The translations under genes were made by a program, and so were the position numbers. A stretch of 40,213 nt of DNA, taken from positions 1 to 40,213 of IMG/VR virus record IMGVR_UViG_3300007352_000032, one strand, 5' to 3'. How positions within the stretch are numbered: the first letter of the stretch is position 1; each line of letters begins with the position of its first letter. Of the stretch, positions 1 through 40,213 are shown piece by piece. The DNA comes from a virus. The notes under the pieces are model-generated. The model made no database searches. It was given only the letters and a program-made list of their open reading frames with translations, and was not told the origin of the DNA.

Positions 1-144
1 GAGATCGTGCGCATCGCTGCCGACCCCTCCCGTCCGCCGGCGGAGTTCATCATGCCGGCGAGCTCGCTCGGGCAGGTGATCGCCGAGCTCGCGCGGCTCG
101 ATCTCTGGCCCGCCGGCGGCGGCGACCGCGGCGGAAGGAGGTGA
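1..144 (+). CDS. C-terminal part of an unknown protein (5' truncated)
   Basis: An open frame runs from the window edge to a TGA at 142-144 and gives 47 residues ending in DRGGRR. The start lies outside the window. The visible part is alanine-, proline- and arginine-rich and shows no recognisable motif. Its last codons contain GGAAGGAGG, which doubles as the ribosome binding site of the next gene, so the two are translationally linked and this is probably the end of a rightward operon. The product is unknown. Confidence 0.55.
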   Translation, partial: EIVRIAADPSRPPAEFIMPASSLGQVIAELARLDLWPAGGGDRGGRR

Positions 145-149
145 CCGCT

Positions 150-344
150 ATGGAGATGTTCTGCCAGATGATCGTCGACAGCTTTGTCCGAGAGATCCAG
201 GCCATCGAGCGTTCTCCCGACACTCCAGAGATCATTCGGGCCCGGCTGCGGCGCGCGATCCAAGCCTATCTCGCTGCTCGCGCCGAAGAGACCTTGAGAG
301 CTTCTCGCCTGGACCGCCTGGACCGCCTGGACCAAACCCGCTGA
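150..344 (+). CDS. Small unknown protein, 64 aa
   Basis: The ATG at 150 sits about nine bases after GGAAGGAGG (132-140). An in-frame GTG at 141 lies inside that site and is less likely to be the start. The predicted protein is short and helical, with charged residues and a C-terminal LDRLDRLD run encoded by three tandem copies of GGACCGCCT. A strong intrinsic terminator follows 30 bases later, so this is the last gene of a rightward transcript. No family was recognised. Confidence 0.7.
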   Translation: MEMFCQMIVDSFVREIQAIERSPDTPEIIRARLRRAIQAYLAARAEETLRASRLDRLDRLDQTR

Positions 345-374
345 AGATGCCCTCCCTGGAAGGGAGGCCTCCGA

Positions 375-418
375 AGGCCCCAAGGGATTGAAACGGTCCC
401 TTCGGGGCCTCTCTTTTT
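375..418 (+). terminator. Rho-independent terminator
   Basis: AGGCCCCAAGGGA (375-387) pairs with TCCCTTCGGGGCCT (397-410), with one bulged base and a nine-base loop, followed by CTCTTTTT (411-418). The T-run lies on the rightward side, so it ends transcription of the gene that stops at 344. The converging leftward gene stops immediately after the T-run. Confidence 0.85.
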
Positions 419-930
419 CACTCCTCGAGGGAGGCCTCTCTCTTCGCATCCGCGATCGGGGGCAGATCCTTCCCGGGGGGAGTGTTCGCGCCCGGGCGCT
501 TGGCGCAGAAAGCCGACGCGCGAGCCTCCATCAGCGCGAGCTCGTCCGGGTCCGTGGTGACGACCCACTCCTCCACGGCCTCCAAATCCCTCAGACGGAT
601 CAGAATCCAAGGCTCCTCGTCTCCCTCGGGGAGCTTCGGGAGCTGTGCCTCACCGGAGGGACTCTCCATGGATCGGAGGGACTCGAGGAGATCTCGGGCA
701 GACGCCTTGACCACAACGACCGGCGTCTTGTGCTCCTCCTGACCATGAGCCCTGGAGAACGCCTCAGGGATCTCGGAGGGATCAGACGCATAGGCCAGGT
801 AGAGACACCCATGATCCGAGTCGGAGGTGGTCCGGTAGCCCAGCCGGTCCTTCTGCCAGGTCGGAAGAAGTGCATCGAACATCCGGAGCGCGATCTCGAA
901 GGCGTGGAGCTCCCGGTTCAATTTGGGCAT
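418..930 (-). CDS. Unknown acidic protein, 170 aa
   Basis: Last gene of a leftward operon. The ATG at 930 lies about ten bases after an AAGGAGG and overlaps the end of the preceding gene by 13 bp, which indicates coupled translation. The protein is rich in acidic and arginine residues and has a proline/lysine-rich tail near residues 145-170. It has no membrane segment and only two cysteines. A PWILIRLRDLEAVEEWV stretch near the middle suggests a compact alpha/beta domain, but no family was recognised. The stop codon overlaps the end of the opposing terminator, so the two transcripts converge here. Confidence 0.75.
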   Translation of the reverse strand: MPKLNRELHAFEIALRMFDALLPTWQKDRLGYRTTSDSDHGCLYLAYASDPSEIPEAFSRAHGQEEHKTPVVVVKASARDLLESLRSMESPSGEAQLPKLPEGDEEPWILIRLRDLEAVEEWVVTTDPDELALMEARASAFCAKRPGANTPPGKDLPPIADAKREASLEE

Positions 931-1238
931 GGTCCCTTCACCTCCTTCAAGAGCGCCGCGTAAGTGGTGGCTCCGAGGAGCCTCAAGGTCGCTTGGACCG
1001 CCGCCAGGCGCGAGACGGTCTCTTTTTGAGCGTCGCTCAGGTGATCACCAAGCTTCTGGCTCTGCTCGAAGCAGGTCGATGAGAAGACGTTCGCGCGCTC
1101 GAGCGCCTCGTCAGGAGTCACCGCGTAGAGATTCAGCAGAGCTCCTACCATGAGAGTCTGAATCTCCTCGATCGTCTTGTCACTCAGGTCAACGAGCATT
1201 CCGACCTTTTGGTCGGGCTTCTTCTTCTTGTCCTTCAT
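918..1238 (-). CDS. Unknown small helical protein, 106 aa
   Basis: Begins at an ATG that overlaps the stop of the upstream gene as ATGA (1235-1238), with AAGGAGG about ten bases upstream. The N-terminus is very lysine-rich (MKDKKKKPDQK). The rest alternates charged and hydrophobic residues, as in a bundle of four or so amphipathic helices (for example TIEEIQTLMVGALLNLYAV). There is no transmembrane segment or recognisable domain. It sits between a small cysteine-containing protein and the 170-residue protein in the same operon. It may be a structural or accessory phage protein, but that is a guess from context. Confidence 0.75.
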   Translation of the reverse strand: MKDKKKKPDQKVGMLVDLSDKTIEEIQTLMVGALLNLYAVTPDEALERANVFSSTCFEQSQKLGDHLSDAQKETVSRLAAVQATLRLLGATTYAALLKEVKGPCPN

Positions 1239-1432
1239 CGTCTTCTTCCTCCTTCGATCCAGATTTGCCGAATGATCGGCTTTTGGTGGATGGGCACGAT
1301 CCTCTCATGGCCGCACCATCGGCACTTCCCTTTCTCGTAGCGATCGGGAGCGCCCACCACGTATCGGACGGACACGGTGGTGAATTCGTGCCGGTAGGGG
1401 AACCTCACGCAAGGCCGTTCTTGACCTTCCAA
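1235..1432 (-). CDS. Small CxxC protein, 65 aa, TTG start
   Basis: The TTG at 1432 is chosen as start because GAGGAGG sits eight bases upstream, inside the end of the 711-residue gene. The protein has a CRWCGH motif near residues 37-42 and two further histidines, which resembles half of a zinc ribbon. Only two cysteines of a site are visible, besides one near the N-terminus. The gene overlaps its upstream neighbour by 28 bp and its downstream neighbour by 4 bp. Function is unknown; metal binding is inferred from the CxxC pair only. Confidence 0.65.
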   Translation of the reverse strand: MEGQERPCVRFPYRHEFTTVSVRYVVGAPDRYEKGKCRWCGHERIVPIHQKPIIRQIWIEGGRRR

Positions 1433-3540
1433 AGGTACACCTCCTCGTAGTAGCGCCTAGCGGCAGCCGTGGCTGGATTCGCCGTCTTCTGCCCATCGAT
1501 GAGCCGGGCAAGATGCCTCTCGTAGAGGTCCACCTGCTCGGGGGAGATCCAGTCCCGGAAGTAGAAGAGGATGGGGCCAAGGGCCTGGAGGTTCCACGTC
1601 GCCGAGCTCGACCAATGGTACTTCCCCGGGGTGATGAGGTCCTCGTTCTCGCACGGCACCCAGGGAAGATGGGGCGCCGGCGGCTCGAGGTGCGCCTTGT
1701 AGGGATGCCCGAGCTCTTGGTCCGAGAGAGGTCCGCAGATGAAATCGAGGGTCGCCGTGACGAGGCGGTAGACGCTCCCAAGGCTCGAGACGTAGTGAGG
1801 GACCTCCCGGTCTCGGCGGATGAGGATCTCCTCCCGGGCGATCCGGATCAGGCTCTGGAGCGCCCAGGCCGTCATCCAGTCCTCGAAGATCACCTCGAGG
1901 TCTCCTCTTTGGTGCAGAGAGAGCACGTCCTTCGTCGCAGGAGCCGGGAGGCTCTTCAAATCGCAGACCGCAGGGTAGGAGCCGGCGGTTTGCCGAAGGG
2001 TCTCGATCCTGCTCATGAGGAAGTTGCTCCAGGCTCCCTTTTCCGTCGCCACGGCGCCCCCGAGCGTCCACTCGATCTCCTGGTCGGCGTTCGAGGCCAT
2101 GTGGAAGATCGAGAGCAGGGACCCCTCCGAGCGCCCCGAGTGGGGAAGCTCCGGCTCGTGGACCAGGCATTCGGCCATGTCCACGATGCCCCGCCGGTAG
2201 ATGTCCTTCCCCGTCCGGATCCAGGCATCGAAGAGATGCCCGGGCGCCGTGTGCTGGGAGGCGACCGAGCACCTCGAGAAATGACCCGAGTGGCCGGCCC
2301 GGTAGCGGAGATTCGACTTCGCCGCCTCGAGCGCCTTGCGCCCGGGAGCACTTCCGCCCTTCAGCATGTTGACGTTGCCCGTCCCCAGGTCGTCCCCTCC
2401 CCAATTGAGGAAGTTGAGGAAGCGGTCGCCTTCGAGGTAGCCCCTCTGCCCCGGCCGCTCGAGGAAGCTGTTCGCTTGCTCGATCATCTCCCAATAGGAG
2501 GCCTCTTGCCCCGTCATGAGCTGGGGGAAGTCCCATTGGAGCTTCATGTTCGGGTAGGAGGCAGCGCCGGCATCGACCGATCCATCGAACCTCGAGATCA
2601 CCCGATCGAAGACGCGCCCGTCCTCTAGCTCGAGCAGCTCATCGATCCAGTTTGGAGCCGGAGGGAGCTCCGAGGCGTGAGGAGCGAAGACCGTCCCATC
2701 GAAGCAGCCATAGCCAAAGGCCCGCTCCGAAGGCCAGCTCGGACGGTAGGCCGGTTGGGCAGGGCGCCGGTAACCCACCGTGAAATGGACGATCTGAGCC
2801 ATCCCATCCGGGAAAGGCAGGTCCTGCCGCGCGATGATGAAGTGCTCGCCGTCGCCAGGGTAGCCCAGGAACGCTCTCGGCGTGGCAGGAGCGAGGAAGA
2901 AGTTCTCACGGTCCTCGTCCCTCACGAAGATCACGAGCGAAGAGTCCACCGTCCCGATCTTTCTGGCGGGCGGCGCCATGTTGCCGCTCGTGAAGAGGAT
3001 CTCGACCGAGCGATCGTCGGCGAAGGGCCTGTAGGTGACCGAGACGTGCCCGAAGAGAGCCCCCGGCCGAGTCCCGAAGTAGCCCCACGTCTCGAAGTCG
3101 TAGCGGTAGGGACCCGAGAAGAGGGTCGGCTGGAGCGGTGACCTCTGGACCCAGGCGGACTCACCGTCATTGAACCCGAGAGCGTGCAGCGCCTCCTGAC
3201 AGGCTGTCCGTGCCGTCTGGACCCTCGGAGAGAGCTCCGTCTGAAGCCTCTTGGCCGTCTCGGGAGACTCCTCTATGCAGAAGGACACGTCCTCGCTCCA
3301 CCCCAGGAAGATCACGGCGTGGACGTACTTCACCCACTTCCCTCCGGGCCAGAAAGAGAGCGGCGTGAGCTGGACGTAATGCCAGTCCATGGAGATGCCG
3401 TTCTGGTCCTGCCGGGTCGCCACGTGAGAACGGAGCGCGGAAGCGCTGAGCTCGCCCGGGTCCAGGTACCAGCCGTCCTCGATCTGCCATCGTCGTAGCC
3501 TGTCTCCCGTGCCTCGTCGTGCCTTGATTCGATGTCTCAT
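1405..3540 (-). CDS. Large unknown protein, 711 aa, possibly virion- or glycan-related
   Basis: The ATG at 3540 overlaps the preceding stop as ATGA and follows AAGGAGGAGG by seven bases. The N-terminal 300 residues look beta-rich with many aromatic residues. The C-terminal 350 residues look like successive helical hairpins containing tryptophan, histidine and glutamate clusters. Such a two-part arrangement is seen in families with a beta-sandwich plus an alpha/alpha barrel, including polysaccharide lyases, but I could not place it in a named family. There is no signal peptide and no membrane segment. Its length and its distance from the main structural block leave open a role as an accessory virion enzyme. 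The functional call is weak; that the gene is real is near certain. Confidence 0.8.
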   Translation of the reverse strand: MRHRIKARRGTGDRLRRWQIEDGWYLDPGELSASALRSHVATRQDQNGISMDWHYVQLTPLSFWPGGKWVKYVHAVIFLGWSEDVSFCIEESPETAKRLQTELSPRVQTARTACQEALHALGFNDGESAWVQRSPLQPTLFSGPYRYDFETWGYFGTRPGALFGHVSVTYRPFADDRSVEILFTSGNMAPPARKIGTVDSSLVIFVRDEDRENFFLAPATPRAFLGYPGDGEHFIIARQDLPFPDGMAQIVHFTVGYRRPAQPAYRPSWPSERAFGYGCFDGTVFAPHASELPPAPNWIDELLELEDGRVFDRVISRFDGSVDAGAASYPNMKLQWDFPQLMTGQEASYWEMIEQANSFLERPGQRGYLEGDRFLNFLNWGGDDLGTGNVNMLKGGSAPGRKALEAAKSNLRYRAGHSGHFSRCSVASQHTAPGHLFDAWIRTGKDIYRRGIVDMAECLVHEPELPHSGRSEGSLLSIFHMASNADQEIEWTLGGAVATEKGAWSNFLMSRIETLRQTAGSYPAVCDLKSLPAPATKDVLSLHQRGDLEVIFEDWMTAWALQSLIRIAREEILIRRDREVPHYVSSLGSVYRLVTATLDFICGPLSDQELGHPYKAHLEPPAPHLPWVPCENEDLITPGKYHWSSSATWNLQALGPILFYFRDWISPEQVDLYERHLARLIDGQKTANPATAAARRYYEEVYLWKVKNGLA

Positions 3541-3737
3541 GCTCGAGCCTCCTCCTTCCCCAACGCCGCTACGACTCTCTTCTCGAAAGCCATCACTTCT
3601 TCCTCAGTGATGATCTCACACCCGATCACCGGGCTTTCGTCAGACGGCAGGGCTGTCCCTGCTCCGGCTCGGACTCGGCGTGGCCGTAGATCACGCATCG
3701 GCCGTTCTGGCCAGCAACAAACGATGTAGGGCTTCAC
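3537..3737 (-). CDS. Small unknown protein, 66 aa, GTG start
   Basis: First gene of the leftward operon, starting at GTG 3737 with GAGG about eight bases upstream, and ending in ATGA overlap with the 711-residue gene. It is basic in its first half and ends in a charged helix (residues 45-66). The first half contains two adjacent cysteines (IVCCWP) and one later cysteine. No family was recognised. It lies divergently to the HTH gene at 3824, so the 86 bp between them must hold promoters for both directions. Confidence 0.6.
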   Translation of the reverse strand: MKPYIVCCWPERPMRDLRPRRVRAGAGTALPSDESPVIGCEIITEEEVMAFEKRVVAALGKEEARA

Positions 3738-3767
3738 AGAAAACCTCGGGTTACCATTGGTTGACGG

Positions 3768-3796
3768 TTGATCTTGTCCTCCACCTAGTGTATACG
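3768..3796 (+). promoter_or_regulatory. Sigma70-type promoter for the rightward early operon
   Basis: TTGATC (3768-3773) and TATACG (3791-3796) are spaced exactly 17 bp apart, placing the transcription start near 3803, just ahead of the AAGGAGG at 3807-3813. The -10 region lies inside CCTAGTGTATACG, part of which (TAGTGTA) recurs on the minus strand beside the divergent promoters near 38420. It may be an operator. Confidence 0.65.
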
Positions 3797-3823
3797 AAAA
3801 GTCCTCAAGGAGGAACGCTTTTC

Positions 3824-4363
3824 ATGCCAGATCTGATCCCGTTCCACCTGGAGTCCTGGCTCTCCAAGCTGGGGCTTTCCAAGAGGACCGTAGCCTCCGA
3901 GCTGAAGGTCTCGGCCCAGTCCGTCTCGAACTGGACACGCGGGAAGAACGCCTCATGGCCTCCCTTGAGCTTCTTTCTCCGGCTCAAGGAGTCCTTGCCC
4001 GCCCATCTGGACATCGATTACCTGGAGGATTGCTGGCTCCTCACCAGGAGGTGGTGGCTCGACCACGAAGCCGATGAGACCGAGAAGGCGAAGTACCTCC
4101 CCCTCCTCCAAGACCTGGAGAAATCCAGGCCCTTCGGCAAGCCCGCCGCCGATCGCGCCGTCGAGCGGCAGTCCGAGGCCGAGATCCGAGCCCTCGAGAA
4201 GAGGCCCGGCGTCTACGACGAGGAAATCGACGAGATCACCAGGAAGGCCGACCTCTCCTTCTTCCCCGCTGGGGCAGAAGGATCCCTCGGCACCCATCTC
4301 CCCTCGGCGATCGCCTCCTTCCCCAAGGAGGTCGACGCCATCCTTGGCAAAGGGAGCGCTTGA
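3824..4363 (+). CDS. HTH transcriptional regulator, 179 aa
   Basis: The ATG at 3824 follows AAGGAGG (3807-3813) by ten bases. An upstream in-frame extension to 3680 is rejected because it crosses the promoter and the divergent gene. Residues about 10-35 read LSKLGLSKRTVASELKVSAQ followed by SVSNWTRGK, a typical Xre/Cro-type helix-turn-helix with the recognition helix SAQSVSNW. The remaining 140 residues are helical and charged and unlike common repressor peptidase domains; no LexA-like Ala-Gly/Ser/Lys set was seen. As the first gene behind an early promoter, next to a recombination gene, it probably regulates its own operon and perhaps the divergent one. It overlaps the next gene as TGATG. 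Confidence 0.8.
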   Translation: MPDLIPFHLESWLSKLGLSKRTVASELKVSAQSVSNWTRGKNASWPPLSFFLRLKESLPAHLDIDYLEDCWLLTRRWWLDHEADETEKAKYLPLLQDLEKSRPFGKPAADRAVERQSEAEIRALEKRPGVYDEEIDEITRKADLSFFPAGAEGSLGTHLPSAIASFPKEVDAILGKGSA

Positions 4364-5172
4364 TGCGCACTGAGGAAGAGATCGAAAAGGGCCTCGAGGA
4401 GGCCAACGAGTGGCTCCGCACCACGGAGCCCGGCTCCATCGAAGTCGTTCACCGGAACAACAACACCTTCACGGGGTACAGGGTCGCCTTCATCAGGGAA
4501 GCCCTCGATAGAGCCTTTGGGCCCTTCGGTTGGCGGATCCAGGAAGAGTCCGTCGCGCCTGACCAAACGGGAGAGCGCATCGACGAGGCCGTCGTCCATG
4601 GAGTACTGGAGGTGCGCTTACCCTCTTCGGGAGGGTTCCCGGAGAAGGACGCATGGTTCTCCAAGGGCAAGCACTCGGGCGCCGGCACCCAGCCCAAGGG
4701 CAACATGAGGGACGCCGTCGAATCCGCTCGGAGCGACCTCCTCAAGAAGGCTGCCGCCGACTGGGGCATCGGGAAGCGCGCCTACCGGGGCGAGCTCCCA
4801 GTCCCTTCGAACGACTCCCAGGAAGCCCCCAGACCGAGTGGGTCCGGTGCGAAGGGGAAGCCCTGGGAGAAGTACCGAGGAGGACCTCCTGAGACAGGAA
4901 AGAGACAGGCAGCCTCTCTCCTCAAGGACCACCTCACGAGGGTCTCCGAAGCCGCCGGGCGGAAAGGCTGGGGCTGGATCTTTGCCGAGAACAAGGACCG
5001 CTTCGGGGGGCTCGCCACTTGGGACGACGTCAAGAGAGTCCTCCCCGGCATGTCCGAATCGCAGATCCTCGACTGGGTCTCCCTCCTCGAGGAACTCTAC
5101 CCTCCTGCCACCGTGGTCCCAGAGCTACCGCCCCCCGATGCGGACTTGAACCTCGATGACCTCCCCTTCTGA
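4363..5172 (+). CDS. Rad52/DdrA-like single-strand annealing protein with SSB-like C-terminal tip
   Basis: Residues 38-145 show the Rad52-type core. GYRVAFIREALDRAFGPFGW corresponds to the family's conserved start, and then a beta segment (EAVVHGVLEVRL) leads to NMRDAVESARSDLLKKAAAD and WGIGKRAY, the usual helix and glycine turn. Proteins of this fold anneal complementary DNA strands in phage replication and recombination. Residues 146-195 form a linker rich in proline, glycine and charge, followed by a small helical domain. The last residues are LNLDDLPF, closely resembling the acidic tip (DDIPF/DDLPF) by which bacterial SSB recruits partner proteins. The start is the ATG in TGATG overlap with the regulator gene. 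No partner exonuclease was recognised in this operon. The Rad52-like assignment is by eye but the pattern is good. Confidence 0.75.
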   Translation: MRTEEEIEKGLEEANEWLRTTEPGSIEVVHRNNNTFTGYRVAFIREALDRAFGPFGWRIQEESVAPDQTGERIDEAVVHGVLEVRLPSSGGFPEKDAWFSKGKHSGAGTQPKGNMRDAVESARSDLLKKAAADWGIGKRAYRGELPVPSNDSQEAPRPSGSGAKGKPWEKYRGGPPETGKRQAASLLKDHLTRVSEAAGRKGWGWIFAENKDRFGGLATWDDVKRVLPGMSESQILDWVSLLEELYPPATVVPELPPPDADLNLDDLPF

Positions 5173-5512
5173 GGATCAGGATCGAGAGCCCATCATCGAG
5201 GTCGTCGGGAGGCCCGTCTTCACGGCGAACCTCTTCCGGAAGGCCAAGATCGAGACCATGTTCGAAGTCTGGCTCGGTCCGGACCCGAGGGAGGCGGACC
5301 TCCTCTTCGAGTTCCCGGACTGGCCGGACGCGATCGAAGCTGCAGAGCAGGTGCGCACCGTCGAGCAGCATCATGAGGTCATGGTCATTCTTAGGAGCCG
5401 TTGGCTCGTCTGGGACGGGATGACGCGGGCCCTCAAGAGGCAGAGGAACACGGACAATATTCGGTCCGAGCTGGCCGAGTACCAACAGAAGAAGAGACTC
5501 AGCGGCCAATGA
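5156..5512 (+). CDS. Unknown acidic protein, 118 aa
   Basis: Starts at an ATG 17 bp inside the end of the annealing-protein gene and ends in ATGA overlap with the DUF7694-type gene, so it belongs to the same early operon. The middle has a mixed alpha/beta look with a tryptophan-rich centre (FEVWLGPDPREADLLFEFPDW). The C-terminal 40 residues form a basic helix rich in arginine, lysine and glutamine (MTRALKRQRNTDN onward), which could bind nucleic acid. There are no cysteines, membrane segments or recognised catalytic motifs. A role in DNA replication or recombination is suggested only by its neighbours. Confidence 0.7.
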   Translation: MTSPSEDQDREPIIEVVGRPVFTANLFRKAKIETMFEVWLGPDPREADLLFEFPDWPDAIEAAEQVRTVEQHHEVMVILRSRWLVWDGMTRALKRQRNTDNIRSELAEYQQKKRLSGQ

Positions 5513-5862
5513 GAAACGAGCCGAATGTCCGTCTGGACTCGTACCGCAGAGTCCACCCGACGCTTGGAGAGTCCAAGACCGGCTCGAGCTTCGGGTACTT
5601 CGAAATGGGGGAGCTCCGGATCGTCTCCTCCGGCCAATCCTGGGCTGACAACGCCTGGGAGCACGTCTCGGTCACCCGCCGCGATGGGCGGACACCGTCC
5701 TGGGAAGAGATGTGCCGGGTGAAGAAACTCTTCTGGCGGGACGACGAGTGCGTCGTCCAATACCATCCGAAGAAGACGGCCTACGTGAATATCCACAAAG
5801 GCTGCTTGCACCTATGGAGCCGGCCGGAAGGGTTCCCGATGCCGGATGTCTCCCAGGTCTAG
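5509..5862 (+). CDS. DUF7694-type phage protein, 117 aa
   Basis: The start at ATG 5509 is set by ATGA overlap with the upstream stop; longer in-frame extensions would lie wholly inside that gene. The protein matches by eye the small phage family DUF7694: WEHVSVTRRDGRTPSWEEM, then MCRVKKLFWRDDE, YVNIHKGCLHLWSRPEGF and a final PxP. This family is common in phage early and DNA-metabolism regions. Its biochemical function is, as far as I know, undetermined. It is the last gene of the rightward early operon, and its TAG shares the bases CTAG with the stop of the opposing giant gene, so there is no room for an intergenic terminator. Confidence 0.75.
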   Translation: MRNEPNVRLDSYRRVHPTLGESKTGSSFGYFEMGELRIVSSGQSWADNAWEHVSVTRRDGRTPSWEEMCRVKKLFWRDDECVVQYHPKKTAYVNIHKGCLHLWSRPEGFPMPDVSQV

Positions 5863-8800
5863 CGCCTCTGCAAGGTGAGCTCTCTCATCCTCTTCTCGTA
5901 CCAGGCCTCGACTTCCTTCTTGTACCGGGTCACCTCTCTCTTCGAGAGCTTCTCGTCGAGCGCCCGCCTGCTGTTCTCGGCGATCCAGTCTTCCACCTGG
6001 GAGCGATCCTCGGCGGGCAGTCGACCTCGGAGCTTCCAGGCCAAGAAGTTGGCGGCGAGGGCGTCTCGGACGATGGCCAATCGAGCCTCGTCCTGGTTGG
6101 TCCAAGGCTTGTCCGCTTCGCCGAGCGTCTGCTTTCGGACCTCGAGCTCGTCCCGCTTCTTCATGAGGTCCTCGTGGAAGCGGCCTCGATAGATCCTCGT
6201 GAATCCCGAGAGGGCATTGCCCCAGATCGAGGACTCGCTCCCCTCTTCGGGTGAAGGGATCTCTCGGGCGAGGACTTCTTCGGCCCCGAACTGCTTCTCC
6301 GAGAGCCCGAAGAAGGCGCGATCGGCGGACTTGGCCAGGTCCCTCGAGAGAGGGCCGAAGAAAGACGTCATGAAGTGGTCGATCTTCTTGGGGCTCCAAT
6401 CGAGGTTCTGCCCGATCCAGATGGCGAGCTGGGAGGTGTGAGGCCCGAACTGCTGGCGACGGGGAGCATGAACGCCGTGGGGTCCGTACTCAGGCACGAT
6501 GGGTCTCCCCGTGAAGAGGTCCTTGTTCGAGACCTTCTCCATGAAGAAGTCCGCGAAGACGTTCGAGGGCAAGACCGGGACAGGGATGCCTGGGACCTTG
6601 CTGAGGGGGAGACTGTTCTCCACGAAAGCCTCACCTAGCCGCTCAAGCGCATCGTCGTCCTCTCCCTCGAGCTGAGAGAAGATCATCTCCGGCGTCTTCA
6701 CGAAGAGCGCGAACTCGCGCGGCATCGGGACTTTGAGGTCCTTCGTGATGTGCCAGTTGAACATCCGGTCCTCTCGCTCGAGGTCCTGGTACCACGGCTC
6801 CTTGCGGTTCTTGAAGTAGAGGGCCAGCGTCGGGCCCGCCAAGGCCATCGTTCCCATCCAGAACCGAACCGGGTGCTGGCGCATGAAGCCGTAGACGTTG
6901 CGCTGGGCATTGATCGTCGCCGTGTAGAAGAGGGCGAAGTCGTTGATCCTGCGGGCGGCTGTCCCAGCCTGGGAGAAGTCGACGGCCGCTTCCTTGCCGG
7001 CCCTCAAGAGATCGATGACGTCCGTTTCCTGGATCTGGGAGACGTCCTGGATGCCATTCTTTTTCATCCAGACCGCGATCTCCGACGCCCTGGGGGCATT
7101 CTCCATAGTGAGGGAGGCCCCCTCGATCCCTCGAAGGATCTTCTCGATCCCATTGATCGGGTTCAGCTTGGAGAGGCGGGACTGGAAGTCTTTGTCGATC
7201 TCGGAATAGAAGGCTCTCGCCTGGTCCCTGGAGCCCTTCATCAAGGCAGCCGACATGCCGCCGAAGGACTCGTACCAGTTCCTGATCCGGTGCATCTTCT
7301 GATCGAGCTGCATTCCTTTTGGTAGGACGTTGGAGATCGCCTCTGCGGTGTATCGGAAGAAATGCCGATAGAACTGGACCGGGTCTTTGGAGCGGAAGCC
7401 TGCCCAGATGTTATTCCGGAAGAGCTCTTTGACGATGAAGGCCGGACGGAGAGCCGTCGTCGTCAGCTTCACGCGGCGCTGGTTGTTCGAGAGTATCTGA
7501 GCGAAGCGCGGATAGTGGTAGGGGCGAGTCGACTCGATCGCCTGGACGATGTCGGGGGAGATCTCCCAGAACTCGACTTGGTCTCCATCCAGGACGATCT
7601 TCTCGATGGGCTCTCTCGGTCCCTTCTTCCCTTGGAGGGGGATCACGTACTCCAAGGCTTCCATCGAGTGGTCGCCGTAGAGCTCTTTGAGATTCTCCTT
7701 CATCGCGTTCAAGGTCTCTTGGAAGGTCTCGTCAGGGAAACCCCTTTGGCGGAGGTCCTCCCCGACGGTCTCGAGATATTTGGCGACATAGCGCTGAGAG
7801 ACCTCCTGGGGGACCTTCTCGTATCGAATGGGCTGACCGACCCTCGTGGCGGTGTAGCCCATTCCCGGCACGACGGAGGCCATGTTGCGGACGTGGAGCT
7901 TGACGTTGGCCTCATAGGCCATCTGCATCCGGTGGAGCATCTCGTCGTAGCTGGCCTGGATCGGGTTTTGGATCCTCTCGCCGGCGCCCCTCAGGACCTT
8001 GGTGAGGGACGTGCCGGCCCGGGCCTTCCCTCCACCCGGAGCGTTTCCCATCTCGGCCCGCAAGGCGGCATTGAGATCCCCGAAGTAGCGCTCGTACCTG
8101 ACCCATCCTGGGTTCAGTTCCAAGATGGTCTCGAGTTTGGACTCCGGGAGGAAGCGCCCGAAGTGCTGGACCCAGCGATTGAGGTTCGAGAAGAAGTTGT
8201 CGTGCTGGGAGAGGAACGTTTGGGCGGCTTCTCCTCCCTGCTCGAGGAGATCCCCGAGCGCCTCTTTGGAATCCTCGAAGGGAATCGTGTTCACGACCTC
8301 CTTGGGGAGGGGTGCCTCTCGGAGGAGCTCTGATCCCTTCGAGAGCTCGATCTGGACGTTCCGGTTGGCGATGAGGAGGGCGGTGAGCTCGACGTTGTCG
8401 AGGCCCGAGTCCTCCCGGGCTTGCTTCCAGATCTCCAAGTAGCCAGGACCGACCTCTCGGCCGGCGTAGTCGAGCTGGCGCTTCTTGAACCATGTGTCGA
8501 GGATCGATCTCGGGTTTCCCCGGAAGGCTTCGGCCGCTTCGGCGGGGCGGGCGTTGTAGGGGAGCGTGTCTCCTTGGAGGGAGAGGATCCTCTCGGCCTC
8601 CTTCTGGGCCTTCTTCAGAGGGAGGAAGCTGTTGATCTGGGACCGCTGGAAGCGGGCGGCGCCGGCGATGATCTTCTGCTTGGCCTCCCTCACCCTCTGG
8701 CGGAGAGGCGGCTTGCGCTTCTGGAGCCCGACGGCCTGAGAGGTCACGCGCTCCACCGCGGTGGCCGAGCGCATGGCCTCGAGGTCTCCCCGGATCTCCT

Positions 8801-11327
8801 GGATGTCCTTTCGGAACGCCTTGGGCTGAGCCTGTAGAAAGTCCTGCTCGAACCACTTCGTGATGTTGGGGAAGTGCTTCTCGGTGTCCCCCCGAGCGAG
8901 GTAGCGCCTCGTGAACTCGGCGAAGCCCTCCGAGATCCAGCCATTGTGAGGGGGGCTCGGGTACATGGCCCGGCCGAGGTCCAAGAGCTCGACGCGGGCG
9001 TTCGGGCTGACCTGCTTCCAGAGCTGATCGGCTTCATCGAAGACGGCCGGCATCGGGTAGGGATCCCGGATCCGAGTCGAGTCTGGGGCGGCGGCTCGGA
9101 AGTCCCCGAGGACCACGGCATGGAGGGTGTGCCCGAACTCGTGGAGCGCATTCTCGATCTGAGCGGCGTTCTGAAGACGGATGATCCCTTCGTTCGTCCG
9201 AGCCAACGCCATGGCCCCAGATGCTCCTATTTTCTCACTTGGACGGAGCTTGTGTCCGATTCCAACCCTGAGTTTGGGGGGCTTTCCAGCGGCTTCTACG
9301 AGGGCTTTCGGGCTGCCGAGCACCGATCGATATTCGCGACGGAGCCGCGTGTTCAGGGCGTTCTCGAGGACACTCGTCAATTTGCCGATCGTCTCGACGG
9401 GGGCGGGGACGTAGCGATTGGCTCCCCAGCGCTTGGACCCCTGAAGCCTCGGGTGCCGGAATGGGCGCTTCTCCGGGAAGAGATCGTCCGGGAAGAAGAT
9501 GTTGGCGCGCTTCCGGGCGGCTTTGAGGACCTCGTCCGGTGTCTGGGCGGAGGCCATGGCGGCGGCCGTGTCGAGAATCGAGGGCTCCTTCGCCACGTCG
9601 ACCTCGGCTCCACGGCTCGCCCGGGCTCCTTCGTAGGAAGGTGCCGTAGCGGCCGGAGGTCTCTCCTTGGGCTTTCGGATGAAGTGGAACTCGGCGTTGA
9701 GGTACTTGACCTCGCTGTCCCTCACCTTGACGGGGTCCATGGCCTGGACGAGATCGGCCCTCGAGAGGATCACGTCTCCGCGCCGGTGCGCCTCGACGAG
9801 CTGCCGGTTGAAGTCCTCCCTCGAGGCCAAAGGCTTCTCCTTCGAGAAGCGCTCCCAGAGGTCCGAGATGAAGACCTTCTCGGATTGGTTCCACCCCGGC
9901 GTGTCGTAGGCGAGCTTCGAGACGTCCCGAACGAACTGCTCCGGGGCGTCCGGGGCGTCCGGCGCTTCCGGCTCCCTCGGCGCTTCCGGCTCCCTCGGCG
10001 GCTCCGGCTCTCGAGGCATCGTTTCTCTGGGAGCCGGCGGCGTTGGCTCGAGGGGAGCTTCCCTTGGGACTTCCTTGGGGATTGGCTCGACTTCGGGCCT
10101 GGGCTCGAGGGGTCTGGGCTCCGGGGCCCGCGGCGGCTCCGGTTCTCTGACCGCTGGAGCCTCGCCTTTGCTCAAGGCGCCGAGTCCACCCCCCAGGGCG
10201 CCGGCGATGGCCATGCCGGTCCCGATCCGGGCGGCAGCTTCCTTGTACTTGCCCTCCTGGATGAGCTTGGCGGTCTCCGGCTCGGCGAGAAGCGGGAGAG
10301 CGTTCTCTCCGGAAGCCAGGAGCGCCTCCTTGGCGACTCGGCCCGCCTTCGTGGCTCCCATGGTCTCGAAGAGCTTGACGGCCCGCAGGGCGCCTCCGGC
10401 TCCTCCTCCGAGGACCCCGAGGAAGCCTTCGGTGGCGGGATCCCGATCGGGGCGGAGTGCCGCGGCGCCTCCGTAGCCGAGCCCCTCGGAGATGGCTCCC
10501 AGGAGGGCTCCTCCCAGCTTGGGGTTCTTCCGAACGATGTCTAGGACCTTGGGGATCGCTTTGGTGATGCCCTTCCTGGCTAGGCCGGAGAAGGCCATTC
10601 CAGGAACGACGAAAGCCGCGAGTTCTCCCACGGACTGTCCGATTGGAGCGGGCTCCGAGGGAGTGAGATCGGGACGGATGATCGGGAGGACCTGGGAGAG
10701 CTGGTCCGTCATGGACGTCGCCGTCGACATCTCCTTGTGCGGGTAGAGGTTGGCCAACTTGGACATCATGACCAAGGCGGCTTGGGCGGCGTCCGTCTCG
10801 AGGAGACCTCGGGCGATGCCCTTCTCTTCCATCGACTGGGCGAGCTCTGGACCGAGGAAGCCTCGGACGCCGGCCTGGACGTTGCGGCCGATCGTCCCTG
10901 TTCGGGGGTCCTCCTGGAATCTCTGCTGCAGCTCGGCCTTCAGTCCCTCGACGTAGGAGCTCTGCCTGGGGACGAAGCCTTGGGAAGCGACGGCCAAGGA
11001 CTCCATCTGCCGGCGGAGCTTCTTCCTCTCCTCGGAGGGGAGGTTCTGGAACTGCGCCATGTGGCGGGCGGCGACGGCCGAGGATTGGGGATTCTTGGGG
11101 TCGTAGCCACGCGCGAAGAGCCATGACTGAGCCGCTTCGGCCGTCTGGACGAGAGCGGGCGGCATCTGCTGGTAGAGCTTGGGGTCGTAGTCGGCTCTCT
11201 GCTTGCTTCGTGCCGCCGCCTCGATGTCCGAGACGAATTCCTCGTCGGGAGGAGGCAGGTACTCCGGCTCGAGCCCCTTGGGATTACTGGGCCCCGGGGG
11301 GACGTAGTACCGCGGGTCGTCCTGCAT
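5859..11327 (-). CDS. Giant polyvalent internal virion protein with zincin-like and LPD38-like domains, 1822 aa
   Basis: Domains as seen: (a) residues 1-390, helical, ending in several glycine/alanine-rich hydrophobic stretches (about 230-250, 270-290, 300-317, 370-385) that could insert in a membrane. (b) 390-465, a linker of PREPEAP-like repeats. (c) around 729-733, HEFGH within ALHEFGHTLHAVVLGD, followed about 70 residues later by ISEGFAEF (residues 798-805), the pattern of a zincin metallopeptidase with HExxH plus a downstream glutamate. (d) about 1270-1680, a region resembling Large Polyvalent-protein Domain 38, including LRPAFIVKELFRNN, RRINDFALFYTATINAQRN and NKDLFTGRPIVPEYG. (e) a charged helical C-terminus. 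Such proteins are packed in the head and ejected with the DNA; the peptidase may act during ejection or on host proteins. It is the last gene of the leftward virion block. Confidence 0.8.
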   Translation of the reverse strand: MQDDPRYYVPPGPSNPKGLEPEYLPPPDEEFVSDIEAAARSKQRADYDPKLYQQMPPALVQTAEAAQSWLFARGYDPKNPQSSAVAARHMAQFQNLPSEERKKLRRQMESLAVASQGFVPRQSSYVEGLKAELQQRFQEDPRTGTIGRNVQAGVRGFLGPELAQSMEEKGIARGLLETDAAQAALVMMSKLANLYPHKEMSTATSMTDQLSQVLPIIRPDLTPSEPAPIGQSVGELAAFVVPGMAFSGLARKGITKAIPKVLDIVRKNPKLGGALLGAISEGLGYGGAAALRPDRDPATEGFLGVLGGGAGGALRAVKLFETMGATKAGRVAKEALLASGENALPLLAEPETAKLIQEGKYKEAAARIGTGMAIAGALGGGLGALSKGEAPAVREPEPPRAPEPRPLEPRPEVEPIPKEVPREAPLEPTPPAPRETMPREPEPPREPEAPREPEAPDAPDAPEQFVRDVSKLAYDTPGWNQSEKVFISDLWERFSKEKPLASREDFNRQLVEAHRRGDVILSRADLVQAMDPVKVRDSEVKYLNAEFHFIRKPKERPPAATAPSYEGARASRGAEVDVAKEPSILDTAAAMASAQTPDEVLKAARKRANIFFPDDLFPEKRPFRHPRLQGSKRWGANRYVPAPVETIGKLTSVLENALNTRLRREYRSVLGSPKALVEAAGKPPKLRVGIGHKLRPSEKIGASGAMALARTNEGIIRLQNAAQIENALHEFGHTLHAVVLGDFRAAAPDSTRIRDPYPMPAVFDEADQLWKQVSPNARVELLDLGRAMYPSPPHNGWISEGFAEFTRRYLARGDTEKHFPNITKWFEQDFLQAQPKAFRKDIQEIRGDLEAMRSATAVERVTSQAVGLQKRKPPLRQRVREAKQKIIAGAARFQRSQINSFLPLKKAQKEAERILSLQGDTLPYNARPAEAAEAFRGNPRSILDTWFKKRQLDYAGREVGPGYLEIWKQAREDSGLDNVELTALLIANRNVQIELSKGSELLREAPLPKEVVNTIPFEDSKEALGDLLEQGGEAAQTFLSQHDNFFSNLNRWVQHFGRFLPESKLETILELNPGWVRYERYFGDLNAALRAEMGNAPGGGKARAGTSLTKVLRGAGERIQNPIQASYDEMLHRMQMAYEANVKLHVRNMASVVPGMGYTATRVGQPIRYEKVPQEVSQRYVAKYLETVGEDLRQRGFPDETFQETLNAMKENLKELYGDHSMEALEYVIPLQGKKGPREPIEKIVLDGDQVEFWEISPDIVQAIESTRPYHYPRFAQILSNNQRRVKLTTTALRPAFIVKELFRNNIWAGFRSKDPVQFYRHFFRYTAEAISNVLPKGMQLDQKMHRIRNWYESFGGMSAALMKGSRDQARAFYSEIDKDFQSRLSKLNPINGIEKILRGIEGASLTMENAPRASEIAVWMKKNGIQDVSQIQETDVIDLLRAGKEAAVDFSQAGTAARRINDFALFYTATINAQRNVYGFMRQHPVRFWMGTMALAGPTLALYFKNRKEPWYQDLEREDRMFNWHITKDLKVPMPREFALFVKTPEMIFSQLEGEDDDALERLGEAFVENSLPLSKVPGIPVPVLPSNVFADFFMEKVSNKDLFTGRPIVPEYGPHGVHAPRRQQFGPHTSQLAIWIGQNLDWSPKKIDHFMTSFFGPLSRDLAKSADRAFFGLSEKQFGAEEVLAREIPSPEEGSESSIWGNALSGFTRIYRGRFHEDLMKKRDELEVRKQTLGEADKPWTNQDEARLAIVRDALAANFLAWKLRGRLPAEDRSQVEDWIAENSRRALDEKLSKREVTRYKKEVEAWYEKRMRELTLQRR
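9484..9508. repeat. 25-bp sequence repeated exactly at 39504-39528
   Basis: The 25 bases starting TCGTCCGGGAAG and ending TTGGCGC are identical at the two places and extend with single mismatches on both sides. Here they lie inside the giant virion gene, read on the opposite strand as part of ANIFFPDDLF. At the other site they are coding in another small gene. Confidence 0.75.
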
Positions 11328-12336
11328 TGCCGGCCACTCCTTGCTGGGTCAGCTTGTACTCGCCGGCTGCCTTGGCCACGGCCTCCTCGAGAGGAACACC
11401 TCGGTCGAGGTAGTGTTTGGCACGGGCCATGACGGCCTCGTAGTTCTCGTCTCCCGGCATCAAGCCGAAGCGCCCTCTCATCTCTTCGAAGAGCTGGTCC
11501 ATGATGGAGGGAGCGCTCGTCGGTGTCCCGGTCATGACCGAGGTGTCGCCTCCCCCGATCTGCTTGAGGAGAGCTCCGAACATCTGAGGGTCGAGGGTCC
11601 CGGACTGGGGGAGCATTCCTTGGGGCTGCTGGAGCAGTCCGCCGCCTCCCGCTCCGCCGCCGCCGAGTCCCAAGATCGAGAAGGCCTCCAAGAGACCTTG
11701 AGTCTTGTCGTACTCGTAGTCCCCCCTCAGTCCTTGCTGAGCGCCCTCTTTGGCGCGCAGTGCCGCGCGCATCACATCCTCGATCTCGTCGACGGTACTG
11801 GCCCGGTGGAGCTGGGCTTTGAGGGCGAGAGCTTCGTCTCTCCTGAGGAAGGGAGATTGCTCGATGCCGTCCGCTCCCTTGGCCCACTTGCTCATCGCGT
11901 CGATGTCCTTGAGGGCTGACGACCTCATGGCCTTGGTCGATTCCCCTCCGAGGCCTTCGGAGTAGTTTCCGCGGCCGAGCTCCATGGACCGGCCGTAGGC
12001 GTCGGCGCGCTGCTGCTCGATGTCGAGCTGGCGCTGCCTGTACTTCTCGTCCTGAGCCGCCATGTCCTTCTTGAACTGGAGGTTCATCTCCTCCATGGTC
12101 TTCTCGTGAGCCCTCTTCTCCTCGAAGCCTCTCTGGCGAGCGGCTTCCATCGAGACCTGGGCATCCAGGGCCCTTTCGGACTGTTTCTGCTGGGCGAGGG
12201 CCGAGCCGATCGAGGCCATGTACGGGGTGAGCTGCTGGAAGAGATCCCCCACAGACCGCCAGGGAGACTTGATCCCTTGGAGGTAGCGCTGCTGCGCGAG
12301 GAGCTCGAGCTGGCGGAGGTTCTGATCGTCAGGCAT
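11284..12336 (-). CDS. Probable internal virion / ejection protein, 350 aa
   Basis: Begins at ATG 12336, which shares one base with the preceding stop (TAATG). Residues about 50-120 form a long, heptad-like charged helix (QRGFEEKRAHEKTMEEMNLQ and onward). Residues 220-245 are glycine-rich (LGLGGGGAGGGGLL), and the C-terminal part is helical with GLMPGDENYEAVMARAKHYL. The size, coiled coil and glycine-rich hinge, and the position between a 260-residue alanine/glutamine-rich protein and the giant polyvalent protein, match the set of two or three internal proteins that podoviruses eject with DNA. No specific family is recognised. It overlaps the giant gene's start by 44 bp. Confidence 0.65.
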   Translation of the reverse strand: MPDDQNLRQLELLAQQRYLQGIKSPWRSVGDLFQQLTPYMASIGSALAQQKQSERALDAQVSMEAARQRGFEEKRAHEKTMEEMNLQFKKDMAAQDEKYRQRQLDIEQQRADAYGRSMELGRGNYSEGLGGESTKAMRSSALKDIDAMSKWAKGADGIEQSPFLRRDEALALKAQLHRASTVDEIEDVMRAALRAKEGAQQGLRGDYEYDKTQGLLEAFSILGLGGGGAGGGGLLQQPQGMLPQSGTLDPQMFGALLKQIGGGDTSVMTGTPTSAPSIMDQLFEEMRGRFGLMPGDENYEAVMARAKHYLDRGVPLEEAVAKAAGEYKLTQQGVAGNAGRPAVLRPPGAQ

Positions 12337-13118
12337 TACTGGAAGCCCTCGTAGAGGCCTCCGAGCTCTTGGGCCATCCGCTGGTAGTCGTAGAGCGACT
12401 GGCGATTGAGCTGGTTGGCCTGGATCTTCTCTCTGTTGGCGGCGGCGGTGTTGGCGAGCTGCGCTTGCCGATTGGCGATGAGACCGGCGCTCGAACCGGA
12501 CATTCCCGTCCGAGCGAGGGCGTTCTCCATCTGCCGGTTGGCGTCAATCATGCCCGCCCCCCGGATCTGGGCGAGCTGCTCCGGAGAGATGACGTCGGTA
12601 TTGACGTTGGCGTAGTTGAAGCCGTAGCCGGAGCTGATCCCTCCCGGCTTGGCGTAGGCGTCCTCGATCTGCTGCCCCGTGGAGAGCTGAGGGGCGTTTC
12701 TCAGCGAATTCTGGTAGCCCTGGTAACCGCCGCCTCTCCACGCCTTGTCGACGGCATCGAACCCACCGGTTTGAAACTGGTGGAGGTAGAAGCGCTCCTC
12801 GGGGGTGCGCATGGCGTCGTCCTTCGACATCGCGGACCGGATCTTGTTGTAGATCGGGTTGTTCGACATCGAGGCGAGCTGGGCGTACTGGGCGCCCATG
12901 CCCTTGTCGGCGCCGAGGAACTGCTGGGCGAAGTTTTCGAAGGCCGCGATGTTGAGCGGAGAGCCCCGCTCGGTGAGCGCTTCGGCCCACGTGCGCCTGG
13001 ACGCCTTGTTGACCTCTCTCTTGGCTTGCTTCTGCTCTTGCTGCTGGCCGTAGATGTCGGCGCCGGTGCCCATCACCGCCGATGCGATGCCGAGGAGAGC
13101 CGCTGTTTCAATTCCCAC
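12336..13118 (-). CDS. Probable internal virion protein, 260 aa, GTG start
   Basis: The frame stays open far upstream, but that part is arginine-rich and overlaps the GNAT-like gene. The start is set at GTG 13118, which has AGGAGGT at 13123-13129, five bases upstream. The N-terminus (VGIETAALLGIASAVMGTGADIYGQQ) is a short hydrophobic helix, followed by a glutamine/lysine coiled coil. The rest is rich in asparagine, glutamine, alanine and tyrosine, like virion assembly or internal core proteins (for example GMSGSSAGLIANRQAQLANTA). Its place ahead of the two larger internal proteins supports a role in the ejected core. The call is inferred from composition and order. Confidence 0.7.
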   Translation of the reverse strand: MGIETAALLGIASAVMGTGADIYGQQQEQKQAKREVNKASRRTWAEALTERGSPLNIAAFENFAQQFLGADKGMGAQYAQLASMSNNPIYNKIRSAMSKDDAMRTPEERFYLHQFQTGGFDAVDKAWRGGGYQGYQNSLRNAPQLSTGQQIEDAYAKPGGISSGYGFNYANVNTDVISPEQLAQIRGAGMIDANRQMENALARTGMSGSSAGLIANRQAQLANTAAANREKIQANQLNRQSLYDYQRMAQELGGLYEGFQ

Positions 13119-13633
13119 AAGGACCTCCTGTACGTCACTCCGTAGACGTCGTTTTGGTCGCGCTTTCGTGCGAGACGCATCATCTCGCGGCTGCCTCTGG
13201 ACACCTCGAACTTGATCTCGGTCGCGCCTCGGCGCTCTGCCTCTAGCAGTGTGGCCAGGCTGAGGCGCCGATACAAGCCCCCCTTGCGGAGCCCTGGGTG
13301 GAGGAAGGAGTTGCCGATCTCCCAGAGAGAGCCCAGCGCCGGGATGGCGATCTGCATTCCGCAGGGTCCCATGGGCGGTACTTCGAGGAGCACGCAGAAG
13401 GGGGCTCTGGAGAGGAGAGGCCTCTTCTTGGTGGCAAGGACGGCGATGCCCTCGAGATCCAAGGCTTCTTCGTCGGTGGGCTCTCTGCCCTGGATCTCCA
13501 CGAACGCGGCTCCGATGAGCCAGCAGACGGCCTCGATGTCCTCGGGTGTCGCTAACCGACATCCTTGATGAGGAAGAGCCGGATCACCCCCGAGGTCTGG
13601 GTCGCCGTGAGGTAGAGCGTCTGCTTGTCCCAT
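13073..13633 (-). CDS. GNAT-like acetyltransferase-type protein, up to 186 aa
   Basis: The recognisable part begins at CRLATPEDIEAVCWLI and continues to IGNSFLHPGLRKGGLYRRL followed by SLATLLEAERRGATEIKFEV. This is the pattern of the GNAT fold: the N-terminal beta-alpha unit, the R/G-rich acetyl-CoA loop (here HPGLRKGGL) and the following helix and strand. The loop lacks the complete Q/RxxGxG/A signature, so activity is uncertain. The only ATG that includes the whole domain is at 13633, overlapping the upstream gene by 82 bp; a later in-frame GTG would remove the first strand. GNAT-like proteins occur near internal virion genes of several podovirus groups. The downstream overlap with the 260-residue gene is 46 bp. 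Confidence 0.6.
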   Translation of the reverse strand: MGQADALPHGDPDLGGDPALPHQGCRLATPEDIEAVCWLIGAAFVEIQGREPTDEEALDLEGIAVLATKKRPLLSRAPFCVLLEVPPMGPCGMQIAIPALGSLWEIGNSFLHPGLRKGGLYRRLSLATLLEAERRGATEIKFEVSRGSREMMRLARKRDQNDVYGVTYRRSLWELKQRLSSASHRR

Positions 13634-13884
13634 CGTCTCCTCTGCGCCTCCGTCGCATAGACCGAGAAGCCCGCGTTGATCTCCGAGAGGACGGCATCCG
13701 GCTTTGCCCCGAGCTCGTGGTGGACCGAGATCTCGGCGCCCGAGGTCTGCCCTGTCTGGAACTCGACGACATCCCATCGGAGCTGCTTCGCGTCGGCGAC
13801 CAGCGCCGTCACCTGCCGCATCCAATCCTCGATGTCGGGCCTTTCGGGGAACTTCGGGGGGATGAGTGTGGACTCGGTGGTCAT
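13552..13884 (-). CDS. Small structural-type protein, 110 aa
   Basis: ATG 13884 overlaps the stop of the nozzle gene as ATGA and follows GGAG by a few bases; an in-frame extension to 13920 is less likely. The first 40 residues are helical. The last 70 are beta-rich with alternating polar residues (AEISVHHELGAKPDAVLSEI; TLYLTATQTSGVIRLFLIKD), reminiscent of small tail or fibre-associated proteins. No family was recognised. Its place directly after the adaptor and nozzle genes supports a tail role by inference only. Confidence 0.65.
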   Translation of the reverse strand: MTTESTLIPPKFPERPDIEDWMRQVTALVADAKQLRWDVVEFQTGQTSGAEISVHHELGAKPDAVLSEINAGFSVYATEAQRRRWDKQTLYLTATQTSGVIRLFLIKDVG

Positions 13885-16800
13885 AGTCTCCTCGATTGAG
13901 GGCGGACGCGGTAGTAGCACTCGAGGATTTCGACGGGGCTGTTCGGGTCGGGCTGATCGAAGATCATTTGCCAGTCTTGGCCTGCTCTCGCGACCGAGAG
14001 ACGTTGCCGTCGCCTGGTCGAGGACGGCGTCACGGAGAGATCGGTCACGACGGTCGCACCGTCGATGAGGGCAGAGATCGCGACCGCGTCACCCGACGCA
14101 TTGGCCTCCTCCTCGAGGACCAGGTAGAGCTCGGCGACGTAGGTGAACTGGTGAGGGCTCCCGAAGTCTTCCTCCCTGGACCGGATGGACAGAGGGATCC
14201 CGGCCATCCGGTAGGAGTTGCCGGCGGCGTTGGGACTGCCGGAGGCGAAGTCCCCATCGAAGGTGAGGGACGTCGTCTCGTTGGAGAGGATCCGCCCCGA
14301 GGCTCCGGTCGAGAGGTTCTCGAAGACCACGCCTCGAAGCCCGTCTCCAGAAGTCGGCCAGGCGGCGGCGCTGTTCTGGGCGCTCGTGAGGTTGCCCCCG
14401 GTCAGGGCTCCCTTCAGGTCGCTCGCCGTCCCGGCTCCGTCGTTGTGGAGGGTGAAGAGCTCGACGAGGAATCCTTGCCAGCCGGCGTAGACGACGAGGT
14501 CTCCGGTGTCCGGGTCCCGGACGGCGGCGAGGGCGGTGAGCTCGAGGGAATGGGCCTCCCAGCCCGAGCCCTGTTCTTCGGGGCCTCGTGGCAGGTTGAA
14601 GACATAGAGCCTGTTGTTGGTGCTCTGGCTCTCGCCGAAGGTGACGGCCATCAAGACTTGATGCAGGTTGGGCGCATAGGTGGAGACCCAGAGTCGGCTC
14701 TGGGAGTCGTTCCAGAGGTCGACGTCCTTTTGGATATTCCCGCCGAGGTAGGTCTGGTTGTTGTACGTGTCGATATAGGGGCCCTTCTTCGTCGGGTAGT
14801 ACAGGACGTCCTCGTGGGCGGCGATCGAGCCTTGGCCCACCGAGGAGGTCGAGACGTTGAAGGGGTTCAGGTTGTAGGCGAGGGGGGTATTCCCCGAGAG
14901 GATGTACTTCTTGGTCAGCGTGAAGACGCAGAGTTGGCCATTTTGGACCTGGAGGGCCGTGCAAGGCTCTTCGACGAAGAAGCTGCCTTCCACGAATTCT
15001 GGCCGGTTGACTGGGCTGTAGACGATCTCTCTCGGGTCCGTGGTCTTCGCACCGAAGAGGCGGCTCCTGTGAACCGCTATGGCCGAGAGCCGCGGCATCC
15101 GGATCACCGTGGTGTCCAAGACCTCGACGGAGGTCTCTGGATCGGCGGAGACGGTCTGGGTGTTGACGTTGTCGATCTCGTACTCGCCCTGGAAGAAGAA
15201 GAGCCCCGTCGATTCGTTGTCGAGGGTCATCCAGATCTCGACATGAGTCACCTGGTCGTCTTGGAGTGCGGCTACGGCTGCCGAGTAGTCGACTACGATG
15301 TTCTGTCCGGCGCTCGGGGTGACCGAGGCTCCCGAAGAGGAGATTGAGCGTTTGCCCGCTCTCTTGTTGAGGAAGGTGATTCGGAAGCGATAGGCGGCAT
15401 TGACCAGGCTCGAGCCCGAGCCCGACGCGCTGAGCCCGGGGGCGACGGACGGCGTCTCAGGGGTGAGGATGTTGACGTCGATCCCGTCGAAGTCGTAGGG
15501 GAAGTCCGCCTGGTTGGAGATGATGAGGTAGCCGTGCATCGGCTGGAAGAGCGTCGGAGAGGTGTCCGAGAAGGCGACGCCGGCTCGCTTCAAGACGAGG
15601 CTCTCATCGACGAGCTCGAAGATGCTGGAATGGATGTGGGCGATGATGTGTTGCCCAGAGGCGTCGACGTTCCCTTGAGTATCCCCCGACTTCTCGAAGT
15701 CGTAGATTCCATGGACCCTCGGGGATTCCGTAGGCGAGACGGCTCCTTCGCCCCACTCGTTGTCGTTGATGGCCCCATTATCGAACATGTTCACGCCCAG
15801 GGTCTTCAGCGTGGCGTCCTGTCCGTTGCCTGAGCGGTCGAACAAGGTCGTGAACGAAGAGCGGTCGAGATCGAAGTGGTAGATGATCTTGGCGCGTCCG
15901 CCAATGACCCCTTCTGGATCGATGATGCCGCCATTGGCCGTTATCTCGTCATAGAGGTCGTCGAGATCGAGCCATTCATGCCAGATGGCGTACTGGTCGA
16001 TGATGCCTGGGAACCCGGACCGGAAGTCCGAAGCCAGAAATGTATCATGTTCTGCTCCGATGAAGGCGTTTGCGCCGGCGAGCAGCCCATTAGTGCTCAC
16101 GGCTTGAGCGGTCGTATCGGTGACGACGGCATTGTCATTGAGCTTGAACTTACCTTGCATGTTCGCATTGCCGGAATAATCTCCGGAGCCATCGAACGTT
16201 GCGAGGATGAGGTATTCCGTGTCTCTCGAGAGGCTGTCGCTGGACGTGACGGTCACCGAAGAGACCGAAGCCAGCTTGACCTCGAGCGTGATAGTATCGT
16301 TCCCGCTCGATGAGTCGATGTGGAGGTAGATCGGTGCAGTCCCTGTGCCTCCAGTCGCTGGCCGTTGGAAGAGGGCGTAATCCGGGGATCCTGAGAAGGC
16401 GCCATCTCCGAGCCTCGGGATCTTCACCCGGAGAGCGATCGTGAAATAGGCACTGCCGCTCCCGGCCTCGAGGTCTGCCCAGAAAACCGAGTCGGGCATC
16501 TGGACGTAGGAGGTGTAGCGATTGAAGTGGAGGGAATGGGTGCCGGTCAGGGCCTCTCGCTCGGACCATTGTGGCACACTGGCGGTCATGATGCCGTCCC
16601 TCTCGGAGATCTTCTCCTCGAAGAGGGCTTGCTGGCCTTCGTTGAAGGGGATGTAGAACTCGAGGTCTTCTCCCCAGAGGTATCTCGGGATTCCGATCGA
16701 TTGGTAGGCGGCGAGCTCGGAGGCGCTGAGGGCCTTGCTCCAGAGCCGCACCTCGGAGAGCTCGCCGGTGAAGAGCTCTGAGATGTCGTTGTCGACGTTG

Positions 16801-17438
16801 CCCGAGTCGGGGAGTGCCCCGAAGTAGACGAAGGCGTCGTCGTCCATCTTGATCGCGGTCGGACTGGGCGAATTGATAGCGGCGCTCCCATCGTCCGCGA
16901 AGGAGCCGCCTTCCTCGGCGAGCCAGAGTTGGAGCTCGTCGGCCGTATCGTTCTTGATGATCGCGATATGGTAGAGCGTATTGGGCTGGAGGACGGTCGT
17001 CCCCGTGATGGCGATCGAGGCTCCGTTCGCGACGTCTCTCGAGTCGAAGCGGAGGACGTGGTCGGAGCCGCGGATGAAGAGCCTCAAGGTGTAGGTCGCG
17101 CTGTCCGCCCTCTTGGCGTAGATCTCTTGGTTCGTGCTGCTGAGAGAGGGTCCTGTCCGGATCTTGCACTCGAAGGTCCATTCGGTCCCTGGGGTATTGA
17201 GGACCGTTCGGAGGATCGCGATCGAGGGGAACCAACCGAAGTTGGTGCCATCGAACGAAGCGGCTGCCTTCGTCGCCGTCGTGAGATGCTTCTTCTTGAA
17301 GCCTTTGCGCTTCCTGAGGGTCAGATCGCGGAATGTGGCGTTGAGGGCATCTTCGACCTCGTCTTGCCCGATCTTCGAAGGGTCGAGCCTCTTATTGATC
17401 GAGCGGAACGATCCATAGCCGATGGGGTCGAGAGGCAT
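13881..17438 (-). CDS. LamG-domain / tail nozzle fusion protein, 1185 aa
   Basis: Start at ATG 17438, sharing a base with the adaptor stop (TGATG). After an N-terminal segment (MPLDPIGYGSFRSINKRLDP), residues roughly 85-245 and 295-520 are two concanavalin-like/LamG domains, shown by YTLRLFIRGSDHVLRFDSRD and VRLWSKALSASELAAY in the first and GIIDQYAIWHEWLDLDDLYD in the second. From about 560 the protein resembles the beta-propeller nozzle or stabilisation proteins of podoviruses: HRSRLFGAKTTDPREIVYS, PVNRPEFVEGSFFVEEP and CVFTLTKKYILSG, ending in beta-rich C-terminal repeats with YYRVRPQS. Known nozzle proteins close the tail channel. LamG domains bind sugars or proteins and may give this nozzle a receptor-binding skirt. 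The size is well above T7 gp12 (about 800 residues), consistent with the inserted lectin domains. Confidence 0.75.
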   Translation of the reverse strand: MPLDPIGYGSFRSINKRLDPSKIGQDEVEDALNATFRDLTLRKRKGFKKKHLTTATKAAASFDGTNFGWFPSIAILRTVLNTPGTEWTFECKIRTGPSLSSTNQEIYAKRADSATYTLRLFIRGSDHVLRFDSRDVANGASIAITGTTVLQPNTLYHIAIIKNDTADELQLWLAEEGGSFADDGSAAINSPSPTAIKMDDDAFVYFGALPDSGNVDNDISELFTGELSEVRLWSKALSASELAAYQSIGIPRYLWGEDLEFYIPFNEGQQALFEEKISERDGIMTASVPQWSEREALTGTHSLHFNRYTSYVQMPDSVFWADLEAGSGSAYFTIALRVKIPRLGDGAFSGSPDYALFQRPATGGTGTAPIYLHIDSSSGNDTITLEVKLASVSSVTVTSSDSLSRDTEYLILATFDGSGDYSGNANMQGKFKLNDNAVVTDTTAQAVSTNGLLAGANAFIGAEHDTFLASDFRSGFPGIIDQYAIWHEWLDLDDLYDEITANGGIIDPEGVIGGRAKIIYHFDLDRSSFTTLFDRSGNGQDATLKTLGVNMFDNGAINDNEWGEGAVSPTESPRVHGIYDFEKSGDTQGNVDASGQHIIAHIHSSIFELVDESLVLKRAGVAFSDTSPTLFQPMHGYLIISNQADFPYDFDGIDVNILTPETPSVAPGLSASGSGSSLVNAAYRFRITFLNKRAGKRSISSSGASVTPSAGQNIVVDYSAAVAALQDDQVTHVEIWMTLDNESTGLFFFQGEYEIDNVNTQTVSADPETSVEVLDTTVIRMPRLSAIAVHRSRLFGAKTTDPREIVYSPVNRPEFVEGSFFVEEPCTALQVQNGQLCVFTLTKKYILSGNTPLAYNLNPFNVSTSSVGQGSIAAHEDVLYYPTKKGPYIDTYNNQTYLGGNIQKDVDLWNDSQSRLWVSTYAPNLHQVLMAVTFGESQSTNNRLYVFNLPRGPEEQGSGWEAHSLELTALAAVRDPDTGDLVVYAGWQGFLVELFTLHNDGAGTASDLKGALTGGNLTSAQNSAAAWPTSGDGLRGVVFENLSTGASGRILSNETTSLTFDGDFASGSPNAAGNSYRMAGIPLSIRSREEDFGSPHQFTYVAELYLVLEEEANASGDAVAISALIDGATVVTDLSVTPSSTRRRQRLSVARAGQDWQMIFDQPDPNSPVEILECYYRVRPQSRRL

Positions 17439-18175
17439 CAGTAGCCTCGCATATCCAGGGGATCGTTGGTGTTGAGGTTCACGTAGGCCGAATCCGTGAA
17501 GTCGTAGATGTCGAAGGGAGCGGCCCAATGTTGGCCTTCATGGTCCGGCCGCAGGAAGACCTCGAGGGATTCGAAGCCCATCAGGAAGTTTCGGTGCTCC
17601 ATCTCGGCTTGCTGGTCTTGCTCGCCGTAGGTGTGCTCGAAGGCTTTCCAGAGGGCATAGTCCCGAATGACCTCATCGACTTCGGGAGGGCCAATGGCCG
17701 TGTCACCCGAGGCCGAGAGATCGGCCGGGCGCTGGTAGTAGGCGTATTCGAAGGGATAGGTTCCATCGGGCGTGGGGTAGAGTTGGATCCTCCAGGCGCC
17801 CGTGGAGGAGTCGAAGCCTTCTTGCCAGACACGAGTGGGGACTCCTGAGACGCCGGCCGCGTTCGGGAGGAACTCATCGGCCTTGTCTCTCGGGACGAGC
17901 CAGACGTGTTTCCAGCCGTTGTCCTTGTAGAGGCGCGTTCCGGTCTTCCGGAGAGCCCTTGCTTCGGCGACGAGCGAGTAGACCGAAGTTCCGGCCGTGG
18001 TGTTGAAGCTCGTGGTCTGGACGGCCCAAGGCCACCAGGACTGGGCGGTGAGGTGTTTCTGGCCGTCGTTGAGCCAGCCTTCGATCATGAGGTCGAGGGT
18101 GGCGTTCTGGCCGACTTCCAGCCCGAGCTTTCGGAGGACCTCGGTCTTGAGGGTGAGCAGGTTCTTCTTGGCCAT
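17438..18175 (-). CDS. Head-to-tail adaptor (gatekeeper) protein, 245 aa
   Basis: Resembles the common phage adaptor family placed between portal and nozzle: an N-terminal helix (KTEVLRKLGLEVGQNATLDL), then WLNDGQKHLTAQSWWPWAVQ, a beta region, and the characteristic RIQLYPTPDGTYPFEYAYYQ with RPADLSASGDTAIGPPEVDE and a long C-terminal helix. Such proteins form a dodecameric ring below the portal. The gene lies directly upstream of the nozzle gene, the classical order in podoviruses, and starts in TGATG overlap with the preceding gene. The last 30 residues (from AAPFDIYDF) look flexible. Confidence 0.75.
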   Translation of the reverse strand: MAKKNLLTLKTEVLRKLGLEVGQNATLDLMIEGWLNDGQKHLTAQSWWPWAVQTTSFNTTAGTSVYSLVAEARALRKTGTRLYKDNGWKHVWLVPRDKADEFLPNAAGVSGVPTRVWQEGFDSSTGAWRIQLYPTPDGTYPFEYAYYQRPADLSASGDTAIGPPEVDEVIRDYALWKAFEHTYGEQDQQAEMEHRNFLMGFESLEVFLRPDHEGQHWAAPFDIYDFTDSAYVNLNTNDPLDMRGY

Positions 18176-18912
18176 CAGCCTCGATCCCCCAGATAGAGGT
18201 CCCTTCCATCGTGGAAGAGGCCGTACATGGACGTCCCGGTCAGGCCGTTGAGGCTCGACATGTTGAACGTCTCGACGAGCCTGAAAACCTGAGCGCTCGC
18301 CAGTTTACCAATCGCGTCCAAGCGGCAATAGTCGACCTTCATGACGGCGCCTTCCTTGTAGAGGATCCACATGTTCCGCCCCTCGAAGGCGAGGCCACGG
18401 ATCTCGAAGAAGGCGAAGTTTGCGAAGGTGGGCGATCGGTTCAGGATCGTCGAGATCGACTTCGAAGGGTCTTTGATCCGGGCGTAGAAGACCCTGTTGG
18501 CGAATGGGGAAAGGGACTGGTAGAAGCCCGTCCAGGAGTTCCTCTGGTCGTGGGTGAGACCACGGATCTCGATCGAGGTGGCGCTGAAGAAGGGCTCGAT
18601 GAGGACGTTGGCCTTGTCCCTCCAGAGCCCGAGGCGGCGGCGGGCGATCCCGGTGGTGTTCCAGGTCGCCAGGTGACGGAGACCTCCCAGGTGTTCGACG
18701 CCTTGAAAGCTGGCGACTCCAGAGGCGGTGGTTCCATCGTCGATGATGGCGATCTGGCCCGTGATCCGTCCGAAGTCGATCGATCCGTCGGACTGGGCGA
18801 AGAACCAACCGTTCCCGTCCGAGGTGTGGTCGAGGAGGTTGCCGGACGTCGTGATCGAGTGGGAGTGGACGAGATGTCCGGTCACGGGGCGGATCTGGTG
18901 GATGTTCGGCAT
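18175..18912 (-). CDS. Beta-rich tail-associated protein, 245 aa
   Basis: ATG 18912 lies one base after the previous stop. The protein is made of short strands and turns with repeated aromatic and glycine residues (DGNGWFFAQSDGSIDFGRI; RNMWILYKEGAVMKVDYCRL; YGLFHDGRDLYLGDRG), the look of a beta-propeller or jelly-roll. It shows no signal peptide or catalytic motif. Its position between a repeat-containing fibre-like protein and the adaptor supports a tail component, perhaps a host-contact protein. No family name could be given. Confidence 0.65.
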   Translation of the reverse strand: MPNIHQIRPVTGHLVHSHSITTSGNLLDHTSDGNGWFFAQSDGSIDFGRITGQIAIIDDGTTASGVASFQGVEHLGGLRHLATWNTTGIARRRLGLWRDKANVLIEPFFSATSIEIRGLTHDQRNSWTGFYQSLSPFANRVFYARIKDPSKSISTILNRSPTFANFAFFEIRGLAFEGRNMWILYKEGAVMKVDYCRLDAIGKLASAQVFRLVETFNMSSLNGLTGTSMYGLFHDGRDLYLGDRG

Positions 18913-18913
18913 C

Positions 18914-20275
18914 TCACACCGCCATCGAGGTCAGGGCCATCTCCGCGATCGTGAACGTGTTCGCGCTCGTCGTTCCGGAAGCAGAGACGAGGACGTTGAG
19001 CTCGTCGGCGAGTCCCTCGAAGTAGTAGCTGAAGCCCTTCTGGGCGGTCACCTCGGCGGCGGGCCACTCGATCCTGGGGAGGTAGCTGTAATCCAGGGTC
19101 TTCCAGTTGGAGGATCCCGACTGCCGGCCTCGGAGCTCGACCTTGAGCGAAGTGGGGGATCCCGAAGCGGAGAGGACCACGTCGAGCTGGTGGCAGCGGT
19201 AGCCTTCCCGATCGAGGACGTTCGAGGAGACGGACGTGGTCGTCGCGTCGAAGGTGTCGGCACACGCCGAGAGCTCGCCGGAGGAGAGGCTGGTCGACCG
19301 GAGGGTCTTGGGCATCTGGCGAACGTAGGCTCCGACGTCCCCCGACGCCCAGGTGTCGGCCTCGGCGAAGATCTCGCCCATCCAGACCTGCTTCTGGACC
19401 GAAGAGTTTTCTCTTGGGAGATGGAGGAAGGCCAAGGCCAGGGTGTGGAGGAGATAGTCCGTCGTCAGGAGCTGGGTGATCGTCGCGTTGTTGGCACAGA
19501 TGGCGTGGGAATTGGTTCCGCCGCCGGCCGTGTCCACTCCGTAGAGTTGGGTGACGGTCGCCAGCCCAGAGACGTTTCCCCGGGTCGCGATGGAATCGCC
19601 CCAGTCCGTGGAGGTGAGTGCCACCCAGTTGGTGGAGTCTAGGTCGACGCCGTAGAGGTAGGCGGCGACGTCGAGGGCCCTGGGCGGCGAGACGTTGTAG
19701 GGGACCGAGAGGTCGTTGATCTGACGCGAGTTGATCGCGTTGCCAGATCCGTCCTGAGTCCTCGAGGCGGAGACCCAAGGACTGGTTCCCTGGATCGCCG
19801 TCACCGAGCCACCGGTCACTCCGACGGAGCCGTCCACGGTCCAAGGGTCCGTCCCTTGGAAGGAGGTCACCGATCCACCAGTGACCCCGACGGAGCCATC
19901 GACCGTCCAGGGATCATCGAGCTGGGTGACGCCCACCATGCCGGTCACGCTGACGACGCCGGTCACCCCGACGTCGCCGCCGATCGACCAAGGGTCCGTC
20001 CCCTGGAGAGCCGTCACCGAACCGGCCACGGTCCAGGGATCCGTCCCTTGGATCGCCGTCACCGTCCCTCCGGTCAAGTTGACCGAGGCCGAGGTCACGA
20101 CGGTCCCATCGTCTTCGACGAGGATGGGGGTCGGGACGTTGCCCGACGTCAGGCCGTAGGCGAGCTCTCCCAGGAGGAAGACGTCCTCCGCTCCCGCCTT
20201 CTCCACGAAGGACATGTTGAGGATGTGCTGTGAGAGGTAGCGGTTCTCACCGTTGCGCAGAGGTAGACCGGCCAA
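18914..20275 (-). CDS. Fibre/spike-like protein with internal beta repeats, 453 aa, TTG start
   Basis: The TTG at 20275 has GGAG about seven bases upstream, inside the preceding gene. After an N-terminal region (VEKAGAEDVFLLGELAYGL, perhaps the virion anchor), residues 68-160 contain five or so copies of a roughly 20-residue repeat with core IQGTDPWTVDGSVGVTGG. This suggests an elongated beta structure. The C-terminal 280 residues are serine/threonine-rich and beta-rich, ending in a galactose-binding-like pattern (VELRGRQSGSSNWKTLDYSY). Repeats of this QGTDPW type occur in phage tail fibres and spikes. The protein probably forms a trimeric or rod-like host-contact structure. Confidence 0.7.
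   Translation of the reverse strand: MAGLPLRNGENRYLSQHILNMSFVEKAGAEDVFLLGELAYGLTSGNVPTPILVEDDGTVVTSASVNLTGGTVTAIQGTDPWTVAGSVTALQGTDPWSIGGDVGVTGVVSVTGMVGVTQLDDPWTVDGSVGVTGGSVTSFQGTDPWTVDGSVGVTGGSVTAIQGTSPWVSASRTQDGSGNAINSRQINDLSVPYNVSPPRALDVAAYLYGVDLDSTNWVALTSTDWGDSIATRGNVSGLATVTQLYGVDTAGGGTNSHAICANNATITQLLTTDYLLHTLALAFLHLPRENSSVQKQVWMGEIFAEADTWASGDVGAYVRQMPKTLRSTSLSSGELSACADTFDATTTSVSSNVLDREGYRCHQLDVVLSASGSPTSLKVELRGRQSGSSNWKTLDYSYLPRIEWPAAEVTAQKGFSYYFEGLADELNVLVSASGTTSANTFTIAEMALTSMAV
19796..20074 (-). repeat. Imperfect tandem repeats coding for QGTDPW units
   Basis: DNA units of about 60 bp, such as those around CCAAGGGTCCGTCCCTTGGA, recur with variations and encode successive IQGTDPWTVDGSV stretches. 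Unit spacing is not constant (some copies lack the GVTGG part), so copy-number change between relatives is likely. Confidence 0.7.
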
Positions 20276-20708
20276 GGACTCGCTCCGACTCGAGGATGTT
20301 CGCGACCGCCAAGAGGCGTTCGAGCTTGGTGTACGAGTCTAGGTGCTCGAACCCGGCGATTCGAGACCTCATCTCCCGGACGAGCGATGCCATGGCGGAG
20401 GAGTCGAGCTGCCAGCCTCTTTGGCCGAGCTCCCGCTGGAGGACCCGGTCGAGCCGGGTGACGCTGGATCGGATCTCATCGTCCATGTTGAAGAGAGGGG
20501 CGACCCCGATCTCTTCGGAGAGGTAGGGCTTCCCGGTGGACCGGAAGTAGTCCTCGAGGGGGAGAGCCTCTCCGCCTTGAAGAGAAAGCCCAGCGTCCCG
20601 TGCTGGCTGTTCGCTCGATGGACGATGGACATCGGGCGAAGGCTGAGGGTCGCGCCTGGGATCCCCCCTCCTCGGCGCGATGGACGGGACGCTGGGCATT
20701 TCCATCAT
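20247..20708 (-). CDS. Unknown protein, 153 aa
   Basis: ATG 20708 overlaps the stop of the glycosyltransferase gene as ATGA. The first 50 residues are proline/arginine-rich and look disordered. Residues 50-153 form a compact helical domain (SSVTRLDRVLQRELGQRGW; SYTKLERLLAVANILESERV). There are no cysteines or metal motifs. It lies between the GT4 enzyme and the repeat fibre, so it could assist assembly or modification of the fibre, but nothing in the sequence proves this. The 3' end overlaps the fibre gene by 29 bp. Confidence 0.7.
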   Translation of the reverse strand: MMEMPSVPSIAPRRGDPRRDPQPSPDVHRPSSEQPARDAGLSLQGGEALPLEDYFRSTGKPYLSEEIGVAPLFNMDDEIRSSVTRLDRVLQRELGQRGWQLDSSAMASLVREMRSRIAGFEHLDSYTKLERLLAVANILESERVLGRSTSAQR

Positions 20709-21841
20709 GGCACGAGGAGCCTCGCCTTGGAAGCGGCGACAATGTTCTCGATGGCGTCGTCGTGCTGAGAGGCGTTCTTGGCGATGTCGTGGTGATCCAG
20801 GATGTCCTGCCGGAGCTGTCCGCCGATTCGCCGGCGGAGATCCTCCGATTCGATCAGAGCGGAGAGGCTCTCGACCCAGTCTTCCTTGGAGACGGCGTGG
20901 AAGCCGTTCTCGCCGTGTCGAATGATCTCGTTGTAGGGAAGGCCATAGCCCTTGGTCGCGATGACGGGGAGTCCGCAGAGACCGTACTCCATGACCTTGA
21001 TAGCGCTCTTCGACTCGTTGAAGACCTCCACCTTGAGGGGAGCGACCGCGATGTCCAGCTCCTGGGCCTTGAGCGTCGATGGGTATCCGTCGTAGTGGCT
21101 CGACCCGTTGGAGGTGTGCCAGCGGAACATCGGAACGAGCTTCATGAGCTCGACGTGACAGTAGCCCAAGCTGACGAAGCGGACGTTTTTGTACTTCTGA
21201 GCGATCTCGTGGAACGCTTCGATGAAGTACACGAAGTCGTCGGCGTGGGACGTTGAGCCGGCCCAGCCGATCCGGATCTCGTCCTGGATGATCCTGGGGA
21301 AGAGACTCTTGGTGTCGGGCTCCTGGGAGTCCCAGAAGGAGGCGTCGATGAAGTTGGGGACGACCTCGATGTTCGGGTTGAACTGAGAGTAAGTCCTCCG
21401 GAGCTTTTCCGTAGTGACCGTGAGCCCCGTTGCCCTCGAGATGACGGCTTGGACAGCGAGGAGCTTGGGGCTCGGGATCTTCCGCCCCGTCATGGGATCG
21501 CTACTGACGTAGTAGATGCTCGAGGCCGGGTTGAGCGGGTTGACGTGGAGGTAGTCGTCGTCGAGGTCGATGATGAAGGGCATCTCCCTTCGAGCGAGCT
21601 CATCGCAGAACTGCCGGACGATCTGAGGGTTGTCGATGCGCTGGATCTTGAGGACGTCGTAGCCGTCCAAGAGCCAGTCGAAGTAGCCCTTGAGATTCCC
21701 GTGCTGGACGTCGAGGGGAGGCGGCCCGGTGACTCTCCAGCCGCAGTATTTCCCGGGCTGGGCGATCCGATAGTAGCCGCAGCCTCCGTAGCTCCGGTCT
21801 CGTCTTTGCCCCCAGTCGGTGAAGTTGGCGCTCACGCGCAT
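20705..21841 (-). CDS. GT4-family glycosyltransferase, 378 aa
   Basis: The GT-B fold pattern is clear. The N-terminal half has CGYYRIAQPGKYCGWRVTG and an IDLDDDYLHVNP segment. The C-terminal half has EIRIGWAGSTSHADDFVYF for nucleotide-sugar binding, then ELDIAVAPLKVEVFNESKSA and IKVMEYGLCGLPVIATK. The F-N-E/S-K-S-A-I-K segment with the later E and G residues corresponds to the EX7E-type donor-binding region of GT4 enzymes. The donor and acceptor cannot be read from sequence. The gene is inside the virion operon next to a GT2-like gene. This suggests that a virion protein or host-surface glycan is modified during late infection. Confidence 0.85.
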   Translation of the reverse strand: MRVSANFTDWGQRRDRSYGGCGYYRIAQPGKYCGWRVTGPPPLDVQHGNLKGYFDWLLDGYDVLKIQRIDNPQIVRQFCDELARREMPFIIDLDDDYLHVNPLNPASSIYYVSSDPMTGRKIPSPKLLAVQAVISRATGLTVTTEKLRRTYSQFNPNIEVVPNFIDASFWDSQEPDTKSLFPRIIQDEIRIGWAGSTSHADDFVYFIEAFHEIAQKYKNVRFVSLGYCHVELMKLVPMFRWHTSNGSSHYDGYPSTLKAQELDIAVAPLKVEVFNESKSAIKVMEYGLCGLPVIATKGYGLPYNEIIRHGENGFHAVSKEDWVESLSALIESEDLRRRIGGQLRQDILDHHDIAKNASQHDDAIENIVAASKARLLVP

Positions 21842-22590
21842 CCGATCATCTCCCGGCGGTAGAGGTCATGGCGGAGCTCGTTTTGGACCCGGCCGGTCGT
21901 GAGCGCGTTGTCGATGCACAAGGACCGATAGTAGAGGAGGGCATTCGCGGGCATCGATAGCTCGGGGGCTCGGTACTGGGTATGGAGGTCGGACCAGATC
22001 TGCATCTCGCCTCCGTCTCGGCAGTGCCGGGCCCGGAGGTTGTAGTCGACGACGCCGTAGACCTCGTTCTCGGCCTCGGAGGAGAAGGCATCGAAATACA
22101 TCCCATTGGGATCGATGGCGGCGGGAGAGATGAGCTGGACCTGGCTCGGGAGGTTTGGAATCCAGTTGCAGTAGAGGTCTTTCTTCTCGGAGCTGCCCTC
22201 TATGGCGATTCCCTTCGGGGCGAGCTGGATGATGGCGATCGACCCGACGCGCGCCCTCATGGTCTCGACCCAAGAGAGAAGCCAGCCGTGAGTGAGGAAC
22301 TCGACGTCCGGGTCGAGGCGGAGCAGTGGGGCTCCCAGGTCTCGCCAGAAGATCGAGAAGTTGGTGAGGGTGATCTTGCTCATCCTCTGCTTCACGACGA
22401 TCCGGGCGAAGATGATGTCCTGGAACTCCTTCTCGATCTCCGGGAGCGGCTCGATGCCACCGTAGACGATCTCGAGGGCGATGGGGTACTGCGCCGTCGC
22501 CCTCAAGGAAGCGAGGCAGCGACGCGCCGCCTTCTCCTCGCCGGCGCGAATCGGTAGGACCGCATGGAGAGGAGGGGTCTCAGAGTCCAT
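21832..22590 (-). CDS. GT2-like glycosyltransferase, 252 aa
   Basis: The sequence begins HAVLPIRAGEEKAARRCLAS, the usual GT-A start for glycan-transfer enzymes, and has LLRLDPDVEFLTHGWLLSWV where LDPDVE stands for the DxD-type metal-binding motif. Later segments (ENEVYGVVDYNLRARHCRDG; YRAPELSMPANALLYYRS) fit an acceptor region. It is shorter than many GT2 enzymes (250 against about 300 residues), and no transmembrane segment is present. It overlaps both neighbours by about 10 bp, and together with the GT4 gene forms a two-enzyme pair. The GT2 call is moderate; the DPDVE motif could also mark another nucleotide-sugar family. Confidence 0.65.
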   Translation of the reverse strand: MDSETPPLHAVLPIRAGEEKAARRCLASLRATAQYPIALEIVYGGIEPLPEIEKEFQDIIFARIVVKQRMSKITLTNFSIFWRDLGAPLLRLDPDVEFLTHGWLLSWVETMRARVGSIAIIQLAPKGIAIEGSSEKKDLYCNWIPNLPSQVQLISPAAIDPNGMYFDAFSSEAENEVYGVVDYNLRARHCRDGGEMQIWSDLHTQYRAPELSMPANALLYYRSLCIDNALTTGRVQNELRHDLYRREMIGCA

Positions 22591-22894
22591 GCTTGAGCTC
22601 CTTGAACTTCTTCCGGACCGTGGCGCCGGTCTTGCGCCCGGTCTTGGCCATGATCGGGTTGTCGCGCAGGTATCGGAACCTCTCCACGTCCGCGTTCATC
22701 ATGGCGGGCGAGTAGTAGGAGTCCTTGGCGAGGCGCTCGATGGAGCGTTCTTGGCTCGAGTGGAAGGTCGAGAAGATCCGCCGTGCCCGGGACTGACACG
22801 ACGGACACCTCATCGAGCCTGGCGCCTCGCTGGCCAGGTGGAAGAACCTCTCCAAGAGGTGATGCTGCCGGCATCGGTACTCGAAGAGGGGCAT
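22580..22894 (-). CDS. FmdB-like zinc-ribbon protein, 104 aa
   Basis: Starts at ATG 22894, sharing a base with the previous stop (TGATG). The N-terminus MPLFEYRCRQHHLLERFFHL followed by MRCPSCQSRARRIFSTF is the classic FmdB-type zinc ribbon (usually MPxYEYxCxxCGHxFE..CPxC). Cys8, Cys30 and Cys33 are present, and the usual second cysteine is His11, giving a C-x2-H plus C-x2-C site. The remaining 60 residues are basic and end in KTGRKTGATVRKKFKEL, suggesting nucleic-acid contact. In phages such proteins are found near virion and regulatory genes; a specific role is unknown. Confidence 0.75.
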   Translation of the reverse strand: MPLFEYRCRQHHLLERFFHLASEAPGSMRCPSCQSRARRIFSTFHSSQERSIERLAKDSYYSPAMMNADVERFRYLRDNPIMAKTGRKTGATVRKKFKELKHGL

Positions 22895-23253
22895 CAAGCC
22901 GCTTTCTTGGTGGAGACCGGCTCGCCTCGGAGATCGCGGGCCCAGTTCCTGAGCTTGTTGGTGCCGAAGATGGAGACACCGACCGAGCCTGCCAGGTAGA
23001 GGATCCACTCCTCCCAGGTGATCGGGTCCTTCTCGGGCTTGCCTTCTTCGGCCCTCTTCGCCTTGACGTCTTCGATCCCTTGGCGGAGGCCATCGATCGC
23101 TGCTTGGACTTCGGCGGACTCCTGGGAGGCGATCTCTTGAGCGACGGCCGCGGCCCTCGAGTCGGCCAACCTCTCGAGGTCCTGGAGCGAGTAGTTGACG
23201 GGGGCCATTTCGCAGGAGACGAGGAGGAGTGACAGAAGGGCAAGGGCTCTCAT
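22894..23253 (-). CDS. Putative lipoprotein / spanin-like protein, 119 aa
   Basis: The ATG at 23253 shares a base with the previous stop. An upstream in-frame start would add MQPEEGL. The N-terminus MRALALLSLLLVSCEMAP is a lipoprotein signal with a lipobox-like LVSC, and cysteine 14 is the predicted lipid site. After it comes a heptad-rich helix (residues 20-80: LQDLERLADSRAAAVAQEIA and on) and a second hydrophobic segment (WILYLAGSVGVSIFGTN, about 90-106). A lipidated helical protein with a membrane segment could be an outer-membrane spanin, or a structural or exclusion protein. Nothing next to it identifies a lysis cassette. Confidence 0.65.
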   Translation of the reverse strand: MRALALLSLLLVSCEMAPVNYSLQDLERLADSRAAAVAQEIASQESAEVQAAIDGLRQGIEDVKAKRAEEGKPEKDPITWEEWILYLAGSVGVSIFGTNKLRNWARDLRGEPVSTKKAA

Positions 23254-23435
23254 CAGACCTTCTTCTGGCTGCAAGGGTTGTTCGGGGCGTGCTTGTACTC
23301 GTCGCCCGTCTTGGTGCCCGTGTTCTGGAGCTCGGGGCGATCGATGTCACCCGGAACGTTCTGCTGCTCGCGCCAGAACTTCGGGAAGCCTTCGTAGGAC
23401 TGGTACTCGGGCGTCCGAATGCTTTGCTTTTCCAT
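23253..23435 (-). CDS. Small unknown protein, 60 aa
   Basis: The ATG at 23435 follows GGAG by about six bases. An alternative TTG at 23477 lies inside the hairpin terminator and is rejected. The protein is polar with many tyrosine, glutamine and proline residues, one cysteine near the end and no predicted membrane segment. It lies directly downstream of the capsid terminator, so it is expressed by readthrough or from a weak internal start. Small proteins at this position are often head decoration or capsid-associated proteins, but no evidence identifies one here. Confidence 0.55.
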   Translation of the reverse strand: MEKQSIRTPEYQSYEGFPKFWREQQNVPGDIDRPELQNTGTKTGDEYKHAPNNPCSQKKV

Positions 23436-23457
23436 GGGAGGCTCCGGAAGTGTTAAA

Positions 23458-23492
23458 GGCTCCCGGGGAGGTGTCAACCTCTCCCGGGAGCC
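23458..23492 (-). terminator. Terminator downstream of the capsid gene
   Basis: GGCTCCCGGGGAGGT (23458-23472) and ACCTCTCCCGGGAGCC (23477-23492) form a near-perfect stem with a four-base loop. On the minus strand it is followed by TTTAACACTT, a weak T-run. It would end most transcripts after the major capsid gene and so help keep capsid levels high against the genes beyond. Confidence 0.75.
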
Positions 23493-23517
23493 AGGAGGAG
23501 TCCATGACGACTTCAGG

Positions 23518-24507
23518 TTAGCCAGAAAGGGTCGCGCCCGCCACGATCGTCCGAATCCAGTCCGGATTCAAGACGCGGTTGGCGAAGACCTGTTTCCAGC
23601 CGACGGTCCGGTACATGTTGAGCGGGTTCGAGGTGTCCTGGGGCCCGGACTCCTTGACGATGATCTTGCGACCATCGAGCTCGGTGGCGCCGTAGGCCTC
23701 TTGCCCGAAGATCGCGCAAGGATGGACGGCTCCGTCGCCGTTGCCGGAGATGGTTCCGGAGACGTCGAAGGTGATCGGGCTGGTGTCCTCGACGAACCTC
23801 ACACCGAACCACTTGCCGATCTCACCTTGGAAGATGCGCTCCGCGCCGGCGTACTGCTGCGTCGGCATCCAGCCGATTCGGCCGGCGGCCGTCGCGGCGG
23901 TGTCGCCGGTCAGGTCGAACTCGGACTCCGGCGAGATGATGGCGACCCAGTAGTTTCCTTCGAACCGGATCGCCTTGGCCTTGCGGAGGCGATAGACGCC
24001 TTGCCGGACCAAGGAGGTGTCCAGGGTCGAGGTGACGTTACCGGCGGAGAAGTGCTGGCCCGTGGGGTAGATGTAGTTGGCCGTGACCTCCGAGGCGGTC
24101 AAGGTGTCCGCCTGGAGGATGTAATCGACCGTCTCCCCCGCCTGGATACCCAGGAGGGCCGAGGTCTCCGAGACCTTGGGATCGATGGACGTCAGATCGA
24201 GGAAGCTCGAGATCGCGACGTAATCGCCCCACTCGCGCGCGGTGGCCGATAGGAGAGATGCCGTCAGCGTCTTGCCCGTCGCCGGCGTCGTGCCTTCGGT
24301 CAGAGCCGTCGTGGCACGAGCGAAGGTCGAGTAGCGCGTGAACGTGATCGAATCGCCCGAGTAGCGCGGGAGAGGCCGCTTCTGGGCGAACTGCCACCAC
24401 GCGAGGCGCGGGATGGCGTACTTGAGGAACCGGCGGTCGTAGTGCTCATACGCGATGAGGTTGGCACCGCCGCCGCTCCTTGTGTTGATTCCACCGGGAA
24501 GGCCCAT
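23518..24507 (-). CDS. Major capsid protein, N4-gp56 family, 329 aa
   Basis: Matches by eye the N4-gp56 capsid pattern: YDRRFLKYAIPRLAWWQFA, then QKRPLPRYSGDSITFTRYS, ATTALTEGTTPATGKTLTAS and a REWGDYVAISSFLDLT segment. Later parts read LLGIQAGETVDYILQADTL and, near the C-terminus, TVGWKQVFANRVLNPDWIRT. Length is somewhat short for the family (N4 gp56 is about 400 residues) but typical of its podovirus relatives. The protein has an HK97-type fold by family knowledge and forms the icosahedral shell. It follows the scaffold gene by 39 bp with AAGGAG ahead of the ATG, and it is followed by a hairpin terminator. Confidence 0.9.
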   Translation of the reverse strand: MGLPGGINTRSGGGANLIAYEHYDRRFLKYAIPRLAWWQFAQKRPLPRYSGDSITFTRYSTFARATTALTEGTTPATGKTLTASLLSATAREWGDYVAISSFLDLTSIDPKVSETSALLGIQAGETVDYILQADTLTASEVTANYIYPTGQHFSAGNVTSTLDTSLVRQGVYRLRKAKAIRFEGNYWVAIISPESEFDLTGDTAATAAGRIGWMPTQQYAGAERIFQGEIGKWFGVRFVEDTSPITFDVSGTISGNGDGAVHPCAIFGQEAYGATELDGRKIIVKESGPQDTSNPLNMYRTVGWKQVFANRVLNPDWIRTIVAGATLSG

Positions 24508-24546
24508 GCTGGAGGCTCCTTGTCAGGAGTCTCGAACCAAGGCTTC

Positions 24547-25581
24547 TCAGAAGGAGCGCTTCCGATTGAGCCTCATGGACTCTGGGAGACGTCCACCGAG
24601 TTGGTTCGCGACTTCGAGATCGAGCTCCTCGTCGCTCATGGCGCGAATTCTCTCCGGCGTCAGCTCGACAGGACCCTTTTGAGTGGGGCCTCTCGAGGTC
24701 CGTCCTCCCTCCACGTAGGCAGCCTTCCGTTTGGTGGCGGCTTGGCGCTTCTCCTCTTCGACGAGGGGCACTCGATCTCGGAGGTAGAGGACTCCCGCGA
24801 TCTCCGCGGCTTCCTTGTAGCAACCGGCCTCGACGAGAGCGGAGACCGCCGGGTGACTCTTGGCGTACCCCGCGATATCGTTGAACTGCTCGGTCGGAAT
24901 CTGGTGCTGCAAGGCGACCTCGGTGAACGACCGGGTCAGTCCTTCGAGACGATCGTGCATGGCGCGGGCGCGTTCGCTCGCCTCCCGCATCGCGGCCTCT
25001 CGTTCGGACCGGGCCCTGGTGTCGATCATCTCCCGGATGACCTTGACGGGGTTCTCGTGGAATCTCTCCAGGATCTCCTCCTCGGTCGGAGGGGGAGTGG
25101 AGGGAGGAGTCGGTTGAGCTGCGAGCCGCTCGAGGAGCTGCTCGTAGGTCTCGAGTCTTTGACGCTGCTCGGCGAGCTCTCGCGCTTGGCGGGAGGACTC
25201 TCGAGTTGTTTCCTGGTAAGCCCGCTCGAGATCTTGAGGCGAGCGGTACTTGCCAGCCCATAGCGTGGACTCTTCCGTCTCCTCTGAGGTTGGCCCGGCT
25301 TCGGAGGGGTCCTCGTCGGACGTTGGCTCCTGAGCTTCGGGGGCTCTTTGGTTCTGGAGAGATTCTCCGGCTTCGGAGGGGTCCTCGTCGGACGTTGGCT
25401 CCGATCCGGAAGAGCTGTAGCCGGCGTAGCGGTCCACCCACTCGTCGGTCATGCTCTCGGGGGGAGTCGAGCTCCCCGTGAAGGCGGTGTCGAACGCTCT
25501 CTCAGCGATCCTCTGAGGTGAGGAGGTAGGAGGAGCTGTCAACATCTCGTCCGGGACTGGAGGAGGGGTCTGCTTCGGCAT
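24547..25581 (-). CDS. Capsid scaffolding protein, 344 aa
   Basis: Low-complexity acidic and proline-rich N-terminus with a repeated EPTSDEDPSEAG unit (residues about 61-100), then LWAGKYRSPQDLERAYQE, the signature of many phage scaffolds. A long coiled coil follows (residues 120-215: ESSRQARELAEQRQRLETY, onward to the charged helix REAAMREASERARAMHDRLE). The C-terminal half is helical and basic at the end. This scaffold-type layout and its place between portal and capsid genes are standard. It would guide procapsid assembly and is expected to leave the mature head. It overlaps the upstream gene by 80 bp. Confidence 0.85.
   Translation of the reverse strand: MPKQTPPPVPDEMLTAPPTSSPQRIAERAFDTAFTGSSTPPESMTDEWVDRYAGYSSSGSEPTSDEDPSEAGESLQNQRAPEAQEPTSDEDPSEAGPTSEETEESTLWAGKYRSPQDLERAYQETTRESSRQARELAEQRQRLETYEQLLERLAAQPTPPSTPPPTEEEILERFHENPVKVIREMIDTRARSEREAAMREASERARAMHDRLEGLTRSFTEVALQHQIPTEQFNDIAGYAKSHPAVSALVEAGCYKEAAEIAGVLYLRDRVPLVEEEKRQAATKRKAAYVEGGRTSRGPTQKGPVELTPERIRAMSDEELDLEVANQLGGRLPESMRLNRKRSF
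25295..25402 (-). repeat. 36-bp exact direct repeat in the scaffold gene
   Basis: The same 36 bases, beginning CCGGCTTCGGAGG and ending GTTGGCTCC, occur at 25295-25330 and 25367-25402. They code for EPTSDEDPSEAG in each case and flank a short linker. This looks like a recent in-frame duplication that could shrink or grow by recombination. Confidence 0.85.
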
Positions 25582-25915
25582 TCCTGAATTCCTTGGTGAT
25601 CTCCAGATAGAGCTCGGTGAGAGCGTCCTTCTGATCCACGAAGACGGCTTCGAGGTCGAGAACGGCTTGCGCTCCCTTGGCTCTCTGGATCATGTCCCAA
25701 GCCTTCTCCTTGGAGTCTGCGAGAAAGAGCAGCCGGGTGTCAAGAGAGGCCAGCCTCTCGATTTCCTCTTTCAGGAAGGCCCACCCTCGGCTGACGTAGG
25801 TCTCGCCGATCTCGTGGAGGATGCCTCGAGCCTTCTCGATCTCCTTGAGGGCCTCATGCGGCTTGCCTTGGCTCTGCAAGGCCAAGACGTGTTCGACCCA
25901 GGGGTCTCTCTGCAT
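25502..25915 (-). CDS. Small helical protein between portal and scaffold, 137 aa
   Basis: The ATG at 25915 shares a base with the portal stop (TGATG). The protein is largely helical and charged (LKEIEKARGILHEIGETYVS; LTELYLEITKEFRNAE), with a polar serine-rich tail. There are no metal motifs. Genes at this place often encode a small head or portal-associated protein, and that is the most likely role. No family was recognised. It overlaps the scaffold start by 80 bp, so its last 27 codons are read in two frames. Confidence 0.7.
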   Translation of the reverse strand: MQRDPWVEHVLALQSQGKPHEALKEIEKARGILHEIGETYVSRGWAFLKEEIERLASLDTRLLFLADSKEKAWDMIQRAKGAQAVLDLEAVFVDQKDALTELYLEITKEFRNAEADPSSSPGRDVDSSSYLLTSEDR

Positions 25916-28089
25916 CAGATGGCCCGGAGCTGCTGTACGCCGCTACCGATCGGGAGCCCGGCGTTGGAGCCTCCCTGCATCGGAGAGGACTGCCCGGCAT
26001 AGCCGCCGGCGCCTATGGGCGGGGCGCCTCCGGCTGGGACGGCTCCGAACATGGAGGCTGGGTTCGCGAAGTTTGTGTTCCGGCCCATGAACTTCTGGCG
26101 CTTCTGGTCTTCGTGCTGCTGGATGTGGGCGGCGAGCTGCGAGCGGAGTTGAGGGATCGTGTAGAACTGCTCGGTGTGCATGGCGATGTGAGCCTCGTCG
26201 TCGTCTCCCGGCCTGACGGTGAGCGGCTCGCCCCGGAGGGCCCGGTAGAGCTCCTCGGCGGGGTCCTGGGTGAGGTAGGCGAGGTCCGAGTATTGATCGA
26301 CGTCGAGGAGGAGCCTCTCGCCACGGCGCACCTTGAAGGTGCGGAACATCTCGGAGACGACCTCTCGGACATCGATGGTCTGCCGGAGGACCGGGTCCAA
26401 GAGGATCTTGTCGAAGAGGAGGAGAAGACGCTGCTGGGCCTGGAAGTCGTTAGCAGTGTCGTCGTCGCCGAGGAGGGTGAAGTCGACGTGGGCATCGATG
26501 TCCCGCGACTGGACCATCCGCCAGGTGTGGCCTTCCTTCCCCTTGATGCGGATGACCTGGGGGATGTCGAGGAACTGCTTGTTGAGGGAGTGCTGCTGGG
26601 TGAGGGCCCTGCGCAGGAAGCCCTGGATCGACTGGAGGATGATCCCGAAGCGGATGTTGGCCTGGGCAGTGCCTTGGGTCACTCCGGTCGCCGTGTTGGA
26701 GCGGGAAGCCGCGGAGCCGCCCCGGATGAAGTCCGTGGTCCCGGTCACGTTCTGGATGCGGCTCTCGAGCCAGGCTCTTTGTCCGATGGCGCTCGGGACG
26801 ACGTCGTCCACCTCGAGCTGCTTGACCTGGGAGATGTCTTCGACCGGGATGGTCCCGAAGGCTCGGAACCGGATCGAGTTGAAGGGGACTCTGGCGCCTC
26901 GCCCCACGAGGAACATCTTTTGGATGGCGTAGGTGAGGTTGTCCTGGACCATGTTGTTCACGGCCTGGGACGCGATGGTGTGAGGCTCCATCGATTCGAG
27001 GGCGCCGATGCCGTAGAACTCGAGCTCGTCTTTGATGTAGCAGCATTCCACGAACGGCTTCCGTCCGTGGGAATAGGGGTTCTCGATATTGCGAAGGACG
27101 ACCTTCTCGTCGGCGATCGTGATGAGCCGATTGGGGATCCGTCGTCCTTCCTCGGTGTAATAGGAGCCGTAGTATTCCCAGACCTTGACCATGGGGGAAT
27201 ACTTGTCTTGGAAGTCGAAGGGGGACTGCCGGCCGGATCGCTTCAACATGTAGTCGCGCCCGTAGCCGCCGTAGGCTGATCCGGAGCGGTAGCGATCGGC
27301 CTGGGAGTAATCTCCCGTGTCCCTCATGTGCTGGAGCTGATCGGTGTTCTGGTAGACGCCTTGCTCGTCGAGCTCTTTGAGGATCGTCTCCGGGACCCAG
27401 TGCTCCGCGATGCACCAGTCCGCTTCTTCGATCGATCGGGCGTGGGGCTCGAGCCAGAAGTTGTAGATGGGGACGTGGACGTATCGGGGCCCATCGAAGG
27501 ACTGATACTTCCGGATCTTGCCGGTGACGTTTCCGGTGGGGATTCCGTTCTGGTCTCTGTCTTGGACCTCGACGTAGTCTTCGACGAAGTCCTCTTCCCA
27601 GATGATCTTGGTGATTCCTGTCCCGAACTTCACGACGGACCGGAAGAACCGGGTCAAGTAGTCCCGGATATCGATCTGGGAGTCCCACTGGTAATCGAGG
27701 AGCTGCTGGATGAGGTCGACCTTGAGGTCGGCTCCCGGGTTCTCCGGGTTGATCGAGAATGGCGGGTCGACGGAGAAAATGGCATTGATGATCCGGGGGA
27801 GGATCGTCTCGACGACGACGAAGGGCTCATCGGACGGCAAGTTGCTGCCATCACGGGTCCTTTTGACGACGAGACGGTACTGGGACTCCCAGCGCGCCCA
27901 TTTCTCCTCGTAGGGCCTGCGGTAGTCGTCGGCGACGTGCCATCGGTTCGTGACGATGCTGAGCGCTTTCTGATCGTTGAACCGGGCAGCGGGGACCGTG
28001 CGCTCGGTGTCGGAGATGCCTGGGCCGTGGATATCGAGGCCGCGCGCCTCCTCGATGGAGATCTGCTCGCCTGGGAGTAGCGTCTTCAT
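25915..28089 (-). CDS. Portal protein, 724 aa
   Basis: The start is ATG 28089; an extension to 28137 would run through the terminator hairpin. The large dodecameric portal pattern includes WHVADDYRRPYEEKWARWES near the N-terminus, DEPFVVVETILPRIINAIFS, IDIRDYLTRFFRSVVKFGTG and KPFVECCYIKDELEFYGIGA. It continues with ESMEPHTIASQAVNNMVQDN, which belongs to the stem helix region, and GTTDFIRGGSAASRSNTATG. The C-terminus ends in a glycine/proline-rich low-complexity tail (about 660-724). Portals drive DNA packaging and exit. The gene follows the small 76-residue gene in the transcript but is separated from it by a terminator. Confidence 0.85.
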   Translation of the reverse strand: MKTLLPGEQISIEEARGLDIHGPGISDTERTVPAARFNDQKALSIVTNRWHVADDYRRPYEEKWARWESQYRLVVKRTRDGSNLPSDEPFVVVETILPRIINAIFSVDPPFSINPENPGADLKVDLIQQLLDYQWDSQIDIRDYLTRFFRSVVKFGTGITKIIWEEDFVEDYVEVQDRDQNGIPTGNVTGKIRKYQSFDGPRYVHVPIYNFWLEPHARSIEEADWCIAEHWVPETILKELDEQGVYQNTDQLQHMRDTGDYSQADRYRSGSAYGGYGRDYMLKRSGRQSPFDFQDKYSPMVKVWEYYGSYYTEEGRRIPNRLITIADEKVVLRNIENPYSHGRKPFVECCYIKDELEFYGIGALESMEPHTIASQAVNNMVQDNLTYAIQKMFLVGRGARVPFNSIRFRAFGTIPVEDISQVKQLEVDDVVPSAIGQRAWLESRIQNVTGTTDFIRGGSAASRSNTATGVTQGTAQANIRFGIILQSIQGFLRRALTQQHSLNKQFLDIPQVIRIKGKEGHTWRMVQSRDIDAHVDFTLLGDDDTANDFQAQQRLLLLFDKILLDPVLRQTIDVREVVSEMFRTFKVRRGERLLLDVDQYSDLAYLTQDPAEELYRALRGEPLTVRPGDDDEAHIAMHTEQFYTIPQLRSQLAAHIQQHEDQKRQKFMGRNTNFANPASMFGAVPAGGAPPIGAGGYAGQSSPMQGGSNAGLPIGSGVQQLRAI

Positions 28090-28099
28090 GGTCCCGCCC

Positions 28100-28154
28100 A
28101 AAGTGAAAAGAGGCCCTCCGCCTCGCATCCGCACCATGTTTCGGCGGAGGGCCT
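28100..28154 (-). terminator. Terminator between the 76-aa gene and the portal gene
   Basis: AGGCCCTCCGCC (28111-28122) and GGCGGAGGGCCT (28143-28154) form a perfect 12-bp stem around a 20-base loop. On the minus strand the stem is followed by CTTTTCACTTT (28110-28100). It should attenuate transcription of the portal gene from upstream promoters. Confidence 0.8.
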
Positions 28155-28165
28155 GAGGAAGAGAA

Positions 28166-28396
28166 TCAGCAGCGGGTCTCGGCCTTGCCGCGATCCATGA
28201 AGCACGGAGCCTCGAGCATCTTGTAGCGATCGTCGGAGTAGGTGGCCGACTTGTGGGCGGCCCCAGACGGGCCCGAGGCCGGCGTCATCTCGTAGGGGCT
28301 GTTGTTGTTGTACATGTCACCGCCGGGCGCGGCGGAGCTGCCCATGTTGGCCTTGACCATGGTGTTGCCCGGCTCGTAATCCTTGCGACCGTTCAT
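28166..28396 (-). CDS. Small unknown protein, 76 aa
   Basis: ATG 28396 with GGAG about eight bases upstream. The protein is rich in methionine, asparagine, serine and tyrosine (MYNNNSPYEMTPASGPSGAA) and has two cysteines near the end, with no transmembrane segment. Its low-complexity composition, its separate leader of 142 bp with a palindrome and hairpin, and its own terminator all suggest a distinctly regulated, perhaps abundant, virion or early-late protein. No family was recognised. Confidence 0.65.
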   Translation of the reverse strand: MNGRKDYEPGNTMVKANMGSSAAPGGDMYNNNSPYEMTPASGPSGAAHKSATYSDDRYKMLEAPCFMDRGKAETRC

Positions 28397-28410
28397 TCAG
28401 GGTCTCCTTG

Positions 28411-28459
28411 TCAAGCGCTTGAAGGAAGGAACCCTCCTCACGACCTGTTTCGGACAGGT
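28411..28459. promoter_or_regulatory. Palindrome and small hairpin in the leader of the 76-aa gene
   Basis: TCAAGCGCTTGA (28411-28422) is a perfect 12-bp palindrome 15 bp upstream of the start codon. ACCTGTTTCGGACAGGT (28443-28459) forms a 6-bp stem with a five-base loop. They could be an operator and an RNA structure. No good -35/-10 pair was seen in the 142-bp leader. Confidence 0.4.
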
Positions 28460-28538
28460 GTCCCCTCAGATTCGAGGTGATCTTGGGCCCGCTTCAAAAG
28501 AAGTCGTCGAGCTGATTGCTCCTCAGACGACGTGAGGA

Positions 28539-29093
28539 TTAGGGTTTGGAAGTGAAGCTATCACTGGTCTGCCTCTCGGTCCAGCCTCCACGGAGGGCAT
28601 CTTCGACCCAGAGGGGATGTCCATCGAGCTGCCGGTAGTGGAAGGTCAGGAAGGTCAGCTTCTGGTGCTTGAGATAGTGGTCCCTCTGCTGGGCCTTCAT
28701 CGTGACCACGTCGAGGAGAGGGGTTGGGCTCTCTTGGCTCCACCCGCCGAGGCGGAGCTCGTCCTTGGCGCCGACCCACTTGATCCTCTTCATGGACTGG
28801 ACGATCTCGTGCCGATCGCGCTCCATCCAGATGAAGAGGACCTCGTCGTCCCCTGGGAATCCCCCAAGCTGGTAGGACATTCCTGGGGCGTGGAGGACTT
28901 GTTTCTTCCCGCGGAGGCGTTTCCGGTAGAGGTCTCGGTCACGGATTCCGATCTCGGTCTCTGGGACGTGCTCGAAGCCCGTCGAGTGGGCGATCATCTT
29001 CGAGGCGATGTTGGTGCCGCATCGCTGGCACCCAGAGACGACGATGTTCGCGAAGTTGGGGCCAAGCAGGGCGAAGAGGCTGTGGATGTTCAT
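28539..29093 (-). CDS. Sulfotransferase-like P-loop protein, 184 aa
   Basis: ATG 29093 overlaps the terminase stop as ATGA. Residues 17-31 (IVVSGCQRCGTNIAS) look like the 5'-phosphosulfate-binding loop of sulfotransferases, with the R/G/T residues in place of the usual S/GT. The later FIWMERDRHEIVQSMKRIKW resembles the 3'-phosphate-binding R...S motif. FHYRQLDGHPLWVEDAL near the C-terminus recalls the HPLWV end of small phage sulfotransferase-like proteins. Sulfotransferases move sulfate from PAPS to a sugar or protein. Here the acceptor is unknown, but glycosyltransferase genes occur in the same operon. It could also be another P-loop kinase-like enzyme. Confidence 0.6.
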   Translation of the reverse strand: MNIHSLFALLGPNFANIVVSGCQRCGTNIASKMIAHSTGFEHVPETEIGIRDRDLYRKRLRGKKQVLHAPGMSYQLGGFPGDDEVLFIWMERDRHEIVQSMKRIKWVGAKDELRLGGWSQESPTPLLDVVTMKAQQRDHYLKHQKLTFLTFHYRQLDGHPLWVEDALRGGWTERQTSDSFTSKP

Positions 29094-30826
29094 GCGTACC
29101 CGGCGTAGTAGGGAGAGTCGCCACCTGAGCTCTCGATGGGGCTGTCCTCTTTGGGCTCGAAGCCCCAGAGCTGGAACTCCTCGTGCTGGGCGAGCTCGAG
29201 GGAGGAAGGCTCGAGGAGGAGAGGGATCCCGAGCTTCCGGTCTTCGGCGAAGGCGTCCGCGAGAGCGTCGGGGACGTCGTTCTTCTGCTTCTTCCCGGGA
29301 CGGTAGAACAGGAACTCGTGGATGAAGTCCTGGTGGAAGTCCGGGTGCAGCTTGAAGATGTCCGAGTCGAAGACGAGGTTGCCGTCCCTCATGTGAGGCT
29401 GGAGCCTCCTCACCCGTGAGTCCTTGGTCTCGAGGGATCGGCCTTCGATCTTGATGAGGGAGAAGTCGAGCCCTTGGCGGTGCATTCTCTGCTCGATCAA
29501 GGTCTTGTAGACCTCGTTGTGGGTCGCTTCTTCCAGGGTGATTCCGACGGGGCGGTACTTCCGGGCGAGGTCGAAGAGGTTGTCGAGGAAGACCTCGGGG
29601 GTCCAGAGCCCGGCGGCGTAGTCTCGGACGACGCGGCGCTTGGAGGGCTCTACGTCGATGACGATGATGACGGAGCGGCAGCCTTCGTCCTTGTCCGAGA
29701 CGGCGGTGTCGGTGACCAGGTAGCGGCGTGTGACGGTGGAGATGAGCTCGTGCCGCAGGAAGCGGAAGTGCTCCTTGGTGAAGATCTGCCGGGAGGCCGG
29801 GAGGCACTCGTTGAGGTACTGGGAGGTGAAGGAAACGACGTCCATCGAGTGGTAATGCTCGACGAGCACCGATCGTGGCAGGGTCTTGGGGAAGAGATAC
29901 CTCGAGTCGTCTTCGGGGAAGAAGATGTTCCCCTCGGCATCGGCGCGGAGGGTCCCGGAGACGGACGACTCGATGAGGATCTCGTAGGACTTGTGCTTCT
30001 GGTTCTTCCGGATGATGTCTCCGTAGAGGTCCTCCTCGTTGTAGCGGGTGCCGTAGACGATCATGACGCCTCCGGCCTCGAGGAGAGGGGAGAGCATTCG
30101 GAAGACCTCTTTGCACTTCTCGATCTGCTCAGCGGTCCCGGAGTTCTTCAGGGTGACGAGGTCGTCGGCGATGATGAGATCGTAGTGACCGCCGGTGACC
30201 TGGACGTCGATGCCGGCGCTCTTGCAGGTGGGCTCCTTGATGGACTTGGCGGAGCGCACCGAGAGGGTGTAGCTCTCGTCATTCCAGGGGTTCCCGGCGA
30301 AAGAGCCGTAGAGCTCCACGAATAGCTCGGACTCCATCACCTCCCGTTGGGTCTTCATGGCCTCTTTGGCGAGGCTCCGAGACTCGGAGATGATGAGGAC
30401 CCTGAGGTTCCGTCCTCGGACGGGTCGTCCCTTCCGGTTCAGGATGCCGGGGATCTGAGGAAGGGTGTAGAGCCAGACGGGGAGGGCCTGGGCTCCGAGA
30501 AGGGTCTTCCTCGTCCCTCGTGGGCGCTCGACGTGGATCTTGCGTGGGGCTGAGGGGTCGAGGAAGGGTCTGAGGAGGAGGTCTACGTACTTCCGGTCCT
30601 CTTTCTCGACGACGATGCCATCGAGCCCGAAGACGTCCTCGCAGAAGGCGAAGAAGTCCTCTTGGTACCGCTCCAGGAGGGAGTCCTTCGCTTCCTGGAC
30701 CTCGAGGTCATAGTAGCGCTTGACGAGATCGGGAGGGGCCTTCTCGAGCTCTTCAAGGGTGAGGATCGGCTGGTCGGGATTGGGCTTTTGCGCTCGCTTC
30801 GAAAGCTTCAGCAAAAGGTCGGACAT
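29090..30826 (-). CDS. Large terminase subunit (packaging ATPase/nuclease), 578 aa
   Basis: The ATPase part has an atypical Walker A, RPRGTRKT (residues 101-108), a Walker B of YDLIIADD (215-222) and a coupling motif VYGTRYNEEDLYG (257-269). The nuclease part has VTDTAVSDKDEG around Asp373, EEATHNEVYK around Glu432-433, and NDVPDALADAF with Asp517 and Asp520, consistent with an RNase H-like fold. The enzyme pumps DNA into the head and cuts it. The gene precedes the portal, as is usual. It has no canonical GK[ST] P-loop, and the R-x-x-G-x-x-K-T form is seen in many terminases. Confidence 0.85.
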   Translation of the reverse strand: MSDLLLKLSKRAQKPNPDQPILTLEELEKAPPDLVKRYYDLEVQEAKDSLLERYQEDFFAFCEDVFGLDGIVVEKEDRKYVDLLLRPFLDPSAPRKIHVERPRGTRKTLLGAQALPVWLYTLPQIPGILNRKGRPVRGRNLRVLIISESRSLAKEAMKTQREVMESELFVELYGSFAGNPWNDESYTLSVRSAKSIKEPTCKSAGIDVQVTGGHYDLIIADDLVTLKNSGTAEQIEKCKEVFRMLSPLLEAGGVMIVYGTRYNEEDLYGDIIRKNQKHKSYEILIESSVSGTLRADAEGNIFFPEDDSRYLFPKTLPRSVLVEHYHSMDVVSFTSQYLNECLPASRQIFTKEHFRFLRHELISTVTRRYLVTDTAVSDKDEGCRSVIIVIDVEPSKRRVVRDYAAGLWTPEVFLDNLFDLARKYRPVGITLEEATHNEVYKTLIEQRMHRQGLDFSLIKIEGRSLETKDSRVRRLQPHMRDGNLVFDSDIFKLHPDFHQDFIHEFLFYRPGKKQKNDVPDALADAFAEDRKLGIPLLLEPSSLELAQHEEFQLWGFEPKEDSPIESSGGDSPYYAGYA

Positions 30827-30980
30827 GCTCTCGGTTCCCAGCCGACATTCTGGAGACGGTGATCTTGGCGTGCTCTGGATTCTGGACTCTTTCGAGGAGG
30901 ACGTCGAGGCTCCTCAGGAAGTGAGCCGTCTCGATGTCCGTCTCGAAGGAGATGGAGAAGGTCACGCTGAGGACGTTCAC
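30753..30980 (-). CDS. Small unknown protein, 75 aa, GTG start
   Basis: The frame is open further upstream but only as arginine-rich nonsense over the preceding gene. The GTG at 30980, in GTGA overlap with that gene's stop, gives a plausible 75-residue protein beginning VNVLSVTFSISFETDIETAH, with alternating beta strand and helix. It overlaps the terminase start by 74 bp. No family was recognised. A small co-translated partner of the terminase is possible. Confidence 0.55.
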   Translation of the reverse strand: MNVLSVTFSISFETDIETAHFLRSLDVLLERVQNPEHAKITVSRMSAGNREHVRPFAEAFEASAKAQSRPADPHP

Positions 30981-31396
30981 CCTTCCTGGGTCCTCGAGTT
31001 TCGGATCGCCTCGATGACGGCCTCTTTGGTGGAGAGGTCCTTCTGGGACTGGTGGATCTCGACGACCTGTTTCTCGGCCGCGACACCCAAGAGTTGTTCG
31101 AGAGCCTTCAGAGCGCGATCGAGTTGGGCCTGGTTCGTGATGCCCTGGAGGGCTTCGAGGCGCATGAGGATCGTGTCTCTCAGGTGGAGCTCTTGCTCTT
31201 GATTGAGCTTCTCGGCTCTCGCCTTGATGGATTCGATCTGGGGCTGGATCCTCTTGAGGATGTTTCGGATCCTCGGGAGCCTCCGATTGCCCCATTTCGG
31301 GGCGGAAGCCATCTGGTCGGTATTCTGGTGGAATTCGACGTCAGGGCCGATCTCTTCGACGCGACGCCGGATCTTCTCTCTGGTCTCGAAGTCCAT
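30977..31396 (-). CDS. Candidate small terminase subunit, 139 aa
   Basis: A highly helical, charged protein with two long predicted helices (RRLPRIRNILKRIQPQIESI; ALQGITNQAQLDRALKALEQ). Its place just upstream of the large terminase and its length fit a small terminase subunit, which forms a ring that recognises packaging sites. I do not see the N-terminal helix-turn-helix that many small terminases have; the first 45 residues are basic and could instead bind DNA. The call is therefore mainly positional. It overlaps the upstream gene by 56 bp. Confidence 0.5.
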   Translation of the reverse strand: MDFETREKIRRRVEEIGPDVEFHQNTDQMASAPKWGNRRLPRIRNILKRIQPQIESIKARAEKLNQEQELHLRDTILMRLEALQGITNQAQLDRALKALEQLLGVAAEKQVVEIHQSQKDLSTKEAVIEAIRNSRTQEG

Positions 31397-31694
31397 GTGA
31401 GCCTCTCAGGATCTCGCCGATGTGTTCCGACCCGGACCGGAAGCCTCTGGGTAGCATCGATTCCAGGTACCTCTCGTCGTCGTCTTGAAAATGCACTGAG
31501 GAAGGGTCCCTCTTCAAGAGCCGGCAGAGTGTGATGAAGTAGGAGGCGGGTCTCCGGCCGACCCGGAACGACCTGGCCCTTGCCAGGCGGAAGAGGTGAT
31601 CGTGCCATTCGCACCTATGGAGACGGGTCAGTCGGTAGCCGTGCCGGATGGCCTCGTCGTCACTCTCCAGGTCCTGGATTCGGATCCACCCCAA
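31341..31694 (-). CDS. Unknown basic protein, 117 aa, TTG start
   Basis: Two TTG codons lie near the start. The second (31694) has GGGAGG about eight bases upstream and is preferred over the one at 31700, which is only two bases from that site. The protein is arginine- and histidine-rich with a WIRIQDLESDDEAIRHGYRL start and a helical middle. Single cysteines are scattered but do not form a CxxC site. Function is unknown. It sits between a methyltransferase-like gene and the candidate small terminase. Confidence 0.6.
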   Translation of the reverse strand: MGWIRIQDLESDDEAIRHGYRLTRLHRCEWHDHLFRLARARSFRVGRRPASYFITLCRLLKRDPSSVHFQDDDERYLESMLPRGFRSGSEHIGEILRGSHGLRDQREDPASRRRDRP

Positions 31695-32271
31695 GGCCAA
31701 GTCCTCCCCTCGAGACCTGCTCGTCCGTGATTTCGATGATCCGGTGCGGCTCGCCGTTTTCTGGACCGTTCACCCAGCAAGCGAGCCCATTGCACAATCT
31801 GTATACATACTTAGTCCCTGGGAGCTCGTCAACGGCCTCCACGAGCTTTGGGAATCTCTCGTGGTAGTCGTGGAAGAGGAAGAGGCCTCCTTTCCGGAGG
31901 TGGGGCATCCAAACCGCGATGTCACCTTGGACAGTTTCGTTGTGCTTGGCGTCGTGGTGGATGATGTCGGCTTCGAAGGGATAGAGGGAATCCAGGGCGA
32001 CGTGGCGCAGATCTTTGACGAAGAGCTCTACGTTGTCGAACTCCAGTTGGAACTCTTTGACGAGGCGGAGGCGCTCTCTCCTCTGCTCGTAGCTGTCGAC
32101 ACCGATGACGAGGGCGGACGGCCAGAGGGAGGCGAAGGAGAAGAGGGAGAATCCCTGGTCGACGCCGAGGTCGACGATGGTCGAGGGCTCGTCCTCGAGG
32201 AATCGATCCGCCAGGTACTTCACGACGGGGGTGAGGCCTTTCCAGGCCGAGGGAACTTCACGCCAGGTCAT
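31660..32271 (-). CDS. SAM-dependent methyltransferase-like protein, 203 aa
   Basis: The ATG at 32271 overlaps the upstream stop as ATGA; a longer extension is nonsense. STIVDLGVDQGFSLFSFASL is motif I of class I methyltransferases (DxGxxxG), followed by VIGVDSYEQRRERLRLVKEF, the acidic end of the second strand, and later FEADIIHHDAKHNETVQGDI and KGGLFLFHDYHERFPK. The pattern fits the Methyltransf_24-type group that modifies sugars or small molecules. The C-terminal 15 residues are glycine/proline-rich. It forms a pair with the next methyltransferase gene upstream. The acceptor is unknown. Confidence 0.7.
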   Translation of the reverse strand: MTWREVPSAWKGLTPVVKYLADRFLEDEPSTIVDLGVDQGFSLFSFASLWPSALVIGVDSYEQRRERLRLVKEFQLEFDNVELFVKDLRHVALDSLYPFEADIIHHDAKHNETVQGDIAVWMPHLRKGGLFLFHDYHERFPKLVEAVDELPGTKYVYRLCNGLACWVNGPENGEPHRIIEITDEQVSRGGLGLGVDPNPGPGE

Positions 32272-32837
32272 GTGGTCCTCTCCATCGGTTCGAAGCAAAA
32301 GAACGTGGCCCGCCTCTCGATGGGCTCTTGAGCGTTGAGAGACCATCCGGCTTTCTCGAACTGACCCTTCCACCAAGGCCAGGGCTGGACGGTGAGATGA
32401 TAGCGCTCTGCATCACCAGCCCATCCATGGTCTTGAAGGTGAGAAACGGTCCCGATGAAGAACTGGCATCCTGTTTTTAGAGCCCCTTCGAGCCACTGGT
32501 GGATGAGTGGCGTCTCGACATGCTCCAAGACGTCCCATGCGGTCAATACGTCGCAGCGGAGGTGAGAGGGCCCTGATACGGATGGGAGGACCTCGAATAG
32601 GTCTCCGAGGTCTCCGAAGTCGTCGAGGTCGGCTCCTTTTGCGTCGAAGCCCGAAGCGATGAGGAGACGGACGAATTGTCCTCCCCCACAGCCGACATCG
32701 AGGATACGGAGTGGTTTTGGAAGATGTGGTTCATGAAGGCAGAGCTGCTCGAAGAACCGATCGAGGTTCAGAATCCCGTGGTTCCCCGTCGTCCAATAAG
32801 AGGACGGGAGCGCCCTGTACCGCTCGAGCTCACCCAT
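32268..32837 (-). CDS. Class I SAM-dependent methyltransferase, 189 aa
   Basis: RILDVGCGGGQFVRLLIASG is a textbook motif I, with AKGADLDDF as the acidic second-strand end. DVLTAWDVLEHVETPLIHQW is the DVLEHV motif of Methyltransf_23-type enzymes, and FFIGTVSHLQDHGWAGDAER continues the fold. Short length (189 residues) and the context suggest a small-molecule or sugar methyltransferase rather than a DNA methylase; no NPPY or DPPY motif is present. It lies six bases after the stop of the zinc-containing protein gene. Confidence 0.8.
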   Translation of the reverse strand: MGELERYRALPSSYWTTGNHGILNLDRFFEQLCLHEPHLPKPLRILDVGCGGGQFVRLLIASGFDAKGADLDDFGDLGDLFEVLPSVSGPSHLRCDVLTAWDVLEHVETPLIHQWLEGALKTGCQFFIGTVSHLQDHGWAGDAERYHLTVQPWPWWKGQFEKAGWSLNAQEPIERRATFFCFEPMERTT

Positions 32838-32843
32838 CGCAGG

Positions 32844-33128
32844 TCACTTGACCTCTTTCAGAAAGTGTTTCCAATGCGCCTCGACGTCAGAGACGCAAGG
32901 AGGGCAAAGGGCTGAATAGCAAACCGGGGGAGAGTGGTCTTGATGGACGCCGTGACGGACCGGGATTCTGAACCTCGAACGGTTCAACATCTCTATCTCT
33001 GTCCGAATAGGGTTAGCGAGGACGAACTGACCCCATCCTTCAGGCGAGATATTCTCGTCGTCTGGGAGCCATGTTGATCTGACCCCGCAGCGCTCGCAGA
33101 CGAAACGGATCTGCTTCTCGACGCCCAT
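32844..33128 (-). CDS. Zinc-binding small protein, 94 aa
   Basis: Cysteines at 11 and 14 (CERC) and at 75 and 78 (CPPC), with another at 70, form a likely split zinc ribbon of two CxxC knuckles about 60 residues apart. Between them are basic residues and several histidines, with VRHGVHQDHSPP just ahead of the second knuckle. The start is the ATG at 33128, with GAGGAAAGAG ahead of it. The preceding gene runs 136 bp into this one in another frame. Function is unknown. It lies beside methyltransferase genes, as do many small zinc proteins in phage genomes. Confidence 0.7.
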   Translation of the reverse strand: MGVEKQIRFVCERCGVRSTWLPDDENISPEGWGQFVLANPIRTEIEMLNRSRFRIPVRHGVHQDHSPPVCYSALCPPCVSDVEAHWKHFLKEVK

Positions 33129-33379
33129 TTGATCTCTTTCCTCAGCTCAAGTCGGAAGAACCTGTCGAGTGGGCTCAAGACGATGTCGTAGTCGATCGAT
33201 ACTCCACAATCTTGGCACGAGACGCGGAACGTCCCGACCTTTCCCGATGCGTCCATGCCAAGGTTTCTGAACTCCATACAATGGATGTTTTTGCTCGAGC
33301 AGCTCGGGCATGGCTGGAGCTCATAGGCTGGATGGAGCTTTCCTCTCGTCCCTTTCGCCTTGTTGAGAAGATCACCCAT
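32993..33379 (-). CDS. Zinc-ribbon protein, 128 aa, with long 3' overlap
   Basis: ATG 33379 shares a base with the previous stop (TGATG). Residues 24-58 hold CPSC (24-27), Cys34 and CQDC (55-58), a treble-clef or ribbon zinc site like those in phage zinc-finger and restriction-related proteins. After KEIKW at about residue 85 the sequence becomes serine/arginine-rich and is read across the first 136 bp of the next gene in another frame, so the tail may be spurious. The true stop may have been lost, or the overlap may be real. The function is not recognised. Confidence 0.65.
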   Translation of the reverse strand: MGDLLNKAKGTRGKLHPAYELQPCPSCSSKNIHCMEFRNLGMDASGKVGTFRVSCQDCGVSIDYDIVLSPLDRFFRLELRKEIKWASRSRSVSSASAAGSDQHGSQTTRISRLKDGVSSSSLTLFGQR

Positions 33380-34161
33380 CAGAGTCCCGACTCATGGACG
33401 GCGAGGATGGTTGGCCTTCTGTAGGTGAGCGTCGTGTTGGAGGGGGCCTGGACGAAGAGGTTGTAGGTCCCGCTCTGGTTCTGGGAGTCGTCCCAGCGGA
33501 GGAATTGGTGAGATCCGTAGTGGTTGAAGATCCCTTGGGAGGAGAGTGGGGCCTCGATGAGCTTGAGGTCTCCGCGGTAGAGGGCGAGGACGCCGTCCTC
33601 GAGGGAGTTGTGCTGGTATTCAATCGAGCATCCGACGATGTAACTGCCGGGGACGACTGACGAGAGGGTGGCGGTTCTCGCGAGCTTGGTCTCTCCGGCC
33701 TGGACGTGGTCGGTCGTGATGGTGTTGGTCCCGGTGCCGTTGTCTCGGATGAAGCCGTAGGCGTAGGGGACGACGGACGTATCGACATCGAGACCGAGGA
33801 TCTTGAAGTCCCGGGCCCGGGCCGTATGTCCTGGGTCATAGGCTCTCAGGCGGGCCCGGATCGTGAGAGGGTCGTTGAAGGGATTGATGGGGACGTGGAG
33901 CTGGTATCCGCCGGTTGGATACCAGCCTGGGGCGGCTAGGGCGACGTTGGAGCGGGCGTAGGTGGTGCCGGCGCCCATGGCGAGCTCGAGCTGGGAGCGA
34001 CGGTCTTGTCCTTGGGCGTTCGGACCATCGTTCCAGACGTTTCCGGTCCACCAGACGAACCTGGGCACCGATGTCGGCATGGTGAGGACGACGGCATCGA
34101 CGAATAGGATCGTCGAGCTGTTGGAGATCTCAGAGACCTGGTTGGCGATGACGAGACCCAT
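33379..34161 (-). CDS. Beta-rich structural-type protein, 260 aa
   Basis: The sequence is dominated by short beta strands with many glycine, asparagine and aromatic residues (FVWWTGNVWNDGPNAQGQDR; GSYIVGCSIEYQHNSLEDGV; GIFNHYGSHQFLRWDDSQNQ), as in viral decoration, head fibre or jelly-roll proteins. There is no signal peptide, and only one cysteine is visible. No ribosome binding site is obvious ahead of ATG 34161. Family unknown. Its distance from the tail genes suggests a head-associated role, but it could be a secreted or enzyme protein. Confidence 0.65.
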   Translation of the reverse strand: MGLVIANQVSEISNSSTILFVDAVVLTMPTSVPRFVWWTGNVWNDGPNAQGQDRRSQLELAMGAGTTYARSNVALAAPGWYPTGGYQLHVPINPFNDPLTIRARLRAYDPGHTARARDFKILGLDVDTSVVPYAYGFIRDNGTGTNTITTDHVQAGETKLARTATLSSVVPGSYIVGCSIEYQHNSLEDGVLALYRGDLKLIEAPLSSQGIFNHYGSHQFLRWDDSQNQSGTYNLFVQAPSNTTLTYRRPTILAVHESGL

Positions 34162-34208
34162 GTTCCGGCTCTAGAGAGGACGAGGAGAGGTCTTGCCGCC
34201 AGGCGGAG

Positions 34209-34415
34209 TCATTCTATCCGAAGAAGCGGAGCGAGTGCGTGGACTGTCTGGCGGAAGAGCCTGTCCTTGATCTGCTGGTCCAGAGGCAGCTCATCGAACG
34301 GTACGATGCACGGGTGAGGGGCATCTTTCCAGGGCTTCTGAGAGTTGTCGCCGATAGCACGGCAGTATGCAGCATTCAGCTCGTGAGTCACTTGTGCGAT
34401 CGATTCGATGTTCAT
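34209..34415 (-). CDS. RyR-domain-like small protein, 68 aa
   Basis: The N-terminal half reads IAQVTHELNAAYCRAIGDNS and QKPWKDAPH, which closely follows the core of the RyR domain (PF02026): V-x-H-E-x-N-R-x-Y-C-x-x-x-G-D-x-S-Q-x-x-W-x-x-A-P. The second half lacks the family's usual SAI/GV continuation and is shorter. RyR-like small proteins occur in many phages and prophages with unknown function. The start is ATG 34415. A GAGGG lies eight bases upstream. Confidence 0.65.
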   Translation of the reverse strand: MNIESIAQVTHELNAAYCRAIGDNSQKPWKDAPHPCIVPFDELPLDQQIKDRLFRQTVHALAPLLRIE

Positions 34416-34617
34416 AGAAGTCGCCCTCGATGTAGGCTGTCCCGAAGACGTGGAAACAGCCTTTGGAGCAGCAGTATTCCGCCGTGCCGTCTTCGTTCTC
34501 TTTGTAGAGGATTTCTCCGAGTCAGAGAAAACAGAGCCTCAGGTGCTCATCGCACAGATCTGGACAGGTGCAGGAGCTTGCCGCTGCCCAACGACGACCG
34601 GCTCGATCGTGAGTCAT
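34291..34617 (-). pseudogene. Zinc-knuckle reading frame interrupted by TGA
   Basis: An ATG at 34617 (seven bases after the upstream stop) opens MTHDRAGRRWAAASSC..., with TCPDLCDEHLRLCFL ending at a TGA at 34524-34522. The same frame then continues LGEILYKENEDGTAEYCCSK followed by GCFHVFG and on to 34291. Cysteines at 16, 18, 22, 29, then TGA at codon 32, then 49, 50 and 54 follow the spacing of two zinc knuckles, with the stop exactly three codons after Cys29 where a CxxC partner is expected. The simplest reading is a Cys-to-stop mutation or a sequencing error. Recoding is possible but no convincing selenocysteine element was seen downstream. The part beyond 34415 also overlaps the RyR-like gene in another frame. 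Confidence 0.5.
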
Positions 34618-34624
34618 CGTCTTC

Positions 34625-34996
34625 TCAGTCCTTCTCGGATCTCAGTTCTTCTCCGACTGCCATTCGCATCCGGTCGTCGAGCCTCGCTCGGATCTTCGGA
34701 TCGACCGGGCGGAAGTCCGTGATGAACACGATCGCCATGTCCACGATGCTCTCGTAGGGCTGGTCCACGTAGGCGCTTCGGATCTGCTGGATGAAGCTGT
34801 TGAGCGCTAGCGTCACACCGTTTCGGACCATGATCTGGTCTCTGGCGTTCTCTGGGATGGCGTTGATGACCTTTTTCGCTAGCTCCACTCCATTCACTTG
34901 CAGCTTGATCTCGAGGCGCGCATCGTCTCCTTCTCCGATCGTGTCCAGGATCTCTTGGATCCAGTTCCTCCCTTTTTCGCACCTATCCTTCGACAT
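34625..34996 (-). CDS. Small acidic protein, 123 aa
   Basis: The start ATG 34996 overlaps the end of the previous gene by 14 bp; longer in-frame N-termini are serine-rich and unlikely. The protein mixes helices and strands (RLEIKLQVNGVELAKKVINA; SIVDMAIVFITDFRPVDPKI) and ends in a charged helix. No cysteine pairs, membrane segments or catalytic motifs are obvious. It is part of an operon of small accessory genes downstream of the DUF1064-type nuclease. Function unknown. Confidence 0.65.
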   Translation of the reverse strand: MSKDRCEKGRNWIQEILDTIGEGDDARLEIKLQVNGVELAKKVINAIPENARDQIMVRNGVTLALNSFIQQIRSAYVDQPYESIVDMAIVFITDFRPVDPKIRARLDDRMRMAVGEELRSEKD

Positions 34997-35252
34997 ATTC
35001 GAGTCTCCGCTCCAGGCGTTCCATGATGAGGATCGAGTGTTCGAGAACTCTCGTGACGTTGACGAGGACGGTCTGGTAGTCCTTGGTGACGTCATGAATG
35101 GCGTCGGTCAGTTCTTTTTCCCGATCTCTCATGAGTTCTTGGGTCCTTCGGTTCTCAGCGAGGAATCGGACGACGATGAAGACGAGGGCTCCGATCTGTC
35201 CGAAGCCGGTGATCCAAGAGACAGCATCGACGGAAGACGCCGGGTCGATCAT
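34983..35252 (-). CDS. Membrane-anchored coiled-coil protein, 89 aa
   Basis: The ATG at 35252 follows AAAGGAGG by ten bases. The longer frame starting in the parS-like palindrome (MFHVEH) is rejected. Residues 10-33 (AVSWITGFGQIGALVFIVVR) form one transmembrane helix, followed by a charged coiled coil (residues 35-85: ELMRDREKELTDAIHDVTKD and on). This layout is that of inner-membrane spanins (Rz-like), and also of other short phage membrane proteins such as some holin-like or exclusion proteins. No endolysin is recognised in the window, so the lysis assignment is only a guess. Confidence 0.55.
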   Translation of the reverse strand: MIDPASSVDAVSWITGFGQIGALVFIVVRFLAENRRTQELMRDREKELTDAIHDVTKDYQTVLVNVTRVLEHSILIMERLERRLEYVEG

Positions 35253-35286
35253 GAGAGATGGTCCTCCTTTGGGTCTTGGGAGGGGA

Positions 35287-35302
35287 TGTTCCACGTGGAA
35301 CA
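35287..35302. promoter_or_regulatory. parS-like palindrome, copy 1
   Basis: TGTTCCACGTGGAACA, a perfect 16-bp palindrome lying between the stop of the DUF1064-type gene (35308) and the start of the membrane coiled-coil gene (35252). It matches TGTTNCACGTGAAACA, the bacterial parS consensus, at 15 of 16 positions. See the finding on the four-copy cluster. Confidence 0.75.
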
Positions 35303-35307
35303 TCTTC

Positions 35308-35634
35308 TCAGGTCAGGAGGAGGAGGACATCTTCTCGATCTCGGAAGTGGTGCTTGAGCATCTTCCACTTGAGGCGGAAGACCTCTTCTTTCCGTCCCTT
35401 CACGTCCTCGATGACGAGGGAACCTTCGCTCAGGTACTCGAAGTCGGCGATGTAGGTGATGGGTCTCACCACCCGGCCTTGGAATTCGAACCTCTCTTGG
35501 AGGACGTAGACGGGCTGGTAGCGGAGCTTCTGGATCACGCCGGTCTTCTGGAGTAGGCGGAGGTCTTCATGCCTCCTGGCCTCTTTCTTGGAGGTCTTCT
35601 TCCCGGCGAAGCCTTTGATCCTGGGGCTCTTCAA
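35308..35634 (-). CDS. DUF1064-type putative endonuclease / resolvase, 108 aa
   Basis: The start is taken as the TTG at 35634, because GGAG lies about five bases upstream; an earlier in-frame TTG at 35646 is also open. KKEARRHEDLRLLQKTGVIQ, then KLRYQPVYVL and ITYIADFEYL, followed by SLVIEDVKGRKEEVFRLKWK, match the PF06356 (DUF1064) pattern: S-K-x-E-A-x-R, L-x-x-Q-P, Y-x-x-D-F and V-E-D-V-K-G. The D...E-x-K spacing is the PD-(D/E)xK nuclease core, and the family is often considered a Vsr-like or Holliday-junction-like endonuclease. It may process branched replication intermediates before packaging. A parS-like palindrome lies 6 bp beyond its stop. Confidence 0.75.
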   Translation of the reverse strand: MKSPRIKGFAGKKTSKKEARRHEDLRLLQKTGVIQKLRYQPVYVLQERFEFQGRVVRPITYIADFEYLSEGSLVIEDVKGRKEEVFRLKWKMLKHHFRDREDVLLLLT

Positions 35635-35819
35635 GAGGGTCTCCAAGGAGGGGAGGGGCCTCGGTCAGCTGCAGCCTCCGAAAGCACCCTCCCCGGGGAC
35701 AGCGCTGGACTGCTTGCGCATCAAGAGGAGGCCGGGCACCTCAACCCCCCTCCCGGAGACCTGGCGGTCTTGCTCAATCGCCGAGGCTCCAGACAGTGGG
35801 TTCTCGGCCTCCTGGATTT
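35635..35819 (-). other. Short spacer with a possible tiny reading frame
   Basis: No confident gene. A minus-strand frame remains open across the region and ends with VPGLLLMRKQSSAVPG... and a TGA near 35664. GGGAGGGGGG sits ahead of a GTG, giving only about 24 residues. It could also be the tail of a frameshifted upstream protein. I do not annotate it as a gene. Confidence 0.3.
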
Positions 35820-36581
35820 CTAGTGGATGGTCGCTTTCAGGACCGACTGGACGTCGTCGGACCCGAAGAAGATGCCTTCCTGGGGAAGGAGGAGTCGGAC
35901 TCCAGCTCCTCCGCCGCCCTCAGGGATGAAGATCTCGCTCGGGATTCCTTCTCGCTCGAGGACTGCGACCATCTCGAGGCAGGTGAAGAGGGGAGGTCCA
36001 GTCCTGGTCTCGAGGGAGAAGGACCTTTCTCGAGGTCCCTCGATGACTCCGAAGTCGACCTTGGATGGTTGCCCGTCGGAGCCGACTCCGAGGAAGTCTC
36101 CCAGGAAGAGCCAAGAGGAGTGGGGCTCTTTGATGAGTACTCCTGGGTTTTGCGCTCCCCTTTGTTGTCCGGTGTCCTTTGGGGTCAGCTTCCGGACCTT
36201 GCAGCCTCTCTGCTGAGTGGCATTGAGGAAGGAGACGCCTTCGACGGAGACTCCGTTCACGCCGACGATGGAGACGGTATGTCCGATGGCGACGGCTCGG
36301 ACGAGAGGAGAGGGGTTGTCACCATCTCCGTTGTCGTTCTCTCCATCGTCGTTGATGGCCTGAGCGATCGCCGCTGCCTTGGTCGCCGGGTTTGCATGGC
36401 CCGGGATCTGGGCTCCTGCGGTGAATCCAGTCTTCTTGCCGCCGGCTCGGTAGTTGATACCGATCAGGTCTTCCTTCTGAGTCGGCACCGTGGAGCCGGT
36501 GAGCTCTGCGACGTAGACGGACCCGGTGTCTTGAGGCTGGAAGGACAGAGAGCAAAGGATCAGAAGAGCTGCTGCTTGCAT
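35820..36581 (-). CDS. Secreted or membrane-linked unknown protein, 253 aa
   Basis: ATG 36581 follows AAGGAGA by about six bases. The first 15 residues (MQAAALLILCSLSFQ) resemble a short signal peptide or lipoprotein signal. The rest is beta-rich and polar with an ENDNGDGDNP low-complexity stretch near residues 80-88, and GLY/PRO-rich loops. No catalytic motif was recognised. A secreted phage protein could be involved in lysis, superinfection exclusion or host-surface change; none can be chosen from sequence. Confidence 0.65.
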   Translation of the reverse strand: MQAAALLILCSLSFQPQDTGSVYVAELTGSTVPTQKEDLIGINYRAGGKKTGFTAGAQIPGHANPATKAAAIAQAINDDGENDNGDGDNPSPLVRAVAIGHTVSIVGVNGVSVEGVSFLNATQQRGCKVRKLTPKDTGQQRGAQNPGVLIKEPHSSWLFLGDFLGVGSDGQPSKVDFGVIEGPRERSFSLETRTGPPLFTCLEMVAVLEREGIPSEIFIPEGGGGAGVRLLLPQEGIFFGSDDVQSVLKATIH

Positions 36582-36667
36582 GAGGAATCTCCTTGAGACA
36601 TCTCCCCAGATGCCCGTTCACATGAGAGGTGATCTCCAGTCGGACAGAGGTGGTAGGTTCGCCAGTT

Positions 36668-37015
36668 TCATCGGTTCTCGAGAGCGTGGATCCGGTCGTC
36701 CAGCTCATTGCAGCGGGCCTTGAGGTCCAGGATGGTCATCTGGAGGCTCTTCCTCTCTTGGAGAGAGAAGACGTACTGGGCGCGGAAGTGCCGGTCGACC
36801 TGCTCGAAAGAGGTGTAGGGAGCCCAGTTCCGGAGGGGAGTGTGTGTGTTCGCAAACGCCGGGTCTGGCCCAACGCGGGGTGGCTCCTGCGACACGGACT
36901 CCAATGTTCCACGTGGAACATCTTGAAGGTCTCGATCCTGAAGGACTCCACCGATGGCTCCCAGGACGCAGACCGCGATCAGGACCGGAAGGACGATCCA
37001 GGACAAGACTTTCAT
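36668..37015 (-). CDS. Membrane protein with C-terminal coiled coil, 115 aa (spanin-like layout)
   Basis: Start ATG 37015 overlaps the previous stop as ATGA; an extension to 37198 would duplicate the preceding gene in another frame. The first 25 residues (KVLSWIVLPVLIAVCVLGAI) are one transmembrane helix, and residues 80-115 form a charged coiled coil (ERKSLQMTILDLKARCNELD and on). The linker between contains DVPRGT, the in-frame reading of a parS-like palindrome at 36905-36920. The overall shape resembles an inner-membrane spanin. It lies in an operon with another membrane coiled-coil protein but without an obvious endolysin. Confidence 0.6.
   Translation of the reverse strand: MKVLSWIVLPVLIAVCVLGAIGGVLQDRDLQDVPRGTLESVSQEPPRVGPDPAFANTHTPLRNWAPYTSFEQVDRHFRAQYVFSLQERKSLQMTILDLKARCNELDDRIHALENR
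36905..36920. promoter_or_regulatory. parS-like palindrome, copy 2
   Basis: TGTTCCACGTGGAACA inside the coding region of the membrane coiled-coil protein, read in frame as part of DVPRGTLE. The full 18 bp ATGTTCCACGTGGAACAT is also palindromic. Confidence 0.75.
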
Positions 37016-37221
37016 GCAAAGACTCCTGAGATTCCGAGCCTTGAGGGAGACCCGGAGCCGATCCTCCTCGGTCTCACCCTCGGGTGGGTCCATATCCGCA
37101 TTCGGACCAGCTCCTCCAGGTGAGCCCGGGCCTCTTCCATGGACGGCATCCGATCCCAGCAATGGATGAAGTGCTCGATCGCGTCTTCCAGGGTACAAGG
37201 AGGCTTCAGGGTCTTCATCAT
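37012..37221 (-). CDS. Small unknown protein, 69 aa
   Basis: First gene of the long leftward block in this window. MMK at 37221 is not preceded by an obvious Shine-Dalgarno; the upstream 40 bases are pyrimidine-rich on the minus strand. The protein starts with a helical LEDAIEHFIHCWDRMPSMEE and ends in a basic region (MRIWTHPRVRPRRIGSGSPS). It overlaps the following gene as ATGA, which supports it being real. No family was recognised. Confidence 0.6.
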   Translation of the reverse strand: MMKTLKPPCTLEDAIEHFIHCWDRMPSMEEARAHLEELVRMRIWTHPRVRPRRIGSGSPSRLGISGVFA

Positions 37222-37637
37222 TACGCTTCAGAGGGAGTGAAGGAGGAGGGAGGGCGCACGTCCCCCCTATCCCCCCACCGGTTGAACGCCCCTATCGGTC
37301 GCTCAGTCGTCGGTCGGACTTTACTCCCGGGCCTGACCATCGCCATTATCCCGGGCCGTGGCCGTTCTCTCTTTGTCTTCGGCGCAGAGTCCCTCTTGTC
37401 TACCTCGAGGGGGCCGCTGGGGAGGACCCAGTAGGACGCGCAGTGAGAGACGAAAAACCCCTCCGCCCTAGACCTGCGCGCTTGAGCTTACCCGCTCCAG
37501 GATGGGCCAAAGCCCATGGGGGATGAAGAGGCTCTGGGGCTTCCTCCACGACGTAATCGTAGGGGTGAGAAAGAGAGTGTGGGGAACCCACCGAAGCCCC
37601 AGAGCCAAAGATCAATCTACACTGAACCGCTTGGCTG
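37222..37637. other. 416-bp non-coding region, structured
   Basis: No gene is supported here. The region holds a 14-bp perfect inverted repeat (37530-37543 and 37593-37606), a small hairpin ATGGGCCAAAGCCCAT (37502-37517), two copies of GGCCCGGGA-like sequence near 37330-37360, and G/C-rich tracts. It separates two leftward operons. Candidates are a promoter/control region, a replication origin or a packaging site. Confidence 0.5.
37530..37606. repeat. 14-bp perfect inverted repeat with 49-bp spacer
   Basis: GGCTCTGGGGCTTC (37530-37543) and GAAGCCCCAGAGCC (37593-37606) are exact reverse complements. Neither side is followed by a T-run, so an intrinsic terminator is unlikely. Confidence 0.8.
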
Positions 37638-37784
37638 TCAATGAGGAATTTCGAGCCAGTCCCGGATATCCCGGAGTCGATCGAGGAGGGTCTCTTCCTT
37701 GAGCTCTTTCTCGTGGGTCTCCGACTCGTCCCTCGAAATCTTCTCGAGGAGGCTCCTCGTCTTCTCAGTCTGCCGGATCCTCAC
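37638..37784 (-). CDS. Very small charged protein, 48 aa, GTG start
   Basis: GTG 37784 follows GAAGAGAGGA by five bases, within the end of the upstream gene; the frame is open further upstream but that part is arginine- and serine-rich. The product is a single amphipathic, highly charged helix (VRIRQTEKTRSLLEKISRDE and on). It is the last gene of the small RHH operon. It could be an antitoxin-like or regulatory helix, but nothing proves that. Confidence 0.5.
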   Translation of the reverse strand: MRIRQTEKTRSLLEKISRDESETHEKELKEETLLDRLRDIRDWLEIPH

Positions 37785-38052
37785 AGCGGTCCTCTCTTCG
37801 TCGCGACTCGTCCAGGGCAATGTGCTCGACGTCTTCGAAGAGTGGTGTTCCACAGACCGGGTCTCCTTTCTCGATGATGGCCTTGGAGAGCAGCTTGGAG
37901 AGCCGTCTCTTGGCCTGGGCCGCTTGCTTCTCGGTGAGGAGATCCTCGCCCCGGAGGAGGAGGATCGCCTCGAGGAGTGCCTTGAACTCCTTGGCCTCCT
38001 TGGAAACCTTCTCATCCTCTTGGGTGAGAAGGAGATCCATCATCCAGCTCAT
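37765..38052 (-). CDS. Small helical acidic protein, 95 aa
   Basis: ATG 38052 overlaps the stop of the RHH gene as ATGA. Residues 15-60 form a charged helical bundle (KALLEAILLLRGEDLLTEKQ, AAQAKRRLSKLLSKAIIEKG), and the last 20 residues are very acidic and arginine-rich. A single cysteine lies in the middle and one near the end. No family was recognised. The order RHH regulator followed by a small protein recalls, without proof, toxin-antitoxin or plasmid-maintenance modules. Confidence 0.65.
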   Translation of the reverse strand: MSWMMDLLLTQEDEKVSKEAKEFKALLEAILLLRGEDLLTEKQAAQAKRRLSKLLSKAIIEKGDPVCGTPLFEDVEHIALDESRRREDRCEDPAD

Positions 38053-38384
38053 GGCTTCATCTCTCCTGCCTCGAGGAGCTCTTCGTAGCGTTTCACCCAG
38101 GGAGAGCACTTCTCCTTGGTCGCGGGCGAGTCCGATCCCTTCTCCTTCTCCAACTGGGCTTCTGTGATGCAGCCCAGCCCCCTCCGGAGCACCTCCGACC
38201 GAGAGAGCCCGAAGGTATGGGAGAGGACCTCCAGCTTGGCGAACTGCCAAGGTCGGACGTCCATGACGATCCGGTACCTCTCGAGACGCTTCCTCGAGAG
38301 GTACGACAAATTCTTCTGCCTCGTGGTGGGGCCCATCGCCTTCACGTGGCGCTTCCTCGATCCAAGATCCGGCTCCTGCGGCAT
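38049..38384 (-). CDS. Ribbon-helix-helix DNA-binding protein, 111 aa
   Basis: ATG 38384 is preferred over the GTG at 38423, since the predicted transcription start lies at about 38424. AAAGGG sits eight bases upstream. Residues 35-70 read RLERYRIVMDVRPWQFAKLE and then VLSHTFGLSRSEVLRRGLG, the pattern of an RHH (CopG/MetJ) domain: a beta strand with alternating residues, then two helices with S-R-S-E-V-L-R. The N-terminal 30 residues are basic. It is followed in the operon by two small helical proteins. Such proteins repress their own promoters, and two face-to-face promoters stand right upstream. Confidence 0.75.
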   Translation of the reverse strand: MPQEPDLGSRKRHVKAMGPTTRQKNLSYLSRKRLERYRIVMDVRPWQFAKLEVLSHTFGLSRSEVLRRGLGCITEAQLEKEKGSDSPATKEKCSPWVKRYEELLEAGEMKP

Positions 38385-38395
38385 CGACAAAGCCC

Positions 38396-38424
38396 TTTCA
38401 ATAAAACCCCTCCCTAGGTACACT
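38396..38424 (+). promoter_or_regulatory. Possible rightward promoter
   Basis: TTTCAA (38396-38401) and TACACT (38419-38424) are spaced 17 bp apart, pointing to the gene at 38476. The match is weaker than the opposing promoter. Confidence 0.35.
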
Positions 38425-38430
38425 ACGCCT

Positions 38431-38459
38431 AATATACACCTTCACGCCTCAGTTCTCAA
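38431..38459 (-). promoter_or_regulatory. Leftward promoter of the RHH operon
   Basis: On the minus strand TTGAGA (38459-38454) and TATATT (38436-38431) are 17 bp apart, placing the start near 38424 and giving a leader of about 40 bases for the RHH gene. It abuts the possible rightward promoter, so one regulator could control both. Confidence 0.6.
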
Positions 38460-38475
38460 CCAGAAAGGGAGCTCC

Positions 38476-38988
38476 ATGACCTTCCAAGTCCGCTACCAAG
38501 AATCCCACCTCGATAGGTCCAACTGGGACGAAGGCCCCTGGAACCAAGAGACCTCCGACAAGATCGTGGGGACCGTCCAGGTGGAGGAAGCCAAGTATCC
38601 CGCCATGCTCCTCCGGAACCCGAGAGGCGCCTGGTGCGGATACGTCGGAGTCTCAGAATGGCACCCATGGTTCGAGAAGGGTTACCAAGACCTCCCCTCC
38701 ATCGAGGCCCACGGGGGCCTCACCTACTCCGGACCTTGCTCCGGAAGGATCTGCCACGTCCCCGAAGAAGGTCACAAAGACCACGTCTGGTGGCTCGGGT
38801 TCGACTGCGGACACATCTGGGACCTGACCCCAACCAACAAACTCTGCCCCACCCCAGACTGCCTCGGAGGGAAGACCTACCGGAACCAAGGCTACGTTCA
38901 GAGCTGGATCGTCCGCCTCGCCGAACAAGCCCACGCCACCCTCCCATCTCAGAATGTTCCACGTGGAACATCGGAAGGAGGTGCGTGA
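38476..38988 (+). CDS. Conserved phage-type unknown protein, 170 aa
   Basis: ATG 38476 follows AAAGGGAG by four bases. The protein reads MTFQVRYQESHLDRSNWDEG at the start, and its centre is RGAWCGYVGVSEWHPWFEKG, then HGGLTYSGPCSGRICHVPEE and VWWLGFDCGHIWDLTP. This cysteine/histidine/tryptophan-rich pattern (C-G-Y-V-G-V, H-G-G-L-T-Y, I-C-H-V, F-D-C-x-H) recurs as I remember it in many phages and actinobacterial or proteobacterial elements as an uncharacterised family. The C, H and D residues could hold a metal. The C-terminus contains NVPRGTSEGGA, which is the reading of a parS-like palindrome. It is the first gene of a rightward operon. Confidence 0.7.
   Translation: MTFQVRYQESHLDRSNWDEGPWNQETSDKIVGTVQVEEAKYPAMLLRNPRGAWCGYVGVSEWHPWFEKGYQDLPSIEAHGGLTYSGPCSGRICHVPEEGHKDHVWWLGFDCGHIWDLTPTNKLCPTPDCLGGKTYRNQGYVQSWIVRLAEQAHATLPSQNVPRGTSEGGA
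38955..38970. promoter_or_regulatory. parS-like palindrome, copy 3
   Basis: TGTTCCACGTGGAACA at the end of the 170-residue gene, in frame as NVPRGTSEG, and four bases before AAGGAGG of the next gene. Confidence 0.75.
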
Positions 38989-39209
38989 TGGGGTGCATCG
39001 AGGACGGGTGGATCAACTTCGATCGGAACGTCCTGCCGGATGAGAAGGAGCGCGCGAGAGGTCAGACGCGAGAATGCCGGCGCGCGTTCTTCGCTGGTGC
39101 TCTGATCGGTTACACGGAAGTGACCAGTGACATCTCGCCGGAGAAACTCGAATCAATCAGAGACGAGCTGAGTGCTTACTGGGCGCGTCTCGTCGATGGG
39201 AGGGAGTAA
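38988..39209 (+). CDS. Small unknown protein, 73 aa
   Basis: ATG 38988 shares a base with the previous stop (TGATG) and follows AAGGAGG (38975-38981) by six or seven bases. The product is mostly helical and charged (RARGQTRECRRAFFAGALIG; ISPEKLESIRDELSAYWARL), with two cysteines. No family was recognised. It ends in TAATG overlap with the next gene, so this is a co-translated row of small genes. Confidence 0.7.
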   Translation: MGCIEDGWINFDRNVLPDEKERARGQTRECRRAFFAGALIGYTEVTSDISPEKLESIRDELSAYWARLVDGRE

Positions 39210-39463
39210 TGGACAAGCAAGACCTCCACGCCCTCCTCGGCGACCTCGAGAACATCCTGGCCCGAAGACTCGCTCAGAAGAGGAGATGTTACCGCCCCGA
39301 CCACGAGATCGTCGCAGAGATCGCGGGGCGGACCTGGGCGGCAGACCAAGGTGGCCTTGTCCGAAACTCAATCCCAATCTGCGTCACCGATGCCATCGCC
39401 ATCCTCGCCGAAGCCCGCCGGCAGTGCGCCGGCGAATCCCCAACAAAGGAGGGCGATCAATGA
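39209..39463 (+). CDS. Small unknown protein, 84 aa
   Basis: The ATG shares a base with the previous TAA (TAATG). The sequence is helical and moderately basic (KQDLHALLGDLENILARRLA; HEIVAEIAGRTWAADQGGLV), with three cysteines that do not form a CxxC pair. A GGLVRNSIPICVTDAIAILA segment is the most hydrophobic. It ends in ATGA overlap with the next, cysteine-rich gene. Function unknown. Confidence 0.65.
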   Translation: MDKQDLHALLGDLENILARRLAQKRRCYRPDHEIVAEIAGRTWAADQGGLVRNSIPICVTDAIAILAEARRQCAGESPTKEGDQ

Positions 39464-39714
39464 CCATCACGCCTGACGATGTGGAGTTCTGCCCGGGAAA
39501 AGCTCGTCCGGGAAGAAGATGTTGGCGCCCGTACGACAAGGACGGGCACGGACACTGTGAGCATTGGTGGGACTGCAAGCCGTGCTGCTGGTGCGGGCGA
39601 GACAAGCTGAGCGATAGTCCCGACTGCGACTGCCAGCGGCACCAGGAGTATCGCCGACAGTCCGACGGAGGCGCAGAGGAGACAATAGAACAGGAAGACT
39701 CCTCGACAAACTGA
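39460..39714 (+). CDS. Cysteine-rich putative zinc protein, 84 aa
   Basis: ATG 39460 overlaps the previous stop as ATGA and follows AAAGGAGG by several bases. Nine cysteines lie in the first 58 residues (11, 21, 33, 39, 42, 43, 45, 56 and 58) together with four or more histidines, for example HGHCEHWWDCKPCCWCGRDK. This could hold one or two zinc ions. The C-terminal 25 residues are acidic and polar. A 25-bp part (39504-39528) is identical to a piece of the giant virion gene. It is the last gene before the non-coding end. Confidence 0.65.
   Translation: MTITPDDVEFCPGKARPGRRCWRPYDKDGHGHCEHWWDCKPCCWCGRDKLSDSPDCDCQRHQEYRRQSDGGAEETIEQEDSSTN
39504..39528. repeat. 25-bp sequence identical to 9484-9508
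   Basis: The bases beginning TCGTCCGGGAAG and ending TTGGCGC lie in the cysteine-rich gene, read as part of ARPGRRCW. See the entry at 9484. Confidence 0.75.
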
Positions 39715-39735
39715 CCGCCTACCTCCTCCTCTGAA

Positions 39736-39751
39736 TGTTCCACGTGGAACA
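39736..39751. promoter_or_regulatory. parS-like palindrome, copy 4
   Basis: TGTTCCACGTGGAACA, 22 bp after the last stop codon of the rightward operon and at the start of the non-coding region that ends the window. Confidence 0.75.
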
Positions 39752-39857
39752 CTGTACACAACGGGAGATGGGGAGATCCCTGTGAGGGCGGGAGAGGGGT
39801 GACGCCCCAGAGGGGTAGGGACCCCCGCCCTCCCCTCGAGGCCGACGTGGGGGGGTA

Positions 39858-39920
39858 CCCTCGTCCTTGGAGCCATCGCGGCGCCTAATCCCCTCGTCCT
39901 TTGGCATCGCGGCGCCTAAT
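39858..39920. repeat. Imperfect tandem repeat, two units
   Basis: CCCTCGTCCTTGGAGCCATC (first unit, 39858-39889) is followed by CCCTCGTCCTTTGGCATC (second unit, 39891-39920). Both units end in CATCGCGGCGCCTAAT, which is identical in the two copies. Spacing is about 31 bp. Confidence 0.8.
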
Positions 39921-39966
39921 GGGGGAGGGGGACGGGAGGAGGAGGGACTCCCCATGAGGGAGGGAG

Positions 39967-40114
39967 TGCCTCTCTCCTCTTTCTCTTTCTCTTTCTCTCC
40001 TCTTTCTCTTTCTCTCCTCTTTCTCTCCTCTCCTCTTCTCTCCTCTCCTCTTCTCTCCTCTTTCTCTTCTCTCCTCTTCTCTCCTCTTTCTCTCCTCTCT
40101 CTCTTTCTCTCCCT
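39967..40114. repeat. 148-bp uninterrupted polypyrimidine tract
   Basis: Only C and T occur on the plus strand from 39967 to 40114, in TCTCC/TTTCTC-like units. With a few G's the tract continues to about 40180. Such a tract can form triplex (H-DNA) structures and slip during replication and sequencing. Confidence 0.9.
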
Positions 40115-40213
40115 GTCTCTCCTTTCTCTCCTTTCTCTCCCTCTCTCTCCTGTCTCTCCCTGTCTGTCTCCCTGCCCTGAGAGTGTCGGCCTCTCTATCC
40201 TCTCTGCTGATCG

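What the first reader, a model, noticed from the sequence alone, without database searches (positions are those of the whole stretch)
20705..32837. Surface-modification enzymes embedded in the virion operon
A GT4 and a GT2-like glycosyltransferase, a sulfotransferase-like P-loop protein, two methyltransferases and a GNAT-like protein (13073-13633) are interleaved with packaging and head genes. Late expression with virion genes suggests that a virion protein, fibre or host-surface glycan is glycosylated, sulfated or methylated.
Basis: inference. Interest (0 to 1): 0.55.

Follow-up and report, generated by a model that had tools for sequence, protein, structure and literature searches.

The report
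Sugar-decorating enzymes in a phage head operon
This podovirus-like phage carries a sugar-transferring enzyme and helper enzymes between its capsid and tail genes, as do many of its uncultivated relatives, some with a whole sugar-making pathway there, which suggests that such phages may coat their own particles with sugars.

Summary
One GT4 glycosyltransferase (20705-21841) and two methyltransferases (31660-32271, 32268-32837) are confirmed by curated models. A sulfotransferase (28539-29093) is probable: Pfam below cutoff, but both PAPS-loop motifs are present. The 'GT2-like' (21832-22590) and 'GNAT-like' (13073-13633) calls found no support. All the genes look genuine and lie in one late strand; ST, GT4 and the MTs overlap neighbouring genes start-to-stop.

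Relatives give the larger result. A GenBank podovirus (MW202801.1) has GT, methyltransferase, PhyH, NodB, Fe/S-oxidoreductase and GT4 genes in the same MCP-to-tail slot. A scan by MCP alone recovered 22 dereplicated MCP clusters. Of the 14 with at least two downstream genes, 12 carry sugar or GT genes right after the MCP, often a full nucleotide-sugar pathway ending in GT4. The window shares with four relatives the order GT4, ~150-aa protein, S/T-rich fibre-like protein. No lipid-carrier GT, flippase, GtrA or thymidylate-synthase gene was found.

Best reading: cytosolic glycosylation (and tailoring) of a virion protein, probably fibre or capsid; about 0.55. Modifying host surface glycans remains possible. 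No acceptor is shown. Virion glycosylation is known in mycobacteriophages; head-operon biosynthesis islands are the new variant.

The parts
32268..32837 (-). SAM methyltransferase (Methyltransf_23), upstream of TerL
   Evidence: PF13489 4e-11, 43.4 bits over cutoff 27; GC3 0.66
31660..32271 (-). SAM methyltransferase (Methyltransf_24), ATG overlaps the stop of the previous gene by 4 nt
   Evidence: PF13578 1e-11, 46.1 bits over cutoff 26.3; overlap
29090..30826 (-). terminase large subunit
   Evidence: phrog_38 3.7e-59
28539..29093 (-). probable PAPS sulfotransferase, 4-nt overlap with TerL
   Evidence: PF13469 E 0.002 below cutoff; double motif 0 of 2368 ORFs and 0 of 20000 shuffles; no relative in phages or viral contigs
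25915..28137 (-). portal protein (SU10-like)
   Evidence: PF23899 4.2e-39
24547..25581 (-). scaffold-like protein (by position only)
   Evidence: no PHROG hit; lies between portal and MCP
23518..24507 (-). major capsid protein
   Evidence: phrog_1357 3.1e-53
23458..23492 (-). strong stem-loop just after the MCP stop, terminator or attenuator-like
   Evidence: RNA fold of 23440-23520, -39.1 kcal/mol, z -3.84
22580..22897 (-). FmdB-type zinc ribbon protein; a zinc-ribbon-like ORF also follows the MCP in the nearest MCP relative L121
   Evidence: PF09723 3e-9 over cutoff; L121 ORF 10037-10363 judged by eye
   Evidence: no family, relative or profile support; genuine gene by GC3 0.86
20705..21841 (-). 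GT4 glycosyltransferase
   Evidence: PF13692 7e-12 over cutoff, phrog_7162 1e-38; K278 and E285 invariant in the seven aligned sequences
20247..20708 (-). 153-aa protein of the small family that follows GT4 in L021, L034, L035, L055
   Evidence: hhalign score 24.7, 0 of 100 shuffles, 1 of 200 control ORFs (itself the ORF after GT4 in L021)
18914..20275 (-). S/T-rich repetitive fibre-like protein, candidate acceptor
   Evidence: 22% S+T, 97th percentile of ORFs of 200 aa or more; fibre nature inferred from repeats and position
17438..18175 (-). gp11-like head-tail adaptor
   Evidence: phrog_399 4.8e-8
13073..13633 (-).
   Evidence: no significant hit

Best explanation
The genes are the phage's own decoration set, expressed with the virion. 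In the infected cell's cytosol the GT4 enzyme moves a sugar from a host nucleotide-sugar onto a virion protein. The most likely acceptor is the S/T-rich fibre-like protein encoded two genes downstream (18914-20275), or else the capsid. The two methyltransferases and the probable sulfotransferase then cap or charge the glycan. In relatives the same slot carries more glycosyltransferases and a whole nucleotide-sugar pathway, so that the sugar itself is phage-made. Likely benefits are altered adhesion, shielding or particle stability. Shown: the genes, their place, GT4 and MT family membership, and the recurrence of sugar and GT genes next to MCP. Inferred: the acceptor, that the enzymes act on one glycan, and the benefit.
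For: GT4 and two MTs over curated cutoffs, coupled to structural genes by start-stop overlaps. MW202801.1 has MCP, small ORF, Fe/S oxidoreductase, GT, PhyH, MT, NodB, GT4, then tail genes. Scanning by MCP alone: 12 of 14 dereplicated MCP clusters with at least two downstream ORFs of 100 aa or more carry sugar or GT genes there; 7 of 9 if clusters already found through GT4 are dropped. L055 has Epimerase, DegT aminotransferase, GFO/IDH, hexapeptide transferase, GT2+MT and UDP-GlcNAc 2-epimerase between MCP and GT4. In the tree, head-operon podovirus GT4s cluster (3 changes against 16.9 shuffled). Block GT4, ~150 aa protein, S/T-rich fibre-like protein in the window, L021, L034, L035, L055. No WecA, Wzx or GtrA in 20 records; no thymidylate synthase in 24; no transmembrane segments by a crude hydropathy scan in the labelled cassette enzymes printed. 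Precedent: capsid and tail-tube glycosylation by mycobacteriophage GTs (passages in PMC12363180, PMC12619734).
Against: No acceptor or modification is shown. The GT4 family also occurs away from head genes: 45 of 69 tree rows were labelled 'other', e.g. beside replication genes in phAPEC8 or near queuine tRNA-ribosyltransferase, exonuclease and SbcC genes. The window GT4 is on a long branch and unplaced. The window has no nucleotide-sugar genes of its own that I recognised. Its MCP lacks the S/T-rich tail seen in the cassette clade. Its fibre-like protein does not align with those of relatives. Isolated MCP relatives lack the enzymes. L119 and L120 in the MCP scan also lack them, and of three clusters with only one downstream ORF, one has a sugar gene.
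Confidence: 0.55

Rival explanations
1. The enzymes remodel the host cell's surface glycan (O-antigen or capsule) late in infection, to block superinfection or to free progeny from receptors, as phage-borne nucleotide-sugar genes are usually read.
For: Phage-borne O-antigen nucleotide-sugar genes are read this way in print (PMC12911398 passages). Sulfo- and methyl-groups are common on surface glycans (recalled).
Against: No WecA-type, Wzx or GtrA gene in 20 records; no tyrosine integrase in the window or in 10 of the 12 other records tested, so lysogenic conversion is unlikely in most; genes sit next to MCP and before tail genes across lineages. Host export machinery could still be used.
Confidence: 0.22
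2. The glycosyltransferases act on phage DNA bases (hypermodification).
For: The same GT4 family occurs beside replication genes in phAPEC8 and near a queuine tRNA-ribosyltransferase gene in L071.
Against: No thymidylate-synthase-family gene in 24 records including the window, the usual source of hydroxymethyl bases (recalled); cassettes sit in the head operon and include amino-sugar-type pathway genes. Other routes to modified bases were not tested.
Confidence: 0.06
3. The genes are unrelated cargo gathered at a tolerant insertion point in the head operon, with no shared target.
For: Composition varies widely between relatives and insertion points differ (before TerL, TerL-portal, portal-MCP, MCP-tail). 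Some isolates lack cargo. Two window enzymes are unassigned.
Against: Cargo is strongly biased to sugar and GT genes and recurs as ordered pathways; the GT4-small-fibre block is conserved.
Confidence: 0.15

Closest known systems
Virion glycosylation of mycobacteriophages Che8, Corndog and Myrna (Freeman et al. 2023, cited in PMC12363180 and PMC12619734; the paper itself was not held)
   Same: Phage-encoded glycosyltransferases; proposed acceptors are capsid or tail proteins
   Different: There the modification is shown. [quoted passage not shown] The window adds methyltransferases and a probable sulfotransferase; relatives add whole nucleotide-sugar pathways
Podoviridae sp. ctQWt234, MW202801.1
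   Same: 40 kb podovirus; GT, MT and GT4 genes between MCP and tail; acetyltransferase after tail genes
   Different: Also has Fe/S-oxidoreductase, PhyH and NodB genes; no sulfotransferase annotated; has an integrase; GT4 25% identical
Chlorovirus and mimivirus self-glycosylation (recalled, not looked up)
   Same: A virus that encodes its own glycosyltransferases and nucleotide-sugar enzymes for its coat
   Different: Eukaryotic giant viruses; no homology tested here
Phage O-antigen nucleotide-sugar genes read as host-modifying (PMC12911398)
   Same: Same enzyme classes (epimerases, dehydratases)
   Different: Here the genes lie in the head operon and no lipid-carrier export genes were found

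Membership tests
GT4 glycosyltransferases | Curated Pfam score for the C-terminal GT-B domain | tested here: met
   PF13692 46.2 bits against 27; PF00534 41.1 against 26.4
GT4 glycosyltransferases | Conserved donor-site Lys and Glu | tested here: met
   K278 and E285 invariant in the seven aligned sequences; their role is recalled
GT2 glycosyltransferases | GT-A/GT2 profile similarity | tested here: not met
   no Pfam hit at E 10; hhalign no better than shuffles
PAPS sulfotransferases | Curated Pfam score | tested here: not met
   18.9 bits against 27
PAPS sulfotransferases | 5'-PSB and 3'-PB motifs in order | tested here: inconclusive
   both present, 0 of 20000 shuffles, but the motif definitions are recalled and were loosened to include the form seen here
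SAM-dependent methyltransferases | Curated Pfam score | tested here: met
   two proteins, PF13489 and PF13578
GNAT acetyltransferases | GNAT profile | tested here: not met
   no hit at E 10
Phage virion glycosylation | Phage-encoded glycosyltransferase | tested here: met
   GT4
Phage virion glycosylation | Glycan on a virion protein | not testable with these tools
   needs mass spectrometry
Phage virion glycosylation | Homology to Che8 gp110 or Corndog gp38 | not tested
   no mycobacteriophage named in the part of the tblastn list shown; 7 organism names and 102 of 132 records were not listed
Serotype-conversion (gtr) or lipid-linked export cluster | GtrA flippase, WecA-type or Wzx protein | tested here: not met
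   0 of 20 records each
DNA base hypermodification | Thymidylate-synthase-family base enzyme | tested here: not met
   0 of 24 records

The most novel reading that the evidence does not exclude
A wide group of uncultivated podoviruses encodes, inside the head operon, a self-contained pathway that makes an amino-sugar nucleotide and attaches the glycan to its own capsid or fibre. This would be a phage counterpart of the self-glycosylating giant viruses. The window phage is a stripped-down version that borrows the sugar from the host and adds sulfate and methyl groups.
Probability: 0.4. Interest if true: 0.8.

Novelty: new variant of a known kind. Interest (0 to 1): 0.58.

Why it matters
Phage nucleotide-sugar genes are commonly labelled auxiliary metabolic genes that change the host surface. 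Their repeated place next to the major capsid gene, without the lipid-carrier export genes searched for, makes virion glycosylation a testable alternative for a large environmental group. If true, phage particles would carry custom glycans that affect adsorption, stability and recognition, and the conserved GT4, small protein and fibre block names a candidate acceptor to test first.

Tried and rejected
AF2 models of the GT2-like protein (pLDDT 35) and the sulfotransferase-like protein (pLDDT 31), single sequences, were unusable, so no fold search was run. Relatives of the GT2-like and ST-like proteins: none in viral contigs; GT2-like none in genome contigs; ST-like none in phages. PDB searches for GT2-like, ST-like and GNAT-like gave nothing significant. 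GT2-like against ten phage GT2s was no better than shuffles.

I considered the capsid C terminus as the acceptor. In the clade with nucleotide-sugar cassettes, 15 MCP rows have 23-47% S/T in the last 30 residues, the other 25 rows 7-27%, the window 13%. This is confounded by descent and absent in the window, so it is kept as a lead only. I considered a Wbp-type UDP-diacetamido-hexuronic acid pathway (recalled) for L055. NCBIfam puts only the 2-epimerase over its cutoff (WecB, 211.3 against 210.15), so the product is left unassigned.

Limits of counts: class labels come from phmmer chains at E 1e-5 with seeds picked from these loci, and the SDR label is broad. One search includes redundant contigs. 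Five MCP clusters had no usable downstream ORF, and one MCP fragment (L112) fell under the length limit and was left out. The ORF picker missed the GT4 of L005, which searches show. In one search the 'headpodo' label for L017, L021, L023 and L038 rests on gene order, not on an MCP found in the fetched stretch.
Full report
WHAT THE WINDOW IS. The window is one 40,213-base virus record without tRNA genes. Its late genes run on the minus strand: TerL 29090-30826, portal 25915-28137, MCP 23518-24507, gp11-like adaptor 17438-18175 (phrog_399 4.8e-8), a 1215-aa LamG-like tail protein and very large ejection-type proteins (names by position and eye). It is far from sequenced phages: the portal finds 5 GenBank phage records at 20-22% identity, the MCP 57 records, all under 60% identity.

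CHECKING THE SIX ENZYMES. The GT4 at 20705-21841 passes three Pfam cutoffs and matches phrog_7162. The methyltransferases at 32268-32837 and 31660-32271 pass their cutoffs. The sulfotransferase-like ORF has a sub-threshold Pfam hit (E 0.002) and two ordered motifs that no other ORF among 2368 and none of 20000 shuffles shows. The GT2-like and GNAT-like ORFs have no support from Pfam, PHROGs or PDB sequences, and none from the comparisons made for each. All have coding-like third-position GC (0.66-0.89). MT23-MT24, TerL-ST, Zn ribbon-GT2-like-GT4 and GT4-20247 overlap by 4-11 nt, so the enzymes are probably translated with virion genes.

RELATIVES OF THE GT4. GT4 relatives occur in 132 GenBank phage records. 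The best by E-value among those listed is MW202801.1, a 40 kb podovirus with MCP, a small ORF, an Fe/S oxidoreductase, GT, PhyH, methyltransferase, NodB and GT4, then tail genes. In Streptomyces phage KimJongPhill a UDP-glucose dehydrogenase, a methyltransferase and the GT4 stand directly before the terminase. In Arthrobacter phage Mimi and phAPEC8 the gene stands elsewhere. A scan with a seven-member alignment found 189 relatives in viral contigs, of which 80 were kept. Many of the closest carry the GT4 after the MCP and before tail genes, and so do HK97-type phages of another MCP kind, where it follows the MCP almost directly. In 93 upstream ORFs of capsid-like size, the commonest families were nucleotide-sugar epimerase (13) and this MCP family (11).

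TEST WITHOUT THE GT4. To avoid choosing contigs by the enzyme, I searched by MCP only, with an alignment drawn from five of these phages: 30 loci, 22 clusters at 90% identity. Fourteen clusters have two or more downstream ORFs of at least 100 aa; 12 carry sugar or GT genes there, and 7 of the 9 that the GT4 search had not already found. Exceptions are L119 and L120; of three clusters with one ORF, one has a sugar gene; five are uninformative. Over 31 loci, 104 of 161 downstream ORFs against 4 of 162 upstream ones are of these classes (contigs partly redundant). A typical cassette is an SDR, aminotransferase, GFO/IDH oxidoreductase, hexapeptide transferase, GT2 fused to a methyltransferase, UDP-GlcNAc 2-epimerase and GT4. 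NCBIfam names only the 2-epimerase at its cutoff, so the exact sugar is not assigned. The nearest MCP relative of the window, L121, has a 758-aa fusion with GT-like and methyltransferase domains between portal and MCP and a zinc-ribbon-like ORF after the MCP, as in the window (by eye).

LINK TO A FIBRE. In L034, L035, L055 and L021 the GT4 is followed by a protein of about 150-190 aa and then an S/T-rich fibre-like protein. The window has the same order: GT4, 153 aa (20247-20708), 453 aa with 22% S/T (18914-20275). The window's 153-aa protein matches the small family by hhalign with score 24.7. None of 100 shuffles reach that; of 200 control ORFs one does, and it is the ORF after GT4 in L021. 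The fibre-like proteins themselves do not align. Other relatives (L006, L012, L014, L018, L023, L029) go straight from GT4 to the gp11-like gene.

RIVALS. Lipid-linked export genes (PF00953, PF01943, PF04138) were found in 0 of 20 records each and thymidylate synthase in 0 of 24, with controls ringing. Tyrosine integrase was found in 2 of 13 records, not in the window. Records may be incomplete, and the host could supply export. The GT4 family is not diagnostic by itself: 45 of 69 tree rows were not labelled as head-operon members, although one such group also stands near a TerL and sugar genes (L066). The window's GT4 is a long, unplaced branch.

LITERATURE. Glycosylation of capsid and tail-tube proteins by phage GTs is established for mycobacteriophages according to passages in PMC12363180 and PMC12619734; the primary paper was not held. 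Phage nucleotide-sugar genes are read as host-modifying in PMC12911398 (passages). I found no paper describing sugar pathways inside a podovirus head operon in the listings of searches; that library holds open-licence papers only.

VERDICT. The window finding is real but smaller than stated: one certain glycosyltransferase, two methyltransferases, a probable sulfotransferase. Set among relatives it belongs to a recurrent arrangement that most likely serves virion glycosylation. No modification has been shown.

Noticed in passing
window 23458-23492 (-): Strong terminator-like stem-loop right after the MCP stop (fold z -3.84); it may lower expression of the downstream enzymes relative to MCP.
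   Followed up: partly
window 22894-23253 (-): Small ORF starting with a lipoprotein-like signal (LLLVSCEM) and ending in a hydrophobic stretch, between MCP and zinc ribbon; could be a unimolecular spanin-like lysis protein. Judged by eye.
   Followed up: no
L121 5550-7826: 758-aa fusion with GT-like and methyltransferase domains between portal and MCP in the nearest MCP relative.
   Followed up: partly
MCP C termini of L014, L018, L034, L035, L055, L094, L098, L101, L103, L104, L106-L110: S/T-rich C-terminal tails in the MCP clade with nucleotide-sugar cassettes (23-47% of the last 30 residues); possible glycan acceptor, confounded by descent.
   Followed up: partly
L014 11635-15049: After the gp11-like gene, a second set of enzymes: GT9-like (PF01075 5.8e-5), a sulfotransferase-like ORF by eye and a second GT4.
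   Followed up: partly
window 1405-3540 (-): 711-aa protein with no PHROG hit and of unknown role.
   Followed up: no
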